From: Altererythrobacter ishigakiensis
GTDB lineage: Bacteria > Pseudomonadota > Alphaproteobacteria > Sphingomonadales > Sphingomonadaceae
NCBI RefSeq assembly: GCF_001663155.1
Contig: NZ_CP015963.1
Location: 62,001-126,000, forward strand
Reading direction: 5' to 3'
DNA: 64,000 nucleotides
This document shows positions 1-64,000 of the stretch, one piece after another. Position 1 is the stretch's first letter. Every line of letters begins with the position of its first letter. A model generated the notes under the pieces. It did not search any database. It had not been told where the DNA came from and saw only the letters and a list, made by a program, of their open reading frames with translations. Both the position numbers and the translations under genes were made by a program.

Positions 1-462
1 ACCCGGCGGCGAGAATGCTTCAAAGTTCTCCTGACCCTGGCTCGCTTGCTGCACAGCTTCGAATACCACGTCCAGCTTTTGCCCGAATACCAGAGTAGCC
101 GGGCCATCGCTGCCAGTGAGTACTCTGCCTAGCCATTCCGGCCCCCATACAATGATGTTCCAGACGACACCTTGGTAAGCGACCCAGCTTGTCGCAAAGG
201 TAAGAACAAGGCCCAAGGTCATCATGCGCGGAACAAGCGCCCGAACACTCAAGCTTGAGCGGCCAAGCATCAAGCTGATCCCGAAGAAGGCCACGTAGAA
301 CGTCAGCAGAATGATAAGGGTTGTTTGCAAAGCGCCACCGGGCGCGAACAAACTGCTGAACATGCCGGCTGCGCCTTGCTGAGCCATGCACTCAACGGCT
401 TGCAAGGCCGCGGCAATGCCGCCACCCATGCCTTCAAGTGCAGTGTCGCAAACACCCGCCAT
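1..462 (-). CDS. virB6: VirB6/TrbL-like T4SS inner-membrane protein (partial, C-terminus beyond window)
   Basis: The frame opens at ATG 462-460 and stays open to base 1, so 154 codons are visible and the C-terminus lies outside. The start begins MAGVCDTALEGMGGG and is followed by a hydrophobic segment (TLIILLTFYVAFFGISLML) and a second one (RMMTLGLVLTFATSWVAYQG), as in VirB6/TrbL polytopic channel proteins. The ATG shares one base with the virB4 stop (TAATG), so the two are translationally coupled. VirB6 forms part of the inner-membrane translocation channel. Family assignment rests on topology, the early Cys residues and position after virB4. Confidence 0.75.
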   Translation of the reverse strand, partial: MAGVCDTALEGMGGGIAAALQAVECMAQQGAAGMFSSLFAPGGALQTTLIILLTFYVAFFGISLMLGRSSLSVRALVPRMMTLGLVLTFATSWVAYQGVVWNIIVWGPEWLGRVLTGSDGPATLVFGQKLDVVFEAVQQASQGQENFEAFSPPG

Positions 463-2885
463 TATTCAGCCGCCTGCCACAGCGGCAATTCGCCGCCTGC
501 ATCATTGTCCGCGTGCTCGGGCCAGACACGCCCGGTAAGCGGCGGAAACCAATCTGCCGGACTTTCACCCACGGTTGCGCGCAGCTGATCCAGTTTACGC
601 ACGGAGGCTTCGCGGCCAGATAGGATGGTCAGAACTTCCGGAGCGCCAGAGAGATCAAGCCGCACCACAACGCTCGCGTCTGGCTGGCGAACCAGGAAGC
701 AACGGCTGTGTGCCGGAAGCGAGCGGATCAGCGCCAGTTCGTGATCGGTCAGGCCAAAGCCATCGCAATAATCCTCTGCCCGGGCGCGGCTGTTGGGCAT
801 GAAGATCATGGTTGCGGTCTGTTCAACCAATGCGGCCGAGATCCGGCTTTCGAGCGCATCGCTTGCGCTCTGAGTGGCAAAACCAACCAGCGCATTTCGC
901 TTCCGCAGTGTCTTCAGCCAATCCCGGATACGCGCGGCGAAGACTTCATCGTCCAGCGCTTTCCAACCTTCATCGATCAGGATCATGGTCGGATCGCCGT
1001 CCAGCCGCTCATCGATGCGGTGGAACAGATACATCATCGTGGGTGTGCGCAAGCGCGGGTTCTCAAGGAGCGCGGTCATGTCGAAACCAAGCACGCGGTT
1101 CGCAAGATCCAGTTTGTCGCTTGCGTTATCGAACAACCAGGCATGCTCGCCTTCACCGATCCATGCAGATAGCCGGTCTGCGAGGTCGCCGGGCTGCGGC
1201 CTGCGCGATCCGGCCAGCAGTTCCTTGAAATGGCGCAAGCGGCGCAGCGAAGGATCATTCTGGTAGGCGGCATCCACTGCAGACGCGATTGTTGCCAGTT
1301 CTTCCGGGCCGTTCGCCTCCAGAGTCACGCCTAACCAATCGCGCAAGAAAGCCTTGTTCTCCGCCGTGTCCGGCAGCGCGAGCGGATTGAAGCCGGTTGG
1401 TTCACCTGCGCTGATCCGGTCATAGCGCCCGCCAATCCCGCGAATGAACAGCTCTGCACCGCGATCCTTGTCAAACAGGACCGTGCGCGGATTGAATTTC
1501 TGCGCCTGTGCAGCGAGGAAGTTCATCACCACGGTCTTTCCAGAGCCGGACGGACCGACGACAGAGAAATTGCCCAGATCACCATTGTGAAAGTTGAAGA
1601 AAAACGGCGTAGCGCTGGTAGTTTGTAGCAGCGTGACCGCCTCGCCCCAGTGGTTGCCGCTTGCCTTCCCCAGCGCAAAGCCGTGCATGGAGCCGAAACT
1701 CGCCATATTCGCGCTGCTGATCAGCGCGCGGCGCACCACATATTGCTCATTGCCCGGGAATTGAGCCCAGAAACCCGGCTCAAGATTGATATCCTCGCGC
1801 ACGGCGATTGCGCCAGCATCGGCCAATGCCGCTGCACATGATGCGGTTGCCTCATCAAGCCGGGCCAAATCGCTTTCGCGTACCAGCACGGTCAGGTGAT
1901 GATCACCGAAGCCAACCGAGCCATTGCCCAACTCGTCACGCGCCGTGAGCATATCAGCGCGCTCCGCAGCTGCCTCTTCATCCACGGCGCGCAGCCGCCG
2001 CAGCGCCAAATCAATCCGCTCACGTGCTGTTGTTCGCTCTGCCGGCGCATAGCTCTCAGTCACAATCATCTCGTACGGCTGCCGTAGCAATCCGTCGAGA
2101 ATTCCCGGCGAAGTCGCATCGGGGTATTCTTTGAGCCCCAGCAGCGCCGCGAAATCCGCTCCTCCAGAGCCGCGTAATTCCATCGCATCCAGACCAAAGC
2201 TGACGCGCCGATAGGGCAGCAGCTGGCCTACGTCTGTGTCGTAGTCCGGCTCGCGTACAGGACGCATTTCGCCATTGAAGATGGCCGACAGAAGTTCGAG
2301 CATCTCCGAATTGCTGCCCGTTAGCCCTTCATATTCACCGAGTACTTGCGCGCCATAACTTTGCAGCGAAGCAACGAGCCCGGTCACCGCTGCTTTCAAA
2401 GTGCGCACATCCTTAAGATCGGCTTCGACTTCGCTGCTGGCCGCGCGGTTGAAGAAACGCGCGGCGCGCTCCGCCAGTCCCGCCTTTCCACGCGCCGGCC
2501 GGCGGATCAGCGTAATAAACTGGTCATTGATAAACAGTGAACCACCGGCGAGCCGTTCTTTCCAGCGCGCATCGATATGGCGGCATAGCGGATCATCGAA
2601 TTCCGCATCCAGCTCCACTTCAACGCGACGCCTGATAATGTGATGATACAGCACGAAGCGCGAATCCAAGGTAGAGCGCAGCACCACCTCACGCGTCGCC
2701 GCATGGGCATTCAGGCTGTCTGTGTCCTCCGTCTCGAACAACAGGCCGGGCACCTGGATCGATGACATGACCGATCCATCGCGAAGCAACAGCGTGCTTT
2801 CATCGACCATCCGCAGGTACGGCAAACGGTCGCCAGCCTTGGCTTCCTTTGGGCCCCAACCCGCTGTTCCGATCCACTTGCTCAT
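462..2885 (-). CDS. virB4: VirB4 type IV secretion ATPase
   Basis: An 807-residue protein of normal VirB4/TrbE/CagE length. The N-terminal half is the VirB4 N-domain. The C-terminal half is a RecA-like ATPase with Walker A GPSGSGKT at about residues 443-450 and Walker B MILIDEGWKAL near 630-638. A later FATQSASDALES segment fits the conserved post-Walker-B motif. VirB4 energises pilus assembly and substrate transfer at the inner membrane. It lies 18 bases after virB3 and its stop overlaps the virB6 start by one base. The order virB3-virB4-virB6 lacks a virB5 gene in between. Confidence 0.93.
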   Translation of the reverse strand: MSKWIGTAGWGPKEAKAGDRLPYLRMVDESTLLLRDGSVMSSIQVPGLLFETEDTDSLNAHAATREVVLRSTLDSRFVLYHHIIRRRVEVELDAEFDDPLCRHIDARWKERLAGGSLFINDQFITLIRRPARGKAGLAERAARFFNRAASSEVEADLKDVRTLKAAVTGLVASLQSYGAQVLGEYEGLTGSNSEMLELLSAIFNGEMRPVREPDYDTDVGQLLPYRRVSFGLDAMELRGSGGADFAALLGLKEYPDATSPGILDGLLRQPYEMIVTESYAPAERTTARERIDLALRRLRAVDEEAAAERADMLTARDELGNGSVGFGDHHLTVLVRESDLARLDEATASCAAALADAGAIAVREDINLEPGFWAQFPGNEQYVVRRALISSANMASFGSMHGFALGKASGNHWGEAVTLLQTTSATPFFFNFHNGDLGNFSVVGPSGSGKTVVMNFLAAQAQKFNPRTVLFDKDRGAELFIRGIGGRYDRISAGEPTGFNPLALPDTAENKAFLRDWLGVTLEANGPEELATIASAVDAAYQNDPSLRRLRHFKELLAGSRRPQPGDLADRLSAWIGEGEHAWLFDNASDKLDLANRVLGFDMTALLENPRLRTPTMMYLFHRIDERLDGDPTMILIDEGWKALDDEVFAARIRDWLKTLRKRNALVGFATQSASDALESRISAALVEQTATMIFMPNSRARAEDYCDGFGLTDHELALIRSLPAHSRCFLVRQPDASVVVRLDLSGAPEVLTILSGREASVRKLDQLRATVGESPADWFPPLTGRVWPEHADNDAGGELPLWQAAE

Positions 2886-2903
2886 ATCAGCTCAAATCCT
2901 GCG

Positions 2904-3188
2904 TCAAGGCGTGTAGCTGTTACAGCCCCAACGCTTGTAATTCTTAACCCGCGGGCATTGTGACACCTTGGTGATCCAAAGGTCGAAAATGCGCGGCTCT
3001 CGCAAACACGCAAAGTACCCCACGATGTGCACGACAAAAGGCACGATGACGATCCACAGGCTGCTCAGGATCAGGAAGGCAATCGTCGTAACCATCAGAT
3101 TGATGATGAAGAAATTCATCGTCACCCCGGCAAACATCTGTGGCCGGGTCAGTGCTCGGTGCACACTATGGCGAACGAGATTGCTCAT
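2904..3188 (-). CDS. virB3: VirB3 type IV secretion protein
   Basis: The start is placed at ATG 3188 (MSNLVRHSVHRALTRPQM), giving 94 residues, the normal VirB3 size. A longer upstream extension would run into virB2. The N-terminal RALTRP motif is typical of VirB3 and is followed by a long hydrophobic hairpin (about residues 22-60) and a short basic tail. VirB3 is a small inner-membrane partner of VirB4, and the two are fused in some systems. It starts 8 bases after the virB2 stop. Confidence 0.88.
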   Translation of the reverse strand: MSNLVRHSVHRALTRPQMFAGVTMNFFIINLMVTTIAFLILSSLWIVIVPFVVHIVGYFACLREPRIFDLWITKVSQCPRVKNYKRWGCNSYTP

Positions 3189-3196
3189 CGCTTGAC

Positions 3197-3502
3197 CTAA
3201 AAGCCTCCGATCGAGGCAACCAGCCGCGGCGCGCCAAAAATGATGAAAACGCCTATGATGACTGTACCGCCATAGCGCCAGTTCATCCTGCCGGTCAGCA
3301 TCATGAACCCGACACCAGCCACTGCCATCACGGCCAGACTGGTCGCAATCGGGCCAAGCAATATGCCCTGCATCCAAGTCAGTGCTGCCGTGATCGGGTC
3401 ATCGCTTTGCTGGACATTCTGCGCAAACGCAGCACTGGGCGAAGCGAGCAGAAGCAGCGCTGCAAAGATACGCGCCGAATAGTGGCGGATTGTCGAAATC
3501 AT
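3197..3502 (-). CDS. virB2: VirB2-like pilin precursor
   Basis: A 101-residue protein with a signal peptide (cleavage expected after SPSAAFA, about residue 27). Two hydrophobic helices follow (about 44-70 and 78-98), separated by the short basic loop GRMNWRYGG. This is the VirB2/TrbC major pilin layout. The start codon directly abuts the virB1 stop (no spacer), so expression is probably coupled. The mature subunit would be roughly 74 residues and form the conjugative pilus. Confidence 0.87.
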   Translation of the reverse strand: MISTIRHYSARIFAALLLLASPSAAFAQNVQQSDDPITAALTWMQGILLGPIATSLAVMAVAGVGFMMLTGRMNWRYGGTVIIGVFIIFGAPRLVASIGGF

Positions 3503-4174
3503 TTATGTCGTCCCGTCTTGTCTGTTGCGATGATGCGCCGCCAGACGGCCCATGATCGATTTCACATAGTCCTGTGTTTCACGAATGCGCGGAATGCCGT
3601 TCGCGCGCTCGACCCGGCCAGGGCCCGCGTTATAAGCGGCGAGCGCTTTTACCAAATCGCCGTCAAACCGGTTCAGCTGCATACGCAAGTAGCGTGCGCC
3701 GCCTTCCAGATTCGCGAGCGGATCGTCCGGATCGACGCCCAGATAGCGCGCCGTTGCAGGCATCAGTTGCGCCAGCCCCCGCGCGCCTTTTGGTGAAATG
3801 GACTGATGCCGCCACCGGCTCTCTTGCCAAACCAGCGCCTCCATCAGCGCCGGGCTGAGGTCATAACGCGTGCATACTTCCGCGATGGTCGCGGCATATG
3901 ACGTTGGCACACCAACTGCGTGCACTTCGGCAAGCATTACCGGTGTTACCGCGATCGCGACTCTGTCAGGAATGACAATCGCCTGTGACGTCTCGTTGGC
4001 AACCGGCGCAGAGAGTTTAGGCTGCGTGATCGGTCCGCCGGCTATCCATTGCGCGCCGTCTGATCCGACCTCCATCACATCGGCATGTAAAGGCGAACCT
4101 ATCGCAAGAGCGCCAAATAGCCCTGCAATAACCGGCCCGCGCGCGGGAAAGAGAATCAGGTTTCGACCTTTCAT
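3503..4174 (-). CDS. virB1: VirB1-like lytic transglycosylase (SLT domain)
   Basis: A 223-residue exported protein with an N-terminal hydrophobic signal (residues 12-31). The lysozyme-like SLT domain spans about 95-205. It has the catalytic Glu in WQESRW, then SPKGARGLAQLMP, and AAYNAGPGRV near the end, the three classical family 1 motifs. It locally cuts peptidoglycan to let the secretion channel cross the wall. As the first gene of the virB operon it sets the operon start. The upstream 128 bases (4175-4302) hold no gene. Confidence 0.88.
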   Translation of the reverse strand: MKGRNLILFPARGPVIAGLFGALAIGSPLHADVMEVGSDGAQWIAGGPITQPKLSAPVANETSQAIVIPDRVAIAVTPVMLAEVHAVGVPTSYAATIAEVCTRYDLSPALMEALVWQESRWRHQSISPKGARGLAQLMPATARYLGVDPDDPLANLEGGARYLRMQLNRFDGDLVKALAAYNAGPGRVERANGIPRIRETQDYVKSIMGRLAAHHRNRQDGTT

Positions 4175-4302
4175 TGATCCCGAATGCTTAGCTCAAATGA
4201 CAGTGACGTGACAGAACAGGGTTACCAAGCAAGATAGATTTCTTGCGAAAAAGCGCAAAACATGGGCAAATCAGGCAGGCTAGGCCTCAGAAATAGCTGA
4301 TT

Positions 4303-5334
4303 TTAATGATTTACCGGCTTCACCGAAACTTGGTTCATAGGTGGCAACGGCATCCCCATCCCCGTGGGTACTTTTGGCCGGTAGGGAGTTTCCAAAGCCG
4401 CAACTTCTTCTTCCGTTAGCTCGATTTCGAGCGCCGCCAACGCAGCATCGATGTGATGTTCCTTGGACGCACCAATTATTGGCGCGGCGGCGACAGGCTT
4501 GGTGAAATGCCAAGCTAGCGCGACACTGGCGCGAGAAACCTCGCGTGCATCAGCGATTGTGCCGACCGCATTGATTATGTCTCTGTCAGCCGTATCGTCA
4601 TCCTTGTAGAGGGCCTTGCCGACACCGTCCGTCTTGCTGCGAACGGTCTCTTCACCATTGGCTCGCGCCAGCCTGCCGCGCGCGAGCGGGCTCCACGGGA
4701 TCACGCTGACACCCTGATCTTCGCACAGCGGAAGCATTTCACGCTCTTCTTCGCGATAGAGCAGATTGAGCTGGTTCTGCATCGAGATGAACCGGGTCCA
4801 GCCATTGGCCCGGGCCACTTCCTGCGCCTTGGCAAACTGCCACGCATACATAGAGGACGCGCCGATATGCAGCACCTTGCCTGACTTCACGATGTCATGC
4901 AGCGCTTCCATTGTTTCTTCGATTGGCGTTTCGTCATCCCAACGGTGGATCTGGAACAGATCAACATAATCCATGCCAAGTCGCGTCAAACTATCGTCGA
5001 TTGCCTGCATGAGGGCCTTACGCGAATTGCCGCCGGCATTAGGCGCCTGTCGCCACGGGAAATAGGCCTTCGTCGCAAGCACGATCTCATCACGTTGGGC
5101 CATTTCCTTAAGGAGTTTTCCAGTGATCTCCTCCGACGTTCCGCCTGCGTAAACATTGGCCGTGTCGAAGAAATTTATACCGCATTCCAGAGCCTTGCGG
5201 AAGAATGGCCGGCTTTCCTCTTCGTCCAGAAGCCAGTCACCATGCCAACCCTTTGTCGTGTCGCCATAGGTCATACAACCAAGGCAAAGGCGCGAGATTG
5301 TCAGTCCCGACGTTCCCAATTTCGTGAACTTCAT
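4303..5334 (-). CDS. Aldo/keto reductase (AKR, YghZ/Tas-like)
   Basis: The chosen start at 5334 (MKFTKLGTSGL) has a good AAGGA site 7-8 bases upstream, giving 343 residues. AKR features are visible: GINFFDTANVYAGG (catalytic Asp/Tyr region), VLATKAYF (Lys), DLFQIHRWD (His), IGASSMYAWQ, MQNQLNLLYREEE, and the NADP-binding PIIGASKEHHIDAAL near the C-terminus. It is a cytosolic NADPH-dependent carbonyl reductase of unknown substrate. It is the last gene of an operon with an SDR and an acyl-CoA dehydrogenase, which suggests acyl-chain or ketone metabolism. Confidence 0.9.
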   Translation of the reverse strand: MKFTKLGTSGLTISRLCLGCMTYGDTTKGWHGDWLLDEEESRPFFRKALECGINFFDTANVYAGGTSEEITGKLLKEMAQRDEIVLATKAYFPWRQAPNAGGNSRKALMQAIDDSLTRLGMDYVDLFQIHRWDDETPIEETMEALHDIVKSGKVLHIGASSMYAWQFAKAQEVARANGWTRFISMQNQLNLLYREEEREMLPLCEDQGVSVIPWSPLARGRLARANGEETVRSKTDGVGKALYKDDDTADRDIINAVGTIADAREVSRASVALAWHFTKPVAAAPIIGASKEHHIDAALAALEIELTEEEVAALETPYRPKVPTGMGMPLPPMNQVSVKPVNH

Positions 5335-5344
5335 TATGCTTCCT

Positions 5345-6082
5345 TTATAGGGACAGGCCGCCATCAACGATCAGCGATTGCCCGGTGATATAGCCAGCCA
5401 ATGGCGACGCCAGGAACAACGCAGCCCCTGCCATATCGTCAGGCGTGCCCATCCGGCCCAGCGGAATTCGCGCGATCGCGCCAACGCGGCGTTGTTCGTT
5501 TTCGGTCGTAATCTTGGTCATCTTTGTGGGTACAAAGCCGGGCGCGATGCCGTTCACACGAATACCGTCTCGCGCCCATGCTTGCGCCAGCGAACCCACC
5601 AGACTGGCAGCGCCTGCTTTGCTGGCGCCATAGGCTGGATTGCCGATCATCGCGTGGAATGCCCCGGTCGAGCTGACAATGATGATCGAGCCATCGCGCT
5701 TCGCGAGCCCCAAATGAAAGGCTCGCGCACAATCCATGACTGAGTTCAGGTTTACGTCGATAACTGCGTCCCAGCCTTCACGCTCAAACTCGCCGCGTCC
5801 GTATCGCACCGCGCCCTGACAAAGGACCAGCACGTCAATGGGGCCCAACTTCGCCGCAAGTACATCTGGCGCGTCACGATCTGTCACATCCAGCTGGTGA
5901 TAGGTCAGCCCGGTGAAATCACTGTCTTCAGCTTCCAGATAGTCGCCTTCATCAGGCCGCGTGCCCGTAACATGCGCTTCTGCACCCCGCGTCGCAAAAC
6001 CCCGAGCGATACCGTTGCCGATCCCGCTCGACCCACCAATCACGAGCACGCGTCTGCCAGAAAAGTCGAGCGGATCAGTCAT
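5345..6082 (-). CDS. SDR family oxidoreductase
   Basis: A 245-residue classical short-chain dehydrogenase. It has the cofactor loop VIGGSSGIGNG (TGxxxGIG with the first Thr replaced), LCQGA in place of NNAG, SIIIVSST (catalytic Ser) and YGASK (Tyr/Lys). The C-terminal IAPGFVPTKMT and LASPLAGYITGQSLIVDGG are also standard. It probably oxidises or reduces a hydroxy/keto acyl-CoA or alcohol with NAD(P). It sits 12 bases after the acyl-CoA dehydrogenase stop and 10 bases before the aldo/keto reductase, in one operon. Confidence 0.9.
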   Translation of the reverse strand: MTDPLDFSGRRVLVIGGSSGIGNGIARGFATRGAEAHVTGTRPDEGDYLEAEDSDFTGLTYHQLDVTDRDAPDVLAAKLGPIDVLVLCQGAVRYGRGEFEREGWDAVIDVNLNSVMDCARAFHLGLAKRDGSIIIVSSTGAFHAMIGNPAYGASKAGAASLVGSLAQAWARDGIRVNGIAPGFVPTKMTKITTENEQRRVGAIARIPLGRMGTPDDMAGAALFLASPLAGYITGQSLIVDGGLSL

Positions 6083-6094
6083 GGTCTAGGCTCC

Positions 6095-7237
6095 TCAGAT
6101 CGAACGCGAAATCACTTCCTTCATGATTTCATTGGTTCCGCCAAAAATGCGCGTCACACGCGCATCGCGCCACAGCCGTGCGATGGTATACTCATTCATA
6201 TAGCCCGCACCACCGTGCAGTTGCAGCGCTGTGTCGCACGCCTCCCATTGCAGATCGGTGTGCCACAGCTTCGCCGCACTTGCTTCGTCAGTCGTCAACT
6301 CGCCCGCTAGATGCTTCTTGATCGCCCAATCCAGATGCGCCCAGCCCACTTGCAGCTTCGCCTTGAGATCCGCCAATGTGAACCTGGTATTCTGAAAGTC
6401 GAACACGGTTTTGCCAAAGGCCTTGCGGTCCTTGGTGAATTTCACCGCTTCATCGAATGCTCGTTGCGCGGCCGCCTGTGCACCAACGGCGATGCCCAAG
6501 CGCTCCTGAGGCAGTTCTTCCATCAAATGAATGAACCCGCGCCCTTCACCGCCTAGGATATTGGTCTTGGGAACGCGGCAGTCGTTGAAGAAAAGCTCCG
6601 AGGTATCGGCAGAATGCTGCCCGATCTTGTCGAGGTTGCGCCCGCGCTCGAAGCCCGGAGTGCCTGCGTCGACCAATACCAGCGTGGTACCTTTCGCGCC
6701 TTGGCTGGGATCAGTCTTGGCAACTACGATGACACAGTCCGCATTCTGGCCATTGGTGATGTAGGTTTTTGAACCATTGATCACGAGATGATTGCCATCT
6801 TCAACCGCGGTCGTGCGAATGCCCTGCAAATCAGAGCCTGCGCCCGGCTCAGTCATGGCGATCGCTGTGATGATATCGCCCGAAACCATGCCCGGAAGAT
6901 ATTTTTGGCGCTGCTCTTCTGTGCCGAGGCGTTCGAAGTAATTCGCGGTGATGTCACTCTGCAATGTGAAGCCGGCGGACGAGCCAAGGTAAGACAGCTC
7001 TTCGCACAGCACGCAGTTGAACCCGAAATCGAGCCCCAACCCGCCGTTTTCCTCTTTCACAGTCGGGCATAACAGACCAGCTTCGCCCACCGCTTTCCAA
7101 ACCTCACGCGGGACGATGCCATCCTCTTCATGCTTGTCGAGATCAGGCTCAAGATGCTGCGCAAAGACCTTGCGGACAGTGTCTCGAAAGGCTTCGTGAT
7201 CTTCATTATAGGCGGTGCGATAGCTGGTATCGAGCAT
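6095..7237 (-). CDS. Acyl-CoA dehydrogenase
   Basis: A 380-residue flavin enzyme with full acyl-CoA dehydrogenase architecture. The helical N-domain is followed by AMTEPGAGSDLQGI (FAD/acyl-CoA signature 1) and YITNGQNADCVIVVAKT. The C-domain has QWEACDTALQLHGGAGYMNEY and WRDARVTRIFGGTNEIMKEVI, where the Glu of GGTNEI is the usual position of the catalytic base. It introduces a trans-2 double bond into an acyl-CoA. It is the first gene of a three-gene minus-strand operon. Confidence 0.92.
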   Translation of the reverse strand: MLDTSYRTAYNEDHEAFRDTVRKVFAQHLEPDLDKHEEDGIVPREVWKAVGEAGLLCPTVKEENGGLGLDFGFNCVLCEELSYLGSSAGFTLQSDITANYFERLGTEEQRQKYLPGMVSGDIITAIAMTEPGAGSDLQGIRTTAVEDGNHLVINGSKTYITNGQNADCVIVVAKTDPSQGAKGTTLVLVDAGTPGFERGRNLDKIGQHSADTSELFFNDCRVPKTNILGGEGRGFIHLMEELPQERLGIAVGAQAAAQRAFDEAVKFTKDRKAFGKTVFDFQNTRFTLADLKAKLQVGWAHLDWAIKKHLAGELTTDEASAAKLWHTDLQWEACDTALQLHGGAGYMNEYTIARLWRDARVTRIFGGTNEIMKEVISRSI

Positions 7238-7420
7238 TCTGCTTCTCTTCCCTTGGTTCAGCGGTCGTTTCGTGGTCCTTGGCGGGGCTTTTCCGAGTTA
7301 GTGCCATGCCAGCACAAACCTGACAACGGACTTGGCGATTGTGACAGCCGGCTCGCTACTGGACTCGCCACTGTCATCGGCTAAAAATGGCTTTGGGCGC
7401 GCAAATTGGGGGATGAAGAG

Positions 7421-7657
7421 ATGGACCCGCTCGATACCGGCGCATTGGTCGGCTGGAAAATGGACGATCTTGGAAAACGGATGGTGCTGCACTTGCAAAC
7501 GGCCCACCGCACCGAAGACGAAGATCGGGCAGTGCGCGAGCGTGCAATACTGATTGATCGCAATCAGGCCGTATTACTTGCAAACTACCTTTACGAAATT
7601 ACCGGTCAGTCCAAGCCGCAAAGGCGCGGCTTCCTGCAATCGCTGTTCGGAAACTAG
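7421..7657 (+). CDS. Hypothetical small protein (78 aa)
   Basis: I do not recognise a family. The start at ATG 7421 (MDPLDTGALVGWKMDD) is preferred over an in-frame TTG 15 bases upstream because the purine-rich GGGGGATGAAGAG immediately precedes it. The protein is soluble and charged, with no signal or membrane segment. It ends in a basic-hydrophobic tail, QRRGFLQSLFGN. It stands alone 183 bases from the divergent acyl-CoA dehydrogenase; nothing recognisable was seen in that gap. The downstream flavin reductase starts 50 bases later. Confidence 0.6.
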   Translation: MDPLDTGALVGWKMDDLGKRMVLHLQTAHRTEDEDRAVRERAILIDRNQAVLLANYLYEITGQSKPQRRGFLQSLFGN

Positions 7658-7707
7658 GGTCACGCCGGCACCGCAAATCAATTCATAGCGGGCTTGCAAA
7701 AAGGCGT

Positions 7708-8241
7708 ATGGCTGCGCACATGGTCCGCATGGAAGCGCCCGCATCACCAATTTATCACTCTGGATCGGACAAGCTCACTCTGCGCAGCGCATTGGGATGC
7801 TTTGCGACAGGAGTGACAGTGGTAACCGCTCGCACGCCAGATGGGGAACCCGTAGGTCTGACCGCAAACAGCTTTACTTCAGTTAGCCTGGACCCACCCC
7901 TGCTGCTCGTTTGCCCGGCTTTGTCCGCTGCAACGACCAAGGTGCTGCTGGATGCCGAACATTTTGCTGTAAATGTTCTGACCCGTGATCAGGTAGAGCT
8001 TTCGCACCGGTTTGCGACCAAGGGCACCGATAGATTTGCAAAAACGCAATGCGAGACCTGGCATCACGATGTCCCGATCATCCGCGATGCTCTCGCAAAC
8101 TTTGAGTGCAAGAGATACTCGGTGGCCGATGGCGGCGACCATGCCATTCTGGTCGGCCAGGTGGAACACGTCCGCTTTGCCGATGAAGGTGATCCGTTAC
8201 TCTATTTCCGGAGCGAGTATCGCAGTTTGTCCGAAGAATAG
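7708..8241 (+). CDS. Flavin reductase-like FMN-binding protein (HpaC/ActVB type)
   Basis: A 177-residue protein with the flavin reductase domain from about residue 25. Visible motifs are LRSALGCFATGVTVVTA, PVGLTANSFTSVSLDPPLLLVC (FMN-binding), HFAVNVLTRDQ, and the C-terminal GGDHAILVGQVEHV. Such proteins supply reduced FMN/FAD to two-component monooxygenases. The ATG at 7708 is preceded by AAAAAGG. No partner monooxygenase is adjacent, so the partner could be one of the monooxygenases elsewhere. Confidence 0.88.
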   Translation: MAAHMVRMEAPASPIYHSGSDKLTLRSALGCFATGVTVVTARTPDGEPVGLTANSFTSVSLDPPLLLVCPALSAATTKVLLDAEHFAVNVLTRDQVELSHRFATKGTDRFAKTQCETWHHDVPIIRDALANFECKRYSVADGGDHAILVGQVEHVRFADEGDPLLYFRSEYRSLSEE

Positions 8242-8265
8242 AGCCGTCTCAAGTTTTGCCGGACA

Positions 8266-8299
8266 AACAAAAAAGGGCCGGCACGAAGCCGGCCCTTCC
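8266..8299 (-). terminator. Rho-independent terminator of the TonB receptor gene
   Basis: Arms 8273-8282 and 8288-8297 form a perfect 10-bp GC-rich stem with a 5-base loop. Read on the minus strand, the stem is followed by a run of Ts (complement of 8269-8274). It lies 45 bases after the receptor stop and 30 bases after the convergent flavin reductase stop, so it may serve both. Confidence 0.85.
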
Positions 8300-8344
8300 C
8301 CCCATTCTGATCCTCAGGGAGAGAGGAATCCCCCCAATAACGGA

Positions 8345-11236
8345 TCAGAAATTCACACCCACGGCCACACCGTAACGGCGCGGATCGAGGGTGAAGATAT
8401 TGCTGAACAGACCAGAACTGGCGTCCGTCACATAAAGGCCAGTGACTGAGTCACTGTCGAAGATGTTCTGGACGAAGCCGCGCACGAACCAGCGATCTTC
8501 AGCCGAATTGAGCTGAATCTGTGCGTTCGCTTGCACGAAGGGTTCAAGCCGGTTGACACTGCCGTTGAAGACATTGCCGTATTGCTCACCAGTCATCGCG
8601 ATATCGAAACGAGGTACCAGTGTCATGCCGCTATCGAACTCATGGGTATACTGAATACCTGCCGATGCTTTGATCGTGGGTGCCTGAGGCAGCTTGTTGC
8701 CTTTGAGGTTCACTTGCACGCCTGGGCTTAGAACCTGAAGACCTGCCGGAGCATTCGCGTCAAGCACACTGCAGATACTGAACGCACCGGTTGAAGCAAT
8801 GTTACCATCGGCTGGGAACGAGGTTGGGCCTTGCAGTCCAAGACTTCCATTTACAGCCGTTACGAAACCGGCGGTTACTGCCTGCGACGGACCGGTAACG
8901 GCACACAGGGCACCATTGGTGATATCCTTGATGATCACCGCATTGGGATCGCCACCACCAGGATCACGCGGATTGGAGAAGAATTGATCACCAGCGACCT
9001 CTGCATTGAGGTAGCTGAAGTTCATATTGATCAACCAAGCCGGGTCAGGTCGGATAACGGATTCAAGCTCGACCCCCCAAATATCTGCGTCAATGGTGTC
9101 GTTCACCGATGTACGCGCGATAATCCGGCTTAGCTGAAGATCCTTGTACTTGTAAAAGAATGCAGTTGCGTTGAGCTGGAACATCCCATTTGCGAAGGTA
9201 TTCTTCGAACCGATTTCGAAAGCATCGATCGTCTCGGCTCCAAAGGATTCCGGCACCGCAAAAATCGGTTGCAGAGGCGGATTGATACCCCCCGACTTGT
9301 ACCCGCGTGAATAGGATGCATAGAGATGGTTGTCCGGCGTGATGGCGTAATCAACAACGAAACGCCCTGTGATTTCATCAAAGCCCACTTCACGGTCAGC
9401 AGTCAGCTGGTTGCCTGCGATGCCTGGGTCGGCATCGAAGGTGCCGATAAATGGAGAATCAAATGGGTCACCGTCGTTCGAATACGGGTTGAGGAAACTC
9501 GCAAGAGTCGAACGCGCCGATATGGTTTTCTTGTCGTCATTGTAGCGAATACCCGCTGTCACCTTAAGGCGATCCGTCACGTCGAAGTAGCCTTCAGCGA
9601 ACACGCCGAAGCTCTCAAGTTGGAAGCTACGTGTGTTGTTACGGAAATAGGAGGTACCCAGATATGACGGAGGAAGGCCAGCACCCAGTGCCGTAAACGA
9701 ACCGAGCACACCAGTGATATAATCGATCGCGAAGGCGTTCACGTAATAGCTGTTTTCCAGAACCTTGGAGTCAGCGTAGATACCACCAAGCAGGAAGTTG
9801 AACGGGCCGTCAAAATCGGACGAGACGATAGCCTCAATTGAGTAGCTTTCGTTTTCCTGATTGGACCGGTCAAACTGCGTACCATCTGGCGTACAAACCC
9901 GCTGTCCTTCAAACGCACCGCGTCCGTCTAGCAAGGTGTCTGACACGCATAGATTGCCTGACCCATCGAACAAAGCATCGACGATGGGTTGGAAGTAGGC
10001 TCCACTACCAGGACCAAAAACACCATCAGCCGCTCCGGCAGCAAAAGCATCGAGCGAGAAGAACGCCGAGAGGGCGTTCGGAATTTCGCCTACACCCAAG
10101 TTGTAGTCTTGGCGCGAATCTACACTGGTTTCCTGATAAGTACCGGTCACCCCAAGCTGAATGTTGCCGAAATTATGCTCGAAATGCGCCTGAAGCTGCA
10201 ATTCATCCGCATAATATTCAGGCGTGAACTGCGTGTTGACCACGCGCACATCATCCGGCTCATCGAAGTTGGCATATGCATCTGGGCCGTAAAGACTGTT
10301 CAGACCAAAGTTGGTAGGAATACCATTTACAGCCAGAAACTCAGAAGAACCCAGCGTACCCGTGAACGTCGAGTTCGAGTTGGTCTTGTCGAAATCACGA
10401 CGCGCATTCAAGCAGCCAAGCACGCCAGTGGGGTCGCGTTGGCATTGCTGCTTCTGGATACGCATGCGATTGTCATCTTCCTCAAAGTAATAAGCCATGA
10501 GGTCAATGGTCGTGTCCGGTCCCGGTTCGAAGCGCAAAGAGCCGCGAACTGCATACATCTCGCGGTCATCGATATCGTTGCCATCGAAAAGATTTTCTGT
10601 GTAGCCATCGCGCTTCAGATAGAAGCCAGCCACACGCGCACCGATAGCTTCGCCAATCGGCAAATTGACCATGCCCTTGGCTTTCATGCTGTTGAAGTTG
10701 CCGTATTCAAATTCTGCGCGTCCAGAGAAGCCGGATAGGTCCGGCTTGGCGCTGACCACGTTGACCACGCCCGAAGTCGCATTGCGGCCAAACAGAGTGC
10801 CCTGCGGACCACGCAGAACCTCGATCCGCTCAAGATCGAAATATTCGGTTTCAAACAGGCGCGTTCCGAACAGCGGCGCAGAGTTCAAGTGAATCGCGGT
10901 CGCACTGTCACAACTCACACCCACGCACAGGTCGCCGATGCCGCGGATTGTGAAGCTTGATGCAGTAAAGTTGCTTTTGGTGAACGAAACGTTGGGCAGT
11001 GTCAGCTGCAAGTCGCTGGCATTTTCGATCTGTTGCGATTCCAGTGCCTCAGCGTCGAACGCACTAACGGCGATTGGAACCTCTTGAAGGCTTTGTGCCT
11101 GACGCTGCGCGGTCACAACAATGACCGGACCAGCGCTTTCAAAACCATCGTCTTCTGATTGCGAATCCTGCGCAAACGCAGGCGTGCATATTGTGCCCGC
11201 GCAGATGCCAGACAGCAGCAATGCTTTCAATTTCAT
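8345..11236 (-). CDS. TonB-dependent outer-membrane receptor
   Basis: A start at 11236 (MKLKALLLSG) follows a GAGAGGG site and gives 963 residues with a signal peptide ending PAFAQ. The plug domain follows (about 45-165): VPIAVSAFDAEALES, LPNVSFTKSNF, IRGIG, RIEVLRGPQGTLFGRNA. A long beta-barrel then ends in a C-terminal Phe (RYGVAVGVNF). It would import a scarce ligand across the outer membrane using TonB energy. The substrate is unknown. The upstream iron ABC importer on the same strand suggests iron chelates, but no recognisable operator lies directly upstream. The plug carries an unusual Cys pair (CVGVSC). Confidence 0.92.
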   Translation of the reverse strand: MKLKALLLSGICAGTICTPAFAQDSQSEDDGFESAGPVIVVTAQRQAQSLQEVPIAVSAFDAEALESQQIENASDLQLTLPNVSFTKSNFTASSFTIRGIGDLCVGVSCDSATAIHLNSAPLFGTRLFETEYFDLERIEVLRGPQGTLFGRNATSGVVNVVSAKPDLSGFSGRAEFEYGNFNSMKAKGMVNLPIGEAIGARVAGFYLKRDGYTENLFDGNDIDDREMYAVRGSLRFEPGPDTTIDLMAYYFEEDDNRMRIQKQQCQRDPTGVLGCLNARRDFDKTNSNSTFTGTLGSSEFLAVNGIPTNFGLNSLYGPDAYANFDEPDDVRVVNTQFTPEYYADELQLQAHFEHNFGNIQLGVTGTYQETSVDSRQDYNLGVGEIPNALSAFFSLDAFAAGAADGVFGPGSGAYFQPIVDALFDGSGNLCVSDTLLDGRGAFEGQRVCTPDGTQFDRSNQENESYSIEAIVSSDFDGPFNFLLGGIYADSKVLENSYYVNAFAIDYITGVLGSFTALGAGLPPSYLGTSYFRNNTRSFQLESFGVFAEGYFDVTDRLKVTAGIRYNDDKKTISARSTLASFLNPYSNDGDPFDSPFIGTFDADPGIAGNQLTADREVGFDEITGRFVVDYAITPDNHLYASYSRGYKSGGINPPLQPIFAVPESFGAETIDAFEIGSKNTFANGMFQLNATAFFYKYKDLQLSRIIARTSVNDTIDADIWGVELESVIRPDPAWLINMNFSYLNAEVAGDQFFSNPRDPGGGDPNAVIIKDITNGALCAVTGPSQAVTAGFVTAVNGSLGLQGPTSFPADGNIASTGAFSICSVLDANAPAGLQVLSPGVQVNLKGNKLPQAPTIKASAGIQYTHEFDSGMTLVPRFDIAMTGEQYGNVFNGSVNRLEPFVQANAQIQLNSAEDRWFVRGFVQNIFDSDSVTGLYVTDASSGLFSNIFTLDPRRYGVAVGVNF

Positions 11237-11349
11237 TGAACCCTCTCCCAAATTCCCCAGTCCGCTTTTGCGGATCTGATTTGGAAGCTAACTCAATTTG
11301 TGGTCATTCGACAAACTGATTTTTCAACAAGGAGTCGCAAAATCTCGAT

Positions 11350-12375
11350 TCAGGCCCAACCCACCCGGCTGTAATCGAACAGTATCTCGACCCTGTCTGC
11401 AACCTTCAGGGCAGCGTCAAACTGACCGGAAACCCGCACAGTTTGGCCGTTTCTTGCCGCTATGATCAATGTGGAACGTCCAGCTGAAAGCTCATGATCG
11501 ATGACCTCACACTCGCCATCTTTGGACGCTCGCGCTGACAATGCTGCCGGGCGTATGAGCGCCAGTTTCGCGCTGTCTGACGCCATTTGAGAATTTTCAA
11601 TTGTCCCGAACGCGGTACTGAACTGGCCGTTCTCCCATTCACCGGAAAGTTCGTTCACTTCACCCAGAAGCCTTGCGGCGACAACGCTTCGCGGCCGCCA
11701 GAACAGATCTTCGGGCGTTCCTGTTTGGACGACCCGGCCGGCATCAAGCACAACAATTGTATCCGCGAACTCCAGCGCCTCGTCAGGATCATGGGTGACC
11801 GCAAGCACAGCAGCGCCGGCCTCTCGCAGCAGCCCCTTAGCCTCACGCCTCACTGACTTGCGTAGTTGCTGATCCAGACTGGAGAACGCCTCATCCAACA
11901 GAACGACATCTGGCCCTCTCGCCAGCGCACGTGCAAGCGCAACGCGTTGCTGTTCACCGCCCGAAAGCTCGTGGGGATAGGCGTCTGCACGATCAGCCAG
12001 CTTCACCCGCTCCAGCCATCTGAGGGCAACATCTTTCGCAGAAGACTTGTCGAGACCGAAGCGCACATTCTTTAGCGCGGTTAGATGTGGAAACAGGGCA
12101 AAACTCTGCACCACAAAGCCGATCCTGCGATGCTCTGGCGGGGCGGTGTAAGATGTCGATGAAAGCATGCCCGAAGGCGCAGTTATACTCCCTGCGCTCA
12201 CCGGTTCAAATCCTGCAATCGCTCGCAGCAAAGTGGATTTGCCCGCGCCAGACGGGCCGAGCACCACTGTGATCTCACCGCGGCGCAGATCCAGATCAAC
12301 CTCGTCCAGAATCCGCTGACCACCAAGATCGCATGAGACGCCCACCAAGCTGATCATTGTCTTGTCGGCACTCAT
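11350..12375 (-). CDS. fbpC: Iron(III) ABC transporter ATP-binding protein
   Basis: A 341-residue ABC ATPase with Walker A GPSGAGKST (about 38-46), Q-loop FVVQSFALFPHL, signature LSGGEQQRVALARAL, Walker B VVLLDEAFSSLD and H-loop VTHDPDEA. A TOBE-like C-terminal domain (about 235-341) follows, as in FbpC/PotA importers. Its start overlaps the permease stop by four bases (ATGA). It powers uptake of ferric iron with the adjacent permease and binding lipoprotein. The family also serves thiamine and polyamines; the binding protein type points to iron. Confidence 0.9.
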   Translation of the reverse strand: MSADKTMISLVGVSCDLGGQRILDEVDLDLRRGEITVVLGPSGAGKSTLLRAIAGFEPVSAGSITAPSGMLSSTSYTAPPEHRRIGFVVQSFALFPHLTALKNVRFGLDKSSAKDVALRWLERVKLADRADAYPHELSGGEQQRVALARALARGPDVVLLDEAFSSLDQQLRKSVRREAKGLLREAGAAVLAVTHDPDEALEFADTIVVLDAGRVVQTGTPEDLFWRPRSVVAARLLGEVNELSGEWENGQFSTAFGTIENSQMASDSAKLALIRPAALSARASKDGECEVIDHELSAGRSTLIIAARNGQTVRVSGQFDAALKVADRVEILFDYSRVGWA

Positions 12376-13997
12376 TGATCTGGCCTTACAAGATTGAGGA
12401 GCGCCGTTAAGGGAACGCAGATCGCGATCAGGATCAATGCCGGCAGCGCGGCCTGCGCCAGCCGTTCATCGCTGGCATAGTTGTGCGCAGTCACCGCCAA
12501 GGTATCCAGACTGAAGGGACGCAATATCATGGTTGCCGGCAATTCTTTCATGACTTCTATGGCAACAAGCAGTCCCGCTGTTACAAGTCCCGTCAGAACC
12601 AATGGCATGTGCACTTTGGTCAACACTTGTGTCGGTCTTGCCCCCAGGCTCCGAGCGGCTTCGTCAAGCTCGCGGCGAACTTTCGTCAGCGCAGCTTCGC
12701 AGGGCAGGATAGCCACAGCAGCAAAGCGTGATTGATAGGCCAGAAGCAGCGCCAAGATACTGCCGCCTGTCAGTATTGCTGCATTGGTTCCCGTCACATT
12801 GTTGATCATAGATTGGGTGATCGCCAACGCAGAAAGGATCGCAATCGCTGCAACCGCGCCCGGCACGGCATAACCGGCTTGTACCATCCGGACTGATATC
12901 TTTGCCATCCCATCGCCGCTGCGCAGCGCGTAAGCTGCAGTGAGTCCGAGGACCACGGCGAGCGCTCCCGATGCAGTTGCTAGCAGCAATGTTCCCTGAA
13001 GCGCTGGCAGAACGGATGGCGATACGCGTGTTTCTATCGCCAACCAGACAAGGTTGCCTGCAGGAACAAGCAGCCCGAGAACAAGCGGAAGAGCCGCCAC
13101 CGCTGCCGCACCGATAGCGCGCCAGCCGCTGAGACGGAGACGTGGACCGTTTCGGTTGTCACTTGCATTGGTCGATGAGAACTGCCGCCGCCCGCGTGCT
13201 GCACGCTCTCCCCCAAGAGCAAGCAACGCACCAAACAACAGCAGTACCGCTAATTGTGCAGCAGCAGCAGGATCGCTGAATGATGACCATGCACGCACAA
13301 TCCCGACGGTCAGTGTCGATACACCCAGAAAATCAGCGACTCCGTAATCTGCAAGTACCTCCATCACCACCAGTGCAGTTCCGGCAGCTGCGGCCGGCCA
13401 CGTCAGCGGCATGGTTACCTTACGAAAAGCGCCCCATGGACCCACGCCCAAGCTTCGCGCCACGTCCCAGGTCAAACGTCCGTGAGCTTCCATCGCGTTT
13501 CGGCTGAGTAGATAGACGTAAGGATATAGCGTCAGCGCAAAAACAAACGCTGCACCCGAAACACCTGATACAGTTGGCAGGTCCCAGCCACTCGCGGCCT
13601 CGAACTTGCTGCCGGGCGCTGTGATTGCGTACCAGCTGTAAGCCGCGACATAGCCTGGCATCGCTAAGGGAAGGATCAGCAGCCAGCCTAGCGCTCGGCG
13701 GCCGGCAAACTCATAACGCGTGACCAGCCAGGAACAGCAAACACCGATCAGCGCAGCGATCGAGCCTGAGAGAATCGCAAGCTGGGCGGACTTGAACGAA
13801 AACTCAATGAGCCGCGTAGAGGCGATGTGAACGAGATATTCCCTGTCACCGGACAACGCGAGCGCGAACAGCGCCAGAATAGGCAGCGCGAACAGCGCCG
13901 CCAGCACGGTACCGATAACCGCCGGGTTCAGTCGATGAAGCACGCGCTGTGGCAGCGCATCACGGTCGTCAGTGTGTTGATCCGTTGCTACCGCCAA
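12372..13997 (-). CDS. fbpB: Iron(III) ABC transporter permease (fused two-domain FbpB type)
   Basis: A 541-residue polytopic protein with about twelve hydrophobic segments. There are two copies of the binding-protein-dependent permease module, each with an EAA loop: one near residues 175-215 (MEAHGRLTWDVARSLGVGP) and one near 445-470 (LDEAARSLGARPTQVLTKV). Internal duplication of this kind is typical of FbpB. It lies 12 bases after the binding-protein gene and overlaps the ATPase gene by four bases. Together they form one importer in the inner membrane. Confidence 0.9.
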   Translation of the reverse strand: MAVATDQHTDDRDALPQRVLHRLNPAVIGTVLAALFALPILALFALALSGDREYLVHIASTRLIEFSFKSAQLAILSGSIAALIGVCCSWLVTRYEFAGRRALGWLLILPLAMPGYVAAYSWYAITAPGSKFEAASGWDLPTVSGVSGAAFVFALTLYPYVYLLSRNAMEAHGRLTWDVARSLGVGPWGAFRKVTMPLTWPAAAAGTALVVMEVLADYGVADFLGVSTLTVGIVRAWSSFSDPAAAAQLAVLLLFGALLALGGERAARGRRQFSSTNASDNRNGPRLRLSGWRAIGAAAVAALPLVLGLLVPAGNLVWLAIETRVSPSVLPALQGTLLLATASGALAVVLGLTAAYALRSGDGMAKISVRMVQAGYAVPGAVAAIAILSALAITQSMINNVTGTNAAILTGGSILALLLAYQSRFAAVAILPCEAALTKVRRELDEAARSLGARPTQVLTKVHMPLVLTGLVTAGLLVAIEVMKELPATMILRPFSLDTLAVTAHNYASDERLAQAALPALILIAICVPLTALLNLVRPDQ

Positions 13998-14009
13998 TGC
14001 CTTTTCCGC

Positions 14010-15032
14010 TTAGGGCCAGCCTGCCCGGTCAAACAGACGCTGCGCATCGTCCTGACGCGAACCAATCGTTGTTCCGTCAAGCGGATCAGCCTTGAACGTA
14101 CCAAGTTCCTCAAGCACCGCATTGCTGTAGGTTACCGTCGAGACAATCGGATACTCGCTGGTCAGCTCCGGGAACAATCGCTGTGCTTCGTCGGACACTG
14201 CGAACTCAATGAACTGTTTGGCCAGCTCTGGATGACGGGCGTTTGCAGCCACACCGGCACCTGAGATGTTCACATGCACACCCGGTTCGGCTTCCGGCCA
14301 GAATACAGCAACGCCACTGACATCATCCTCCGTACCAAGCGCCATACGTGCATAGTAATAATTGTTGACCAACGCGATGTCGCATTCGCCCGCAGCTACA
14401 GCGCGTATCTGATCGCTATCGCCGCCTTGCGGATCACGCGCGAAGTTTCCGGCTGTCTTGGTCGCCCAATCCTGCGCGCGCTCCTCGCCCCAACGGTCAA
14501 TCAATGCCGAAAGAAGCGAGATATTGTAAATGTTGCCAGAGCTACGCGCACAAACACGCCCGGCAAATTCCGGATCAACCAAGCTTTCGTATCCGGTCAA
14601 TTCGCTCTCGCTCACGCGATCCTTTGCGTAGACTAGCACACGTGCGCGGCTGGAGATGCCGTACCAATGCCCATTGCTGTGCCGCATTGATTGAGGGACG
14701 CGTTCATTCAGAATGTCAGAAGTGATTGGTGCGAATAAGCCTTCCTGATCGGCCTTCCAAAGCCGGCCTGAGTCAACTGTAATGATGACATCGGGCGGAT
14801 TGCTCGCCCCATCTGCCTTGATCCGTTCGATCAACAGATCACCATCGGCCTCGACCACTTGCACGTCGACGCCTGTTGCCTTCTCGAATGCTTCGTAGAG
14901 CGCGTAATCGGAATCGTAGTGGCGTGACGAGTAAACCACCAAGGTGTTGTTGCTGTCGCTCGGTTCTTCAGAACACGCTACCAGCAAAGCAAGCGGAGCA
15001 AGTAAGATGCCCGCAGCAAAACGATTGGCCAT
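14010..15032 (-). CDS. fbpA: Iron(III) ABC transporter substrate-binding lipoprotein
   Basis: A 340-residue periplasmic binding protein of the FbpA/FutA family. A lipobox (LALLVAC) puts the lipidated Cys at about residue 20, as expected for a membrane-anchored receptor. NTLVVYSSRHYDSDYALYEAF matches the ferric-binding family start. ALVNNYYYARMAL carries the clustered tyrosines that bind Fe3+ in this family. It is the first gene of the fbpABC-like operon. A strong palindrome 78 bases upstream (15110-15128) is a likely Fur-type operator. Confidence 0.9.
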   Translation of the reverse strand: MANRFAAGILLAPLALLVACSEEPSDSNNTLVVYSSRHYDSDYALYEAFEKATGVDVQVVEADGDLLIERIKADGASNPPDVIITVDSGRLWKADQEGLFAPITSDILNERVPQSMRHSNGHWYGISSRARVLVYAKDRVSESELTGYESLVDPEFAGRVCARSSGNIYNISLLSALIDRWGEERAQDWATKTAGNFARDPQGGDSDQIRAVAAGECDIALVNNYYYARMALGTEDDVSGVAVFWPEAEPGVHVNISGAGVAANARHPELAKQFIEFAVSDEAQRLFPELTSEYPIVSTVTYSNAVLEELGTFKADPLDGTTIGSRQDDAQRLFDRAGWP

Positions 15033-15109
15033 TAGTGATCCCTTCGACTCAGTAGAATTACGATCTCGGACGGCAATAAGCGCCTGTCACTTGGAATGTC
15101 GAGAACTTT

Positions 15110-15128
15110 ATTGCGAATAGTTCGCAAT
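15110..15128. promoter_or_regulatory. Fur-like palindromic operator
   Basis: ATTGCGAATAGTTCGCAAT is an 8-3-8 perfect inverted repeat in the divergent gap between the iron-binding protein gene (start 15032) and the symporter gene (start 15201). It resembles the TGCGAAT-N-ATTCGCA form of Fur-family boxes that I recall from alphaproteobacteria, and it sits upstream of an iron importer. The match to a consensus is from memory, not computed. Confidence 0.6.
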
Positions 15129-15200
15129 TAGATATCAAGCAAGGGAATTGGGGCAGCTAAAGGTGTTCAGCGCAAGATTTTTGCCATAGTTGTGCGATCT

Positions 15201-16901
15201 ATGAGTGGGGAGCTCAACTTCACATTAGTCACCTGCATCGCAGTAATGGCTCTGATCGCATGGATCAGCTGGCGTAAAACGCGCGGTTCGGTTGACACCC
15301 GCGAAGGGTATTTCCTTGCCGGGCGCGGGCTGACCGCAGGCTTTATCGCTGGGTCACTATTGCTGACAAACCTGTCCGCAGAACAGCTTATCGGGCTCAA
15401 TGGATCTGCCTACGGCCACAATCTTTCGAGCATGGCGTGGGAAGTAACCGCGGCAATCGCGACGGTTGCGATGGCGTTTCTGTTCTTGCCCAAATACCTT
15501 GCCGGCGCGTTCATGACCTTGCCAGAATTCTTGGCTGAACGGTTTGATCCGACAGTACGGCGCATGTCCGTGCTGCTGTTCATGCTTGGATACGGGCTCG
15601 TGACGATCCCCTCTGTGCTCTACTCGGGCTCGCTCGCCGTGATGCAGTTCTTCGACGTGCCAGGACTTTCAGGGCTGGAGCTGTTTCCCGCGCTTGTGCT
15701 GACAGTGATCGTGATCGGCCTGACGGGAGCCGGCTATGCCGTGTTCGGCGGTTTGCGCGCGGTGGCCGTGTCAGACACGCTCAACGGTATCGGGCTACTG
15801 TTTATCGGCCTGCTGGTGCCGATCCTGGGCCTTGTCGCATTGGGAGATGGTAATCTTAGTGACGGGCTTTCACGCTTAACCAGCGATCACCCGGAAAAGC
15901 TGAATGCGATCGGATCGAGCACTGACCCGACACCCTTCGGCACGATCTTCACCGGGATGATCTTCGCTAATCTGTTTTACTGGTGCACGAACCAATATGT
16001 GATCCAGCGCACATTGGGCGCACAGTCCCTAGCAGAGGGTCAGAAGGGCGTGCTGGTATCCGGCTTCTTTAAGATCATGGTGCCGTTAATGATGATGATC
16101 CCGGGTGTGATCGCGTTCCATCTCTATGGCCCTGGATTTGGATCGATCGACGAGGCGTATCCGCGGCTCGTTTCAGACTTACTGCCAGCCTATCTCGGTG
16201 GGCTTTTCCTGGCGGTGCTGTTGGGCGCGGTTTTCAGTTCGTTCAATTCGCTACTGAACAGTGCGGCAACGCTGTTCACACTCGACATCTATGCACCTTC
16301 ACGCAAGCAGGCGAGCGACGCCCATCTGGTGCGAGTGGCGAAGATCGCCAGTGTTGTGATCGCACTGTTTTCTTTCACCGTTGCACCACTGCTCTACTTC
16401 GCTGAGGAAGGCCTATGGCAAGTGGTGCGTGTATTCACCGGCTTCTACAATATCCCCACGGTGGTGATCGTGATCATGGGGCTGTTCACAGCGCGCGTTC
16501 CGGCGCTGGGCGCAAAACTCGTGATCATCTTCCATGTTACGGCGTACGGCCTGCTGCGGTTCGTGTTCGACGATGTCGTGACGCTACATTTCATCCACCA
16601 ATACGCCGTCCTGTTCGTGATTGAAGTCGGCATCATGTTGGCGGTAGGATATTGGCAGCCGCGCGAGAGGCCCTATCAGCCTGTCAACCGCCATGAAGTC
16701 GACATGACGCCATGGCGCTTTGCCCGGCCGACCGCTTTCACGCTTTTGTCAGGCGTAGTGGCGCTGTATCTGATTTTCTCACCCCTTGGGCTGGCCAGTG
16801 GCGGTGGCGTCTCCGCGCTATTCAGCCTGTTGATGGGACTGCTGGTCGCGGCGAACCTGGCTGCATGGGTGATGGCGGTTAGGAAGCCAGCCGTTAGCTG
16901 A
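15201..16901 (+). CDS. Sodium:solute symporter (SSS/SGLT family)
   Basis: A start at ATG 15201 (MSGELNFTLVT) gives 566 residues with about fourteen membrane segments. Features typical of SLC5/SGLT-like symporters are YFLAGRGLTAGFIAGSLLLT, LSAEQLIGLNGSAYG, GYAVFGGLRAVAVSDTLNG, FYWCTNQYVIQRTLGA and GAVFSSFNSLLNSAATLFT. It should import a sugar or polyol with Na+. It is convergent with, and overlaps by eight bases, a TauD-type gene. A weak ribosome site leaves the exact start uncertain (GTG at 15192 is the alternative). Confidence 0.88.
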   Translation: MSGELNFTLVTCIAVMALIAWISWRKTRGSVDTREGYFLAGRGLTAGFIAGSLLLTNLSAEQLIGLNGSAYGHNLSSMAWEVTAAIATVAMAFLFLPKYLAGAFMTLPEFLAERFDPTVRRMSVLLFMLGYGLVTIPSVLYSGSLAVMQFFDVPGLSGLELFPALVLTVIVIGLTGAGYAVFGGLRAVAVSDTLNGIGLLFIGLLVPILGLVALGDGNLSDGLSRLTSDHPEKLNAIGSSTDPTPFGTIFTGMIFANLFYWCTNQYVIQRTLGAQSLAEGQKGVLVSGFFKIMVPLMMMIPGVIAFHLYGPGFGSIDEAYPRLVSDLLPAYLGGLFLAVLLGAVFSSFNSLLNSAATLFTLDIYAPSRKQASDAHLVRVAKIASVVIALFSFTVAPLLYFAEEGLWQVVRVFTGFYNIPTVVIVIMGLFTARVPALGAKLVIIFHVTAYGLLRFVFDDVVTLHFIHQYAVLFVIEVGIMLAVGYWQPRERPYQPVNRHEVDMTPWRFARPTAFTLLSGVVALYLIFSPLGLASGGGVSALFSLLMGLLVAANLAAWVMAVRKPAVS

Positions 16902-17802
16902 TCAGCGAGGCCAGCACGCGGCGCTTGCCCGCAAACGGCCTGCGCCCATGCATCACCGTACAGTTGTCGATCAAAGCCACGTCGCCCGCTTGCCAAGCAA
17001 TATCGGCAGTCAACTCGTCAGCGATCGCAATCACATCCGCCATGGCGTCCGCTGAAATCGGTTCCCCATTGCCTAGCGTGATCGCGCGGTTCGGGTCATT
17101 GCGGCTATCCGACCAACCGCGATAGGCGGCAATCAGTTGATTGAAGAAAGTCTCCCGACCATCCTGAAGCTGTCGGATGGCAGGCAGCACTGGCGTGGTC
17201 GCGCGCAGCAGATCACTGTCCAGCCATTCCCAATCATAGCCTAGTTCTGCGAGCCGCGATTCCGCTTGCTCGCGGTTCGCGACGCTCAGCGTGCTACGCC
17301 AACTGCGCCCTTGGCCTGAGCCAGCATCATCGCTGCCCGGCATGACATTGGTATAACGCACGCCATGCTCGCGGCAATCGGCGTAAAAACTCGGCGTCTG
17401 AGCCTTCAAACGATCGAGCACCCAGTCCGAGCGGCACACTGGCGTTGCCCCGCCCTCACCCGGTGCAATCTCGCAGTAGAAAAGCAGCTTGCTTGGAAAG
17501 AGCGGCGTTTGCGCCATCTCATGATGCAGGAATATCTCAGTCGTTGGCGGTGCCTCGTTCGCAGTGAATACGCGCGGCGTCACATTGGTGCGCACTGCAT
17601 TTGAGAGCGAGTCCTCATAGGTGAAGCCCGCCTCCCCATAGCCATTGATCGCCGTATCGAAAGCCAAGGGGTCGGGCACATCGAATCCGCGGAACAGCAG
17701 CGCGCCCGCATCGGCAAGCGCCGCATCAACCGCGCTCTTGTTGCCAGACAAAAATTCGGAGAGGTCGCCCCCTCCATCGATGATGGCGGGAAAGTCAGTC
17801 AT
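16894..17802 (-). CDS. TauD/TfdA-family Fe(II)/2-oxoglutarate dioxygenase
   Basis: The start at 17802 (MTDFPAIIDGGGDL) gives 302 residues. It overlaps the upstream aldo/keto reductase stop by eight bases. The jelly-roll Fe site is visible: FLHHEMAQTP supplies His-x-Glu, and VALIDNCTVMHGRRPF near the C-terminus supplies the distal His and the 2-oxoglutarate-binding Arg. The layout is close to SyrP/TauD-like hydroxylases. It would oxidise an unknown substrate, probably one handled by the reductases of the same operon. Confidence 0.87.
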   Translation of the reverse strand: MTDFPAIIDGGGDLSEFLSGNKSAVDAALADAGALLFRGFDVPDPLAFDTAINGYGEAGFTYEDSLSNAVRTNVTPRVFTANEAPPTTEIFLHHEMAQTPLFPSKLLFYCEIAPGEGGATPVCRSDWVLDRLKAQTPSFYADCREHGVRYTNVMPGSDDAGSGQGRSWRSTLSVANREQAESRLAELGYDWEWLDSDLLRATTPVLPAIRQLQDGRETFFNQLIAAYRGWSDSRNDPNRAITLGNGEPISADAMADVIAIADELTADIAWQAGDVALIDNCTVMHGRRPFAGKRRVLASLIS

Positions 17803-18748
17803 AGATCGGATGGAATGTGTTGAAGGCCGCTTCTGTGAACGTGCCCGGATCATTGAAGCGGTGGTTCTGGTTGAGCTCTGAAATTGCGTCCATTTCGTCG
17901 TTGCTAAGCGCGAAGTCCATGATGTTCAGGTTCTCGCGCATCCGCTCAGGCTTGGACGTCTTGGGAATGATCGCAGTGCCTCTTTGCACACCCCAGCGCA
18001 GCACAATCTGTGCCGGCGTTTTGCCATGCGCCTGCGCCGCGGACAGCACAGCAGGTTCAGTCAATACGCTGTCCCCTTGCCCGGCCATATCCAGCTCGAC
18101 ATAAGACAGCGCGCCCAGCGGCGAAAACGCTGTCACTTCGATTCCATAGTCCTTGGCCAGCCGGATCAAGCGCTCCTGCGTCAGATAGGGATGCGCTTCG
18201 ATCTGAAGCGTGTGAGGCTGAACATTTGCATAGCTCATCAGATCATGGATCAGACCGCTGTTGTAGTTGGACACGCCGATCCACTTGGTGAGGCCGTTCT
18301 CCACCAGCGTCTCCATTGCCCCCCATGTCGCCTGTAGAGGCACCTTTGCGCGCTTCATCCCGCTTTCGGCATCGGGATCATGCACCCATTCAGGCGGATA
18401 ACGCGTCTCGATCGGCACATATTCCAGCGCGATCGGGAAATGGATCAGGTAAAGATCGAAATAGTCTAGCCCCAGGTCCGAAAGCGACTTGCGGCACCCC
18501 TCTTCGACATGTTCCGGCGCATGGAAAGTGTTCCAGAGCTTGGACGTGATCCACAGTTCGTCGCGGGTCACCAGGCCATCCGCGATAGCTCGCGCGATCC
18601 CCTGCCCCACTTCGATTTCATTGCCATAGTCAGCCGCGCAATCGAGGTGGCGATAGCCCGCCGCAATCGCCTCATAGGCGACATTGGCCGCATCTTCGCG
18701 TGCGACCTTCCAAAAGCCGAAGCCGATCGGGGGCAAAGTGTCAGCCAA
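17795..18748 (-). CDS. Aldo/keto reductase (xylose-reductase-like AKR2)
   Basis: I place the start at TTG 18748, seven bases after AGGAGAG. It overlaps the upstream gene stop by eight bases, and an ATG-initiated version would have to extend 33 residues into that gene. This yields 317 residues. AKR residues are present: HLDCAADYGNE (Asp, Tyr), WITSKLWN (Lys), DLYLIHFP (His), WIGVSNYN, LQIEAHPYL, and the NADP site IIPKTSKPERMREN. It reduces an aldose-like carbonyl with NADPH. It is the middle gene of a three-gene overlapped operon. Confidence 0.88.
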   Translation of the reverse strand: MADTLPPIGFGFWKVAREDAANVAYEAIAAGYRHLDCAADYGNEIEVGQGIARAIADGLVTRDELWITSKLWNTFHAPEHVEEGCRKSLSDLGLDYFDLYLIHFPIALEYVPIETRYPPEWVHDPDAESGMKRAKVPLQATWGAMETLVENGLTKWIGVSNYNSGLIHDLMSYANVQPHTLQIEAHPYLTQERLIRLAKDYGIEVTAFSPLGALSYVELDMAGQGDSVLTEPAVLSAAQAHGKTPAQIVLRWGVQRGTAIIPKTSKPERMRENLNIMDFALSNDEMDAISELNQNHRFNDPGTFTEAAFNTFHPIYD

Positions 18749-19832
18749 TGCTCTCTCCTGAAGATAGAAAATCAAGTTCCACCGGTAATCCGGTTGCAAT
18801 TGATTGCTGTGCCGCTGCGCCCATTTGAACCGAGCGCAAACCGTCAACGGCGCTCAATTTGGGAGAACCGCCAGACACCAGAGCGCTGTGGAAGTCGAGC
18901 AGTTGGAAATAGGTCGCGCCGTGGTGATCGCCTGCGGCCAACGCATCCGGGGGCGTGGCGACATGCTCCACAACCGGCCCGCTCTTGTCCCGCGGTGACC
19001 AAGTGACGTTCGCAGCAGGGATTTGCACCTCCAGCCGCCCCTTCGCGCCCAAAGCATAAATCTCTTCCTGCTGCTCTGCCCCTTCGGCAAACATGCACAG
19101 GTCCAGCACGGCCCGCGCTCCGCGCGCAAAATCCACCGTCACAAATGCATTGTCGAGAATGTCCGGGACTTCGCCACCATAGCGCTCTTCCAGATGGTTT
19201 TCATCCTGTCCGCCGCTTGCGAAAATCCGAACCGGCTCGTCGCGCAAAGTGTGCCGCATCAGGTCGAAGAAATGACAGCACTTCTCAACCAAAGTGCCAC
19301 CTGTGTTGCGGTTGAACCGGTTCCAGTCACCCACTTTGGGCAAGAAGGGAAAGCGGTGTTCGCGAATATACATCATCCGCACATCGTCCGTTTCGCCGCC
19401 GTGCACACGCTCAATAAACCGCGCGACCGGCGGCATGTAGCGATACTCCAGACCGACCCAAAATAGCGCGGGAAAGTCAGCCGCCAGTGCCGCAATCTCT
19501 TCAGCATGTTCGACCGTCGTGCACAGCGGCTTTTCAACCAGGATCGCTAGCCCACGTGGCATGACCTCTTTCAAAACCGCATGATGCGTGAAATTGGGCG
19601 ATGCGATGATAACGGCGTCGGGGGAAGATGCATCCAGCATCTCGGCGGTATCCGCGAAAGCTTCGATGCGCTGGCCCAATCTGCTTGCCAGCTCTTGGGC
19701 AGCATCGCGCGAGCCGACATCAGGGTCTGCAATCGCGACTAACTCGGCGCCAGGCACCAAGGCCAGATTGCGCATATGCTCGCGGCCCATCATGCCGCAT
19801 CCGACAATCGCATATCGCCGAGTGGTACTCAT
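18741..19832 (-). CDS. Gfo/Idh/MocA-family oxidoreductase
   Basis: A 363-residue NAD(P)-dependent enzyme. The Rossmann N-domain begins YAIVGCGMMGREH, followed by VIIASPNFTHH and the family hallmark LVEKPLCTTVEHAEEI. The C-terminal alpha/beta domain carries GGTLVEKCCHFFDLMRH. Family members act on inositols, amino sugars and deoxy sugars. With the following aldo/keto reductase and dioxygenase (both junctions overlap eight bases) it probably serves one sugar- or polyol-type catabolic route. The first gene lies 68 bases from the SDR upstream. Confidence 0.88.
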   Translation of the reverse strand: MSTTRRYAIVGCGMMGREHMRNLALVPGAELVAIADPDVGSRDAAQELASRLGQRIEAFADTAEMLDASSPDAVIIASPNFTHHAVLKEVMPRGLAILVEKPLCTTVEHAEEIAALAADFPALFWVGLEYRYMPPVARFIERVHGGETDDVRMMYIREHRFPFLPKVGDWNRFNRNTGGTLVEKCCHFFDLMRHTLRDEPVRIFASGGQDENHLEERYGGEVPDILDNAFVTVDFARGARAVLDLCMFAEGAEQQEEIYALGAKGRLEVQIPAANVTWSPRDKSGPVVEHVATPPDALAAGDHHGATYFQLLDFHSALVSGGSPKLSAVDGLRSVQMGAAAQQSIATGLPVELDFLSSGESIG

Positions 19833-19900
19833 CCGCGCGCCATGCGATCAGTCAGCCTCGCTTTCAAGCGCAATTCCCTGCTATTGGGACCAAAGCGAAA

Positions 19901-20704
19901 TTAACCAGCGGGATCGTTGAAATAGGAAGGCAGCCAAGCGTTCACTACGCCGCCGTCCACAATCACGGTTTCGCCTACAACATAGTCGCCCGCGCGGCTG
20001 CATAGGTAAATCGCCGCAGCAGCCATGTCCTCTGCCGTGCCGATCCGCTTGGCCGGAATGCCTGCAGCCGATGCATCGGGCGCGTTCTTCGCAGCCTTGT
20101 TCATCTCGCTTGGGAAAGCGCCCGGTGCGATTGAGCTGACCACGATGTTGTCCTTGATCAGGCGCGCTGCAACACGGCGAGTCAGCTGAACCACGCCAGC
20201 CTTTGAAGCCTGATAGGCATAGGTCTCCCATGGATTGATGCGGAAACCGTCAATCGATGAGACATTGATCACCTTGGCAGGGCGGCCTTCACTCGCCGCA
20301 GTAACCAGCAAATTGTGCAGTTTCTGTGTCAGGAAGAACGGCGTCTTCACGTTCAGATCCATCGTCCGATGCCAGCCCGCCTCGCTGAATTCGAGATAGT
20401 CCTGACCCCATGCCGCACCGGCGTTATTGATCAGAATATCAAGCTTGTCTTCCTTTGCCGAAATCGCATCGGCAAGCTGCTGCATGCCGTCCATTTGGGA
20501 CAGGTCAGCTGGAATGCCGATGACCTTGTCAGCACCGAACTCGTCGATCGTTTCCTGCATCTGCTCGACCTTGCGGGCGGAGATGTAGACACGCGAGCAG
20601 CCCGCAGCGAGCAAGCCTTCGACGAACATTTTGCCGATCCCGCGCGAGCCGCCTGTGACCAGAGCAATCCGCCCATCAAGGCCAAAAAGTGATTGAATAT
20701 CCAT
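19901..20704 (-). CDS. SDR family oxidoreductase
   Basis: A 267-residue classical SDR. It has TGGSRGIGK (cofactor), INNAGAAWGQDY, VINVSSIDGF (Ser), YQASKAGV (Tyr/Lys) and AIYLCSRAGDYVVGETVIVDGG. The ARK following the second strand suggests NADP preference. It lies 13 bases after an acyl-CoA dehydrogenase stop, as the third gene of an operon with two acyl-CoA dehydrogenases. It could act as a hydroxyacyl-CoA or steroid/alcohol dehydrogenase. Confidence 0.9.
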   Translation of the reverse strand: MDIQSLFGLDGRIALVTGGSRGIGKMFVEGLLAAGCSRVYISARKVEQMQETIDEFGADKVIGIPADLSQMDGMQQLADAISAKEDKLDILINNAGAAWGQDYLEFSEAGWHRTMDLNVKTPFFLTQKLHNLLVTAASEGRPAKVINVSSIDGFRINPWETYAYQASKAGVVQLTRRVAARLIKDNIVVSSIAPGAFPSEMNKAAKNAPDASAAGIPAKRIGTAEDMAAAAIYLCSRAGDYVVGETVIVDGGVVNAWLPSYFNDPAG

Positions 20705-20717
20705 TGTTTAGCCCTTC

Positions 20718-21857
20718 CTAGTAACCGCTTAGCTCAGCCACACGATTGGTGTGGTAGTACGCATCGCCCAGGAATTCCTGCAGCGCGCGATCACGCTTCA
20801 TGTAAAGCCCGATATCATACTCGTCGGTCATCCCGATCCCGCCATGCATCTGCACGCCTTCGCGCACGGCAAGGCCGGCAGTCTTTGCGACCTTAGCCTT
20901 TGCGACAGATACCATCAGGTCCGCCTTTTCACTGCCGCCGTCGAGCAGTTGCTGGGCCTTGATCACTGCCGCACGTGCAATCTCGACTTCTGAGTACAGA
21001 TGCGCCGCGCGGTGCTGCAGTGCCTGGAATTCACCGATCAGCTTGCCGAACTGCTTGCGTTGCTTGAGGTAATCGACAGTCATGTCCATCGCCCCGCGTG
21101 CAACACCAACTCCTTCGGCTGCTGAGCCAACGCGGCCCGCATTCAGGATCTTGTTCAACACCTCACGCCCGCCGTCGACTTCGCCAATCACGGCATCGCC
21201 GTCCAGCTCGACATTGTCGAACGTGGTGTGCGTTGCCATCGAGCTGTCGACCAGCCGGACCGCGTCATGGCTCATGCCTGCCGCATCCTTAGGCACGGCA
21301 AACAGCGTTATGCCGTCATCATCGGCATCGCTGCCTGACGTGCGCGCCGCGACAATGATCATGTCAGAGCTGGCGCCCTGAACAACAAAGTCCTTTTTAC
21401 CCGACAGCTTGAAGCCATTGCCTGACTTTTCCGCCTTGCACGCAATCCGCTCTGGCCGGTGCTTGGCGCCTTCATCGATCGCAACCGCGAAAACGCTGTC
21501 ACCTGCGACCAGACCCGGCAGATAGCGTCCGCGCAGATCGTCACTGGCTTCGCCAAGCGCGGTTGCCGCCAGTACAGAGCTGGTCAGGAAAGGGGACGGT
21601 GTGAGATTGCGGCCAATTTCCTCGAGCACAATGCCCGCCTCGACATGGCCCATGCCAAGCCCGCCGTCCTCCTCGGAAACGAGGATACCGGTAAAGCCCA
21701 GCTCTGCCATTTCCTTCCACAAAGCGTGGCCAAAACCGTCCTTGCAATCGCGGTCACGCCAATGGCGCAGCTGTTTCGTGATTGAGCCTTCTTCAGCCAT
21801 AAACTGGCTCGCGGTTTCCGCGAGCATGGCCTGATCTTCATTATGATACAGTGGCAT
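20718..21857 (-). CDS. Acyl-CoA dehydrogenase (small-subunit-like partner)
   Basis: A 379-residue ACAD-fold protein with a diverged active site. The flavin/substrate loop reads VAIDEGAKHR in place of the usual MTEPGAGSD. The C-terminus reads QMHGGIGMTDEYDIGLYMKR with no GGTNE motif. Such degenerate ACADs usually pair with a full-length neighbour as an alpha2beta2 heterotetramer, as in FadE28/FadE29-type enzymes for sterol side chains. The neighbour 21861-23039 lies only three bases upstream. Pairing is an inference. Confidence 0.88.
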   Translation of the reverse strand: MPLYHNEDQAMLAETASQFMAEEGSITKQLRHWRDRDCKDGFGHALWKEMAELGFTGILVSEEDGGLGMGHVEAGIVLEEIGRNLTPSPFLTSSVLAATALGEASDDLRGRYLPGLVAGDSVFAVAIDEGAKHRPERIACKAEKSGNGFKLSGKKDFVVQGASSDMIIVAARTSGSDADDDGITLFAVPKDAAGMSHDAVRLVDSSMATHTTFDNVELDGDAVIGEVDGGREVLNKILNAGRVGSAAEGVGVARGAMDMTVDYLKQRKQFGKLIGEFQALQHRAAHLYSEVEIARAAVIKAQQLLDGGSEKADLMVSVAKAKVAKTAGLAVREGVQMHGGIGMTDEYDIGLYMKRDRALQEFLGDAYYHTNRVAELSGY

Positions 21858-21860
21858 CGA

Positions 21861-23039
21861 TCAAGCTCCCGGCAGATCAAGAATACGTTTGGAAATGACG
21901 TTCAGCATCACTTCGGATGTGCCGCCTTCGATCGAGTTCGCCTTGGTGCGAAGCCAGTTGCGCGCAGGCTTCCCGCCGCGCGTCTCGTCGCTTTCCCATT
22001 CAAGGCTGCGCGAGCCGCCAGCGCTCATCATCAATTCGTGGCGACGCTTGTTCAGCTCGGTCCCGGCGTATTTCATCATGTTGGGCTGCGCCGGATGCGC
22101 CTTGCCCACCTTGATTTCGTCCAGGAACTTCTCACCCATGCAGCCATAGGCAAGCGCATCGACGTCAAAGTCTGCAAGGTCGGCACGCAGGATCGGATCA
22201 AGTTCGCCCGCATGGCGTGACATCGCAACACCAAGAGTGCCCGTGTTGCCGCCGTCTGCGCCAGAAATCATCTCGCGCTCATGGCCCAGCAGATACTTCG
22301 CCACATCCCAGCCGCGATTGATTTCACCCACATAGCCGGGGCAATCTTCGCCATAGCTCTTAGGCACTTTGACGTCGTCGAAGAAGGTTTCGCAGAACGG
22401 GCTGCTGCCGCTGATCAGCTTGATCGGCTTGGTCGAAACGCCTTCGCCCGCCATGTCGAACAGCATGAAGGTGATACCTTGGTATTTATTCTCCTTGTCC
22501 GTGCGGACGAGGCAGAAAATCCAATCCGCGTGATCGGCATAGGATGTCCAGATTTTCTGGCCATTGACGACCCAGTGATCGCCCTTGTCTTCTCCGAAAG
22601 TCTGCATCGAAACGAGGTCGGAGCCGCTGCCCGGCTCTGAATAACCCTGACACCAGCGGATCTCGCCGCGCGCTATTTCATTCAAGAACCGCTGCTTCTG
22701 GCCTTCGGTGCCAAAGTGCAGCAATGCCGGGCCAAGCATCCAGATGCCGAACGAGCTCAAAGGCGGACGTGCGCCGATAGCCGCCATCTCCTGACGCAGC
22801 ACCTTTGCTTGTGCAGGGCTTAGGCCGGCACCGCCATACTCCTTGGGCCACGCGGGCACGGTATATCCCTTCGCCACACAAGCCTCGAACCAGGCTTTCT
22901 GTGCGTCATTCTTGAAGGTGGCATTGCGGCCACCCCAATAGACATCGTCTTCATCGCGCACAGGCTGGCGCATTTCAGGGGGGCAGTTTGCTTCAAGCCA
23001 AGCGCGGGTTTCTTCGCGGAAGGTCTCCAGATCGGACAT
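21861..23039 (-). CDS. Acyl-CoA dehydrogenase
   Basis: A 392-residue ACAD with GYSEPGSGSDLVSMQTF (FAD loop), WVVNGQKIWTSYADHADWIFCLVRT, and EGGTSEVMLNVISKRIL at the C-terminus. It opens with a signature common in ACADs for long or branched substrates (WLEANCPPEMRQP). It is first in an operon with a partner ACAD and an SDR. The ATG follows AGAGGAGAG. A copy of the TTRRCGTAAGCG element sits 30-45 bases upstream of the start, which suggests direct control. Confidence 0.91.
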   Translation of the reverse strand: MSDLETFREETRAWLEANCPPEMRQPVRDEDDVYWGGRNATFKNDAQKAWFEACVAKGYTVPAWPKEYGGAGLSPAQAKVLRQEMAAIGARPPLSSFGIWMLGPALLHFGTEGQKQRFLNEIARGEIRWCQGYSEPGSGSDLVSMQTFGEDKGDHWVVNGQKIWTSYADHADWIFCLVRTDKENKYQGITFMLFDMAGEGVSTKPIKLISGSSPFCETFFDDVKVPKSYGEDCPGYVGEINRGWDVAKYLLGHEREMISGADGGNTGTLGVAMSRHAGELDPILRADLADFDVDALAYGCMGEKFLDEIKVGKAHPAQPNMMKYAGTELNKRRHELMMSAGGSRSLEWESDETRGGKPARNWLRTKANSIEGGTSEVMLNVISKRILDLPGA

Positions 23040-23068
23040 GTCCGACTCTCCTCTTATTGGTCTCTCAC

Positions 23069-23184
23069 TTGACGCTTACGTTAGGGTGATTTGCCCCCTT
23101 CCCGCAAGCATAGTTGTGACAGGCCCGCATGCCGTAGCGTCAGGACAGATTGCGTTGACGTAAGCGCGGGTTCGCTTACGCTAA
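23069..23184. promoter_or_regulatory. Divergent control region with three copies of TTRRCGTAAGCG-like element
   Basis: Copy 1 is on the minus strand (TTGACGCTTACGTTAG at 23069-23084 in plus reading). Copies 2 and 3 form an inverted pair: TTGACGTAAGCG at 23155-23166 and CGCTTACGCTAA at 23173-23184, six bases apart. They lie between the acyl-CoA dehydrogenase operon and the GPH transporter gene. The element is reminiscent of the LiuR (MerR-family) operators of acyl-CoA catabolism genes. That comparison is from memory. Confidence 0.6.
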
Positions 23185-23251
23185 CGGCAATGCATGGGGA
23201 GAGCTGCATGTCCGGATTCGCGCTGATTCGCTGCACCATGAGGGCGTGCGC

Positions 23252-24676
23252 GTGACGACCGTTGCAAGCACATTGCCGCTGCGCACCAAGCTTACCTACG
23301 GCTTCGGATCGGTCGCCTACGGCATCAAGGACAATGGCTTCGCGACCTTCCTGCTGTTCTATTACAATCAGGTCGTCGGCATGCGCGCAGACCTGGTCAG
23401 CCTTGCCATCGCACTTGCGCTGATAGCAGACGCTTTCATCGATCCGCTTGTGGGCCATATGAGCGACCGCACCCGCACCAAGATCGGGCGCCGACACCCC
23501 TGGCTTTATGCGGCAGTAATCCCGATTGCCGTTGCATGGATCGCGCTGTGGCACCCGCCCGGCATGAGCGAGATGCAGATGTTCGTGTATCTATTCGTCG
23601 TCGCGATGCTCGTGCGAATGACCTTCTCTGCCTATGAAGTCCCATCATTGGCGCTGCTCCCGGAGCTTAGCCGCGATTATCATGACCGCACCGCTATCAT
23701 GCGTTTCCGCTTCCTTTTCGGATGGGGAGGCGGCCTTGCGATCATGTTCCTCGCCTATGCGATCTTCCTCGTCCCGACACCGGAATATCCGAATGGTCAA
23801 TTGAACCCCGCCGGCTATTCGCAATATGCCATTCTGGGCGCTGGAGTGATGGTGATTGCGGCGCTGACGGCAGCAATCGCGACGCAAAGGCGTATTGTAG
23901 AGCGGTACAACAGTAGCTCGTCGCTTCACGAGACGGCACACGGCTTGTCCGAGTTTGTCGGCGCCTTCCGATATCGTCCGTTCCTTTTGCTGATGTTTGC
24001 CGGGGTCTTTGCGTTCACCAACCAGTGGCTGATCTTCGCGCTGGTCCTCTATCTGTTCACCCATGTGTGGGAGTTCACGCAGGGCCAGTTCACGATTTAC
24101 TCGGCAACGCTGTTCATCGCTGCGTTCGTGGCGTTTCTGGCGGTGACGCCGGTTTCCATAAAGCTTGGCAAGGCGAAGGCCGCGGCGCTGCTAACAATAA
24201 TATCGCTCGCGCTTGGCACACTGCCCTATTGGTTGCGCTTTGCTGGGGTCTTCCCCGAACCGGGCACTGCTTTGATGTTCCCTCTGCTGCTCGCGTTTCT
24301 TGTAACATCAACGGCGGCCGGCATTTCCGCGATGATCCTGACGCTATCGATGATTGCCGACGTATCCGACCACTATGAATTTGAGACGGGCCGAAAGACA
24401 GAGGGCCTTTTCTCAGCTGGCATGTTCTTCATGCAGAAAATCGTGAATGGCATCGGCATTTTATTGTCGGGCCTGATCATCGCAGCGGTCGGCCTGCCAG
24501 CTGGTGCAGCGGCCGGGACAGTGGATGTGGGCATCGTGGATAACCTCGCGCTGTCCTATCTCGTCATAGCAACCATTATCAGTCTGATCGGCGCATGGGC
24601 TTACACCTTGTTCCCATTGGGCGAAGAAGAGCATGCGATGCGGGAAGCGCAAGCGGGCAGCGAAGCTGTGAAGTAA
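23252..24676 (+). CDS. MFS transporter, GPH (glycoside-pentoside-hexuronide:cation) type
   Basis: About 474 residues with twelve hydrophobic segments. The N-terminus [28 protein letters not shown], read in two parts, and [25 protein letters not shown] are hallmarks of the GPH/melibiose-permease family. The GTG at 23252 is chosen because GAGGG ends seven bases earlier; GTG 23246 is also possible. Sphingomonad relatives often sit beside acyl-CoA or steroid catabolism genes, so the cargo may be a hydrophobic acid or a sugar. It is divergent from the acyl-CoA dehydrogenase operon across a shared control region. Confidence 0.86.
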
Positions 24677-24761
24677 AAACTATGCAAATGAACGCTTGGC
24701 GCGCGCCACTGGCTCTGCCACGGTCGCGTCAAATTTGAGACAAGAGGACAGGAGAACCCCC

Positions 24762-26096
24762 ATGGATTTTGAACCAACAGAACGCCAACAATATTGGGCT
24801 GGCCGCGTTAAGGACTTCATCGAAGCGCACGTTCGCCCGGCTGTTGCGACTTATAAAGCGCAGGACGAAGAAGGTCAGCGCTGGAAAGTGATCCAGGTGG
24901 TCGAGGACCTGAAGGCCAAAGCCAAAGCTGAAGGCATCTGGAACCTGTTCATGCCGCCGCGCAATGACAGCCATCATCATGTTGATGAGACCTTCGAATT
25001 CGAAGGCCCGGGCCTCACGAACCTGGAATACGCTCTCTGTGCAGAGGAAATGGGCCGCATCGGCTTTGCCTCTGAAGTGTTCAACTGCTCCGCGCCTGAC
25101 ACCGGCAATATGGAAGTGTTCCACCGTTACGGGACCGCTGAGCAGAAAGAACAGTGGCTGAAGCCACTGATGAACGGCGAGATCCGCTCTGCCTTCCTTA
25201 TGACGGAGCCTTTCACCGCATCGTCGGACGCGACCAATATCGAAACCCGCATCGAACGCGATGGCGACGAATATGTCATCAATGGCCGCAAGTGGTGGTC
25301 ATCGGGCGTTGGCGACCCGCGCTGCAAAGTCGCGATTGTCATGGGCAAGACCGATTTCGAAGCAAAGCGCCACGCGCAACAATCAATGGTACTGATGCCG
25401 ATGGATGCGCCCGGCGTAAAGGTGCTGCGCCACTTGCCCGTGTTCGGTTATGACGATGCGCCGCACGGTCATATGGAAGTCGAACTGAAGGACGTGCGCG
25501 TTCCTGTAACTAACATGCTGCTAGGCGAAGGACGCGGTTTCGAGATCGCTCAAGGGCGCTTGGGCCCGGGCCGTATTCACCACTGCATGCGCACCATCGG
25601 AGTCGCGGAAGAAGCGCTGCACAAGATGTGCAAGCGTCTGCAAGAGCGTGAGGCATTCGGCAAGCCGATCTACAAGCATTCGGTCTGGGAAGAGCGCGTC
25701 GCGCGTGCCCGTATCGATATCGACATGACCCGCCTGCTCTGCCTGAAGGCGGCAGATATGATGGACAAGGTCGGGAACAAGGCCGCCAAGCAGGAAATCG
25801 CCATGATCAAGGTTCAGGCGCCGAACATGGCACTGAAGATCATCGACGATGCAATCCAGGCGCATGGCGGCGGCGGCGTATCGAACGACTATGGCCTCGC
25901 CAATGCCTATGCGCATCAGCGCACTCTGCGACTGGCTGACGGTCCGGATGAAGTCCACGCGCGCTCTATCGCACGCATGGAATTCGCCAAGCATATGCCG
26001 GAGGCTGGCCCCACCGCTAACGCGCTGCGCGAAGGCAATGCGCCGACGATGGGCGATGACAGCTTCAGCTCAGGCGACATGGGCGTCGCACGCTAA
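24762..26096 (+). CDS. ACAD10/ACAD11-like acyl-CoA dehydrogenase
   Basis: The start at ATG 24762 ([12 protein letters not shown]) follows ACAGGAG; 444 residues. The sequence closely recalls the ACAD domain of animal ACAD10/11: [72 protein letters not shown], and [11 protein letters not shown] replacing the usual GGTNEI. In the animal enzymes this domain acts on a phosphorylated 4-hydroxyacyl-CoA. A kinase of the matching type lies two genes downstream. It is the first gene of a three-gene operon. Confidence 0.92.
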
Positions 26097-26118
26097 GCGA
26101 GGGGCATAGGAGAGAGAC

Positions 26119-27207
26119 ATGGCGAAAGCTGCAATCCTGGAAACACCGGGTGAAGGACTGGTGATCGGCGACGTTGAACTCGCCGATCCGGCGCCGCACG
26201 AAGTGCTGATCGACACCAAGGCCTGCGGGCTTTGCCACTCGGACTTGCACTTCATCGACGGAGCTTACCCGCACCCGCTTCCGGCCATTCCGGGCCACGA
26301 GGCTGCTGGCGTCGTCCGCGCTGTGGGCAGTGAAGTGCGCAGTGTGAAGCCGGGAGACCACGTCGTCTCCTGCCTCAGTGCATTCTGCGGTCAGTGCGAA
26401 TTCTGCGTGACGGGACGGATGGCGCTATGCCTTGGTGCCAACACTCGGCGTGGGCCCGATGGCGCTCCGCGTATCAGCCGCGCAGACGGTTCGCCGGTGA
26501 ACCAGATGCTCAATCTCTCAGCCTTCAGCGAACAAATGCTGATCCACGAGAACGCCTGCGTGTCCATCGACAAGGATATGCCATTGGACCGGGCCGCTGT
26601 GATCGGCTGCGCTGTCACAACCGGCGCGGGCACAATCTTCAACGCGGCCAATGTCACCCCGGGTGAGACTGTGCTGGTGGTTGGTTGCGGCGGGGTTGGT
26701 CTTGCCGCCATCAACGCTGCCAAGATTGCTGGCGCAGGCAAAGTGATCGCAGCTGATCCGTTGCCTGAAAAGCGCGAGCTGGCGAAAGTCCTGGGCGCGA
26801 CGCACACGGTCGATGCATTGGCTGACGATGTCGTGAAGCAGATCATGGATATCTCTGGCGGCGGCGTGCACTACGGCATCGAAGCGGTTGGCCGTCAGGC
26901 TTCAGCTGACTTGGCGGTCGCTTCGCTGCGGCGCGGCGGCACGGCGATCATACTCGGCATGATGCCGTTGGATTGCAAAGTGGGCCTGGGCGCAATGGAT
27001 TTGCTCAGCGGCAAGAAGCTGCAAGGCGCGATCATGGGCGAGAACCACTTCCCCGTGGACCTGCCCCGTCTGGTGGATTTCTACATGCGCGGGCTGCTCG
27101 ATCTCGACACAATCATTGCCGAACGCATTCCGCTTGAAGACATCAACAAGGGCTTCGACAAGATGCGCGAGGGGCATTCGGCACGCAGCGTGGTGGTGTT
27201 TGACTGA
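26119..27207 (+). CDS. Zinc-dependent alcohol dehydrogenase (MDR family)
   Basis: A 362-residue medium-chain dehydrogenase. The catalytic zinc site is CGLCHSDLHF with GHEAAGVV. The structural zinc site is CGQCEFCVTGRMALC, and the Rossmann loop is VVGCGGVGLAAINAA. The class resembles class III/FrmA-like and aryl/acyl alcohol dehydrogenases acting with NAD. The ATG follows GGAGAGAG. It sits between the ACAD11-like gene and the kinase gene and shares one base with the latter (TGATG). It may oxidise a hydroxy group of the shared substrate or product. Confidence 0.9.
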   Translation: MAKAAILETPGEGLVIGDVELADPAPHEVLIDTKACGLCHSDLHFIDGAYPHPLPAIPGHEAAGVVRAVGSEVRSVKPGDHVVSCLSAFCGQCEFCVTGRMALCLGANTRRGPDGAPRISRADGSPVNQMLNLSAFSEQMLIHENACVSIDKDMPLDRAAVIGCAVTTGAGTIFNAANVTPGETVLVVGCGGVGLAAINAAKIAGAGKVIAADPLPEKRELAKVLGATHTVDALADDVVKQIMDISGGGVHYGIEAVGRQASADLAVASLRRGGTAIILGMMPLDCKVGLGAMDLLSGKKLQGAIMGENHFPVDLPRLVDFYMRGLLDLDTIIAERIPLEDINKGFDKMREGHSARSVVVFD

Positions 27208-28301
27208 TGGCTGACAACAAGGGCGGTATGCCGGATATCGATTTCGACAAGGAAATGGTCGGCACGATTGAAGTGCCTGAAGCTGATCAGCTCGATCTTG
27301 AGAAGCTGTCTCAATGGTTCGAAGCCAATGTGGAAGGCTATGCCGGCCCGATCAGCTATACCAAGTTCAAAGGCGGGCAATCCAATCCGACTTACCGGAT
27401 CGATACGCCGGGTGCGTCCTATGTGCTGCGCAGGCAACCTTTCGGCAAGCTACTTCCCAGTGCGCATGCGGTAGATCGCGAGTACAAGGCGATGACGGGG
27501 CTTTATCCCACTGGATTCCCTGTGCCGCGTACCTTTGGTTTGTGCGAAGACACAGATGTAATCGGCTCAAAATTCTTCGTCATGAGCATGGCGGATGGGC
27601 GCAGCCTATGGAACGGAGCGTTGCCGAACTGCTCAAAAGAAGAACGGCGCGAGATTTATCATTCGCTGATCGACACCATGGCGGATCTGCACACCAAGGT
27701 GCCGGACGAAATCGGCTTGGGTGACTACGGCAAGCCGACCGATTATTGCGCGCGCCAGATCAGCCGCTGGACCAAGCAATACAAGCTGTCCGAAACCGAA
27801 CATCAGCCGAAAATGGAGCGGCTGATCGCATGGCTGCCAGAGACCATCCCACCGCAGCATAACTCCAGCGTGGTCCACGGCGATTACCGATTGGACAATG
27901 TGATATTTCACAAGACAGAAAACCGCGTGATCGCAGTTCTGGATTGGGAGCTGTCGACGCTGGGCGATCCGATCGCAGATTTCAGCTATCTGATGCTCAA
28001 CTGGTATAATCCCGCCGATGGACGCGCAGGATTGGAAGGGCTTGATCTGGAAGAGCTTGGCATACCTTCGGTGCAGGAAGCGGTTGATCGCTATGTCGCG
28101 CGCACCGGCTATCCGGTTCCGCCGATGGACTGGTATTTCGGATACAACCTGTTCCGGCTGGCCGGCATTATGCAAGGCATCAAGAAGCGCGTGATCGATG
28201 GAACGGCTTCGTCAGCGCATGCCAAGTCCATGAGCGAACGGGTTACTCCGCTGATTGAACGCGCATATGACTTTGCGCGCGCCGCCGGAATGCCTGAATA
28301 G
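27207..28301 (+). CDS. ACAD10/11-type APH-fold kinase (phosphotransferase)
   Basis: A 364-residue protein-kinase-like (APH) fold. The N-lobe has FKGGQSNPTYRID and YVLRRQPFGKLLPSAHAVDR (ATP-binding). The catalytic loop is VVHGDYRLDNVIF, and the metal-binding loop is VIAVLDWELSTLGDP. These match the N-terminal kinase domain of ACAD10/11, which phosphorylates the 4-hydroxyl of 4-hydroxyacyl-CoA. The stop is seven bases from the end of a convergent protease gene. The start overlaps the dehydrogenase stop by one base. Confidence 0.9.
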   Translation: MADNKGGMPDIDFDKEMVGTIEVPEADQLDLEKLSQWFEANVEGYAGPISYTKFKGGQSNPTYRIDTPGASYVLRRQPFGKLLPSAHAVDREYKAMTGLYPTGFPVPRTFGLCEDTDVIGSKFFVMSMADGRSLWNGALPNCSKEERREIYHSLIDTMADLHTKVPDEIGLGDYGKPTDYCARQISRWTKQYKLSETEHQPKMERLIAWLPETIPPQHNSSVVHGDYRLDNVIFHKTENRVIAVLDWELSTLGDPIADFSYLMLNWYNPADGRAGLEGLDLEELGIPSVQEAVDRYVARTGYPVPPMDWYFGYNLFRLAGIMQGIKKRVIDGTASSAHAKSMSERVTPLIERAYDFARAAGMPE

Positions 28302-28307
28302 CGCGGC

Positions 28308-30671
28308 TTAGAAGTCGGCAGAGAAGCTGATCATCGCGCCGATATCGCTTTGGCTGTTGGCGTAGTGACCCGGCTCGTGGCGATAGAACACGCTGGCTCC
28401 GCCCACGCCCAACAGCAGAGGTAATTGCCAGGACATCTCGCCAACCAGTTCGCGCCCATCGGGAGCCAGCGATAAAGGCTGAATCGAATATCCTGCCGTC
28501 TCAGTCGTATAGTCGAAACTCGACGGCAGATTGAGCCGCAATCCGCCAACTTCCACACGCAATGGCTGGCTGATACGCAGCCCCAAAGTATCGCCATGCA
28601 TCAGCGCCGACGCACGCGACACATCCAGGGCCCAGGCATTGCTGATAAACTGTGATCCACCCGCAATCACATCACCGCGTGCAGCACGAGTCAAACCGAC
28701 GCGGGCTTCACCACCAAATTCCCAACCGCTACCAGGGTGCCACCGCAAACTGCCATCAGTAAACAACGTATCCGCACCATTGCGGCCAATCGCAGGGTGA
28801 AGCTGCGCGCCCAGAATACTGCGCTCCTCATGCATCCAGCGCATTCCGAGTGTGCCGACAAGAGCGCCGAAGCGGCGATCTGCAGAGATGCCAATCGTCC
28901 GCACCCGAAAACGATTCTTTTCGCCATAGAAAAGCTCATCGAAGCGTTGTGTATAGCTAAGCCGTGCATCGCTCTCTTCGGCATGGAATGTCAGGCCCCA
29001 GCTGCCCAGATCCTGGCGCAATGCAAGCGAGCTACCGACAACGGCAAAAAATCCGGAGTCACCGCTCGTGCCCGGCGCAATCCGAAACGCTGGCTTCGAA
29101 TGCCCCTGCAGTTGTGCAACCAAACCCTCAGCGCTCTGCGCAAACGCGAGGCCCAGTTGCAGGTCAGGCGAAATCCTTGTCGCGACGCGCGCAGCCAGAA
29201 CGCGCGCGCGTTCGGCATCATCCGAGCTCAATCGCAGCGAGCCGCTCCAACCAAGAGTTCCTGCACGCGCACCGTCGCCGACATGGAATGCCAGACTTGT
29301 GTCGGTCAGGCTGAGGGAGAGTCGCCGCCCGTTCTGCTCAACCGCACCGCGCAAACGCGGCATCACACTTGACCCGTCAAAGCCAGAGCTGAGCTCATAT
29401 CCATAAGCTCTGTTGTATTTGTCCGTGACAATTGTTTGCAGACCTTGCGAGCCCAAGGCGTCACCCATCGCAGGCGACGCCACTGCGATCCGGTCCGACA
29501 GCGGCAATCGCGTTGTGCCGCCCGCCAGAGTCGTCGTGCCCGCCGGCTGAAATGCGGCTGCAATATCAAGGATGCCGCGTCCAAAGATTGCGTCAGTCCC
29601 GCTGGCGCCTGCATCTGCGGCGCTCTCGAGCAAGATTTCGACAATCTCCTGCCCGGTCAGATTGGGAAAAGCTTGAGCGAGCAGCGCGGCAGCGCCGGCC
29701 ACTTGAGGGGCTGAGAAGCTGGTGCCGGAAAAGACCGTGACGAATTCCTGCCCGTTGATTGTCTCGACGAACAGTTCACCCTGATCATAGACACAGCAGA
29801 CCTGCTCTCCCCGTGCGGTCAGGTAGAACTGGCTTTCATTGCCTGCCTGATTGCTGAACCCAGAGAAATTGCCATCTGCATCGACAGATCCGACAATGAT
29901 GACATTGTCTCCGCCTGCCTGCCTGATGCTGCTGGCGAACGGATCAGGCTGTTCAGCCGGGATGTTCGGATCGCTGCCATCGCCGGAATTGCCGGCCGCC
30001 ACTACCACGACCACACCAGCTGCGGACGCACGGGCCACGGCATCCAGAAGTACCTGAGATGCGCCACCGCCTCCCAAACTCAGGTTTACTACCTTCGCGC
30101 CAGAGCTGACCGCGAGATCAACGCCCGCCGCGATATCGGTATCTGCAAAGAGACAGCTAAGCGAAGCGTCCTGAGGTGTATCATTACCGCACGAGCCAGG
30201 CTGATCGGCACGTATGGCCAACACTTGCGCATCAAACGCAATGCCCAGCACACCGGTATCGTTGCGCGCAGCCGCCGCAACCAAGGCGACATTCGTGCCG
30301 TGATCATCTTCGCCGTCGATCCCGCGATTCCCGACGACATCGGCTGAATCGGGATGAATCCGTCCGGCAAATTCGGGACTGTCGCTATCGATACCGGTGT
30401 CGACAATCGCGATGATCGAACCATCGCCTGTGAAACCGTCCTCCCATGCGGCAATCGCGCCGTGTTGTTCCGGCCCGTCCGAAAAACGGAACTCTTCAGT
30501 ATCGAAATTGGTTGGTGGCGGGGTGGGCGTGGGTGTTAGAGTGGGTGTCGGGCGCGGTGTGCTAACCGGGGCCGCACCACTGCCCCCACCGCACCCCGCA
30601 AGCAAAGTCAGCGCTGATGCCGCGCCAAGCAAGCGGGCGGTGAATCGGGGAAGCGGGGGTAGTCTTTCCAT
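28308..30671 (-). CDS. Subtilisin-like (S8) autotransporter lipoprotein
   Basis: A 787-residue protein. A lipobox LLAGC puts Cys at residue 27, followed by a proline/threonine linker (about 37-53). The S8 protease domain carries catalytic Asp91 (IVDTGID), His124 (DDHGTN) and Ser near 318 (SGTSFSAPQVAGAAA). A passenger extension leads into a C-terminal beta-barrel-like region (about 500-787) ending in Phe (SFSADF), as in AspA-type autotransporters. A lipidated N-terminus on an autotransporter passenger is unusual but known in SphB1/NalP. It stands alone, convergent with the kinase gene. Confidence 0.88.
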   Translation of the reverse strand: MERLPPLPRFTARLLGAASALTLLAGCGGGSGAAPVSTPRPTPTLTPTPTPPPTNFDTEEFRFSDGPEQHGAIAAWEDGFTGDGSIIAIVDTGIDSDSPEFAGRIHPDSADVVGNRGIDGEDDHGTNVALVAAAARNDTGVLGIAFDAQVLAIRADQPGSCGNDTPQDASLSCLFADTDIAAGVDLAVSSGAKVVNLSLGGGGASQVLLDAVARASAAGVVVVVAAGNSGDGSDPNIPAEQPDPFASSIRQAGGDNVIIVGSVDADGNFSGFSNQAGNESQFYLTARGEQVCCVYDQGELFVETINGQEFVTVFSGTSFSAPQVAGAAALLAQAFPNLTGQEIVEILLESAADAGASGTDAIFGRGILDIAAAFQPAGTTTLAGGTTRLPLSDRIAVASPAMGDALGSQGLQTIVTDKYNRAYGYELSSGFDGSSVMPRLRGAVEQNGRRLSLSLTDTSLAFHVGDGARAGTLGWSGSLRLSSDDAERARVLAARVATRISPDLQLGLAFAQSAEGLVAQLQGHSKPAFRIAPGTSGDSGFFAVVGSSLALRQDLGSWGLTFHAEESDARLSYTQRFDELFYGEKNRFRVRTIGISADRRFGALVGTLGMRWMHEERSILGAQLHPAIGRNGADTLFTDGSLRWHPGSGWEFGGEARVGLTRAARGDVIAGGSQFISNAWALDVSRASALMHGDTLGLRISQPLRVEVGGLRLNLPSSFDYTTETAGYSIQPLSLAPDGRELVGEMSWQLPLLLGVGGASVFYRHEPGHYANSQSDIGAMISFSADF

Positions 30672-30819
30672 AGCGCGACCAGTCCTAAATGCCCCCGGCT
30701 AAAGACTATGCGCAAGAGCAGGGTTAGCGCGCAAGCAAGAAATTCTCGGCACACCTACCCTTGCCGCTGGCAGCCCACGAGGCTAGCAGCGCTTCAATCG
30801 ATTTAGCCGGAGCCTCGCC

Positions 30820-31659
30820 ATGAGTAATGATCTCGTCACAGCAATCGAAGCAGCTTGGGAACGCCGCGCGGACATCACCCCCGCCGATCAGGACGTTCGC
30901 GGTGTAGTAGATGAAGCAATTGCCTTGCTTGATAGCGGTGAAGCACGTGTTGCGGAGCCCGACGAAAATGGCGGCTGGAAGGTCAATCAATGGCTAAAGA
31001 AGGCGGTTCTGCTGTCTTTTCGCGTCCACAACAACCGCATCATCGAACACGGTTCGGCTGGCGCGGCAGCTTATGACAAGGTTCCCAGCAAGTTCTCCGG
31101 ATGGGGCGACAATCGCTTCAGCGAAGCCGGGTTCCGTGTTGTTCCGGGCGCGATTGTCCGCCGCGGCAGCCATATTGGCAAAGGCGTGGTGCTGATGCCC
31201 AGTTTCGTGAATATCGGTGCCTTCGTCGATGAAGGTGCCATGATCGACACATGGGCAACTGTCGGCTCTTGCGCACAGATCGGCAAGAATGTGCACATCT
31301 CGGGCGGCGCGGGAATTGGCGGCGTGCTGGAGCCGCTTCAGGCTGAACCCGTCATTATCGGCGATGGCGCCTTCATTGGCGCGCGGGCCGAAGTGGCCGA
31401 GGGGGTTCGTGTAGGCGAAGGCGCGGTGCTGTCGATGGGGGTCTATCTTGGCGCCTCGACCAAAATTGTCGACCGAGCCACAGGCGAGATCCATATGGGC
31501 GAAGTGCCGCCCTATGCCGTGGTGGTTCCAGGCTCGCTACCTGGCAAACCGCTACCAGACGGCACTCCTGGCCCATCGCTGTATTGCGCAGTCATTGTGA
31601 AGACCGTTGATGCAAAGACCCGCGCAAAGACCGGGATCAACGATCTGTTGCGCGATTGA
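30820..31659 (+). CDS. dapD: 2,3,4,5-tetrahydropyridine-2,6-dicarboxylate N-succinyltransferase
   Basis: A 279-residue cytosolic enzyme of the succinylase branch of lysine/diaminopimelate synthesis. It transfers succinyl from succinyl-CoA to tetrahydrodipicolinate. After an N-terminal helical domain it has a left-handed beta-helix of hexapeptide repeats: [37 protein letters not shown], and [20 protein letters not shown]. The ending is [14 protein letters not shown]. Length is normal for DapD. The 148 bases upstream hold no gene. It has no dap neighbours here. Confidence 0.95.
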
Positions 31660-31746
31660 TCTTTTGAACGCGAAGACGCAGAACGGAACAAAGCTTCGAT
31701 CTGACCATTGATCGAATGCAGCGCCAAAACGCGGGAAGGAAATCAC

Positions 31747-31899
31747 ATGGAAGAGAAAGACGAAGCGATCCACATCGAAGACGATGATGCGCGCGCAGCG
31801 GTATCCAACACAAATCTTCGCTGGGTGTTGGCCATAGGTCTTTTACTCGCCGTTATCCTGATGAGTGCTGTCTGGATTGTTCCCGCGATCTGGGGCTAA
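31747..31899 (+). CDS. Hypothetical single-pass membrane protein (50 aa)
   Basis: The ATG at 31747 is preceded by GGGAAGGAAATCAC, a good ribosome site. It gives 50 residues: an acidic N-terminal stretch (MEEKDEAIHIEDDDARAAV) and one hydrophobic segment (VLAIGLLLAVILMSAVWIV). No family is recognised. Short acidic-head, single-helix proteins of this kind are common beside dap or transport genes in sphingomonads. It follows dapD by 87 bases and may share its transcript. Confidence 0.65.
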   Translation: MEEKDEAIHIEDDDARAAVSNTNLRWVLAIGLLLAVILMSAVWIVPAIWG

Positions 31900-31910
31900 G
31901 CACGCGCGCT

Positions 31911-33167
31911 TCAATCAATTAGCGTTTCTATCGGTAGTTCATCCACTTGGCTGGCGGCAAAGCTCTCGGCCGCTCTTAGCGCGCGCATAGCGTTGCGCAT
32001 GGAGATCTTCTCAAGATCTGCCTGGCTATAGCCGCGCCGCGCCAACTCGGTGAACAGCGCTGGATACCCGGTTACATCTTCCAGTCCGGGAGGGGCAAAC
32101 GGAATTCCGTCGTAGTCACCGCCAATTCCGATATGATCGATCCCTGCAACCACCCTCACGTGGTCGATGTGATCGGCCACTTCACGGATCGACGATTGCG
32201 GGAGCGGATTGGCATCATCCCAGAGCCGCATGCCCTGAGCGACCTTTTCAGGTTGTCCTTGCCACAGCGCTTTCAGCCTCGCCTCTTCAGCATCGCGATT
32301 GGCGTTCCATTGGCGCGCCGGCTCACTCAGGAATCCAGGCACGAATGTGATCATCACTACGCCGCCATTCGATCGCAGCCTCTGAAGCACGCTGTCAGGC
32401 ACATTGCGCGCATGACCGTTCAGCGCTCTGGCGCTTGAATGGCTGAAAATTACCGGTGCCTGCGCGACATCCAGAACATCATGCATGACCTTCTCGCTGA
32501 CATGGCTCAGGTCCACCTGCATGCCGATGCGGTTCATTTCGCGAATGATATCGCGCCCGAAGTCAGTGAGACCATTGTGCTCTGGTGCATCTGTCGCGCT
32601 GTCCGCCCATGGCACGTTACGCGAATGGGTGAGAGTCATATAACGCGCGCCCAAATCATACATTTGCCGCAGCACTGCCAGACTAGATCCGATCGAATGG
32701 CCGCCTTCCATGCCCATCAAAGAGGCGATCTTGCCATCGGCGAGCGCTGCCTCGATTTCATCCGCGGTAAGCGCGAGTTGGAGATCGTCAGAATTGGCGG
32801 CAATCAAGCGCTTGGCCACATCGATCTGCTCAATCGTCATCTGTACCGCCTCAGGCTCCTCGAGAGAGGCGGGAACATAGACGGACCAATATTGCGTGCC
32901 GACCTTGCCAGCGCGCAGGCGAGCGATATCAGTGTGCATAGCGCTGCGCGGCGGCTGCTCCTGCGCGGTGTCGGTCGTGTCGTGAAAGTCGAAATCATTG
33001 ATCTGGTTCGCGAAACGGCTGCGAAGCTGGATCGGGACATCGTTATGGCCATCCATGATCGGCGCAGCTTCTAGCGCCGCGGCCGCAGTCTCTTCCGCTG
33101 ATTGCGCAAATGCTACGCCGGGCAAGCTCAACAGAGCCACAGCAGCGATCATGGATAAGGATCTCAT
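31911..33167 (-). CDS. Secreted membrane-dipeptidase family protein (M19)
   Basis: The start at 33167 (MRSLSMIAAVALLSLPGVAF) follows CGGAGAG and gives 418 residues with a signal peptide ending AFAQ. M19 metal ligands are visible: IMDGHNDVP (His-x-Asp), LMGMEGGHSIG (bridging Glu), VDLSHVSEK (His) and IFSHSSARALNGHARNVPD (His). The active site is completed by GIDHIGIGGDYDG. It would hydrolyse dipeptides in the periplasm with two zinc ions. It stands alone between the 50-aa protein and the SWIB gene. Confidence 0.92.
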   Translation of the reverse strand: MRSLSMIAAVALLSLPGVAFAQSAEETAAAALEAAPIMDGHNDVPIQLRSRFANQINDFDFHDTTDTAQEQPPRSAMHTDIARLRAGKVGTQYWSVYVPASLEEPEAVQMTIEQIDVAKRLIAANSDDLQLALTADEIEAALADGKIASLMGMEGGHSIGSSLAVLRQMYDLGARYMTLTHSRNVPWADSATDAPEHNGLTDFGRDIIREMNRIGMQVDLSHVSEKVMHDVLDVAQAPVIFSHSSARALNGHARNVPDSVLQRLRSNGGVVMITFVPGFLSEPARQWNANRDAEEARLKALWQGQPEKVAQGMRLWDDANPLPQSSIREVADHIDHVRVVAGIDHIGIGGDYDGIPFAPPGLEDVTGYPALFTELARRGYSQADLEKISMRNAMRALRAAESFAASQVDELPIETLID

Positions 33168-33264
33168 CGAATTCTCTCCGGAAACGGGTGGATTGTCTGC
33201 CCGCGGTATTAGGGCACACATACATGCCATTGCCAGCACTTATGCATCAGATTTTGGTCAGGCA

Positions 33265-33306
33265 CGAAAAAGGCGGCGCCACCCAATCCGGGCCGCGCCG
33301 CCTTAT
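33265..33306 (-). terminator. Rho-independent terminator of the SWIB gene
   Basis: Arms AAGGCGGCG and CGCCGCCTT flank a 17-base loop. Read on the minus strand the stem is followed by TTTTTCG. It lies directly after the SWIB stop (33321), between it and the upstream end of the dipeptidase gene. Confidence 0.75.
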
Positions 33307-33320
33307 CCGTTTCCAGTTTC

Positions 33321-33566
33321 TTAGCTGAGGTGCTTCGAAACCGCTGCTGTCATCTTGAACATAGAGATCTGGGCATTGCCGATCACAGCGCCAAGCTTCG
33401 CATCAGGATTGATCTGACGCTTGTCCTTGCTGTCCTGAAGGCCATTTGCCTTGATATACTCCCACACTTTCGAAGTTACTTGAGCGCGGGTCATCGGACC
33501 TTTGCCAATGACGCTCTCAAGATCAGCCGACAATGTGACGGGCTTTTGAAGCGCGTTTCCAGCCAT
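33321..33566 (-). CDS. SWIB/MDM2 domain protein
   Basis: An 81-residue protein that is almost entirely one SWIB domain: LQKPVTLSADLESVIG, MTRAQVTSKVWEYIKANGLQD, KRQINPDAKLGAVIG. The fold is best known from eukaryotic SWI/SNF subunits and also occurs in chlamydiae and some alphaproteobacteria, where it is small and stand-alone, as here. Its role in bacteria is not settled; nucleoid or transcription functions have been proposed. The ATG follows GGAAAGGAATTAATT. It has its own terminator and is likely transcribed from the 27-base gap or from the upstream PEBP-like gene. Confidence 0.9.
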   Translation of the reverse strand: MAGNALQKPVTLSADLESVIGKGPMTRAQVTSKVWEYIKANGLQDSKDKRQINPDAKLGAVIGNAQISMFKMTAAVSKHLS

Positions 33567-33593
33567 AATTAATTCCTTTCCATAAGATGGCCG

Positions 33594-34187
33594 TTACAAT
33601 TCGAATTCGTCATCATCCCAGTCCTCCTCGTCCTCCTGCGACCGGGTATATTGGGCAACCAGCGCAGAGCTGGCGACGACTTGCCCATCCATTGCTGCGA
33701 GCAGGTCCTCCCGCGAAGCCCCTGGCATCAGGGTCAGCGGCAGTTCGAGCGCAAACAACTGGAATACGAAATGATGGGTTTCGCCGTCTGGAAGATCGGG
33801 CAAAAGCCATTCTGAATTGCCAAGCGAGTTCTTGCCGGTGCGTGGGGGCACTTCACCTTCAAGCAGCATGCCTTTTTGTGCAGCAAGGCCCCAAACCAGC
33901 CAGTGGCAACGCGGTTCAGCACCATCGGTTGACGCGTCTTCGACAATCGCAACCATCTCCATCGCCCCCGGCGGCGGTGCGGACCATTCAAGCGGAGGTG
34001 CGACCGCATCCTCTTCGTCGGCAGTGAAGCACGGGTCGAGTTCCGCGCCTGCCTCAAAAGCCGGGCTCGTCAACTTGAACCCGCCGCGCCCGAAATTGCG
34101 TTCGCTGCCAAGCTTCGCAATCGCGAGCCCCGCATGGCGGGCGGCAGGAGGCAACGCAGAATTCAACCAGGCAGGCACTTCAGACAC
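33594..34187 (-). CDS. YbhB/YbcL-type phosphatidylethanolamine-binding-like protein
   Basis: A GTG start at 34187, eight to nine bases after AGAGGGAAG, gives 197 residues. The PEBP fold motifs are present: FKLTSPAFEAGAELD, DAVAPPLEWSAPP, AMEMVAIVEDAS (Asp), and RCHWLVWGL (His in the ligand pocket). The late segment is HHFVFQLFAL. The C-terminus is unusually acidic (SQEDEEDWDDDEFEL). No signal peptide is seen, so it should be cytosolic, unlike E. coli YbcL. Its function is unknown. It precedes the SWIB gene on the same strand. Confidence 0.87.
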   Translation of the reverse strand: MSEVPAWLNSALPPAARHAGLAIAKLGSERNFGRGGFKLTSPAFEAGAELDPCFTADEEDAVAPPLEWSAPPPGAMEMVAIVEDASTDGAEPRCHWLVWGLAAQKGMLLEGEVPPRTGKNSLGNSEWLLPDLPDGETHHFVFQLFALELPLTLMPGASREDLLAAMDGQVVASSALVAQYTRSQEDEEDWDDDEFEL

Positions 34188-34380
34188 GAAATCGAACTTC
34201 CCTCTTTAGAATGTTGTCAGCAAAACTAGGCCCTTCACGAGGGCATGACGAGGCGGGAGGCGCGAAAATGGGCCTATTTTGCCCCGTAATCTGTGGGTAA
34301 TTCGGGTTTGACACGGGATTTTCCATCCCGAGACGAGAATTTCATTACGCCGCGCTTTGCAGAACTTAGGGATTGCCCTT

Positions 34381-34412
34381 GGTGAACACAGCCGTCATTC
34401 TGTTTGTTCACC
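34381..34412. repeat. Inverted repeat upstream of the S41 protease gene
   Basis: GGTGAACA at 34381-34388 and TGTTCACC at 34405-34412 are perfect 8-base arms separated by 16 bases. They lie 66-98 bases before the S41 protease start. The two half-sites are spaced like a dimer-binding operator. The rest of the 291-base gap 34188-34478 holds only a short GGGAT/ATCCC hairpin near 34316-34330. Confidence 0.5.
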
Positions 34413-34478
34413 CCCTCAACAGGCGCGGCTTTCTATGATCGGTCGCCTGTTTGCAGCAAGATATCGAGAGGACTGGAT

Positions 34479-35912
34479 ATGGGTATTGGTCGCGTAACCC
34501 TGACTACAGCACTGGCATTGGCCTTGGCCGCTTGTGGTGGAGGCGGCGGTGATAGTGGCCCGGGCCCAATTGCGGGCGGGGGTGGAGGCGGTGGAACGCC
34601 AACTCCTGCGCAATGCTCGGTGCGTGATCGTCAGGATTGGTCGTTGGCGGTGCTGAACGAATGGTACCTTTTCCCTGACCTTATCGACACGTCAGTCAAT
34701 CCAAACAGCTTCGCCACCGTTCAGGACTATCTCGATGCACTGGTCGCCCCCGCCCGTGCCGAGGACAAGGACCGCGGTTTCACATTCATTACTTCGATTG
34801 AAGAAGAAAATGCACTGATCAATTCCGGCTCCAGCGCGGGCTTTGGCGTCCGCTTGGGCTATGACACAGTCAACAACCGCGTGTTTGTGATCGAAGCCTA
34901 TGAAGGAGCGCCAGGCCTGGCTGCAGGGCTCGATCGCGGGACCGAATTGCTTGAAATCGGGACCAGCAGCACAAATACGCAAAGCGTGTCTTCATTGATG
35001 GCATCTGGCGGCCCCGGCGCTGTTATTGATGCGCTTGGTCCGTCGGATCCCGGCGTCACTCGCTACATTGGTTTCCGGACTGCGACCGGCGTGAGCGGCG
35101 CTGAAAGTATCGTAAAGGCCGACTATGCGCTGGACCCGGTATCAGATCGTTATGGCGTTCGTATCATCAATGATGGGGGCAAGTTAGTCGGCTATCTCAA
35201 TCTGCGCACATTCATTGTTGGCGCAGCCGATCAGGATCTGCGTGATGCCTTCCAGACATTCAAAGATCAGGGGGTGACCGAGCTTATCATTGACTTTCGC
35301 TACAATGGCGGCGGTCTGGTGCGTATCGCGGACCTGATGGGTGACTTGATGGGCGGCGGTAACGTTGGCCAGATATGGTCAAAGACCATCCTGCGCGATT
35401 CCAAATCAAGCGAGAATGAAACCACCAATATCGCCAGCGCCGCTCAATCCATCGCTCCAACCAAGATTGCTTTCATTGGTCGTGGCGGCACAGCTTCGGC
35501 CAGCGAGTTGGTGATCAACTCTATGTTACCCTATCTGGGCAACAATGTAGCGCTTATCGGAACCAACACTTTCGGCAAGCCTGTGGGTCAGTTCGGCTTC
35601 GATCGCGATGTTTGCGATGACCGGCTTCGTGCAGTCACTTTCAAGACTGTTAATGCCAATGACGAAGGCGAGTATTTCAGCGGACTGGCTGGTGTTGTCC
35701 CCAATACCTGTCGCGCCAATGATGACATTTTCACTCAGCTGGGTGACCCGTCTGAAGCATCGATCGCGACTGCGCTGGATTTCCTGGCCGGGCGCAGTTG
35801 TACTGCGATTTCAGGCGGTGAATTGCGGACAGCGCAAAGCGCGGGTGGGCAGCAGCTGCTGCAGCCCGATCGACCAAACGCCGCACAATATCAAATTCCG
35901 GGACTGTTTTAG
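34479..35912 (+). CDS. S41-family C-terminal-processing-like protease lipoprotein
   Basis: The start at ATG 34479 (MGIGRVTLTTALALALAAC) follows GAGAGGA and gives 477 residues. A lipobox is at ALAAC, and a glycine-rich linker follows. A PDZ-like region (FGVRLGYDTVNNRVFVIEAY to AAGLDRGTELLEIG) precedes the S41 catalytic core: LVGYLNLRTF, ELIIDFRYNGGGLVR, and GRGGTASASELVINSM with the nucleophilic Ser. It is a periplasmic serine protease of unknown target. The stop is three bases before the Mpo1-like gene. Confidence 0.88.
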   Translation: MGIGRVTLTTALALALAACGGGGGDSGPGPIAGGGGGGGTPTPAQCSVRDRQDWSLAVLNEWYLFPDLIDTSVNPNSFATVQDYLDALVAPARAEDKDRGFTFITSIEEENALINSGSSAGFGVRLGYDTVNNRVFVIEAYEGAPGLAAGLDRGTELLEIGTSSTNTQSVSSLMASGGPGAVIDALGPSDPGVTRYIGFRTATGVSGAESIVKADYALDPVSDRYGVRIINDGGKLVGYLNLRTFIVGAADQDLRDAFQTFKDQGVTELIIDFRYNGGGLVRIADLMGDLMGGGNVGQIWSKTILRDSKSSENETTNIASAAQSIAPTKIAFIGRGGTASASELVINSMLPYLGNNVALIGTNTFGKPVGQFGFDRDVCDDRLRAVTFKTVNANDEGEYFSGLAGVVPNTCRANDDIFTQLGDPSEASIATALDFLAGRSCTAISGGELRTAQSAGGQQLLQPDRPNAAQYQIPGLF

Positions 35913-35915
35913 AAT

Positions 35916-36248
35916 ATGAACCTAGCTTACACCACGTTCGCAGAATTCTGGCCATTCTATCTTCGGGAGCACAGCAAACCTGCGACCCGGGCCCTGCACT
36001 ATATCGGTACATCGCTGGTCGTCGCGATCGCAGGATATGCCGTGCTGATGGGGCATTGGGCGCTGCTTTTCGCCTTACCGGTCGCAGGCTATTTCTTCGC
36101 CTGGCTTGCGCATTTCACGATTGAGAAAAATCGCCCTGCCACATTCACCTATCCGCTTTGGTCGCTGATCGCGGATTTCCGCATGTGTTGGTTGTGGCTA
36201 TCTGGTGGCCTCAAAGCAGAATTGGATCGGGCCGGCGTCGACAACTAA
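35916..36248 (+). CDS. Mpo1-like (DUF962/YGL010w) membrane protein
   Basis: A 110-residue protein with two to three membrane segments and the family's conserved histidines: EHSKPATRALHYIG near the start and WLAHFTIEKNRPATF in the middle. Yeast Mpo1 is an Fe2+-dependent dioxygenase that alpha-oxidises 2-hydroxy fatty acids. The bacterial members are unassigned. It follows the S41 protease by three bases and is probably co-transcribed. Its stop overlaps the convergent GFA gene by four bases. Confidence 0.88.
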   Translation: MNLAYTTFAEFWPFYLREHSKPATRALHYIGTSLVVAIAGYAVLMGHWALLFALPVAGYFFAWLAHFTIEKNRPATFTYPLWSLIADFRMCWLWLSGGLKAELDRAGVDN

Positions 36249-36652
36249 AGCGCGTCTGGGACTGTTTCGAAGCCCGGAATATCTCCCAGTTCGACCCAAT
36301 CCTGTTTGCTTTTGGTATAACAATGGAAAGCCGGCTTCAGGCTGCTTGTATCATCCAGCGTGCCCGCCTTGATGAACATCACGCCCGGCGGGTGTTCTAC
36401 AAGTGTGAAGACTGGTGATCCGCAATCGCCACAAAACTGACGCCGCACCGTTGCGCCGCTGTCACCTTTGTCATTGTATGTCTTGACCTCGCCTTCGACG
36501 GTTACGGAGCCTTCCGGAACACCCACAATAATCGATAAGGCGCTGCCAGCCTGACGCTGGCAATTCTTGCAATGACAGGTCACGCACATCAGTGGATCTG
36601 TTGTCAATTCATAGCGTATATTTCCGCACAGACACCCACCGGTCAGACCCAT
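36245..36652 (-). CDS. GFA-family (glutathione-dependent formaldehyde-activating-like) protein
   Basis: A 135-residue zinc protein. It has the GFA cysteine pattern: GGCLCGNIRYE, TCHCKNCQRQAGSA and QFCGDCGSPVFT. The Cys-rich Mss4-like fold binds two zinc ions. The founding activity (S-hydroxymethylglutathione formation) is not established for most members. It sits at the end of a minus-strand run with two membrane/lipoprotein genes. A second GFA protein lies at 38914. Confidence 0.9.
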   Translation of the reverse strand: MGLTGGCLCGNIRYELTTDPLMCVTCHCKNCQRQAGSALSIIVGVPEGSVTVEGEVKTYNDKGDSGATVRRQFCGDCGSPVFTLVEHPPGVMFIKAGTLDDTSSLKPAFHCYTKSKQDWVELGDIPGFETVPDAL

Positions 36653-36663
36653 GGCGATTCTCC

Positions 36664-37053
36664 CTATTCCTGTGTGATCGAGGCGCTGGCTGCATCCTCG
36701 ACTTCGCTGCGGGTCAGCAGAAATATCAAGAAGCCGAAGGCGAACAGTAGATCCAGCGCGAGCACAATGGCGGTTGTGCCGTAACTCTCATCATCTAGCC
36801 CGGCCGCGACCATCAGTGCGACAACAGCAACCTTGCCGAATACACCGGCCCATAAAACACTGGCATAGCGGTTGGGATCGCGCGCTGTGACCGCGTAGAT
36901 AATCCCGAAGGCGAAGACCAAGACTGCAACAAGGCGCGTGTCCACAGTCGGGGTAGGCCCAAGCATCGCCGCGGCGCCAATCGCAAAGTTAAAGATGGCG
37001 GCCAACCAGAAGAACCAAACCCAACCGCGCCCTGCATCATTATTACCTGACAT
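36664..37053 (-). CDS. Hypothetical four-helix membrane protein
   Basis: A 129-residue protein with four hydrophobic segments: WVWFFWLAAIFNFAIGAAAML, LVAVLVFAFGIIYAVTA, VLWAGVFGKVAVVALMVAAG, TAIVLALDLLFAFGFLIFLL. It has short hydrophilic ends. I do not recognise the family. It follows a small COG3650-like lipoprotein gene by two bases and precedes the GFA gene by eleven bases, so the three are likely one operon. Confidence 0.7.
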   Translation of the reverse strand: MSGNNDAGRGWVWFFWLAAIFNFAIGAAAMLGPTPTVDTRLVAVLVFAFGIIYAVTARDPNRYASVLWAGVFGKVAVVALMVAAGLDDESYGTTAIVLALDLLFAFGFLIFLLTRSEVEDAASASITQE

Positions 37054-37055
37054 GT

Positions 37056-37502
37056 TTATCCTTCCGTTTCCTCACCCGAGTATGGCTGGCTTTCGGTGTA
37101 GGCACAGCCGTTGAGCTGAGTTTCTCCCAACGTCAGCGTCACAGTGAACGGATAGCTGCGGTCGCTCATTGTGTCTGAACATTCACCAGGCGTGACAGCC
37201 ATGTGAAGTGGCGCTCCTGCCAACTCGCCGGAGATTCCAAGCCCGCCATTGCCTGCGAAGCGCTTCACCGCGACTACATCTCCCGCCATATTCTCAGGCG
37301 TTGTATAGGTCAGTTTTTCAGTTTCAATCTTTGCGCTCCAGAACGGCTCATTACCCAAAGCATTGATGGTTTCACCATCTGCAATGCCATCAAATGTTTC
37401 TACATCGCCGGGCGCGTCTTCTGCACCCCCAAAGCAGGCATACAAACCGAGTGATACTGCGGCAGACAATGCCAATCGCTTGGCAAACTCTTTGCCTATC
37501 AT
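37056..37502 (-). CDS. COG3650-like lipoprotein
   Basis: A 148-residue protein. A hydrophobic N-terminus ends in LGLYAC, a plausible lipobox with Cys at about residue 23. The segment GNEPFWSAKIETEKLTYTTP recalls the COG3650/HslJ-like small envelope proteins. CSDTMSDRSYPFTVTLTLGE with a Cys pair (PGECSD, LNGCAY) suggests a disulfide. Function is unknown. It is the first gene of a minus-strand run and is divergent from the photolyase-like gene. Confidence 0.75.
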   Translation of the reverse strand: MIGKEFAKRLALSAAVSLGLYACFGGAEDAPGDVETFDGIADGETINALGNEPFWSAKIETEKLTYTTPENMAGDVVAVKRFAGNGGLGISGELAGAPLHMAVTPGECSDTMSDRSYPFTVTLTLGETQLNGCAYTESQPYSGEETEG

Positions 37503-37598
37503 TGATCAATTCCCCCTTCCGACCAATCTACTTGATAACCGCGGGGTTGCCCCCTGTCACCTCCTGCATTCAGTTTGAAAACAGCCAATCGGTAATTT

Positions 37599-37623
37599 GG
37601 AACTCGCCCGCGGCACACCCGTT
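37599..37623 (+). promoter_or_regulatory. EcfG-type general stress promoter
   Basis: GGAAC (37599-37603) and CGTT (37620-37623) are separated by 16 bases, matching the GGAAC-N16/17-CGTT promoter of the alphaproteobacterial general stress sigma factor EcfG. Transcription would begin near 37630, almost at the ATG 37633 of the photolyase-like gene. That would imply a leaderless or nearly leaderless message. Confidence 0.55.
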
Positions 37624-37632
37624 GAACCCGCA

Positions 37633-38871
37633 ATGGAATGGCCCGCTGATCGAAACGCTGCGCTCGCTCGTCTGGCGCAATTCGCGCCGCAAATGGGGCG
37701 CCGCTACTCCAATAGACGCAATCATGACGAAGGTCTGACGCGAAACAACGTATCGCAGCTCTCACCATGCCTACATGCAGGTGTCGTGAGCGAAGCCGAA
37801 GTCCTCGAATCTGCACTGGGCCATCACGGCCCAGAGGCGGCAGACAAATTCATCGCTGAGGTATTCTGGCGCATCTACTTCAAGGGCTATCTGGAACAGC
37901 GGCTCAGCATCTGGAAGGCATATTGCAAACAGCGCGATCTTTCTTTCGCCGAGTTGGAAACCAACAAAGGTCTTCGCGCCGCATACGATAAGGCAGTCAC
38001 CGGAAGCACCGGCATTGCCGCTTTCGATCACTGGGCGCGGGAACTGGCGACGACCGGATATTTGCACAATCACGCGCGGATGTGGTTCGCGAGTATCTGG
38101 ATCTTCACCTTGAAGCTGGATTGGGCGCTGGGCGCGGACTTTTTTCTGCAGCACCTGCTGGATGGTGACGCGGCATCCAACACGCTGAGCTGGCGTTGGG
38201 TTGGCGGGCTACATACCAAAGGCAAGATCTATCTCGCCCGACCTGACAATATCGAGCGCTACACGCAGGATCATCCCGATGGCCCACTTCAAACAGAGAG
38301 GCTGGCAACCGAGGCATCGCCTTTGGAAGAACTGGAGGACCACCCCCGCCAACTGCTAAATCTGCCTGCCCCCGCTGAATCGCTCGAGCGCCCCTTCGCG
38401 CTGCTGCTGCATGACCATGGGGCCAGCCACGTGCCGCTCCATTTGCCAGAAGCGCCATCGGTTGTGATTTCTGCCGCACGGCCAGAGGCTCGGACGCCGG
38501 TGGCTTGCGGAGGGTTGACCGCAACTTTCGCACGCGATGTGGCGCGCAAAGGCGGGAAGGATGCAGCCAAGGCGTTTGGCTGTAATCACAAAGAATGGAA
38601 CGAAGGCAATTCGCTGTCTGGCATCCTTAAGGAAACGGGCCTTCAACATGTCGTTACGCCATATCTGACCGCCGGTTGGACCCGCGACGCACTTTGGCCT
38701 GAGCTTATGCAACTGGACGAGCAAGGCCACTTGACTCAGCTTGTTTCTGAACTTGATCGCGTCACATGGCCCCACGCCAAAGCCGGGTTCTTCGGGGTGA
38801 AAAAGATCATGCATAAGGCGATGCGGGAGGCTGGCGTCGCGCCGCGGCAGATGGAACTTTTCGACGCTTGA
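37633..38871 (+). CDS. Photolyase/cryptochrome-like FAD protein lacking the N-terminal antenna domain
   Basis: The start at ATG 37633 (MEWPADRNAALARL) fits the EcfG-type promoter just upstream; a TTG at 37597 is the alternative. It gives 412 residues. The photolyase FAD-binding domain occupies about residues 1-225: NVSQLSPCLHAGVVSE, FIAEVFWRIYFKGYLE, GSTGIAAFDHWARELATTGY, LHNHARMWFAS, DGDAASNTLSWRWVGG. The usual 200-residue Rossmann antenna domain is absent from the N-terminus. Instead about 170 residues follow the FAD domain (from PFALLLHDHGAS to WPHAKAGFFGVKK). These may be a relocated alpha/beta domain. DNA repair or light sensing is likely. Confidence 0.85.
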   Translation: MEWPADRNAALARLAQFAPQMGRRYSNRRNHDEGLTRNNVSQLSPCLHAGVVSEAEVLESALGHHGPEAADKFIAEVFWRIYFKGYLEQRLSIWKAYCKQRDLSFAELETNKGLRAAYDKAVTGSTGIAAFDHWARELATTGYLHNHARMWFASIWIFTLKLDWALGADFFLQHLLDGDAASNTLSWRWVGGLHTKGKIYLARPDNIERYTQDHPDGPLQTERLATEASPLEELEDHPRQLLNLPAPAESLERPFALLLHDHGASHVPLHLPEAPSVVISAARPEARTPVACGGLTATFARDVARKGGKDAAKAFGCNHKEWNEGNSLSGILKETGLQHVVTPYLTAGWTRDALWPELMQLDEQGHLTQLVSELDRVTWPHAKAGFFGVKKIMHKAMREAGVAPRQMELFDA

Positions 38872-38885
38872 TCAATAGGCTACGC

Positions 38886-38905
38886 TTCCTTCCAACAGGA
38901 AGGAA
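38886..38905 (+). promoter_or_regulatory. Hairpin sequestering the ribosome-binding site of the second GFA gene
   Basis: TTCCTTCC (38886-38893), loop AACA and GGAAGGAA (38898-38905) form a perfect 8-bp stem. The 3' arm is the Shine-Dalgarno sequence of the ATG at 38914. Opening of the stem would be needed for initiation. Confidence 0.6.
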
Positions 38906-38913
38906 CGCACACC

Positions 38914-39354
38914 ATGTCCGACACCCCCGAACAGATCACAGGCCACTGCCTGTGTGGCGCAGTCACCGTCACCGCTACTCCTGCAAAGCCGCATCTTGAG
39001 GCGTGTCATTGCGAGATGTGCCGCCGTTGGTGCGGCAGCGCCTATCTGGCTGTGCAGAGCGATACCGCTCCGCAATTCACGGGCGAGGAGCATATCACCC
39101 GCTTCAAATCGTCAAACTGGGCGGAGCGCGGCTTCTGCAGTAAATGCGGCAGCAATCTGTTTTACTGTTTCACACCCACGGGCAGCTATTCCTTCCTTGC
39201 GGGCTTGTTTGACGATCTGGGCGACAGAGTCCTGGCGGAAGAGATATTTGTCGATGAGCAGCCCGATTATTATGCCTTCGTGCAAGAGACTACCCGCAAG
39301 ACAGGGCCGGAGCTGATTGCAGAAGCGAAGGAAGCGGGCTTTACCTTCGACTGA
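38914..39354 (+). CDS. GFA-family zinc protein
   Basis: A 146-residue protein. It has the GFA cysteine framework GHCLCGAVTVTA, CHCEMCRRWCGSA and RGFCSKCGSNLFY. It is paralogous in layout to the gene at 36245 but not close in sequence. It lies 42 bases after the photolyase-like gene on the same strand. Its strong GGAAGGAA ribosome site is buried in a perfect hairpin. Substrate unknown; most of these proteins bind zinc and are assigned to glutathione/formaldehyde chemistry by name only. Confidence 0.9.
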   Translation: MSDTPEQITGHCLCGAVTVTATPAKPHLEACHCEMCRRWCGSAYLAVQSDTAPQFTGEEHITRFKSSNWAERGFCSKCGSNLFYCFTPTGSYSFLAGLFDDLGDRVLAEEIFVDEQPDYYAFVQETTRKTGPELIAEAKEAGFTFD

Positions 39355-39357
39355 TCC

Positions 39358-39702
39358 TTACATCACTTTGTCAGGGCGTGGATCGTGCTTGTGGCGCGAT
39401 TCCTTGCCAAAGTGACGGTCCAGCCGCTCAAACAGGATATTTCCCGCTTTGCGCGCCGCATCGTCTACTTTGGCCGCATGCGCGGTGACGCCCAGCGGTT
39501 TGCCGCCGCGCGGACGCGCTTCGATCGTGCATGTCTTGTCATCAGCTCCATGCTTATGCGCATTCTCGTCTGACACGTGCACTTCTATTCGAGTGAGGCG
39601 TTCCTCATAGCGCGCAAGACGATGACGAAGCTGCGCCTCAATCCGTTCGGCGACGTTTTCCGTGCCCATAACACTGCTGTCGGAATTGAACTGGAACTGC
39701 AT
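39358..39702 (-). CDS. HPF/RaiA-family ribosome-associated protein
   Basis: A 114-residue protein resembling the short form of hibernation-promoting factor: an N-terminal beta strand, a basic helix with RHRLARYEERLTRIEVHVSD, then CTIEARPRGGKPLGVTA and DAARKAGNILFERLDRHF. Such proteins sit on the 30S subunit under stress and stop translation. Its stop is three bases from the convergent GFA gene stop. The 165 bases upstream (39703-39867) hold no gene and no promoter I can name. Confidence 0.82.
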   Translation of the reverse strand: MQFQFNSDSSVMGTENVAERIEAQLRHRLARYEERLTRIEVHVSDENAHKHGADDKTCTIEARPRGGKPLGVTAHAAKVDDAARKAGNILFERLDRHFGKESRHKHDPRPDKVM

Positions 39703-39867
39703 GGATCTATGCTCCTCTCGTTTTCTCTTTTCTCCCTCTCAAGATGGGGATTTCCGCGAGAGTTTCCAGCAGAATCGGACTCGAATCCATGGTGATAGAG
39801 ACGTCACTCGATTGCGCGTTTACGCCCCGCTGGCTAATGCGCTCAGATGCAGAGAGGAATAAGTGCA

Positions 39868-40269
39868 ATGATCAATAATTTGCCGGACACATTGCTGCGT
39901 TACCGCGTGATCGTGGGGCTATTAGCGCTGCTGGTCTGCGCCGCAACCTGGACGCTAGACCTAACGCAAATGGTCTATGAATGCCCGTTCTGCCGCGCGC
40001 AGCGCACCGTGATCGGACTGCTGGGCCTGATCATCCTGCTGCCATGGTACCGCCATTGGCTAAGCCGCTATCTCGCCGCGATCTTCGGCGTGTTCGGCCT
40101 GGTCGTGGGATCGATGCAGCATTTCAGAGGATGGGCGCGGATCAGCGCGGGCGAGTTTGAATGGGGCGAGCAGTGGTATATCAATCCATGGCTGCTTTCC
40201 GGTTGCGCGATCTTCATCATCATGGCACTGCTGCTGCTGATTTGGCGGGACAGCCCGGCGGCTGATTAG
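39868..40269 (+). CDS. DsbB-like small membrane protein with a CPFC motif
   Basis: The start at ATG 39868 follows AGAGGAATAAG and gives 133 residues. Four hydrophobic segments span the protein. YECPFCRAQRTVIG just after the first helix places a CxxC motif at the membrane surface, as in the DsbB/VKOR oxidoreductase families. A second Cys in SGCAIF near the C-terminus is isolated. A role in periplasmic disulfide or quinone redox exchange is possible. The second Cys pair of DsbB is not seen, so function is tentative. Confidence 0.6.
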   Translation: MINNLPDTLLRYRVIVGLLALLVCAATWTLDLTQMVYECPFCRAQRTVIGLLGLIILLPWYRHWLSRYLAAIFGVFGLVVGSMQHFRGWARISAGEFEWGEQWYINPWLLSGCAIFIIMALLLLIWRDSPAAD

Positions 40270-40278
40270 AAAAGTCGA

Positions 40279-40491
40279 TTAATTTTCCAGCGCCTCGGCA
40301 GCGCGCCGCTCTTCGCGTTCTTTTTCAGCCTTGGCGCGATCAGTCGCGACCTTCTGGGCTTGCGCGGCCAAGCCGCGCCATGTTTTCTCTGCGCGTAGTT
40401 CACGCTCGCGCACATTCTCAAGATCGGCTGCCCTAGCTCTTTCCGCAGCTTCCTCAGCACGTGCGTGATAGAATTCAAATGTCTGGGCCAT
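40279..40491 (-). CDS. Hypothetical coiled-coil protein (70 aa)
   Basis: The ATG at 40491 follows AAAGGAGG and begins MAQTFEFYHARAEEAAERAR. The product is 70 residues of highly charged, Ala/Glu/Arg-rich sequence that should form one long helix or coiled coil. No family is recognised. It is convergent with the DsbB-like gene (ten bases apart) and follows the cold-shock gene on the same strand by 90 bases. Confidence 0.7.
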   Translation of the reverse strand: MAQTFEFYHARAEEAAERARAADLENVRERELRAEKTWRGLAAQAQKVATDRAKAEKEREERRAAEALEN

Positions 40492-40581
40492 GGATGCCTC
40501 CTTTGGCAATCTGGAAAGTGTGTTGGGGGGGCGATTGCGCGGAGGTGAGCGTTGCCCGCCCCCGCACCGGATCGCAAATAA

Positions 40582-40794
40582 TCAGTCGGCAGCCGACAGG
40601 TTTACGGCGCTTTCCTTGCCATTGCGGCCCATTTCCACGTCGTAGTTAAGGCGCTGGTCCTTATCGAGCGTGGTCATTCCGCCTGCCTGTACAGCAGAGA
40701 TATGAACGAAGCTGTCATTTGAACCATCGTCAGGCTGGATAAAGCCATAGCCCTTGTCGGTGTTGAAGAATTTTACGGTGCCAGTCTTTGACAT
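40582..40794 (-). CDS. Cold-shock domain protein
   Basis: A 70-residue CSD protein. It has RNP1 KGYGFIQPDD and RNP2 SFVHISAVQ, and an N-terminal GTVKFFNTDKGYGF. Such proteins bind single-stranded RNA/DNA and melt mRNA structure. The start at 40794 follows AAAGGAACG within a small hairpin. The 182-base upstream stretch to 41027 likely includes a long 5' untranslated region, which is usual for csp mRNAs, and otherwise contains no gene. Confidence 0.93.
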   Translation of the reverse strand: MSKTGTVKFFNTDKGYGFIQPDDGSNDSFVHISAVQAGGMTTLDKDQRLNYDVEMGRNGKESAVNLSAAD

Positions 40795-41027
40795 GTGTGC
40801 GTTCCTTTCAAGAACGTAAGTGTTGCCCGCGAGGCAGGATGCCACGCAGGTCGTGCGTCAATCGTTCAGATGAAAGGAAGTCGTCGTCCGGTTAACGCCG
40901 GGGCCCGAAGGGGCAAGCGGCGGATCGCAAATTTCAAGTTCCGTCGCAAATTCCGACGTAAGCGAGTGCGTATTAGCAGGGAAATACCTAAATACCTAAT
41001 TATTACCGCAGCGCGCAACTTTTGGAG

Positions 41028-41411
41028 CTAGCTCGCAATCACCTCGTTCGCCTGAGTGATGAAGGATCGGCTGCGCGCAAAGTCGATGAAATTGGCTTCG
41101 TCTTCGAACAGGATGCGCGCATGTTTCTGCCCCTCTTCCGTGGCGACGGCGGCGGCGACGGCTTCTTCGCTATCGAACCATAGCTCTGCCACACCGTCAA
41201 AATCCTCGCCATCTCCGTAAGGGATGCCACGCCCTTCATTGTTGGCCGCGCCGATGGGGCTGTCGATTGTATGCTGCTGGATATAGCGGCGGATGCCCAG
41301 CGCCTCTCGCGCGGCGGCAACCAGCGGGGCATGCATGCCGCGCCAGTATTCCTGAAACTCCGCGCGGCTAAGCGAGGGCAAACGGTGCAGACAATATGTG
41401 AGTTTGATCAT
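41028..41411 (-). CDS. EthD-domain protein
   Basis: A 127-residue protein with a ferredoxin-like EthD fold. It has MIKLTYCLHRLPSLSRAEFQEYW, read in two parts, and GMHAPLVAAAREALGIRRY, with FDGVAELWFDSEEAVAAAV later. The family name comes from an ethyl tert-butyl ether degradation operon; most members are uncharacterised dimeric alpha+beta barrel enzymes or accessory proteins. It lies 32 bases before the dioxygenase on the same strand. Confidence 0.85.
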   Translation of the reverse strand: MIKLTYCLHRLPSLSRAEFQEYWRGMHAPLVAAAREALGIRRYIQQHTIDSPIGAANNEGRGIPYGDGEDFDGVAELWFDSEEAVAAAVATEEGQKHARILFEDEANFIDFARSRSFITQANEVIAS

Positions 41412-41443
41412 GGTGTTTCACCTCAGGTTGAGAGCTGACCCGA

Positions 41444-42073
41444 TCAGGGGTCAGCCAGCACGATGTCCCAGTGATAGGCGGCCTGATCGGTCTTGTGCGC
41501 GATCAGCTTTGCCGCGCCATCGCCCAGCCGCGTGATGCCGCGATCGTTTTCCTTTCGCCCCTCTTCCTCAGGGAAATACATCTGCGTGATCAGCCGGGTG
41601 TGCAGACCCTGAACATCGAAGTGGATGTGCCGGGGCCGCCCGCCATATAGGCCTGGGCGGACCGTGGTGATGCGCCATTCGCCGTCGCGGTCCGTGCGCA
41701 GATCGGCGAACCCCTGAAAATGCGGATCAAGCGGCGCTTCGTTATTGCCATCATTGGCGTGGGCATAGCGGCCGTGCGTATTTGACTGCCACAGCTCGAC
41801 CTTTGCATTGGAAATCGGGTTGCCCATCCGGTCAAGCACGCGGCCGAACACTTCGATCACTTCACCCGCCGCGCGCGCATCATGCCCGTCCAGCCGGGTC
41901 AGGTCAGCATCCGCCTCGCCCATGCGAGAGACGGGATAGAATGGGCCGAGCTGTTGCGGCGGAGTCAGCCGGCTGAGCCATTCAGGCCGTGCCTGCGCGG
42001 CCAGTTTCGTTGCGCCTGCTGCTGTCAGCAAAGCGCCAGCCGCAAAGGCGCGGCGTGTCATCGGGTTGGTCAT
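41444..42073 (-). CDS. Intradiol ring-cleavage dioxygenase, secreted (Tat)
   Basis: The start at 42073 (MTNPMTRRAFAAGALLTAAG) gives 209 residues with a twin-arginine signal. The intradiol catalytic fold follows: LGPFYPVSRMGE, VIEVFGRVLDRMGNPISNAK, VELWQSNTHGRYAHANDGN and LYGGRPRHIHFDVQG. The non-heme Fe(III) ligands (two Tyr, two His) fall in the YPVS/GRYAH/HIH segments. It would cleave a catechol between its hydroxyls, outside the cytoplasm. It sits after the EthD gene on the same strand. Confidence 0.88.
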   Translation of the reverse strand: MTNPMTRRAFAAGALLTAAGATKLAAQARPEWLSRLTPPQQLGPFYPVSRMGEADADLTRLDGHDARAAGEVIEVFGRVLDRMGNPISNAKVELWQSNTHGRYAHANDGNNEAPLDPHFQGFADLRTDRDGEWRITTVRPGLYGGRPRHIHFDVQGLHTRLITQMYFPEEEGRKENDRGITRLGDGAAKLIAHKTDQAAYHWDIVLADP

Positions 42074-42180
42074 TGTCCCCACTCTCCCGTTTCATGCGCG
42101 CCCCGCGGGTGATGATAGAGGGTTAGGAGATCATGGCAAGGTGGGTTGAGTGGAGAAGCTGGTTCCGGAGGGCTAACTCC

Positions 42181-42650
42181 TCACCCCTTAGCGGCCCAGC
42201 ATTCCAGTTCGACCTTAGCGCCCAGCGCTAGGCCATTCGTGCCGAAGGCCGAGCGTGCAGGGTAGCGGCCTTCCTTGAAATACTCGGCGTAGATCGCGTT
42301 GAAGGCGGGCCATTCGCTCATGTCCTCCAGCATCACAGTGCATTTAAACACATCGTCAAACACCAGGTCATGCTTGGCGAGCCGCGCTTCCATCCGCTGG
42401 AAAATGCGTCGCGTCTCGGCCTCGATACCGCCCGGCACCACGCCGGTACCCGCATCATTCGCGCCGATATCGCTCGAGAGATAAAGCACGCCATCCACTT
42501 CAACCGCATCGGAAAAAGGATAGGGCAATTCAGACGCGTGATAGACCGCGCCCTTGCTGCTTTGCGCGTTCACTTCCTCCCCTTCCTGCTTGATCGAGCA
42601 GCCGCTGACCGCAAAGCCGACTGCCAGAGCCGCCAGCCCCAGCCGGCGCA

Positions 42651-42651
<1 letters not shown>
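42181..42651 (-). CDS. RidA-family lipoprotein
   Basis: A 156-residue RidA/YjgF-like protein with a lipoprotein signal (lipobox AVSGC, Cys about residue 18). The RidA core is visible: VYHASELPYPFSDAVEVDG, SSDIGANDAGTG, FKCTVMLEDMSEWPAFNAIY and PARSAFGTNGLALGAKVELE, with the catalytic Arg in PARSAF. RidA hydrolyses enamine/imine intermediates. A lipidated, exported version is uncommon. Its ATG overlaps the thiC stop by one base (TGATG), so it falls under the TPP riboswitch. Confidence 0.9.
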
Positions 42652-44570
<1,919 letters not shown>

Positions 44571-44605
44571 CTAACAGCGGGAGAGCGGATTTCTGGCAAG
44601 CACCG

Positions 44606-44713
44606 CTCCACTCCCTCCGCTGATGTTAATCAGTTCAGGTTCAACGGGTCGGGCGCTGCGACACGCCCCTCTCAGCCATTGTCCGAATGCAGACTCGCTG
44701 GCTCCCCGGGGAT
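44606..44713 (-). ncRNA. TPP (thiamine pyrophosphate) riboswitch
   Basis: On the minus strand the leader of thiC carries the THI-box core: CCCCGGGGAGCC at the 5' end, GGCTGAGAGGGGCG in the middle and GAACCTGAACTGATTAACAT before GGAGGGA at the 3' end. The CUGAGA and the ACCUGAUC-like elements bind TPP. It ends about 45 bases before the thiC ATG, which fits control of translation initiation or premature termination. Confidence 0.93.
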
Positions 44714-44751
44714 GGATTTCGTTCTAGTCTGATTTCCCTGGCAGGTCTAGC

Positions 44752-45153
44752 TCACGTGAAGCGCAAAATGCCGGCAGCGGCAACGGCAATTCCGATAAGC
44801 AATGTGATGATCGGCCACCCGCGCCGCATTGCAGCAAGGTTTTTCAGCCAAGTCTGGAAGTAAAGGTCGGATATCGCCATCACTACCAGCGCTTCAGCCA
44901 TCATCAGCCCGCCGATGGACTTCATCACCATCGACAGCAGATCGGTCGAGTCCCATGGACTCAACAAGTAGATCACCGCACCGATGAAAAGCTCCACAAA
45001 ACCGCACAGCAATTGCAACGCTGGCGATGCTTCGATCTCATCGACCATCTTGCCCCAGATGCCCGGCTGGCGCAGCGCGCCGATCGCTACAGCAATCGCG
45101 AATGCCCCGAGCAAAGTCGCACTCCAGGCCACCAAGTCCAGCGTTGTATCCAT
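44752..45153 (-). CDS. Hypothetical four-helix membrane protein
   Basis: A 133-residue protein with four membrane segments: LVAWSATLLGAFAIAVAIGA, LLCGFVELFIGAVIYLL, MVMKSIGGLMMAEALVVMAI, WPIITLLIGIAVAAAGIL. No family is recognised. It begins 28 bases after the stop of the monooxygenase gene on the same strand and is likely co-transcribed. It lies upstream of the TPP riboswitch, whose RNA starts 39 bases after its stop. Confidence 0.75.
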   Translation of the reverse strand: MDTTLDLVAWSATLLGAFAIAVAIGALRQPGIWGKMVDEIEASPALQLLCGFVELFIGAVIYLLSPWDSTDLLSMVMKSIGGLMMAEALVVMAISDLYFQTWLKNLAAMRRGWPIITLLIGIAVAAAGILRFT

Positions 45154-45181
45154 TACCAGCTACCTCCCTCTCAGCTCCGTG

Positions 45182-46738
45182 TCATTCGGCTAGTTCCAGG
45201 TCCGCATCCTGCGCCGTTTCCTTGTGCAGGCCGGTGTAAACAAACTCCGTACTGTCGAGATCGATATTGGGTATCTCGTCTTTCTCGCGCCAGTAATCCT
45301 GATTGTGCCTCCACTCGGGTTTGTCGCCACGCTTGGGGAGTTTATCGAGCCCGCGCATAAGGTAACCGGGATTGAAATTATCAGACTCGATCCACGGATG
45401 GAGCTCCATCCCTTCATCCTCCGGCCGCAAAGCAACTTCCACCCGTGCAGCATGTTTCTCATCCATGTGATTGAGCAGGCCGCACACGAAATCGCCCAGC
45501 ATGTCGACCCGCAAGGTCCAGCTGGCCCGGAAATAGCCGAATACCCACGCCATATTGGGTACGCCGGTGAACATCATCCCGCGATAGGTCACAGTGTCGT
45601 TCCAGTTCACTTGCTCACCGTCGATGAAGAAGGGAATGTTGCCCATGACGGAGAGATGGAATCCCGTGGCCGCGACGATCAAATCGGCTTCAATCTCTTC
45701 GCCTGAGGCAGTTCGCACGCCGTTGTGTGTGAAGCAGTCGATCGTATCGGTCACGACGGTGAGCTTGCCGTCTACAGAAGCGCGGAACACATCGCCGTCA
45801 GGGCAGAACGCCAAGCGTTGCTGCCAGGGGCGGTACTTCGGCGTGAAATGCGGTTCGAATTCGAAATCGGGCTTGCCAGTAAAGGCGCGGATCAACTCGC
45901 GCAATTCTTCCACCACGACGTCCGGCTCTTCGATACAGCGCTTTGTCAGTACATCCTGATCATGCATGATCTGCGCACGAACCACGCGGTGAATGGTTGG
46001 CTCGTCAATCCCCACTTCGCGCAGCCGGTCCGCCAGCTCGTTCTTGTTCTCACTACAAAAGAAGTAAGTGGGAGAGCGCTGTAACATTGTGACATGCGCC
46101 GCCTTCTCAGCAAATTCTGGCACCACTGTCGCAGCCGTTGCGCCAGAACCGATCACCATTACCCGTTTGCCCGTATAATCATAATCCGGGTTCCACAGCT
46201 GGGCATGAACGAAATCGCCCTTGAAATCTGACAGGCCTCTCTCGTTCCATTCAGCCGGGATGTAAGGCGTTTCGTGATCGTAATAGCCCTGACACATCCA
46301 GAGGAAATGGCAGGTGAATGCGCGTGAAGCGCCGTCGGCCAAACGCTCAGCTTCGACGGTCCACAAGTTGTTCTCACGCGAAAACGAACAGCGAGTGATC
46401 CGGTGGCCATAGAGGATGTGATCGCCGATCCCGTGCTCCTCGATCACTTCGCCCATGTATTTCAGAATCTCGTCCGCGCTGGCGATAGGCGGGCCGATCC
46501 ACGGCTTGAAGCGATAACCGAATGTGTAAAGGTCGCTGTCAGAGCGAACGCCGGGATATTTGTGCGTTTCCCACGTGCCGCCAAACGTGTCCTTCATCTC
46601 AAGGATCGCATAGGTCTTCCCCGGACATTGCTCTTGCAGATGATAGGCAGAACCTATGCCTGAAATCCCCGCCCCCGCAATCAGCACATCCACATGCTGC
46701 GGGATGGCATCCGGCCCGATACGTTCCATCGCATTCAT
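45182..46738 (-). CDS. Baeyer-Villiger-type flavin monooxygenase
   Basis: The start at 46738 (MNAMERIGPDAIPQHVDV) follows GAGGAG; 518 residues. The FAD Rossmann motif is VLIAGAGISGIGSAY. The NADPH motif is VIGSGATAATVVPE. The BVMO fingerprint FxGxxxHxxxW appears as FKGDFVHAQLWN, with Asn in place of the usual Pro/Asp. The C-terminal third includes a PGYLMRG-type loop. It would insert oxygen into ketones or oxidise other nucleophiles using NADPH and O2. It is divergent from the nitronate monooxygenase across an FNR-type box. Confidence 0.9.
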   Translation of the reverse strand: MNAMERIGPDAIPQHVDVLIAGAGISGIGSAYHLQEQCPGKTYAILEMKDTFGGTWETHKYPGVRSDSDLYTFGYRFKPWIGPPIASADEILKYMGEVIEEHGIGDHILYGHRITRCSFSRENNLWTVEAERLADGASRAFTCHFLWMCQGYYDHETPYIPAEWNERGLSDFKGDFVHAQLWNPDYDYTGKRVMVIGSGATAATVVPEFAEKAAHVTMLQRSPTYFFCSENKNELADRLREVGIDEPTIHRVVRAQIMHDQDVLTKRCIEEPDVVVEELRELIRAFTGKPDFEFEPHFTPKYRPWQQRLAFCPDGDVFRASVDGKLTVVTDTIDCFTHNGVRTASGEEIEADLIVAATGFHLSVMGNIPFFIDGEQVNWNDTVTYRGMMFTGVPNMAWVFGYFRASWTLRVDMLGDFVCGLLNHMDEKHAARVEVALRPEDEGMELHPWIESDNFNPGYLMRGLDKLPKRGDKPEWRHNQDYWREKDEIPNIDLDSTEFVYTGLHKETAQDADLELAE

Positions 46739-46789
46739 CGCATACACTCCTCTCATGCTGCAATCTGGTGCCAATGCAGCAATCCTTCA

Positions 46790-46803
46790 TTGATCGAGAT
46801 CAA
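46790..46803. promoter_or_regulatory. FNR/FixK-type operator
   Basis: TTGATCGAGATCAA is a perfect match to TTGAT-N4-ATCAA; the palindrome extends one base each side. It is in the 133-base divergent gap: 52 bases from the BVMO ATG (46738) and 69 bases from the nitronate monooxygenase ATG (46872). Confidence 0.7.
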
Positions 46804-46871
46804 TTCTATCAGGTCACGCTTGCGACACGTGGCGCTAGAGCTAAAAATGATCGCAAAGGGGAGAGATACGA

Positions 46872-47990
46872 ATGCCGTTCCGGATGACAGATATGGTGGG
46901 ATGCGAATTCCCGCTGTTTGCCTTTTCGCATTGCCGTGATGTGGTTGCCGCCGTCAGCCGCGCAGGTGGCTTTGGCGTGCTTGGTGCGGTCAGCTTTACC
47001 CCTGAACAGCTGGAAACCGAACTCAAGTGGATCGACGACAATATCGACGGCAAGCCGTATGGCGTAGATGTCCTGATCCCTGAAGTGCAGGCCGTCGATC
47101 ACTCGGTCACAGCTGACGAGGTGGTCGCAGCAATCCCACAGCAGTATCGCGACTTCACGCGCCAGATCCTGCGTGAGGCCGGGCTGGATGAAAGCGGAGC
47201 AAACCCGCTTGGCGGTTCGCAACAGCCCAATACCTCGCTTGGGCAGGAATTGCTTGAAGTCAGCTTCAACCACCCCGTGCGGCTTATCGCCAATGCGTTG
47301 GGAACGGCGCCGCCGCAAATGATCGAGGCAGGCAAGAGGCACGGCATTCCTGTCGCGGCATTGGTCGGCGCAAAGGAACACGCAATGAAGCAGATTGAGG
47401 CAGGCGTTGACATTATCGTCGCTCAAGGAGGCGAAGGCGGCGGGCATTGCGGCGAAGTCAGCACGATCGTGCTGATCCCAGAAGTGTTGCAAGCGATCGA
47501 AGAGGCGGGCGCAGATATCCCCGTGCTCGCCGCTGGCGGCATCATGAACGGCAAACAGATGGCGGGCATGATGGCGATGGGCGCAGCGGGTGCATGGTGC
47601 GGCAGTGTTTGGCTGGCGACGTCAGAAGCAGAAACGCACGAAGTGTTCCGCGAGAAGATGGTTCAGGCGACCAGCCGCGACACGATCCGTTCAAAGCATC
47701 GCACCGGCAAATACTCGCGGCAATTGCGCAGCGGTTGGCACGCCATGTGGGAAGAGGCCGGCCTGCCCGCACTGCCGATGCCGCTGATGATGCTGCTATC
47801 GGAGCCTGCGCTCCGCACCATCGACAAGGCAGCCGTGAGCGGCAATACCAAGGCGCAAGAGCTGTGTTCCTACTTTGTCGGGCAAGGCGTGGGGTTGGTT
47901 CGCGAAGTCACCTCCGCTGGCCAAGTGGTGCAGGACTTCAAACAGGATTTCGCCGCTGGGTATGAGACCTTGGCCGGAGCGCTCGAATGA
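46872..47990 (+). CDS. Nitronate monooxygenase / 2-nitropropane dioxygenase family
   Basis: A 372-residue FMN-dependent TIM-barrel enzyme. It begins with PFRMTDMVGCEFPLFAF and has SRAGGFGVLGAVSFTPEQL. Also present are VAALVGAKEHAMKQIEAGVD and VAQGGEGGGHCGEVST, and the FMN-binding VPVLAAGGI-like segment (IPVLAAGGIMNGKQMAGMM). The ATG follows GGGGAGAG. It oxidises alkyl nitronates or related compounds. Its stop overlaps the next FMO start by four bases (ATGA), indicating coupled translation. Confidence 0.88.
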   Translation: MPFRMTDMVGCEFPLFAFSHCRDVVAAVSRAGGFGVLGAVSFTPEQLETELKWIDDNIDGKPYGVDVLIPEVQAVDHSVTADEVVAAIPQQYRDFTRQILREAGLDESGANPLGGSQQPNTSLGQELLEVSFNHPVRLIANALGTAPPQMIEAGKRHGIPVAALVGAKEHAMKQIEAGVDIIVAQGGEGGGHCGEVSTIVLIPEVLQAIEEAGADIPVLAAGGIMNGKQMAGMMAMGAAGAWCGSVWLATSEAETHEVFREKMVQATSRDTIRSKHRTGKYSRQLRSGWHAMWEEAGLPALPMPLMMLLSEPALRTIDKAAVSGNTKAQELCSYFVGQGVGLVREVTSAGQVVQDFKQDFAAGYETLAGALE

Positions 47991-49312
47991 ACGGATTGCC
48001 CAAGGTTTGCATAATCGGCGCAGGCTGTAGCGGTTTCACCACTGCCAAGCGGCTCAAGGATTACGGCATACCCTTCGACGTGTTCGAGGCGTCCGACGAC
48101 ATCGGCGGCACCTGGTATTACGACAATCCCAACGGCATGTCGGCTTGCTACAAAAGCTTGCACATCGACACGTCGAAATGGCGGCTGGCCTTCGAAGATT
48201 TTCCGGTGCCCGATGACTGGCCGGACTATCCGCATCACGCGCAGCTGCTGAAGTACTTCCACGATTACGTCGATCATTTCGGCTTGCGCGATCACATTGC
48301 ATTCAACACGCGCTTAGAGAAGGCGCAGCGGCGCGAAGGTGGCGGCTGGGACGTTACTCTCTCAACCGGTGAAACACGGCAGTATGATGCCTTGGCGGTT
48401 GCAAACGGCCACCATTGGGCTGCACGAATTCCGGACTATCCAGGTGAATTTAACGGCGAGCAGTTTCATTCGCATAGCTATCGCAGCCCGTTCGAACCCG
48501 CTGATTGTGTTGGTAAGCGTGTGCTGGTGGTCGGCATGGGCAATTCCGCGATGGACATAGCCAGCGAGCTGTCGCAGCGCCCAATTTCCGAGCGGCTGTT
48601 TGTCTCGGCGCGGCGCGGTGTGTGGGTACTGCCCAAATATTACAACGGTCAGCCGCTCGACAAGAATCCGGCTCCTGCGTGGATGCCGAAGTCGGTGCGC
48701 CAATGGCTAGGCACACGGTTCATCAAGAAGCTGGTCGGCAAGATGAGCGACTACGGCTTGCCCGACCCCGAAATCGGTCCGTTTGAGAGCCACGCGACAG
48801 TTTCAGGAGAGTTCCTGCTGCGCGCGGGCTCTGGCGACATTGCGATGAAACCGGGGATCGAGCGGCTCGACGGCGATGGGGTAATCTTTACCGACGGCTC
48901 GCGCGAACAGGTGGATGTGATCATCTGGGCCACAGGCTATGACATCAAATTCCCGTTTTTTGACGATCCTCAGTTCACGGCTGACAGCGACAATCGTCCG
49001 CCTCCTCTGTTCAAGCGGATCATGAAGCCTGATGTGCCAGACCTGTTTTACATGGGGCTTGCTCAGCCGCTGCCAACGCTGGTCAACTTTGCCGAACAGC
49101 AGTCAAAGCTGGTCGCAGCCTATCTTGCCGGAGAATATGCCCCGCCTTCAGCAACTGATATGCAGGACATCATCAACGCTGATGAAGCCTATCACACCGG
49201 CCATTACTATGCGTCGCGCAGGCACACGATCCAGCTCGACTTTGATCATTACGTGCGCGACCTGCTCAAGGAAATCGAGCGCGGGAAGCGCAAGCGTCAA
49301 GCTGCGGCCTAG
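47987..49312 (+). CDS. Flavin-containing monooxygenase (FMO-like)
   Basis: A 441-residue FMO. FAD motif VCIIGAGCSGFTTAK and the NADPH motif VLVVGMGNSAMDIASEL are present. The FMO fingerprint FxGxxxHxxxY appears as FNGEQFHSHSY, which distinguishes it from the BVMO opposite. It oxygenates soft nucleophiles (N, S) with NADPH and O2. It is co-translated with the nitronate monooxygenase. Together with the BVMO it forms an oxygenase cluster under possible oxygen-responsive control. Confidence 0.9.
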   Translation: MNGLPKVCIIGAGCSGFTTAKRLKDYGIPFDVFEASDDIGGTWYYDNPNGMSACYKSLHIDTSKWRLAFEDFPVPDDWPDYPHHAQLLKYFHDYVDHFGLRDHIAFNTRLEKAQRREGGGWDVTLSTGETRQYDALAVANGHHWAARIPDYPGEFNGEQFHSHSYRSPFEPADCVGKRVLVVGMGNSAMDIASELSQRPISERLFVSARRGVWVLPKYYNGQPLDKNPAPAWMPKSVRQWLGTRFIKKLVGKMSDYGLPDPEIGPFESHATVSGEFLLRAGSGDIAMKPGIERLDGDGVIFTDGSREQVDVIIWATGYDIKFPFFDDPQFTADSDNRPPPLFKRIMKPDVPDLFYMGLAQPLPTLVNFAEQQSKLVAAYLAGEYAPPSATDMQDIINADEAYHTGHYYASRRHTIQLDFDHYVRDLLKEIERGKRKRQAAA

Positions 49313-49324
49313 CTGAGCGACTCC

Positions 49325-49341
49325 GGCCGGAGACTCCGGCC
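49325..49341. terminator. GC-rich hairpin between convergent genes
   Basis: GGCCGGA (49325-49331), loop GAC, TCCGGCC (49335-49341) form a perfect 7-bp stem between the stops of the FMO (49312) and the PqqB-like gene (49345). No T run follows on either strand, so it is at best a weak or assisted terminator for both genes. Confidence 0.45.
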
Positions 49342-49344
49342 ACC

Positions 49345-50289
49345 CTAGTCAAGACAAATGCGGTCACCGCGCCGCGCGATGTTAAAACCGCGCGCTAGCA
49401 CCTGCTCGCTCTCAACACTGTCAGGATCACGGATCGGATTGGTGTGATTGTAATGGATGAAGTGCACCTTAGCGCGCTCGGATTCGGCGAGGTGTTCCAG
49501 AATATCCATCGTCTGGGCTACTCGCGGATGCGGAATTTCGGACATGTCACGTCCGGTAAGTTCGTTGTTGTCCCAGAAAGTTGCGTCCACAAAAAGATGA
49601 TCGAAGATTGCCACTTGCTCAACCAACGACTTCCCGATCAAGGTCTCCCACTCCTCCCAGCTATCGAGGTCTGGCAGATACAAGACCCGGCGTGTTGGCG
49701 TCATCGCGATCCAGCCCACCGTTTCGGAGAACTCGTCCCGGTGCGGAACGGGCAATGCAATTGCGACCAGATCGGGCGACACTGTTACCGCATGAAGAGT
49801 ATCTCCGCCTCCAAGCTCGACTAGCTCGATATTCTTTAGCTCTACCAGCTGGCTCCACGGGCCATTCGTCCGAAGAAATTCGGCCATGCGCGGCATAGCA
49901 TAAACGGAAACCTTGCTCGCATTGGCAGCCTCGCGGCCCAGATAAGCGAGCCCTAGATAGTGCCCGATATGCGCGTGAGTTAGGAAAATACCATCGACAC
50001 CAAGACCGCTATTGGGAGGCTCGATCTGGTCGAGCAGGGCCAACTGCTCGGTGATCGCGGGGCTCGCATCGAACAGGTATCGCCTCCCCTCCCTACGATC
50101 AATCAGCGCCAGCGAGCTTGGGAGCAGGCGTGGCCCGTCATCATCCGCATTGCCAATCTGCGGAGCGCCGGCATCCTGCCCCGCGCCCAGCACCACCAGC
50201 TCTCGCTGACAGATGCTGGCGTCTCCTTGCGCGGTGGCTGAGCTTGCGAGCGCCACCCAGGCAGTGCTCGCTAATACACTGCGGATCAT
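49345..50289 (-). CDS. PqqB-like metallo-beta-lactamase-fold hydrolase, secreted
   Basis: A start at 50289 (MIRSVLASTAWVALASSATA) gives 314 residues with a signal peptide ending ATAQG. It overlaps the upstream amidohydrolase stop by four bases. The MBL fold is seen in VLGAGQDAGAPQIGN, FLTHAHIGHYLGLAYLG (HxHxGH, with Asp replaced by Gly), RHDEFSETVG-like loop (PHRDEFSETVGW) and KVHFIHYNHTNP. PQQ biosynthesis partners (pqqA, C, D, E) are absent from the window. The export signal argues against a PQQ-pathway role and for an extracellular hydrolase. Confidence 0.82.
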   Translation of the reverse strand: MIRSVLASTAWVALASSATAQGDASICQRELVVLGAGQDAGAPQIGNADDDGPRLLPSSLALIDRREGRRYLFDASPAITEQLALLDQIEPPNSGLGVDGIFLTHAHIGHYLGLAYLGREAANASKVSVYAMPRMAEFLRTNGPWSQLVELKNIELVELGGGDTLHAVTVSPDLVAIALPVPHRDEFSETVGWIAMTPTRRVLYLPDLDSWEEWETLIGKSLVEQVAIFDHLFVDATFWDNNELTGRDMSEIPHPRVAQTMDILEHLAESERAKVHFIHYNHTNPIRDPDSVESEQVLARGFNIARRGDRICLD

Positions 50290-51563
50290 TCGACTACGCG
50301 CCCGCGAACCATCACCCAATCGACGTCTTCCAGCACGGTCACATCATCTAGCGGATTGCCTTTCACTGCAATGATATCAGCAGAGAAGCCCGGGGCGATG
50401 CGACCGATTTCGTTCTCCAGGCCAAGCACTTCGGCAGCAACCGTAGTCGCACTGGCGAACGCCTCTTTGTCGCTCATACCACCTTTGCGCATCAAGCCGA
50501 ACTCGCGCGCGTTCTGTCCGTGGGGAAACACGCCAGCGTCCGTTCCGAAGGCCATTTTCACGTCGTACATGATCGCACGTTCGACAATGCTCTCCGCATA
50601 GGCAGAAACCGCCCGCACCTTTTCCTCTACAACAGGGGTATAAATGCCCTTGCCAAGCCGCTCCTTGATGCCCTGGAATGCCATCAATGTCGGGATCAGG
50701 ATCGTGCCATTTTCTCGCATCGCCTTGGCTGCATCTTCGTCAATATATGTGCCGTGCTCGATCGTCTGGACACCGGCCCGCGCCGCAGCCTCGATCCCGC
50801 GCGCGCCATGAGCGTGCGAGGCGACATTCAGCCCGAGCGAATTGGCAGTATCTACCATCGCGCGCATTTCTTCATCGGTGAAGTGTGCTTCCAGTCCGCG
50901 CCCTTGTTGAGACAGGACGCCACCGGTCGCAGGAAATTTGATCAGGTCCGCCCCGTATTTGGAGGCCATCCGAACCTTCTCCGCACATTCAACGGGACCG
51001 GTGCAGGTAAAACCTGGATCCAGAGCATCGGCGACGTGTTTGTGAAAGCCGTTATTCTGCTGCCCGTGTCCACCGACTATCGAAATCGTTCGCGCAGAAG
51101 TTACGATACGCGGACCAGGCACAACGCCTTCTGCGGTAGCGCGACGAAGCGATTGCGTAACCTGATCGGTGCGTGAACCCAGATCGCGAACTGTCGTAAA
51201 ACCGGCCAGCGCGGTGATACGCGCGTTTTTGGCCGCAACCAGAGTATACCATTCGGCAGGATTTACAGTGACATCACGAAAGTCGCTGCCGGTTTCGCCT
51301 GACAAATGAGTATGCAAGTCAATCAGGCCAGGGATCACGACGTGTTCATCAAGGTGGATCATCGTTGCACCCTCAGGGGTGGGCGCAAAACCTTCCTCGA
51401 TGCTGACGATCTTGCCATCAGTTACCGTGATTGTTGCAGGGCCGCTGGGGCTACTCTCCGCATCAGTCAGCACCGAACCTGCATGAATAATGGTCGTATC
51501 TGCCGCCGCCTGACTCGCCGCGATAGCGGCCAGCGCAGCTATCAGTCCCTTAATCGCTCGCAT
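50286..51563 (-). CDS. Secreted amidohydrolase (M38 family)
   Basis: A 425-residue TIM-barrel amidohydrolase with a signal peptide (MRAIKGLIAALAAIAASQAA). Metal ligands: DLHTHLSG (HxH), DLIKFPATGG (carboxylated Lys), VASHAHGARG (His), TIEHGTYI (His) and AFGTDAGV (Asp). The closest families are secreted dipeptidases and ochratoxinase/imidazolonepropionase-like enzymes. It is co-translated with the PqqB-like hydrolase, so the two probably process one extracellular or periplasmic substrate. Confidence 0.87.
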   Translation of the reverse strand: MRAIKGLIAALAAIAASQAAADTTIIHAGSVLTDAESSPSGPATITVTDGKIVSIEEGFAPTPEGATMIHLDEHVVIPGLIDLHTHLSGETGSDFRDVTVNPAEWYTLVAAKNARITALAGFTTVRDLGSRTDQVTQSLRRATAEGVVPGPRIVTSARTISIVGGHGQQNNGFHKHVADALDPGFTCTGPVECAEKVRMASKYGADLIKFPATGGVLSQQGRGLEAHFTDEEMRAMVDTANSLGLNVASHAHGARGIEAAARAGVQTIEHGTYIDEDAAKAMRENGTILIPTLMAFQGIKERLGKGIYTPVVEEKVRAVSAYAESIVERAIMYDVKMAFGTDAGVFPHGQNAREFGLMRKGGMSDKEAFASATTVAAEVLGLENEIGRIAPGFSADIIAVKGNPLDDVTVLEDVDWVMVRGRVVE

Positions 51564-51700
51564 ATTTCTCTCCTTTTCGGATCTTTGATGCGCGCTACTC
51601 TTTGTCGTGACAAGAGCGGATCTGACTCAGCTTTCGTTGAAATTCCCCACGCAGGCGCTATCACGCGCGCAACAGTCAAACACGAGAGGAAAATTTTCTT

Positions 51701-53770
51701 ATGAATCGCATGGCACTTACTGCCGCGACTCTGTTCGCATCAGTCTCAATCGCTGCGACCGCATCAGCGCGCCCTATGACACCGGAAGATGTCGCCAAGA
51801 TCGAAAGCATTGGCGCAATCGCTGTGTCTCCTGATGGCACGCGCGTTGCCTTCACCACAGTCAGCCTGCCTGATGTTACTGAAGGCGAAGAAAATGGCGG
51901 TTTCGAGCAAGTACTTAAAATCGCGACCGGACCGGACACAGCAACTGTATATCTTCCCGAAGACGTCAGCCCGTCAGGCGTTCAATTCAACCCCGATGGC
52001 AGCATGGTCAGCTTTGTCTGGGCAGCGGACGGTGAAGATCGGGCGGTTTGGGGCGTTCCAATTGCTGGCGGTACCTATCGCAAGCTTGCCGAAGTCGCTG
52101 ACAGCGATGTCCTGTCCTATGTCTGGGGCCCGAACGGCGACACTATCTTCATGCTCGCCACTGCAGAAGAAGACGAGCAGCGCACAACGCAGCGCAAGGC
52201 CGGATTCAATTCTGTAGTTTACGAAGAAGAAGCACGCCTGCGCCGTCTGTTCGAAGCCAGTGTAGGTGAAGAATTGGACGCAGAACCACGCGAGATACCT
52301 GTCCCGGCCTATGTGACAGGCTTTGACATTACCCCTGATGGCAAGACCGGCATCGTGCAGAGCAAGCCGACCCCGCAGATCGATGACACGTACACATCGC
52401 TGCGTGTGCACATCATCGATCTGGCCGATGGTAATGTGAAGGCGATTGTCCCGACACCTGGCAAGCTGGGCGATGTCGAAGTGTCACCTGACGGAACACA
52501 GCTTTCCATGATCGCTGGCGTCGACAAAAACGATCCGGCAGAAACGACACTTCACCTAGTGGACGTGGCCACAGGCGAGTATCGCGCACTGAATGAAGGC
52601 GCTGCCGAAGCAACCGTAGACGCAGAATGGTTGGCCAATGGTCGCCTGGCCGCCGTAGTTCATGTAGGCGCACAAAGCGTACTGCGCATCTACAATGCGG
52701 ATGGAAGCGTGCGCCGCGAAATCGACCCGGGCTCGCTAATCCTGACCAGTGTCGAGTCGGCAGGCGGCAAAGTCGCAGTCTCAGCAAACTCTCCAAAGCA
52801 TCCGACCGAGTTGTTTGTATGGAACCCGCGATCACGCGAAAATGCGTTTGAGCGCTGGACTTCGCATAACCCATGGCTGAGCGAGATCACCTTCGGTGAG
52901 CAGCGCACATACACCTACACTGCGCGTGACGGACAGCAGGTCGAAGGCGTGCTGGTCCTGCCGGTTGGCGGCGTTCCAGAAGGTGGCGCTCCGACAATCA
53001 TGAACGTTCATGGTGGACCGGAAGCCCACGAATCGAACGGATGGATTACCGCCTATTCGAAGCCGGGTCAGGTTGCCGCGGGCCAAGGCTATGCCGTGTT
53101 CCTGCCCAACTATCGCGGCTCAACCGGTTATGGCACCGCATTCTCTAAACAGCATCAGGGTAATTACACCGATCCTGAGTTTGCCGACATCGTCGATGCG
53201 AAGCGGGCATTGGTCGCAGAAGGCATCACCGATGCTGACCGTACCGGTATTACCGGCGGCTCATACGGCGGCTATGCATCCGCATGGGGCGCGACTTATC
53301 ATTCAGACGAGTACGCTGCGTCTGTGATGTTCGTGGGCATCTCGAACCAGGTTAGCAAGTTCGGCACCGGTGACATCCCTTACGAGATGTACAATGTCCA
53401 TAGCCGCGCTTGGCCGTGGGATGACTGGATGAAGATGCTTGAGGTTTCACCTGTCTATCACGTCGACAAGGCCAATACTCCGACGCTGATCATGCACGGC
53501 GAAGAAGATACACGCGTCGATCCGGGTCAAAGCCTTGAGCTTTATCGTGCGCTTAAGGTTCGCAAACCTGACGTGCCGGTTCGCCTGGTATTCTATCCCG
53601 GCGAAGGTCACGGCAATCGCATGGCGGGCAGCCGCTATGACTACAATCTGCGGATGATGGAGTGGTTTGACACTTATCTCAAAACCGGCGACCGCAAAGC
53701 GGATATGCCGGGCCCGCGCCCGCAATTGGCCGAAGGAGCCAAGGGCGCCACAGCGGACAGCGATGACTAA
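51701..53770 (+). CDS. S9-family prolyl oligopeptidase, secreted
   Basis: A 689-residue serine peptidase with a signal peptide (MNRMALTAATLFASVSIAAT). The N-terminal beta-propeller is followed by the alpha/beta hydrolase. Catalytic Ser lies in GITGGSYGGYAS near residue 522, Asp near 606 (EEDTRVDPGQS) and His near 635 (GEGHGNRMAG). It cleaves short peptides at or near Pro, probably in the periplasm. It has its own intrinsic terminator. It is divergent from the amidohydrolase (137-base gap with no other gene). Confidence 0.91.
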   Translation: MNRMALTAATLFASVSIAATASARPMTPEDVAKIESIGAIAVSPDGTRVAFTTVSLPDVTEGEENGGFEQVLKIATGPDTATVYLPEDVSPSGVQFNPDGSMVSFVWAADGEDRAVWGVPIAGGTYRKLAEVADSDVLSYVWGPNGDTIFMLATAEEDEQRTTQRKAGFNSVVYEEEARLRRLFEASVGEELDAEPREIPVPAYVTGFDITPDGKTGIVQSKPTPQIDDTYTSLRVHIIDLADGNVKAIVPTPGKLGDVEVSPDGTQLSMIAGVDKNDPAETTLHLVDVATGEYRALNEGAAEATVDAEWLANGRLAAVVHVGAQSVLRIYNADGSVRREIDPGSLILTSVESAGGKVAVSANSPKHPTELFVWNPRSRENAFERWTSHNPWLSEITFGEQRTYTYTARDGQQVEGVLVLPVGGVPEGGAPTIMNVHGGPEAHESNGWITAYSKPGQVAAGQGYAVFLPNYRGSTGYGTAFSKQHQGNYTDPEFADIVDAKRALVAEGITDADRTGITGGSYGGYASAWGATYHSDEYAASVMFVGISNQVSKFGTGDIPYEMYNVHSRAWPWDDWMKMLEVSPVYHVDKANTPTLIMHGEEDTRVDPGQSLELYRALKVRKPDVPVRLVFYPGEGHGNRMAGSRYDYNLRMMEWFDTYLKTGDRKADMPGPRPQLAEGAKGATADSDD

Positions 53771-53796
53771 ACCGCCTCTGCACAACTGAACTTTTG

Positions 53797-53828
53797 AAAG
53801 GGCCGCTATCAAGTGGCCCTTTCTTTTT
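53797..53828 (+). terminator. Rho-independent terminator after the S9 peptidase gene
   Basis: AAAGGGCC and GGCCCTTT are perfect 8-base arms around a 10-base loop, and a T-rich tract (CTTTTT) follows. It lies 26 bases after the S9 peptidase stop and directly before the convergent MipA/OmpV gene. Confidence 0.85.
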
Positions 53829-53846
53829 GGAGAAACGGAAAGCAGC

Positions 53847-54782
53847 TCAGAAAACGTAGGCCACGCCAAATATGGCAGTAAACTGATCGGCATCACCACG
53901 AAGCGAAGTGAACGGCGTATCAGCGGCATCGCCCAACATCCGGCGATAGCCAATTGCCCCGCCCATGATCACTCCGCCATCACGAAAATCGCCGCTCAAG
54001 TCAAAACCCATCGCCAGGGTGGCCCCGGCCTTGTGCCAACCGCTATCGGCATCAAATTCGGGCAGTCCGCTGGCCGCAGACTGCTCGGGCGTGACCGAGT
54101 AATAGTAATCCGCAAAGTCCCCATCGACATATTGCGCACCCATACTCAGCGAAATGACCGCACCACGGCTGAGCGCGCTGGAATAGGATACGCCCGGATC
54201 GATGATCTTGCCGCCATGTGCTCCTGCTACATCGAACTGTACGTCAAGCCCGGCAGAGATGCGGTCGAAACGAGTGAATACTCGATTGAAAGAAACACCG
54301 GTTTGCAGTCCCAGCTCGAAAGCCGTGTCCAGCTTGCCGGCGGCCTCGACAGCCTCGTCCTTGAAATTGCCGGTGCGGTCGCCGCGGAAACGGAATATCG
54401 GACCGGCGGAGAAGGTCACATCTCCTCGCATACCCTCCAACAGGTTGATTGAAAGCCCGGCCGCGCGCGGCCTGATGCCAATCCCTTTGAAGTTGGCGGC
54501 CACGACCGGAACCGTCAGCACGCGATACTCGTCTGAACCGCTATAATTTGCAGCGACAACAAACCCGCCGCCGACCGCAAGCCAATCGCCGGAAAGGACC
54601 GAAGATCCTCGCGGTCGCTGCGATCCATATCTGTCGGTCGCGACATCAGCCGGCGGGCCTGCCGCCTCGGCGGACTGCACCTCAGCTGCTTGATCAGGAT
54701 CGTCGTCGGTTTCCTGCGCAGCAAGAGGCGCGCCCACAAGTGCGAGCGCAAAGGGTACAAGCGAACTGAAATGACATTTCAC
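53847..54782 (-). CDS. MipA/OmpV-family outer-membrane protein
   Basis: A 311-residue protein with a signal peptide (cleavage near PLAAQ) and a low-complexity acidic stretch (QETDDDPDQAAEVQ). The beta-barrel has VGGGFVVAANYSGSDEYRVL, VTFSAGPIFRFRGDRTGN and ends YRRMLGDAADTPFTSLRGDA to GVAYVF with a C-terminal Phe. The MipA/OmpV family scaffolds murein enzymes or responds to osmolarity. It is convergent with the S9 peptidase and has its own upstream gap of 58 bases to the DUF2585 stop. Confidence 0.88.
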   Translation of the reverse strand: MKCHFSSLVPFALALVGAPLAAQETDDDPDQAAEVQSAEAAGPPADVATDRYGSQRPRGSSVLSGDWLAVGGGFVVAANYSGSDEYRVLTVPVVAANFKGIGIRPRAAGLSINLLEGMRGDVTFSAGPIFRFRGDRTGNFKDEAVEAAGKLDTAFELGLQTGVSFNRVFTRFDRISAGLDVQFDVAGAHGGKIIDPGVSYSSALSRGAVISLSMGAQYVDGDFADYYYSVTPEQSAASGLPEFDADSGWHKAGATLAMGFDLSGDFRDGGVIMGGAIGYRRMLGDAADTPFTSLRGDADQFTAIFGVAYVF

Positions 54783-54840
54783 GGCGATTGCTCCTGCTCC
54801 GCTATTGAAACGCGTTGTGACTGTACCTGTTCCGGCTTTC

Positions 54841-55431
54841 TCAGTGCCCGCCCGCCTGCCATTCCGCTATGGCATCAACCGGGAAAACCAACATGATGAC
54901 TGTCAGCGTCAGTCCGTCCCGTACTACCAGCCCGGCAACAACCTCGCCAAGAATGGCCAAGGCGATAGTTACCTTGATCGGTAAGCGCATCGCGAGATAA
55001 AACCCGAAGGCCATCCAGCCGATGTCCGCGAAAGAATTGAGCACGCTGTCGCCCGAATACCCCCAATTGGCCGTGACCGAACGGAAACGGTCTATCACCA
55101 TCGGTGTATTCTCCAGCACTTCCCATGCGGCCTCAAGAAAAACCGCCAATGTCAGGCCCCATTGCGTCGAGTTCTGTCCGCCCAGTTTCCATTTGCTGAA
55201 GAACAACCAGCCCAACGCATAGAATATCGGGCCGTGAATGATGTGGCTGGGCGTGTACCAATCGGCGATGTGCTGGCTATTGCCCATCGAGTTGATGTCG
55301 CCATGCCACAGCTTCACATATCCGCATTCGCAAATCGGTGGGCGATCCATGGCGAGCAGGATGATGACCGCTACGATTGAGATTGCGATCGACGCGATGA
55401 TTGCCTTGCGGCTGGGGACCAAAGTTGCCAT
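54841..55431 (-). CDS. DUF2585 membrane protein (UPF0314)
   Basis: The start at 55431 (MATLVPSRKAIIASIAIS) gives 196 residues. The conserved CECGYVKLWHGDINSMGNSQ, read in two parts, HIADWYTPSHIIHG, and WGLTLAVFLEAAWEVLENTP are DUF2585 hallmarks. Five to six membrane segments are present. Function is unknown. It is a frequent member of alphaproteobacterial genomes. It is divergent from the carotenoid operon; the ATG choice is uncertain because its ribosome site is weak. Confidence 0.85.
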   Translation of the reverse strand: MATLVPSRKAIIASIAISIVAVIILLAMDRPPICECGYVKLWHGDINSMGNSQHIADWYTPSHIIHGPIFYALGWLFFSKWKLGGQNSTQWGLTLAVFLEAAWEVLENTPMVIDRFRSVTANWGYSGDSVLNSFADIGWMAFGFYLAMRLPIKVTIALAILGEVVAGLVVRDGLTLTVIMLVFPVDAIAEWQAGGH

Positions 55432-55544
55432 TGCGAGAGACTGAATAAGCTTAGCGATTGGCGCAAGGTGCGGGCGAACTCGCATGGGGGATAGTGCTGC
55501 ACGCCATTGCCGCAGAGCGTGCGCTGCCCTAGGGCTTTCAAGTA

Positions 55545-56753
55545 ATGGGCGGGCGCGAAACCGATGTAGCGATTGTAGGCGGCGGATTAGCCGGCGGCCT
55601 TATTGCGCTTGCGCTTCACCGCGCGCAACCGGACCTGCGTTTTCAGCTTATCGAAGCTGGCGAGACGCTGGGTGGCCATCACCGCTGGAGCTGGTTCGAC
55701 AGTGACCTGGGACACGAAGGCCGCGCGCTCTTGTCACCCTTCACGTATGTCGCTTGGGACCAGGGCTATGAGGTTGCCTTTCCCCAATATCGCAGACCCA
55801 TGCGCGCGGGATACCGCTCGCTTGCGTCGGCCGATTTTGACGCCGCCTTGCGCGAGATCCTGCCGGAAAGAACGCTCAGCCTTGGCCAGAGGGTCTGCGA
55901 ACTGGACGCCAATGGTGTCACTCTTCAAAGTGGCGAACGTATCAATGCTCGCACAGTGATCGATTGCCGTAGCGTCTTGCCTTCGCAGCATTTGCTGGGC
56001 GGATGGCAGATTTTTGCCGGGCGCCATTTCAAATATGATCGCCCGCACGGCATCACCCAGCCGATGATCATGGACGCAAGCATTGATCAACATGCGCCGG
56101 CGGGCAATCGCAGTGCATATCGCTTCATGTATGTGCTGCCGCTGGCAGAAGACGAGCTGTTCTTCGAAGATACCTACTATGACGAGGCCCGGGCGCTGGA
56201 CGAGGATTTGCTCAGTCGCCGGATCGATCAATATGCCGCCGACATGGGCTTCGCAGACGGTGTTGAGATCGGCCATGAGAGAGGCATTCTGCCCGTTATT
56301 ACCGGCGGTAATTTCAAGGCCTATCGGGCCAGCATAGAGATTCCGGGTGTGGCCATGGCTGGCGCGCGCGGCGGATTCAGCCATCCGCTCACAAGTTACA
56401 CCATGCCGATCGCAGTAGAGAACGCGCTGGCCATTGCATCCCATGCTCATTTGTCGGGACCGTTGCTGGCGCATTTCGTTCGCGGTCGTGCCAACGAACA
56501 TTGGCGAAAGACTGCAATTTACCGCGCGCTTGGCCGGATGTTGTTTAAAGCTACGGAACCTGAACGGCGCGTAAACATTTTCCAAAGGTTCTATCAGCTG
56601 CCAGAAGAACTGATCGAACGCTTCTATGCGTGCCACACCACCTTGCCGGATCAAGTGCGCATCCTTTCGGGCAAACCGCCCGTATCTATCCCGCGTGCAA
56701 TTCGCGCGCTTGCGAGCAAAGGAAAGCCTCTGCTCATGGAGAAAACCGAATGA
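55545..56753 (+). CDS. crtY: Lycopene beta-cyclase CrtY
   Basis: A 402-residue flavoprotein. The N-terminal dinucleotide site DVAIVGGGLAGGLIAL is followed by HHRWSWFDSDLGH (CrtY-specific). DCRSVLPSQHLLGGWQIF and EDTYYDEARALDEDLLSRR are also characteristic. It forms beta-rings on both ends of lycopene to give beta-carotene, at the membrane. It is first in an operon whose next gene overlaps by four bases (ATGA). The 113-base gap to the divergent DUF2585 gene holds no gene. Confidence 0.93.
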   Translation: MGGRETDVAIVGGGLAGGLIALALHRAQPDLRFQLIEAGETLGGHHRWSWFDSDLGHEGRALLSPFTYVAWDQGYEVAFPQYRRPMRAGYRSLASADFDAALREILPERTLSLGQRVCELDANGVTLQSGERINARTVIDCRSVLPSQHLLGGWQIFAGRHFKYDRPHGITQPMIMDASIDQHAPAGNRSAYRFMYVLPLAEDELFFEDTYYDEARALDEDLLSRRIDQYAADMGFADGVEIGHERGILPVITGGNFKAYRASIEIPGVAMAGARGGFSHPLTSYTMPIAVENALAIASHAHLSGPLLAHFVRGRANEHWRKTAIYRALGRMLFKATEPERRVNIFQRFYQLPEELIERFYACHTTLPDQVRILSGKPPVSIPRAIRALASKGKPLLMEKTE

Positions 56754-58312
56754 ACGCCGCTACGCCTGTTACTCCACCAGTCCGCGCACCGCAGATAGTC
56801 GATCCGGCCAAATATGAAGGCAAGACGGCTTGCGTCATCGGTTCTGGTTTTGGCGGCATGGCATTGGCAATCCGCCTGCAATCTGCCGGCATCACGACCA
56901 CTGTCATCGAAGCGCGCGACAAGCCGGGCGGCAGGGCCTATTTCTGGGAGAAGGACGGGTTCACATTCGATGGCGGCCCGACAGTCGTTACCGACCCTCC
57001 CTGCCTGAAAGAGCTATGGGAAATCACCGGCCACGATATGGCCGAAGATGTCGAGCTGATGAAGGTGATGCCGTTCTATCGGCTCAATTGGCCTGATGGG
57101 ACGAATTTCGATTACTCCAATGACGAGGATAGCCTGAACTCTGAAATCGCGAAGCTCGATCCAGGCGATGTGGCGGGCTATGCAGAGTTCCTAAAATATT
57201 CAGAGGGCGTGCACAGGGAAGGCTATCTCAAGCTAGGCACCGTGCCGTTCCTTGATTTCAAAAGCATGCTCAAAGCCGCGCCAGCACTTGTCAAGAAGCA
57301 GGCCTGGCGCAGCGTATATTCGATGGTGTCGAGCTATGTGAAAAGCGAGAAGCTGCGCGAAGCCTTGAGCTTCCACACACTGCTTGTCGGCGGCAATCCA
57401 ATGAACACCAGCGCGATTTATGCGCTCATTCACAAGCTGGAAAAAGACGGCGGCGTGTGGTGGACGCGCGGCGGCACCAATCGCTTGATCGCAGGGATGG
57501 TGCGCCATTTCGAACGGCTCGGTGGCACCATGCGCGTCGGCGATGCTGTGACGCAGGTACACACCATCGGCAACAAGGCGAGCGAAGTCGAAACCGAAAG
57601 CGGCTGGAAACAGCGTTTTGACGCGGTCGCTTCGAACGCTGACATCATGCATTCGTATCGCGATCTGCTAAGCGGATCGAAACGCGGCAAGGACTATGCA
57701 AAGTCACTCTCGCGCAAGAGCTTCAGCCCTGGTCTGTTTGTAGTGCATTTCGGTCTAGAAGGCACTTGGCCCGGCATACCTCACCATATGATCCTGTTCG
57801 GTCCGCGTTACAAAGGGCTACTCGACGATATATACAAACAGGGCGTGCTGCCGCAGGATTTCAGCATTTACCTGCACCACCCGACTGTTACCGATCCCAG
57901 CATGGCGCCCAAGGGCAAGAGCACTTTCTATGCGCTGGTGCCCGTTGCGCATATGGGCAAGCTGGCAGTGGATTGGGACGAAGTCGGCCCTGTACTGGAG
58001 AAGCGCATTCTCGATGAGATCGGGCGTCGTCTGATCCCTGACATCCATGACCGGATCGTGACCAAATTCAGCTATGCGCCCAAGAATTTCGCGCATGATC
58101 TGAACGCGCATCTGGGCAGCGCTTTCAGCCTTGAGCCGGTGCTGTGGCAAAGCGCCTATCTGCGTGGCCACAACCGCGACGATGTAATCGACAATTTCTA
58201 TCTTGTCGGCGCAGGCACGCATCCGGGCGCAGGCATCCCGGGCGTAGTCGGCAGCGCAAAGGCAACAGCAGGCTTGATGCTGGAAGACTTGGCGATAAAG
58301 ACGACCGCGTGA
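56750..58312 (+). CDS. crtI: Phytoene desaturase CrtI
   Basis: A 520-residue flavoprotein; the start at ATG 56750 overlaps the crtY stop by four bases. The FAD-binding CVIGSGFGGMALAIRLQ and VIEARDKPGGRAYFWE precede GGPTVVTDP. The C-terminal signature is NFYLVGAGTHPGAGIPGVVG with the flavin-contacting residues. It carries out successive dehydrogenations of phytoene to lycopene. It is followed by a LOG-family gene overlapping by four bases (GTGA). Confidence 0.95.
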   Translation: MNAATPVTPPVRAPQIVDPAKYEGKTACVIGSGFGGMALAIRLQSAGITTTVIEARDKPGGRAYFWEKDGFTFDGGPTVVTDPPCLKELWEITGHDMAEDVELMKVMPFYRLNWPDGTNFDYSNDEDSLNSEIAKLDPGDVAGYAEFLKYSEGVHREGYLKLGTVPFLDFKSMLKAAPALVKKQAWRSVYSMVSSYVKSEKLREALSFHTLLVGGNPMNTSAIYALIHKLEKDGGVWWTRGGTNRLIAGMVRHFERLGGTMRVGDAVTQVHTIGNKASEVETESGWKQRFDAVASNADIMHSYRDLLSGSKRGKDYAKSLSRKSFSPGLFVVHFGLEGTWPGIPHHMILFGPRYKGLLDDIYKQGVLPQDFSIYLHHPTVTDPSMAPKGKSTFYALVPVAHMGKLAVDWDEVGPVLEKRILDEIGRRLIPDIHDRIVTKFSYAPKNFAHDLNAHLGSAFSLEPVLWQSAYLRGHNRDDVIDNFYLVGAGTHPGAGIPGVVGSAKATAGLMLEDLAIKTTA

Positions 58313-58902
58313 CTCAAGAACTGAACCGTCTCGCTGTTTATTGCGGCTCCGCTACGCCGGATGATCCGCGCTATATCGAACTCGCCACGGAAGTCGGTCG
58401 CGCGCTGGCTCTGCGCGAGATCGGCGTGGTCTATGGGGGTGGCCGGCTGGGCCTGATGGGCGCGGTTGCTCGCGGTGCATTGGATGCTGGCGGCGAAGTG
58501 ATCGGCGTGATCCCCGAAGCGCTGTTCAATTCAGAGGTCGCTAATCACGATTGCACAAAACTTTACACCGTATCGGGCATGCATGAACGTAAGCAGCGTT
58601 TCACTGACCTTTCAGACGGTTTCATCACCATACCCGGCGGGGTCGGCACTATGGACGAGCTATGGGAAGCGATGAGCTGGGCGCAGCTTGGCTATCACTC
58701 AAAGCCTGTCGGACTGCTCAACACGATGGGCTTTTTTGATCACCTGATCGCGTTCAATGAAAAGATGGCCGAAGTTGGTTTTGTCCGCCCGGCGCATCAG
58801 AACATCCTGATCCATGACACGACCGTAGGCGGCCTGATTGACAAGATGGCCGCGTATGAACCGCACACGCCGATTTTCCGCATGAAAGCCGAGGATTTGT
58901 GA
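58309..58902 (+). CDS. LOG-family protein (putative nucleotide 5'-monophosphate phosphoribohydrolase)
   Basis: The GTG start at 58309 overlaps the crtI stop by four bases and gives 197 residues. The LOG signature is clear: LAVYCGSATPDDPRYIELA, VVYGGGRLGLMGAVARG, ITIPGGVGTMDELWEAMSW (PGGxGTxxE) and ERKQRFTDLS. LOG proteins release cytokinins or other bases from nucleoside 5'-monophosphates; they were once called lysine decarboxylases. It is embedded between crtI and crtB, overlapping both by four bases (ATG/GTG-A). A direct role in carotenoid synthesis is not known. Confidence 0.92.
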   Translation: MTQELNRLAVYCGSATPDDPRYIELATEVGRALALREIGVVYGGGRLGLMGAVARGALDAGGEVIGVIPEALFNSEVANHDCTKLYTVSGMHERKQRFTDLSDGFITIPGGVGTMDELWEAMSWAQLGYHSKPVGLLNTMGFFDHLIAFNEKMAEVGFVRPAHQNILIHDTTVGGLIDKMAAYEPHTPIFRMKAEDL

Positions 58903-59846
58903 AAAGGGACGAGTTGGTGGAAGCAAGCCGCCTTGCGATCAAGCAAGGTTCGAAGAGCTTCTCTGCTGCCAGCCGCTTGTTCGACCGCACCACGCGAGAG
59001 CGCGTCTGGATGCTCTATGCATGGTGCCGCCGCTGCGATGATCTGACCGACGCGCAGGATATGGGCGGCGAGCTGGGCGATCAGTCCGATATCGCGGCCA
59101 GGGTGGAGCATCTGCGCCAGCTGACCGCTAATGCTCTTGCAGGCGAAGAGACGGGCGACATTGCATTCGACGCCTTCGGACAAGTCGCCCGCGAAGTCGG
59201 TTTGACCATGGAGGATGCGGACGCGGTAATCGCTGGTTTTCAACTTGATGCAGAGGACTGGCGCCCGCGCACCGAAGCCGATCTGATGCGTTATTGCTGG
59301 CATGTCGCGGGCGCGGTGGGCGTGATGATGGCGCAGGTCATGGGGGTAAAGCGCGAGGACGATGATACGCTGGATCGTGCGTGTGATCTTGGGCTTGCAT
59401 TCCAGCTGGCTAATATTGCACGCGACGTTGTCGAAGACGACGCCGCTGCGCGCTGCTATCTCCCTGCTGAATGGCTGGTCGAGGAAGATATCGAGCCCGG
59501 TCAACACACCAAGCCTCATCACCGGCGGGAGCTGGCCGACATGGCGGCGCGGCTTGTGCGGCGGATGGAGGTGCATGCGGCCTCTTCACGGATCGGCGCA
59601 GCACGGCTGCCATTTCGTTGCCGTTGGGCAATCCTGTCCGCGGCGCGCATTTACACCGCCATTGGCCGCGAAGTTCTGGCCAAAGGCCCGGCCGCCTGGG
59701 ACGCGCGTGTCTACACCTCCAAAACACAGAAGATCGGGCATGCGATGGCAGCGTTTGTTGAAGCGCTGGTGAACCGGCCGCCAAAGCTTGACGATGAGCC
59801 ACGCTGGAGACGCTCTGATCTTGCAGAGAATGCCGCCAGCGCGTAG
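58899..59846 (+). CDS. crtB: Phytoene synthase CrtB
   Basis: A 315-residue squalene/phytoene synthase with GTG start overlapping the LOG stop by four bases. The prenyl-binding segments CRRCDDLTDAQD and QLANIARDVVEDDAAARCYLP hold the two Asp-rich Mg-binding motifs. It joins two GGPP to make phytoene. Ten bases after its stop an acyl-CoA carboxylase alpha gene begins on the same strand, so transcription may continue. crtE is not in the window. Confidence 0.94.
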   Translation: MKRDELVEASRLAIKQGSKSFSAASRLFDRTTRERVWMLYAWCRRCDDLTDAQDMGGELGDQSDIAARVEHLRQLTANALAGEETGDIAFDAFGQVAREVGLTMEDADAVIAGFQLDAEDWRPRTEADLMRYCWHVAGAVGVMMAQVMGVKREDDDTLDRACDLGLAFQLANIARDVVEDDAAARCYLPAEWLVEEDIEPGQHTKPHHRRELADMAARLVRRMEVHAASSRIGAARLPFRCRWAILSAARIYTAIGREVLAKGPAAWDARVYTSKTQKIGHAMAAFVEALVNRPPKLDDEPRWRRSDLAENAASA

Positions 59847-59856
59847 CGCTGAGCAC

Positions 59857-61749
59857 ATGATTTCAAAGCTCCTAATTGCCAATCGCGGCGAGATTGCCTG
59901 CCGTATTATTCGCACCGCGCGCGCGATGGGTGTGGCGACCGTCGCAGTCTATTCGGATGCCGATGCCAAGGCGCTGCACGTGCGTCAGGCTGACGAGGCG
60001 GTGCATATCGGCCCTTCGCCCGCTGCCGAGAGCTATCTAGTCGGCGAGAAGATCATCGCAGCGGCGAAGGAAACCGGCGCGGAGGCGATCCACCCGGGTT
60101 ATGGCTTCCTTTCCGAGAATGCGGGCTTTGCGCAGGCGGTGATCGATGCAGGGCTGATCTGGGTCGGCCCGAAACCATCCTCTATCGAGGCGATGGGGCT
60201 CAAGGACGCAGCCAAGAAACTGATGCGCGAAGCAGGCGTGCCCGTGACACCCGGCTATGAGGGCGAGGACCAGTCGGTCGAGCGCTTGAAGAAGGAAGCC
60301 GACGCCATCGGCTATCCCGTGCTGATCAAAGCGGTCGCGGGCGGCGGCGGCAAGGGCATGCGGAAGGTCGATGCGGCGGAGGAATTCGAAGCCGCGCTCG
60401 AAAGCTGTCGGCGCGAGGCCAAGGCCAGCTTCGGCAATGACGAAGTGCTGTTGGAGAAATGGATCACCTCACCCCGCCACATCGAAGTGCAGGTGTTTGG
60501 CGATTCACACGGCAATGTCGTCCACCTGTTCGAGCGCGACTGCTCGCTCCAGCGTCGACACCAGAAGGTGATCGAGGAAGCCCCCGCCCCCGGCATGGAC
60601 GAGGCGACCCGCGAGGAAATCTGCGACGCCGCCGTGCGCGCCGCGAAAGCGGTCGATTACGAAGGCGCAGGCACGATCGAATTCATCGCCGACGCCAGCG
60701 AAGGCCTGCGCGCCGACCGCATCTTCTTCATGGAAATGAACACCCGGCTGCAGGTCGAACACCCGGTGACCGAGGAAATCACCGGGGTCGATCTGGTGGA
60801 ATGGCAGCTGCGCGTGGCGAGCGGCGAGCCAATTCCGCTCAAGCAGGAGGAGCTTTCGATCAACGGCTGGGCGATTGAGGCGCGGCTCTATGCCGAGGAT
60901 CCGGCGAAGGGGTTTCTGCCGAGCACGGGGCGCCTACAACTACTCCAACTTCCCTACCACTCGCGGAATGAGTCGGGAGTTGAACAAGGAGCCGAGATCA
61001 GCCCCTTCTATGATCCAATGATTGCGAAGATCATTGTTGCTCGCACTGACCGCAGCGAAGCAATCGATTCGCTGCGTGACGCGTGCAAGCACTTCGCTGC
61101 TTTCCCGGTCAAGCACAACGCATGGTTCCTCGCGCGCCTAATGGAACTTGACGAATTTCGAACAGGCAAAATGACGACGGGCTCGATTGAAGCAAACATT
61201 GACCTTTTGTCTGAGCCACCCACCCCATCCGCAGGGCTACTATCTCTAGCGGCCGAGCTGGCATTCTTTGCCAATGTCGGCTGGGATGAAACGGACTATC
61301 AAAAAGGGATGATAGGATTCCGGTTGAACTCCGAGCCGAACAAAATCGCATCCTTCAACCTCAACGGTCAGCATTTCGAAGCAGAAGTAGATTTCGAGAA
61401 CGCATCCAATTGGAGAGATAGCCAGACGGGTCAGATAGATTTCGAGAATCACCTACTAGTTGAGAACGGTCTCGCTTTCGCTCTCGAGGTAAATCGCCAT
61501 GATGCAGGCGGGGCCGCCTCAGCCGCCGATGGTGCGATCCTCGCGCCCATGCCAGGTAAGGTCATCGCGGTCGATGTTGCCGAGGGTGACACGGTTTCGG
61601 TTGGCCAACGGCTGATGGTGCTCGAAGCGATGAAGATGGAGCACGCGCTCACCGCGCCGTTCGACGGGACTGTGACCGGACTGTCCGCCAACGAAGGCGG
61701 GCAAGTGCAGGTCGAGGCGGTGCTGTGCGTGGTGGAGCCTTCGGAATGA
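59857..61749 (+). CDS. Biotin-dependent acyl-CoA carboxylase alpha subunit (BC-BCCP)
   Basis: The start at ATG 59857 (MISKLLIANRGEIACRII) gives 630 residues. The biotin carboxylase domain has ATP-grasp motifs (GGGGKGMRKV and MNTRLQVEHPVTEEITG), and the C-terminal biotinyl domain carries LEAMKMEHAL. It charges biotin with CO2 for transfer by the beta subunit. The substrate (propionyl-, acetyl- or methylcrotonyl-CoA) is not decidable by eye. Bases about 60940-61500 are visibly poorer in GC than the flanks (26 of 60 against 42 of 60 in two hand-counted blocks). They also use rare codons such as AGA and ATA. Confidence 0.92.
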   Translation: MISKLLIANRGEIACRIIRTARAMGVATVAVYSDADAKALHVRQADEAVHIGPSPAAESYLVGEKIIAAAKETGAEAIHPGYGFLSENAGFAQAVIDAGLIWVGPKPSSIEAMGLKDAAKKLMREAGVPVTPGYEGEDQSVERLKKEADAIGYPVLIKAVAGGGGKGMRKVDAAEEFEAALESCRREAKASFGNDEVLLEKWITSPRHIEVQVFGDSHGNVVHLFERDCSLQRRHQKVIEEAPAPGMDEATREEICDAAVRAAKAVDYEGAGTIEFIADASEGLRADRIFFMEMNTRLQVEHPVTEEITGVDLVEWQLRVASGEPIPLKQEELSINGWAIEARLYAEDPAKGFLPSTGRLQLLQLPYHSRNESGVEQGAEISPFYDPMIAKIIVARTDRSEAIDSLRDACKHFAAFPVKHNAWFLARLMELDEFRTGKMTTGSIEANIDLLSEPPTPSAGLLSLAAELAFFANVGWDETDYQKGMIGFRLNSEPNKIASFNLNGQHFEAEVDFENASNWRDSQTGQIDFENHLLVENGLAFALEVNRHDAGGAASAADGAILAPMPGKVIAVDVAEGDTVSVGQRLMVLEAMKMEHALTAPFDGTVTGLSANEGGQVQVEAVLCVVEPSE

Positions 61750-61877
61750 CGGCTTTTTTTTCGCGCCAAACGGTTGTGCAGCAAACGCAAGGGCGACCGC
61801 CCGTCCGCAGCGACGCGACCTTTGATCGCATGAGCGAGGAAATCGCACGCCGGATCGCGTGCGGAGCACAAAGATGA
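61746..61877 (+). CDS. 43-aa ORF between the carboxylase subunits
   Basis: An ATG at 61746 overlaps the alpha-subunit stop by four bases (ATGA) and its TGA at 61875-61877 overlaps the beta-subunit ATG at 61874 by four bases (ATGA). The product starts MTAFFSRQTVVQQTQGRPP, is 43 residues, basic, and ends ARRIACGAQR. Exact coupling at both ends supports translation. No family is recognised. It may be a short partner peptide or merely a coupling device. Confidence 0.5.
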   Translation: MTAFFSRQTVVQQTQGRPPVRSDATFDRMSEEIARRIACGAQR

Positions 61878-63421
61878 CCTGGGCCAAAGAACTCGAAGAA
61901 CTGCGCCGCCGTGAGGAACTCGCCGAGCAAATGGGCGGGCCGGAAAAGGTGGCGCGGCAGCATGGGCGCGGCAAGATGGATGCCCGCGCGCGGCTCGCGG
62001 CGCTGGTCGATGAAGGTAGCTTCCGCGAAATCGGCAAGATCGCGGGCAATGCCACCTATGACGAGAATGGCGATCTGGTCAGCGTGCTCCCCGCGCCATT
62101 CCTGTTCGGCAAGGCAACGATCAATGGCCGCCCGGTGGTAGCAACAGCGGACGATTTCACTATCCGCGGCGGCGCGGCAGATGCGGGCATCAAGCGCAAG
62201 ATGGTGCAGGCCGAACAGATGGCGCATGAGCTGAAGCTGCCGATCATCAAGATGATCGACGGCACCGGCGGCGGCGGATCAGTCAAGACACTCGAGATGA
62301 TCGGCGCGACCTATATTCCTGCCGTTCCGGGCTGGGGTGACACGGTCAAGAACCTCGACACGGTGCCTGTTGTCGCGCTCGCTTTGGGACCAACCGCGGG
62401 CCTTGGCGCGGCACGGATCGCCGCCAGCCACTATTCGATCATGGTGCGCGGCCTCAGCCAGATTTTCGCCGCTGGCCCTGCCGTGGTCGACGGACTGGGC
62501 GAAAGCTACAAGGGCTCGACCGATCACCAACAGGCCAAGGAAGACCTAGGCGGATCGGACATCCACACCCGCAACGGCGTGGTCGATGACGAAGTCGCTT
62601 CTGAAGCCGAAGCTTTCGCCAGAGCGCGCCATTTCCTCTCCTTCATGCCCGAGCATGTCGGCCAACTGGCGCGCCGTTCCAACTGCACAGATCCCGTTCA
62701 CCGCAAGGAAGAAGCGCTGCTCTCCCTCGTCCCGCGCGAAGACAAGCAAGTCTATTCGATGCGGCGCTGCATGGAGATGGTGTTCGACCAAGGCACCGTG
62801 TTCGAAATCGGCAAGATGTGGGGCCGCGCCGCGATAACGGCGCTGGCTCGGCTCGACGGATGGCCAGTAGCAGTGGTCGCAAGCGATCCCAGTTTTCTGG
62901 GCGGATCATGGGATGCGAAGACCAGCGAAAAGGTAGAGCGGTTCGTTAAACTGGCGGACCAGTTCCGGCTGCCGATCGTCCACCTGGTCGACAATCCCGG
63001 ATTCATGATCGGCCGCGAGGCGGAGATGGCGGGCACGATCCGCTACGGCGTGCAGGCGATGAACGCGATCTACAAAGCGACTGTACCGCTGGCGAGCATC
63101 GTGTTGCGCCGCGCCTATGGCATCGCCGGCAGCGCAATGAGCAATGCGGACCTCTACCAATATCGTTTCTGCTGGCCGTCTGGCGATTGGGGCAGCCTAC
63201 CTATCGCTGGCGGGCTGGAAGTCGCCTACAAGTCAGAGCTTGAAGCAGCCGAGGATCCGGAGGCGCTGCTGCAAGAGATCAAGGAACGACTGGGCAAAGT
63301 CACCTCGCCGTTCCGCAGCGCTGAACGCTTCAATGTCGAGGATATTATCGATCCGCGCGACACGCGCCCCTTGTTGTGTGAATTCGCCGATCTGGCCTGG
63401 CGCAAACTGCAGAGCGAGTAG
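61874..63421 (+). CDS. Acyl-CoA carboxylase beta subunit (carboxyltransferase)
   Basis: The start at ATG 61874 (MTWAKELEELRRREEL) gives 515 residues. The two crotonase-like lobes are visible: GSFREIGKIAGNATYDENG, MIDGTGGGGSVKT, ALGPTAGLGAARIAASH; and later DNPGFMIGREAE, ATVPLASIVLRRAYG with IAGSAMSNADLYQYRF. It transfers carboxyl from biotin to an acyl-CoA. Size and motifs are those of the PCC/ACC-beta group. It completes the carboxylase with the alpha gene 124 bases upstream. Confidence 0.92.
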   Translation: MTWAKELEELRRREELAEQMGGPEKVARQHGRGKMDARARLAALVDEGSFREIGKIAGNATYDENGDLVSVLPAPFLFGKATINGRPVVATADDFTIRGGAADAGIKRKMVQAEQMAHELKLPIIKMIDGTGGGGSVKTLEMIGATYIPAVPGWGDTVKNLDTVPVVALALGPTAGLGAARIAASHYSIMVRGLSQIFAAGPAVVDGLGESYKGSTDHQQAKEDLGGSDIHTRNGVVDDEVASEAEAFARARHFLSFMPEHVGQLARRSNCTDPVHRKEEALLSLVPREDKQVYSMRRCMEMVFDQGTVFEIGKMWGRAAITALARLDGWPVAVVASDPSFLGGSWDAKTSEKVERFVKLADQFRLPIVHLVDNPGFMIGREAEMAGTIRYGVQAMNAIYKATVPLASIVLRRAYGIAGSAMSNADLYQYRFCWPSGDWGSLPIAGGLEVAYKSELEAAEDPEALLQEIKERLGKVTSPFRSAERFNVEDIIDPRDTRPLLCEFADLAWRKLQSE

Positions 63422-63430
63422 CGCCTTGGC

Positions 63431-64000
63431 TCAACCCTGCATGATATCGTGCATTTCCAGATAGCGACGCGCCTGGTTGGGGCGGCGGAACAACTTTCCG
63501 CGCTCGCTGTAAAGCACCAGCACAAGCGCGGTCGACGCGCATAACGCCATTGCAATCCCAAGCGGCAACGCTGTGCCATCATAGGCCTGACCAATCAGCC
63601 CCCCGAGCACCGCGCCTGTCACCATCCGCACACTTGTTTGCGCAGAAGATGCCGCACCTGCAATCTGCTGAAAAGGCTGCATCGCGATGGAGCTGAAGTT
63701 CGCCCCGACAAAGCCAAGCATAGTCATGTTGAGAGCAATCAGCGGAACGAATTCCCATAACGTCTGGTCAGGTCTGCTGGCCGAGAGCACTTGCAGCAGA
63801 CTGACAATAAGGAAGCCGATCAGAGCGGTATGGCTGACGCGGCGCGCGCCGAACTTTTCGACAATGCGCGAGTTGGTGAAGCTGGCGATCACCATGCCTA
63901 TGATCGACGCGCCAAATATCAACGCGAAAAAATTGCCCGCCCCAAAGCTTTCCGCGATCAGCTGCTGCGATGAATTGAGAAAACCGAACAATGATCCGAA
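63431..64000 (-). CDS. MFS drug transporter, Bcr/CflA-like (partial, N-terminus beyond window)
   Basis: The frame is open to base 64000, so about 189 C-terminal codons are visible and the start lies outside. Five or six hydrophobic segments (FGSLFGFLNSSQQLIAESFG, FFALIFGASIIGMVIASFTN and others) and SSIAMQPFQQIAGAASSAQ match the second half of Bcr/CflA-type multidrug efflux permeases. It is convergent with the carboxylase beta gene (nine bases apart). Confidence 0.8.
   Translation of the reverse strand, partial: FGSLFGFLNSSQQLIAESFGAGNFFALIFGASIIGMVIASFTNSRIVEKFGARRVSHTALIGFLIVSLLQVLSASRPDQTLWEFVPLIALNMTMLGFVGANFSSIAMQPFQQIAGAASSAQTSVRMVTGAVLGGLIGQAYDGTALPLGIAMALCASTALVLVLYSERGKLFRRPNQARRYLEMHDIMQG

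Follow-up and report, generated by a model that had tools for sequence, protein, structure and literature searches.

Three adjacent same-strand genes in the 64,000-nucleotide stretch of Altererythrobacter ishigakiensis DNA analysed here (the window) are very probably the Erythrobacteraceae counterpart of the LvaA/LvaC route, which would bring 4-hydroxy acids into beta-oxidation. As judged by sequence comparison, the kinase would phosphorylate the 4-hydroxyl of a 4-hydroxyacyl-CoA, and the dehydrogenase, by means of FAD and an Arg/His/Arg pocket, would remove the phosphate to yield a 2-enoyl-CoA; the zinc alcohol dehydrogenase (ADH) encoded between them may make or rebalance the substrate. The reaction of the ADH (perhaps 4-oxo/4-hydroxyacyl-CoA interconversion, perhaps oxidation of a hydroxy-alcohol precursor), the cargo of the neighboring transporter and the natural substrate are guesses; the direct support consists of relatedness, retained catalytic residues, co-occurrence and recurrent gene order. 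The locus offers a compact case of a bacterial ACAD10/11 counterpart with cultured relatives.

Gene arrangement

Separate kinase and dehydrogenase genes, a zinc ADH gene between them and a one-base overlap at the kinase junction had all been described in the sequence-only reading, and all are seen in the open reading frames: the three same-strand frames lie where it placed them (Table 1), and the protein strings that it quoted are present in their translations. Within the sequence TGATG the ADH stop codon (TGA, 27205–27207) and the kinase start codon (ATG, 27207–27209) have one base in common, and 22 bases lie between the dehydrogenase and ADH genes. The dehydrogenase frame runs from an ATG at 24762 to a stop at 26096; an alternative upstream start, a TTG at 24696, is possible, and the alignment with chain 4hr3 begins at the first residue after the ATG. 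The kinase and dehydrogenase do not share one polypeptide here, the two frames being separated by the ADH gene. Bacterial fusions suspected in two related loci (L103 and L104) were rejected because the extra length is an upstream frame that, by eye, does not resemble an acyl-CoA dehydrogenase (ACAD), and the long frame in another (L108) spans 386 codons from stop to stop versus 818 in the first listing.

Table 1. Genes of the locus and its upstream flank, in window coordinates
Feature	Position	Strand	Evidence or remark
SDR family oxidoreductase following the two divergent ACADs	19901–20704	-	Role not assigned
Divergent acyl-CoA dehydrogenase ACADa	20718–21857	-	PDB first 4kto (isovaleryl-CoA dehydrogenase), second 6wy8_A (Tcur3481)
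Divergent acyl-CoA dehydrogenase ACADb	21861–23039	-	Top PDB matches 4x28, 6wy9, 6wy8_B (Tcur3483)
MFS_2/GPH-type transporter, immediately upstream; may head the operon	23246–24676	+	Pfam MFS_2 1.4e-96
LvaC/ACAD11-type acyl-CoA dehydrogenase, 444 aa	24762–26096	+	Best PDB match ACAD11 8v3u
Zinc-dependent MDR alcohol dehydrogenase (ADH), 362 aa	26119–27207	+	ADH_N + ADH_zinc_N
LvaA/ACAD11-type kinase, APH fold, 364 aa	27207–28301	+	Pfam APH 1.8e-50

Relationship of the kinase and dehydrogenase to ACAD11

Among solved structures the dehydrogenase is closest to ACAD11 (8v3u; E 1.7e-141), and its R266, R271, H274, R277 and D393 align with R626, R631, H634, R637 and D753 of the mouse enzyme. The Arg/His/Arg phosphate pocket (R266, H274, R277) is therefore present together with the HCMR motif (IHHCMRT), as is the catalytic aspartate, in whose column chain 8v3v shows an asparagine. 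These catalytic and pocket residues are kept in all 113 filtered LvaC-type matches; a further 12 matches fall outside that set and comprise five LvaC-type pieces at contig edges, one pocket-bearing ACAD from genome G012 and six conventional ACADs, none of which has R626, H634 or R637. In a tree built by a quick method, with no bootstrap, long outgroup branches and neither ACAD10 nor Pseudomonas putida LvaC among its rows, the dehydrogenase joins mouse and human ACAD11 in a group of 53 rows (SH-aLRT 99), set against 12 other ACAD rows. The G012 protein, which is 35% identical, keeps all five ACAD11-type residues and lies beside a kinase gene, places with the other ACADs in this tree.

The kinase aligns best with chain 3dxp (E 1.4e-109, 50% identity) and also with the ACAD11 kinase domain (E 1.8e-71). 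Its D226 corresponds to mouse D220, a column in which chain 8v3u shows an alanine, and D226 (HGD), N231 and D246 (DWE) are kept in 120 of 120 kinase matches; a separate protein homologue search, whose best 120 matches are 80–97% identical, is not drawn on for these results. In a first tree the outgroup was split, and an aminoglycoside phosphotransferase (APH) relative from the same genome (L094), whose branch is very long, was placed within the group that contains ACAD11. The tree was rebuilt minus the own-genome APH rows, 9fsg and L141, with outgroup rows L093 and L095 left out of the alignment; in this version, which includes neither ACAD10 nor P. putida LvaA, the kinase joins ACAD11 and 3dxp in a clade of 37 rows (100/100 relative to the 9o56 group), within which the sister of ACAD11 is not settled (89/47).

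The mutants described in PMC12440821 give these positions a functional meaning. In mouse ACAD11 a change of the kinase aspartate abolishes kinase activity, a change of D753 abolishes the dehydrogenase step and changes of R626, H634 or R637 disrupt it, and the mutated residues align with identical residues in the two bacterial proteins.

It might be supposed that the pair comprises lookalikes only, an ordinary acyl-CoA dehydrogenase next to an antibiotic-type aminoglycoside phosphotransferase, and the generic names phosphotransferase, aminoglycoside phosphotransferase and acyl-CoA dehydrogenase would fit such a pair. This is extremely improbable, and the residue and tree tests already contradict it: both proteins group with ACAD11, and the 12 matches beyond the 113 divide into conventional ACADs lacking the three pocket residues and proteins that are LvaC fragments or, in G012, carry the pocket. 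An antibiotic-type identity for the kinase is rejected both on tree placement and on its score against the APH(3') model, 34 bits versus a cut-off of 205. The phylogeny that the sequence-only reading had proposed as a check, run against ACAD11, put both proteins in ACAD11 groups, and orthology to ACAD11 is upheld by this clustering, by the retained residues and by the co-occurrence of the two genes.

Co-occurrence, the alcohol dehydrogenase and the flanking genes

Across a sample of 150 genomes from the phylum the kinase is found in 38 and the dehydrogenase in 37, all 37 of which also have the kinase; the remaining kinase genome is G012, with its 35% identical ACAD (L131) instead. The two genes lie no more than 5 kb apart in 21 of the 37. 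Within the family (149 genomes sampled) the dehydrogenase accompanies the kinase in 111 of 118 kinase genomes and never occurs without it, the other seven having no LvaC type at the threshold used. The p-values for co-occurrence ignore shared ancestry. An association this tight speaks for a function common to both genes throughout the phylum sample. Of 132 confirmed related loci the best 80, drawn from Erythrobacteraceae, other Sphingomonadales and further Alphaproteobacteria, show both genes in 75 cases, and in 71 of these 75 the ADH gene stands between them on the same strand. Cultured relatives include Erythrobacter longus and Parerythrobacter lutipelagi.

Elsewhere, a search for an lva operon of the P. 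putida kind turned to the genus (g57) to which G058 belongs. The LvaC type occurs in 25 of its 25 genomes, and four LvaC loci of that genome's family (L168–L171) have no kinase within about 6 kb and so supply no LvaA for comparison; in L168 a gene for a LysR-type regulator adjoins the LvaC gene, from open reading frames read by eye. In 20 of 40 kinase loci an SDR gene is found no more than 2 kb from the kinase, a count that has no chance control and on which nothing rests.

Over its full length the ADH aligns with alcohol dehydrogenases of class I/III, and it keeps C39/H60/C164, C90/C93/C96/C104 and D213. It is possible, if rather unlikely, that it is unrelated to 4-hydroxy acids and is an alcohol or formaldehyde dehydrogenase hitch-hiking in a convenient operon. 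The family is broad, the closest NCBIfam model (NDMA-dependent ADH, cut-off 440 bits) gives only 326 bits, and among 58 kinase/LvaC loci outside the family ADH relatives occur only in L141 and L148 (6.3 kb away). In addition, four of the 75 loci do without the gene, their genomes holding at best a 37–38% relative, so the LvaA/LvaC pair can do without the ADH. Against a mere passenger, however, the ADH adjoins at least one of the two partner genes, dehydrogenase and kinase, in 71 of the 72 family-sample genomes that hold it, 61 of them in the exact order dehydrogenase–ADH–kinase; in six it lies beside LvaC, with the kinase gene located elsewhere or on a different contig, and in G075 (L141) a different MDR ADH directly follows the LvaA–LvaC pair. 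Of the suggestion that the ADH may add a step to the pathway, the recurrent partnership is borne out, though four relatives lack the gene. Should the ADH supply this route, the compound on which it acts would reveal what the bacteria really use as fuel.

Upstream, an MFS_2 relative holds the same place, and ACADa and ACADb lie on the opposite strand, in all 64 loci with enough sequence; in G024 (L129) the ACAD pair is found beyond the kinase instead, some 3–6 kb away. The whole module might degrade one bulky compound, such as a terpenoid- or steroid-like acid, with ACADa and ACADb forming a heteromeric alpha2beta2 enzyme, MFS_2 as importer, and the kinase and LvaC acting on one 4-hydroxyacyl-CoA intermediate. 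ACADb matches 4x28 and two chains of Tcur3483 as its three best PDB entries, and the second match of ACADa, Tcur3481, is the partner chain in 6wy8, all of these being steroid alpha2beta2 enzymes; the constant position of the pair, with its G024 variant, points the same way. Yet the first match of ACADa is an isovaleryl-CoA dehydrogenase (4kto), the pimC and pimD models score far under cut-off (254 versus 624 and 235 versus 653 bits), and the transporter position is held by much more divergent proteins, 37–46% identical in nearly all loci (84% in L012) and far below the other genes. A common position is no proof of one pathway. Such a module is unlikely. We also regard as doubtful the related idea that the ADH is a dedicated third enzyme of Erythrobacteraceae/Sphingomonadales-type loci, providing 4-hydroxyacyl-CoA made out of a 4-oxo compound or a diol and possibly coupled to the heteromeric ACAD, so that the natural substrate would be bulky and not levulinic acid.

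Comparison with known systems

The split bacterial form is already known, since the P. putida lva operon has been published as a split counterpart; two papers (PMC11342911 and PMC12440821; 2024, 2025) describe LvaA and LvaC as separate bacterial homologues of ACAD10/11. The orthology of both proteins to ACAD11 is supported, and the bacterial 4-hydroxy-acid pathway predicted from the sequence has a precedent in the lva operon. Only the recurrent ADH beside the kinase–dehydrogenase pair may be undescribed: a literature search, which did not extend to the homologue list of Rand et al. 2017, found neither an ADH-containing cassette nor an ADH as third member.

Like the locus, the P. putida system encodes its kinase and its ACAD-family enzyme in distinct genes of a single operon, with the same predicted phosphorylated intermediate. 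According to PMC6692424, it also holds LvaB, LvaD (an oxidoreductase), LvaE (a CoA ligase) and transporter genes, whereas the locus, compared by description and not by sequence, has the zinc ADH, the MFS_2 transporter and the divergent SDR–ACAD–ACAD arm. The ADH alone lies between kinase and dehydrogenase, with no LvaB-like small gene there; an LvaE-like acyl-CoA ligase (AMP-binding) is absent from the nine genes scanned around the locus, and an LvaD-like SDR is absent from the operon, the only SDR being in the divergent arm. In P. putida, 4-oxo/4-hydroxyacyl-CoA interconversion is the task of LvaD, which is unrelated to the ADH.

Mammalian ACAD11 (PDB 8v3u, 8v3v, 2wbi) has both catalytic parts in common with the locus, at 56% identity for the dehydrogenase and 38% for the kinase, and D220, R626, H634, R637 and D753, together with the general residue R631, are all retained; the animal protein, which serves the breakdown of 4-hydroxy fatty acids, is one fused polypeptide, whereas the bacterial locus has two genes. 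ACAD10 has an extra HAD-like domain (PMC12440821), for which the scanned module genes include no equivalent. The LvaA and LvaC proteins of Burkholderia pseudomallei are likewise separate and of the same families, a likeness drawn from description rather than sequence, and PMC11342911 reports that these orthologues can replace each part of ACAD10. The lva cluster of Pseudomonas citronellolis LA18T, as outlined in PMC6692424, groups LvaA, LvaC and an oxidoreductase without LvaB, as here, but its oxidoreductase is an SDR and it has a histidine phosphatase gene besides.

Arrangement of the locus

The window occupies C1:62001–126000 of a 2.67 Mb genome made up of one contig, and judged by this locus the genome's relatives are Erythrobacteraceae, the best match in the species collection being an Altererythrobacter MAG with a 98 per cent identical kinase. 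The sequence-only reading had described the kinase and dehydrogenase as separate genes with a zinc alcohol dehydrogenase (ADH) between them and a one-base overlap at the kinase junction, and the open reading frames bear this out: 22 bases separate dehydrogenase and ADH, and the ADH and kinase frames share one base (TGATG). Two more acyl-CoA dehydrogenases (ACADa and ACADb) and an SDR gene lie head to head with the operon on the opposite strand.

Coordinates of the operon and of other features in the window
Feature	Position	Strand	Remark
VirB/TrbE-type conjugation ATPase	462–2885	-	left end of window
MFS_2/GPH-type transporter	23246–24676	+	first of four consecutive same-strand genes
Acyl-CoA dehydrogenase	24762–26096	+	second of four
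Zinc ADH	26119–27207	+	third of four
APH-fold kinase	27207–28301	+	last of four
Large subtilase (Peptidase S8) ORF	28308–30671	-	directly after kinase
thiC	42651–44558		riboswitch RF00059 directly upstream
TPP riboswitch	44594–44718	-	Rfam RF00059, 59.7 bits; directly upstream of thiC
Flavin monooxygenase-like genes and nitronate-monooxygenase-family gene	45182–49312		side by side

The transporter gene and the divergent ACAD pair were each found in all 64 loci with enough sequence, and this recurrence suggests a larger module. Across loci, however, the transporters are mostly just 37–46 per cent alike, whereas the enzymes reach ∼80 per cent or more. In the PDB the ACAD pair matches, among others, the Tcur3481/Tcur3483 enzyme in both its chains; because the first match of ACADa is an isovaleryl-CoA dehydrogenase, a bulky substrate for the module can be considered only as a possibility. 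No CoA ligase appeared among the scanned genes near the locus, and CoA ligation may fall to a gene elsewhere. Many relatives lack the subtilase, whose C-terminal part reads as autotransporter-like; in them the gene that we take to be dapD (30820–31659 in the window) comes straight after the kinase.

Kinase and dehydrogenase compared with ACAD11

Among solved structures the dehydrogenase matches ACAD11 best (E 1.7e-141), followed by 4hr3 (1.7e-131) and then FadE3 (4e-41). Identity to the 8v3u row is 56 per cent vs 23–35 per cent to eight other ACADs in best local alignments, seven of these from its own genome. The kinase matches 3dxp (50 per cent identity), the ACAD11 kinase domain (38 per cent) and 9o56 (31 per cent). 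Papers and residue numbering, rather than the structure listing, assign 8v3u/8v3v to mouse and 2wbi to human. According to one study, mouse ACAD11 requires D220 for the kinase step and the catalytic D753 for the dehydrogenase step, which is also disrupted by changes at R626, H634 and R637 (PMC12440821). In chain alignments, where the chain index is the mouse residue number minus one throughout, D220 corresponds to D226 of the window kinase, and R626, H634, R637 and D753 to R266, H274, R277 and D393 of the dehydrogenase.

Across fetched loci, the kinase aspartates and asparagine were kept in 120/120 kinase matches with zero excluded, and the five dehydrogenase residues (general R631 counted in) in 113/113 LvaC-type matches (≥49 per cent identity and >330 bits). 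This filter excluded 12 matches: five contig-edge pieces, six conventional ACADs that have none of R626, H634 and R637, and an ACAD beside the LvaA-type kinase of genome G012 (L131:8085–9263). The last is only 35 per cent identical yet has all five ACAD11-type residues, and may be a remote LvaC or one that arose independently.

Trees were drawn from six of the 80 named loci (the best 80 of 132 confirmed), phylum-sample loci and PDB rows, a set excluding ACAD10 and the P. putida proteins. The dehydrogenase tree, made by a quick method with a program warning of long branches, sets 53 LvaC-type rows, including both ACAD11 rows, apart from 12 other ACADs (SH-aLRT 99), among which the G012 ACAD falls. 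In a first kinase tree the outgroup fell apart; once this was removed, a 37-row clade unites the window kinase with 3dxp and the ACAD11 kinase and is split 100/100 from a group containing 9o56, the immediate sister of ACAD11 inside it being supported at 89/47. Checked against ACAD11, both proteins take the clade placement expected of a split counterpart.

The two genes also travel together. In the phylum sample (150 genomes; kinase E ≤1e-40, LvaC type E ≤1e-80, at most 11 candidates scored per genome) the kinase occurs in 38 genomes and the LvaC type in 37, all within the 38, G012 being the sole exception; in 21/37 they lie ≤5 kb apart, and draft contigs may conceal more. In the family sample (149 genomes; E ≤1e-70 and ≤1e-100) all 111 LvaC-type genomes are among the 118 with the kinase. 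Fisher p values, which ignore shared ancestry, are 2e-34 and 1e-25.

The window genome has a second LvaC-type dehydrogenase (L126:9678–10940 = C1:1105177–1106439, minus strand; 68–69 per cent identical, HCMR motif present), away from its one LvaA/ACAD11-type kinase; a pyridoxamine-phosphate-oxidase-like neighbour overlaps it by 4 bases, a cupin gene is divergent, and further neighbours read as nitrate-reductase and molybdenum-cofactor genes. An LvaC-type gene lies at L168:6025–7227, and all 25 sampled genomes of genus g57 carry one, with the LvaA-type kinase distant on the same contig in G058 and G062 and on another contig in G146. Plasmids carry kinase relatives too, all of them <60 per cent identical: there are 293 such records, and Pseudosulfitobacter, Sulfitobacter, Rhodococcus and Sphingobium account for many.

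The zinc ADH as a partner

ADH residues C39, H60 and C164 align with the catalytic zinc ligands of class I/III ADHs, C90, C93, C96 and C104 with the structural zinc ligands, and D213 with the NAD-type aspartate; from that family we presume zinc binding and NAD binding at these positions, which are present in each of 75 related rows wherever covered. LvaC and kinase were both visible in 75 of the 80 fetched loci, with the ADH between them in 71 and absent in L074, L079, L080 and L089. The latter four genomes (two MAGs) held no close copy elsewhere (best 37–38 per cent in three, none above the limit in one), while a control genome returned a 94 per cent match. The family sample has the ADH in 72 genomes (E ≤1e-110): 61 in the window's exact order, six beside LvaC only, four beside the kinase only and one (G286) adjoining neither; G288 of the LvaC-only group and G193 of the kinase-only group have it truncated, apparently by a contig end. 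The ADH thus recurs as a partner, lying between the two genes in 71/75 loci and adjoining one or both in 71 of the 72 genomes, but the pair can do without it, as it does in four loci. Among 60 loci searched around kinases or LvaC types, the two from the family (L128, L129) have it; the other 58 gave relatives only in L141 (G075), directly after an LvaA–LvaC pair, and L148, 6.3 kb from the kinase.

Proposed reaction and known systems

In published work LvaA/ACAD10/11 kinases act on 4-hydroxyacyl-CoA, whose 4-hydroxyl they phosphorylate, while the ACAD part eliminates phosphate to 2-enoyl-CoA, with no terminal electron acceptor required by ACAD10 (PMC11342911, PMC12440821, PMC6692424). By analogy, the window kinase would phosphorylate this hydroxyl and the LvaC-type dehydrogenase would then release the phosphate, yielding 2-enoyl-CoA.

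The idea of a split bacterial ACAD10/11 counterpart, proposed for this locus from its sequence, is supported and is already in print in two papers: one names LvaA and LvaC as bacterial counterparts and tries Burkholderia proteins as substitutes for each part (PMC11342911), and the other found ACAD10/11 through a search starting from LvaA and LvaC (PMC12440821). Homologues of lvaABCD are reported across Alpha-, Beta- and Gammaproteobacteria (PMC6692424, citing Rand et al. 2017). Literature searches confined to openly licensed papers yielded no mention of an ADH-containing cassette. The locus is of the known LvaA/LvaC type with one lineage-specific accessory gene, the ADH, which we would guess most likely provides or rebalances substrate, much as the unrelated LvaD of the P. 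putida lva operon reduces levulinyl-CoA.
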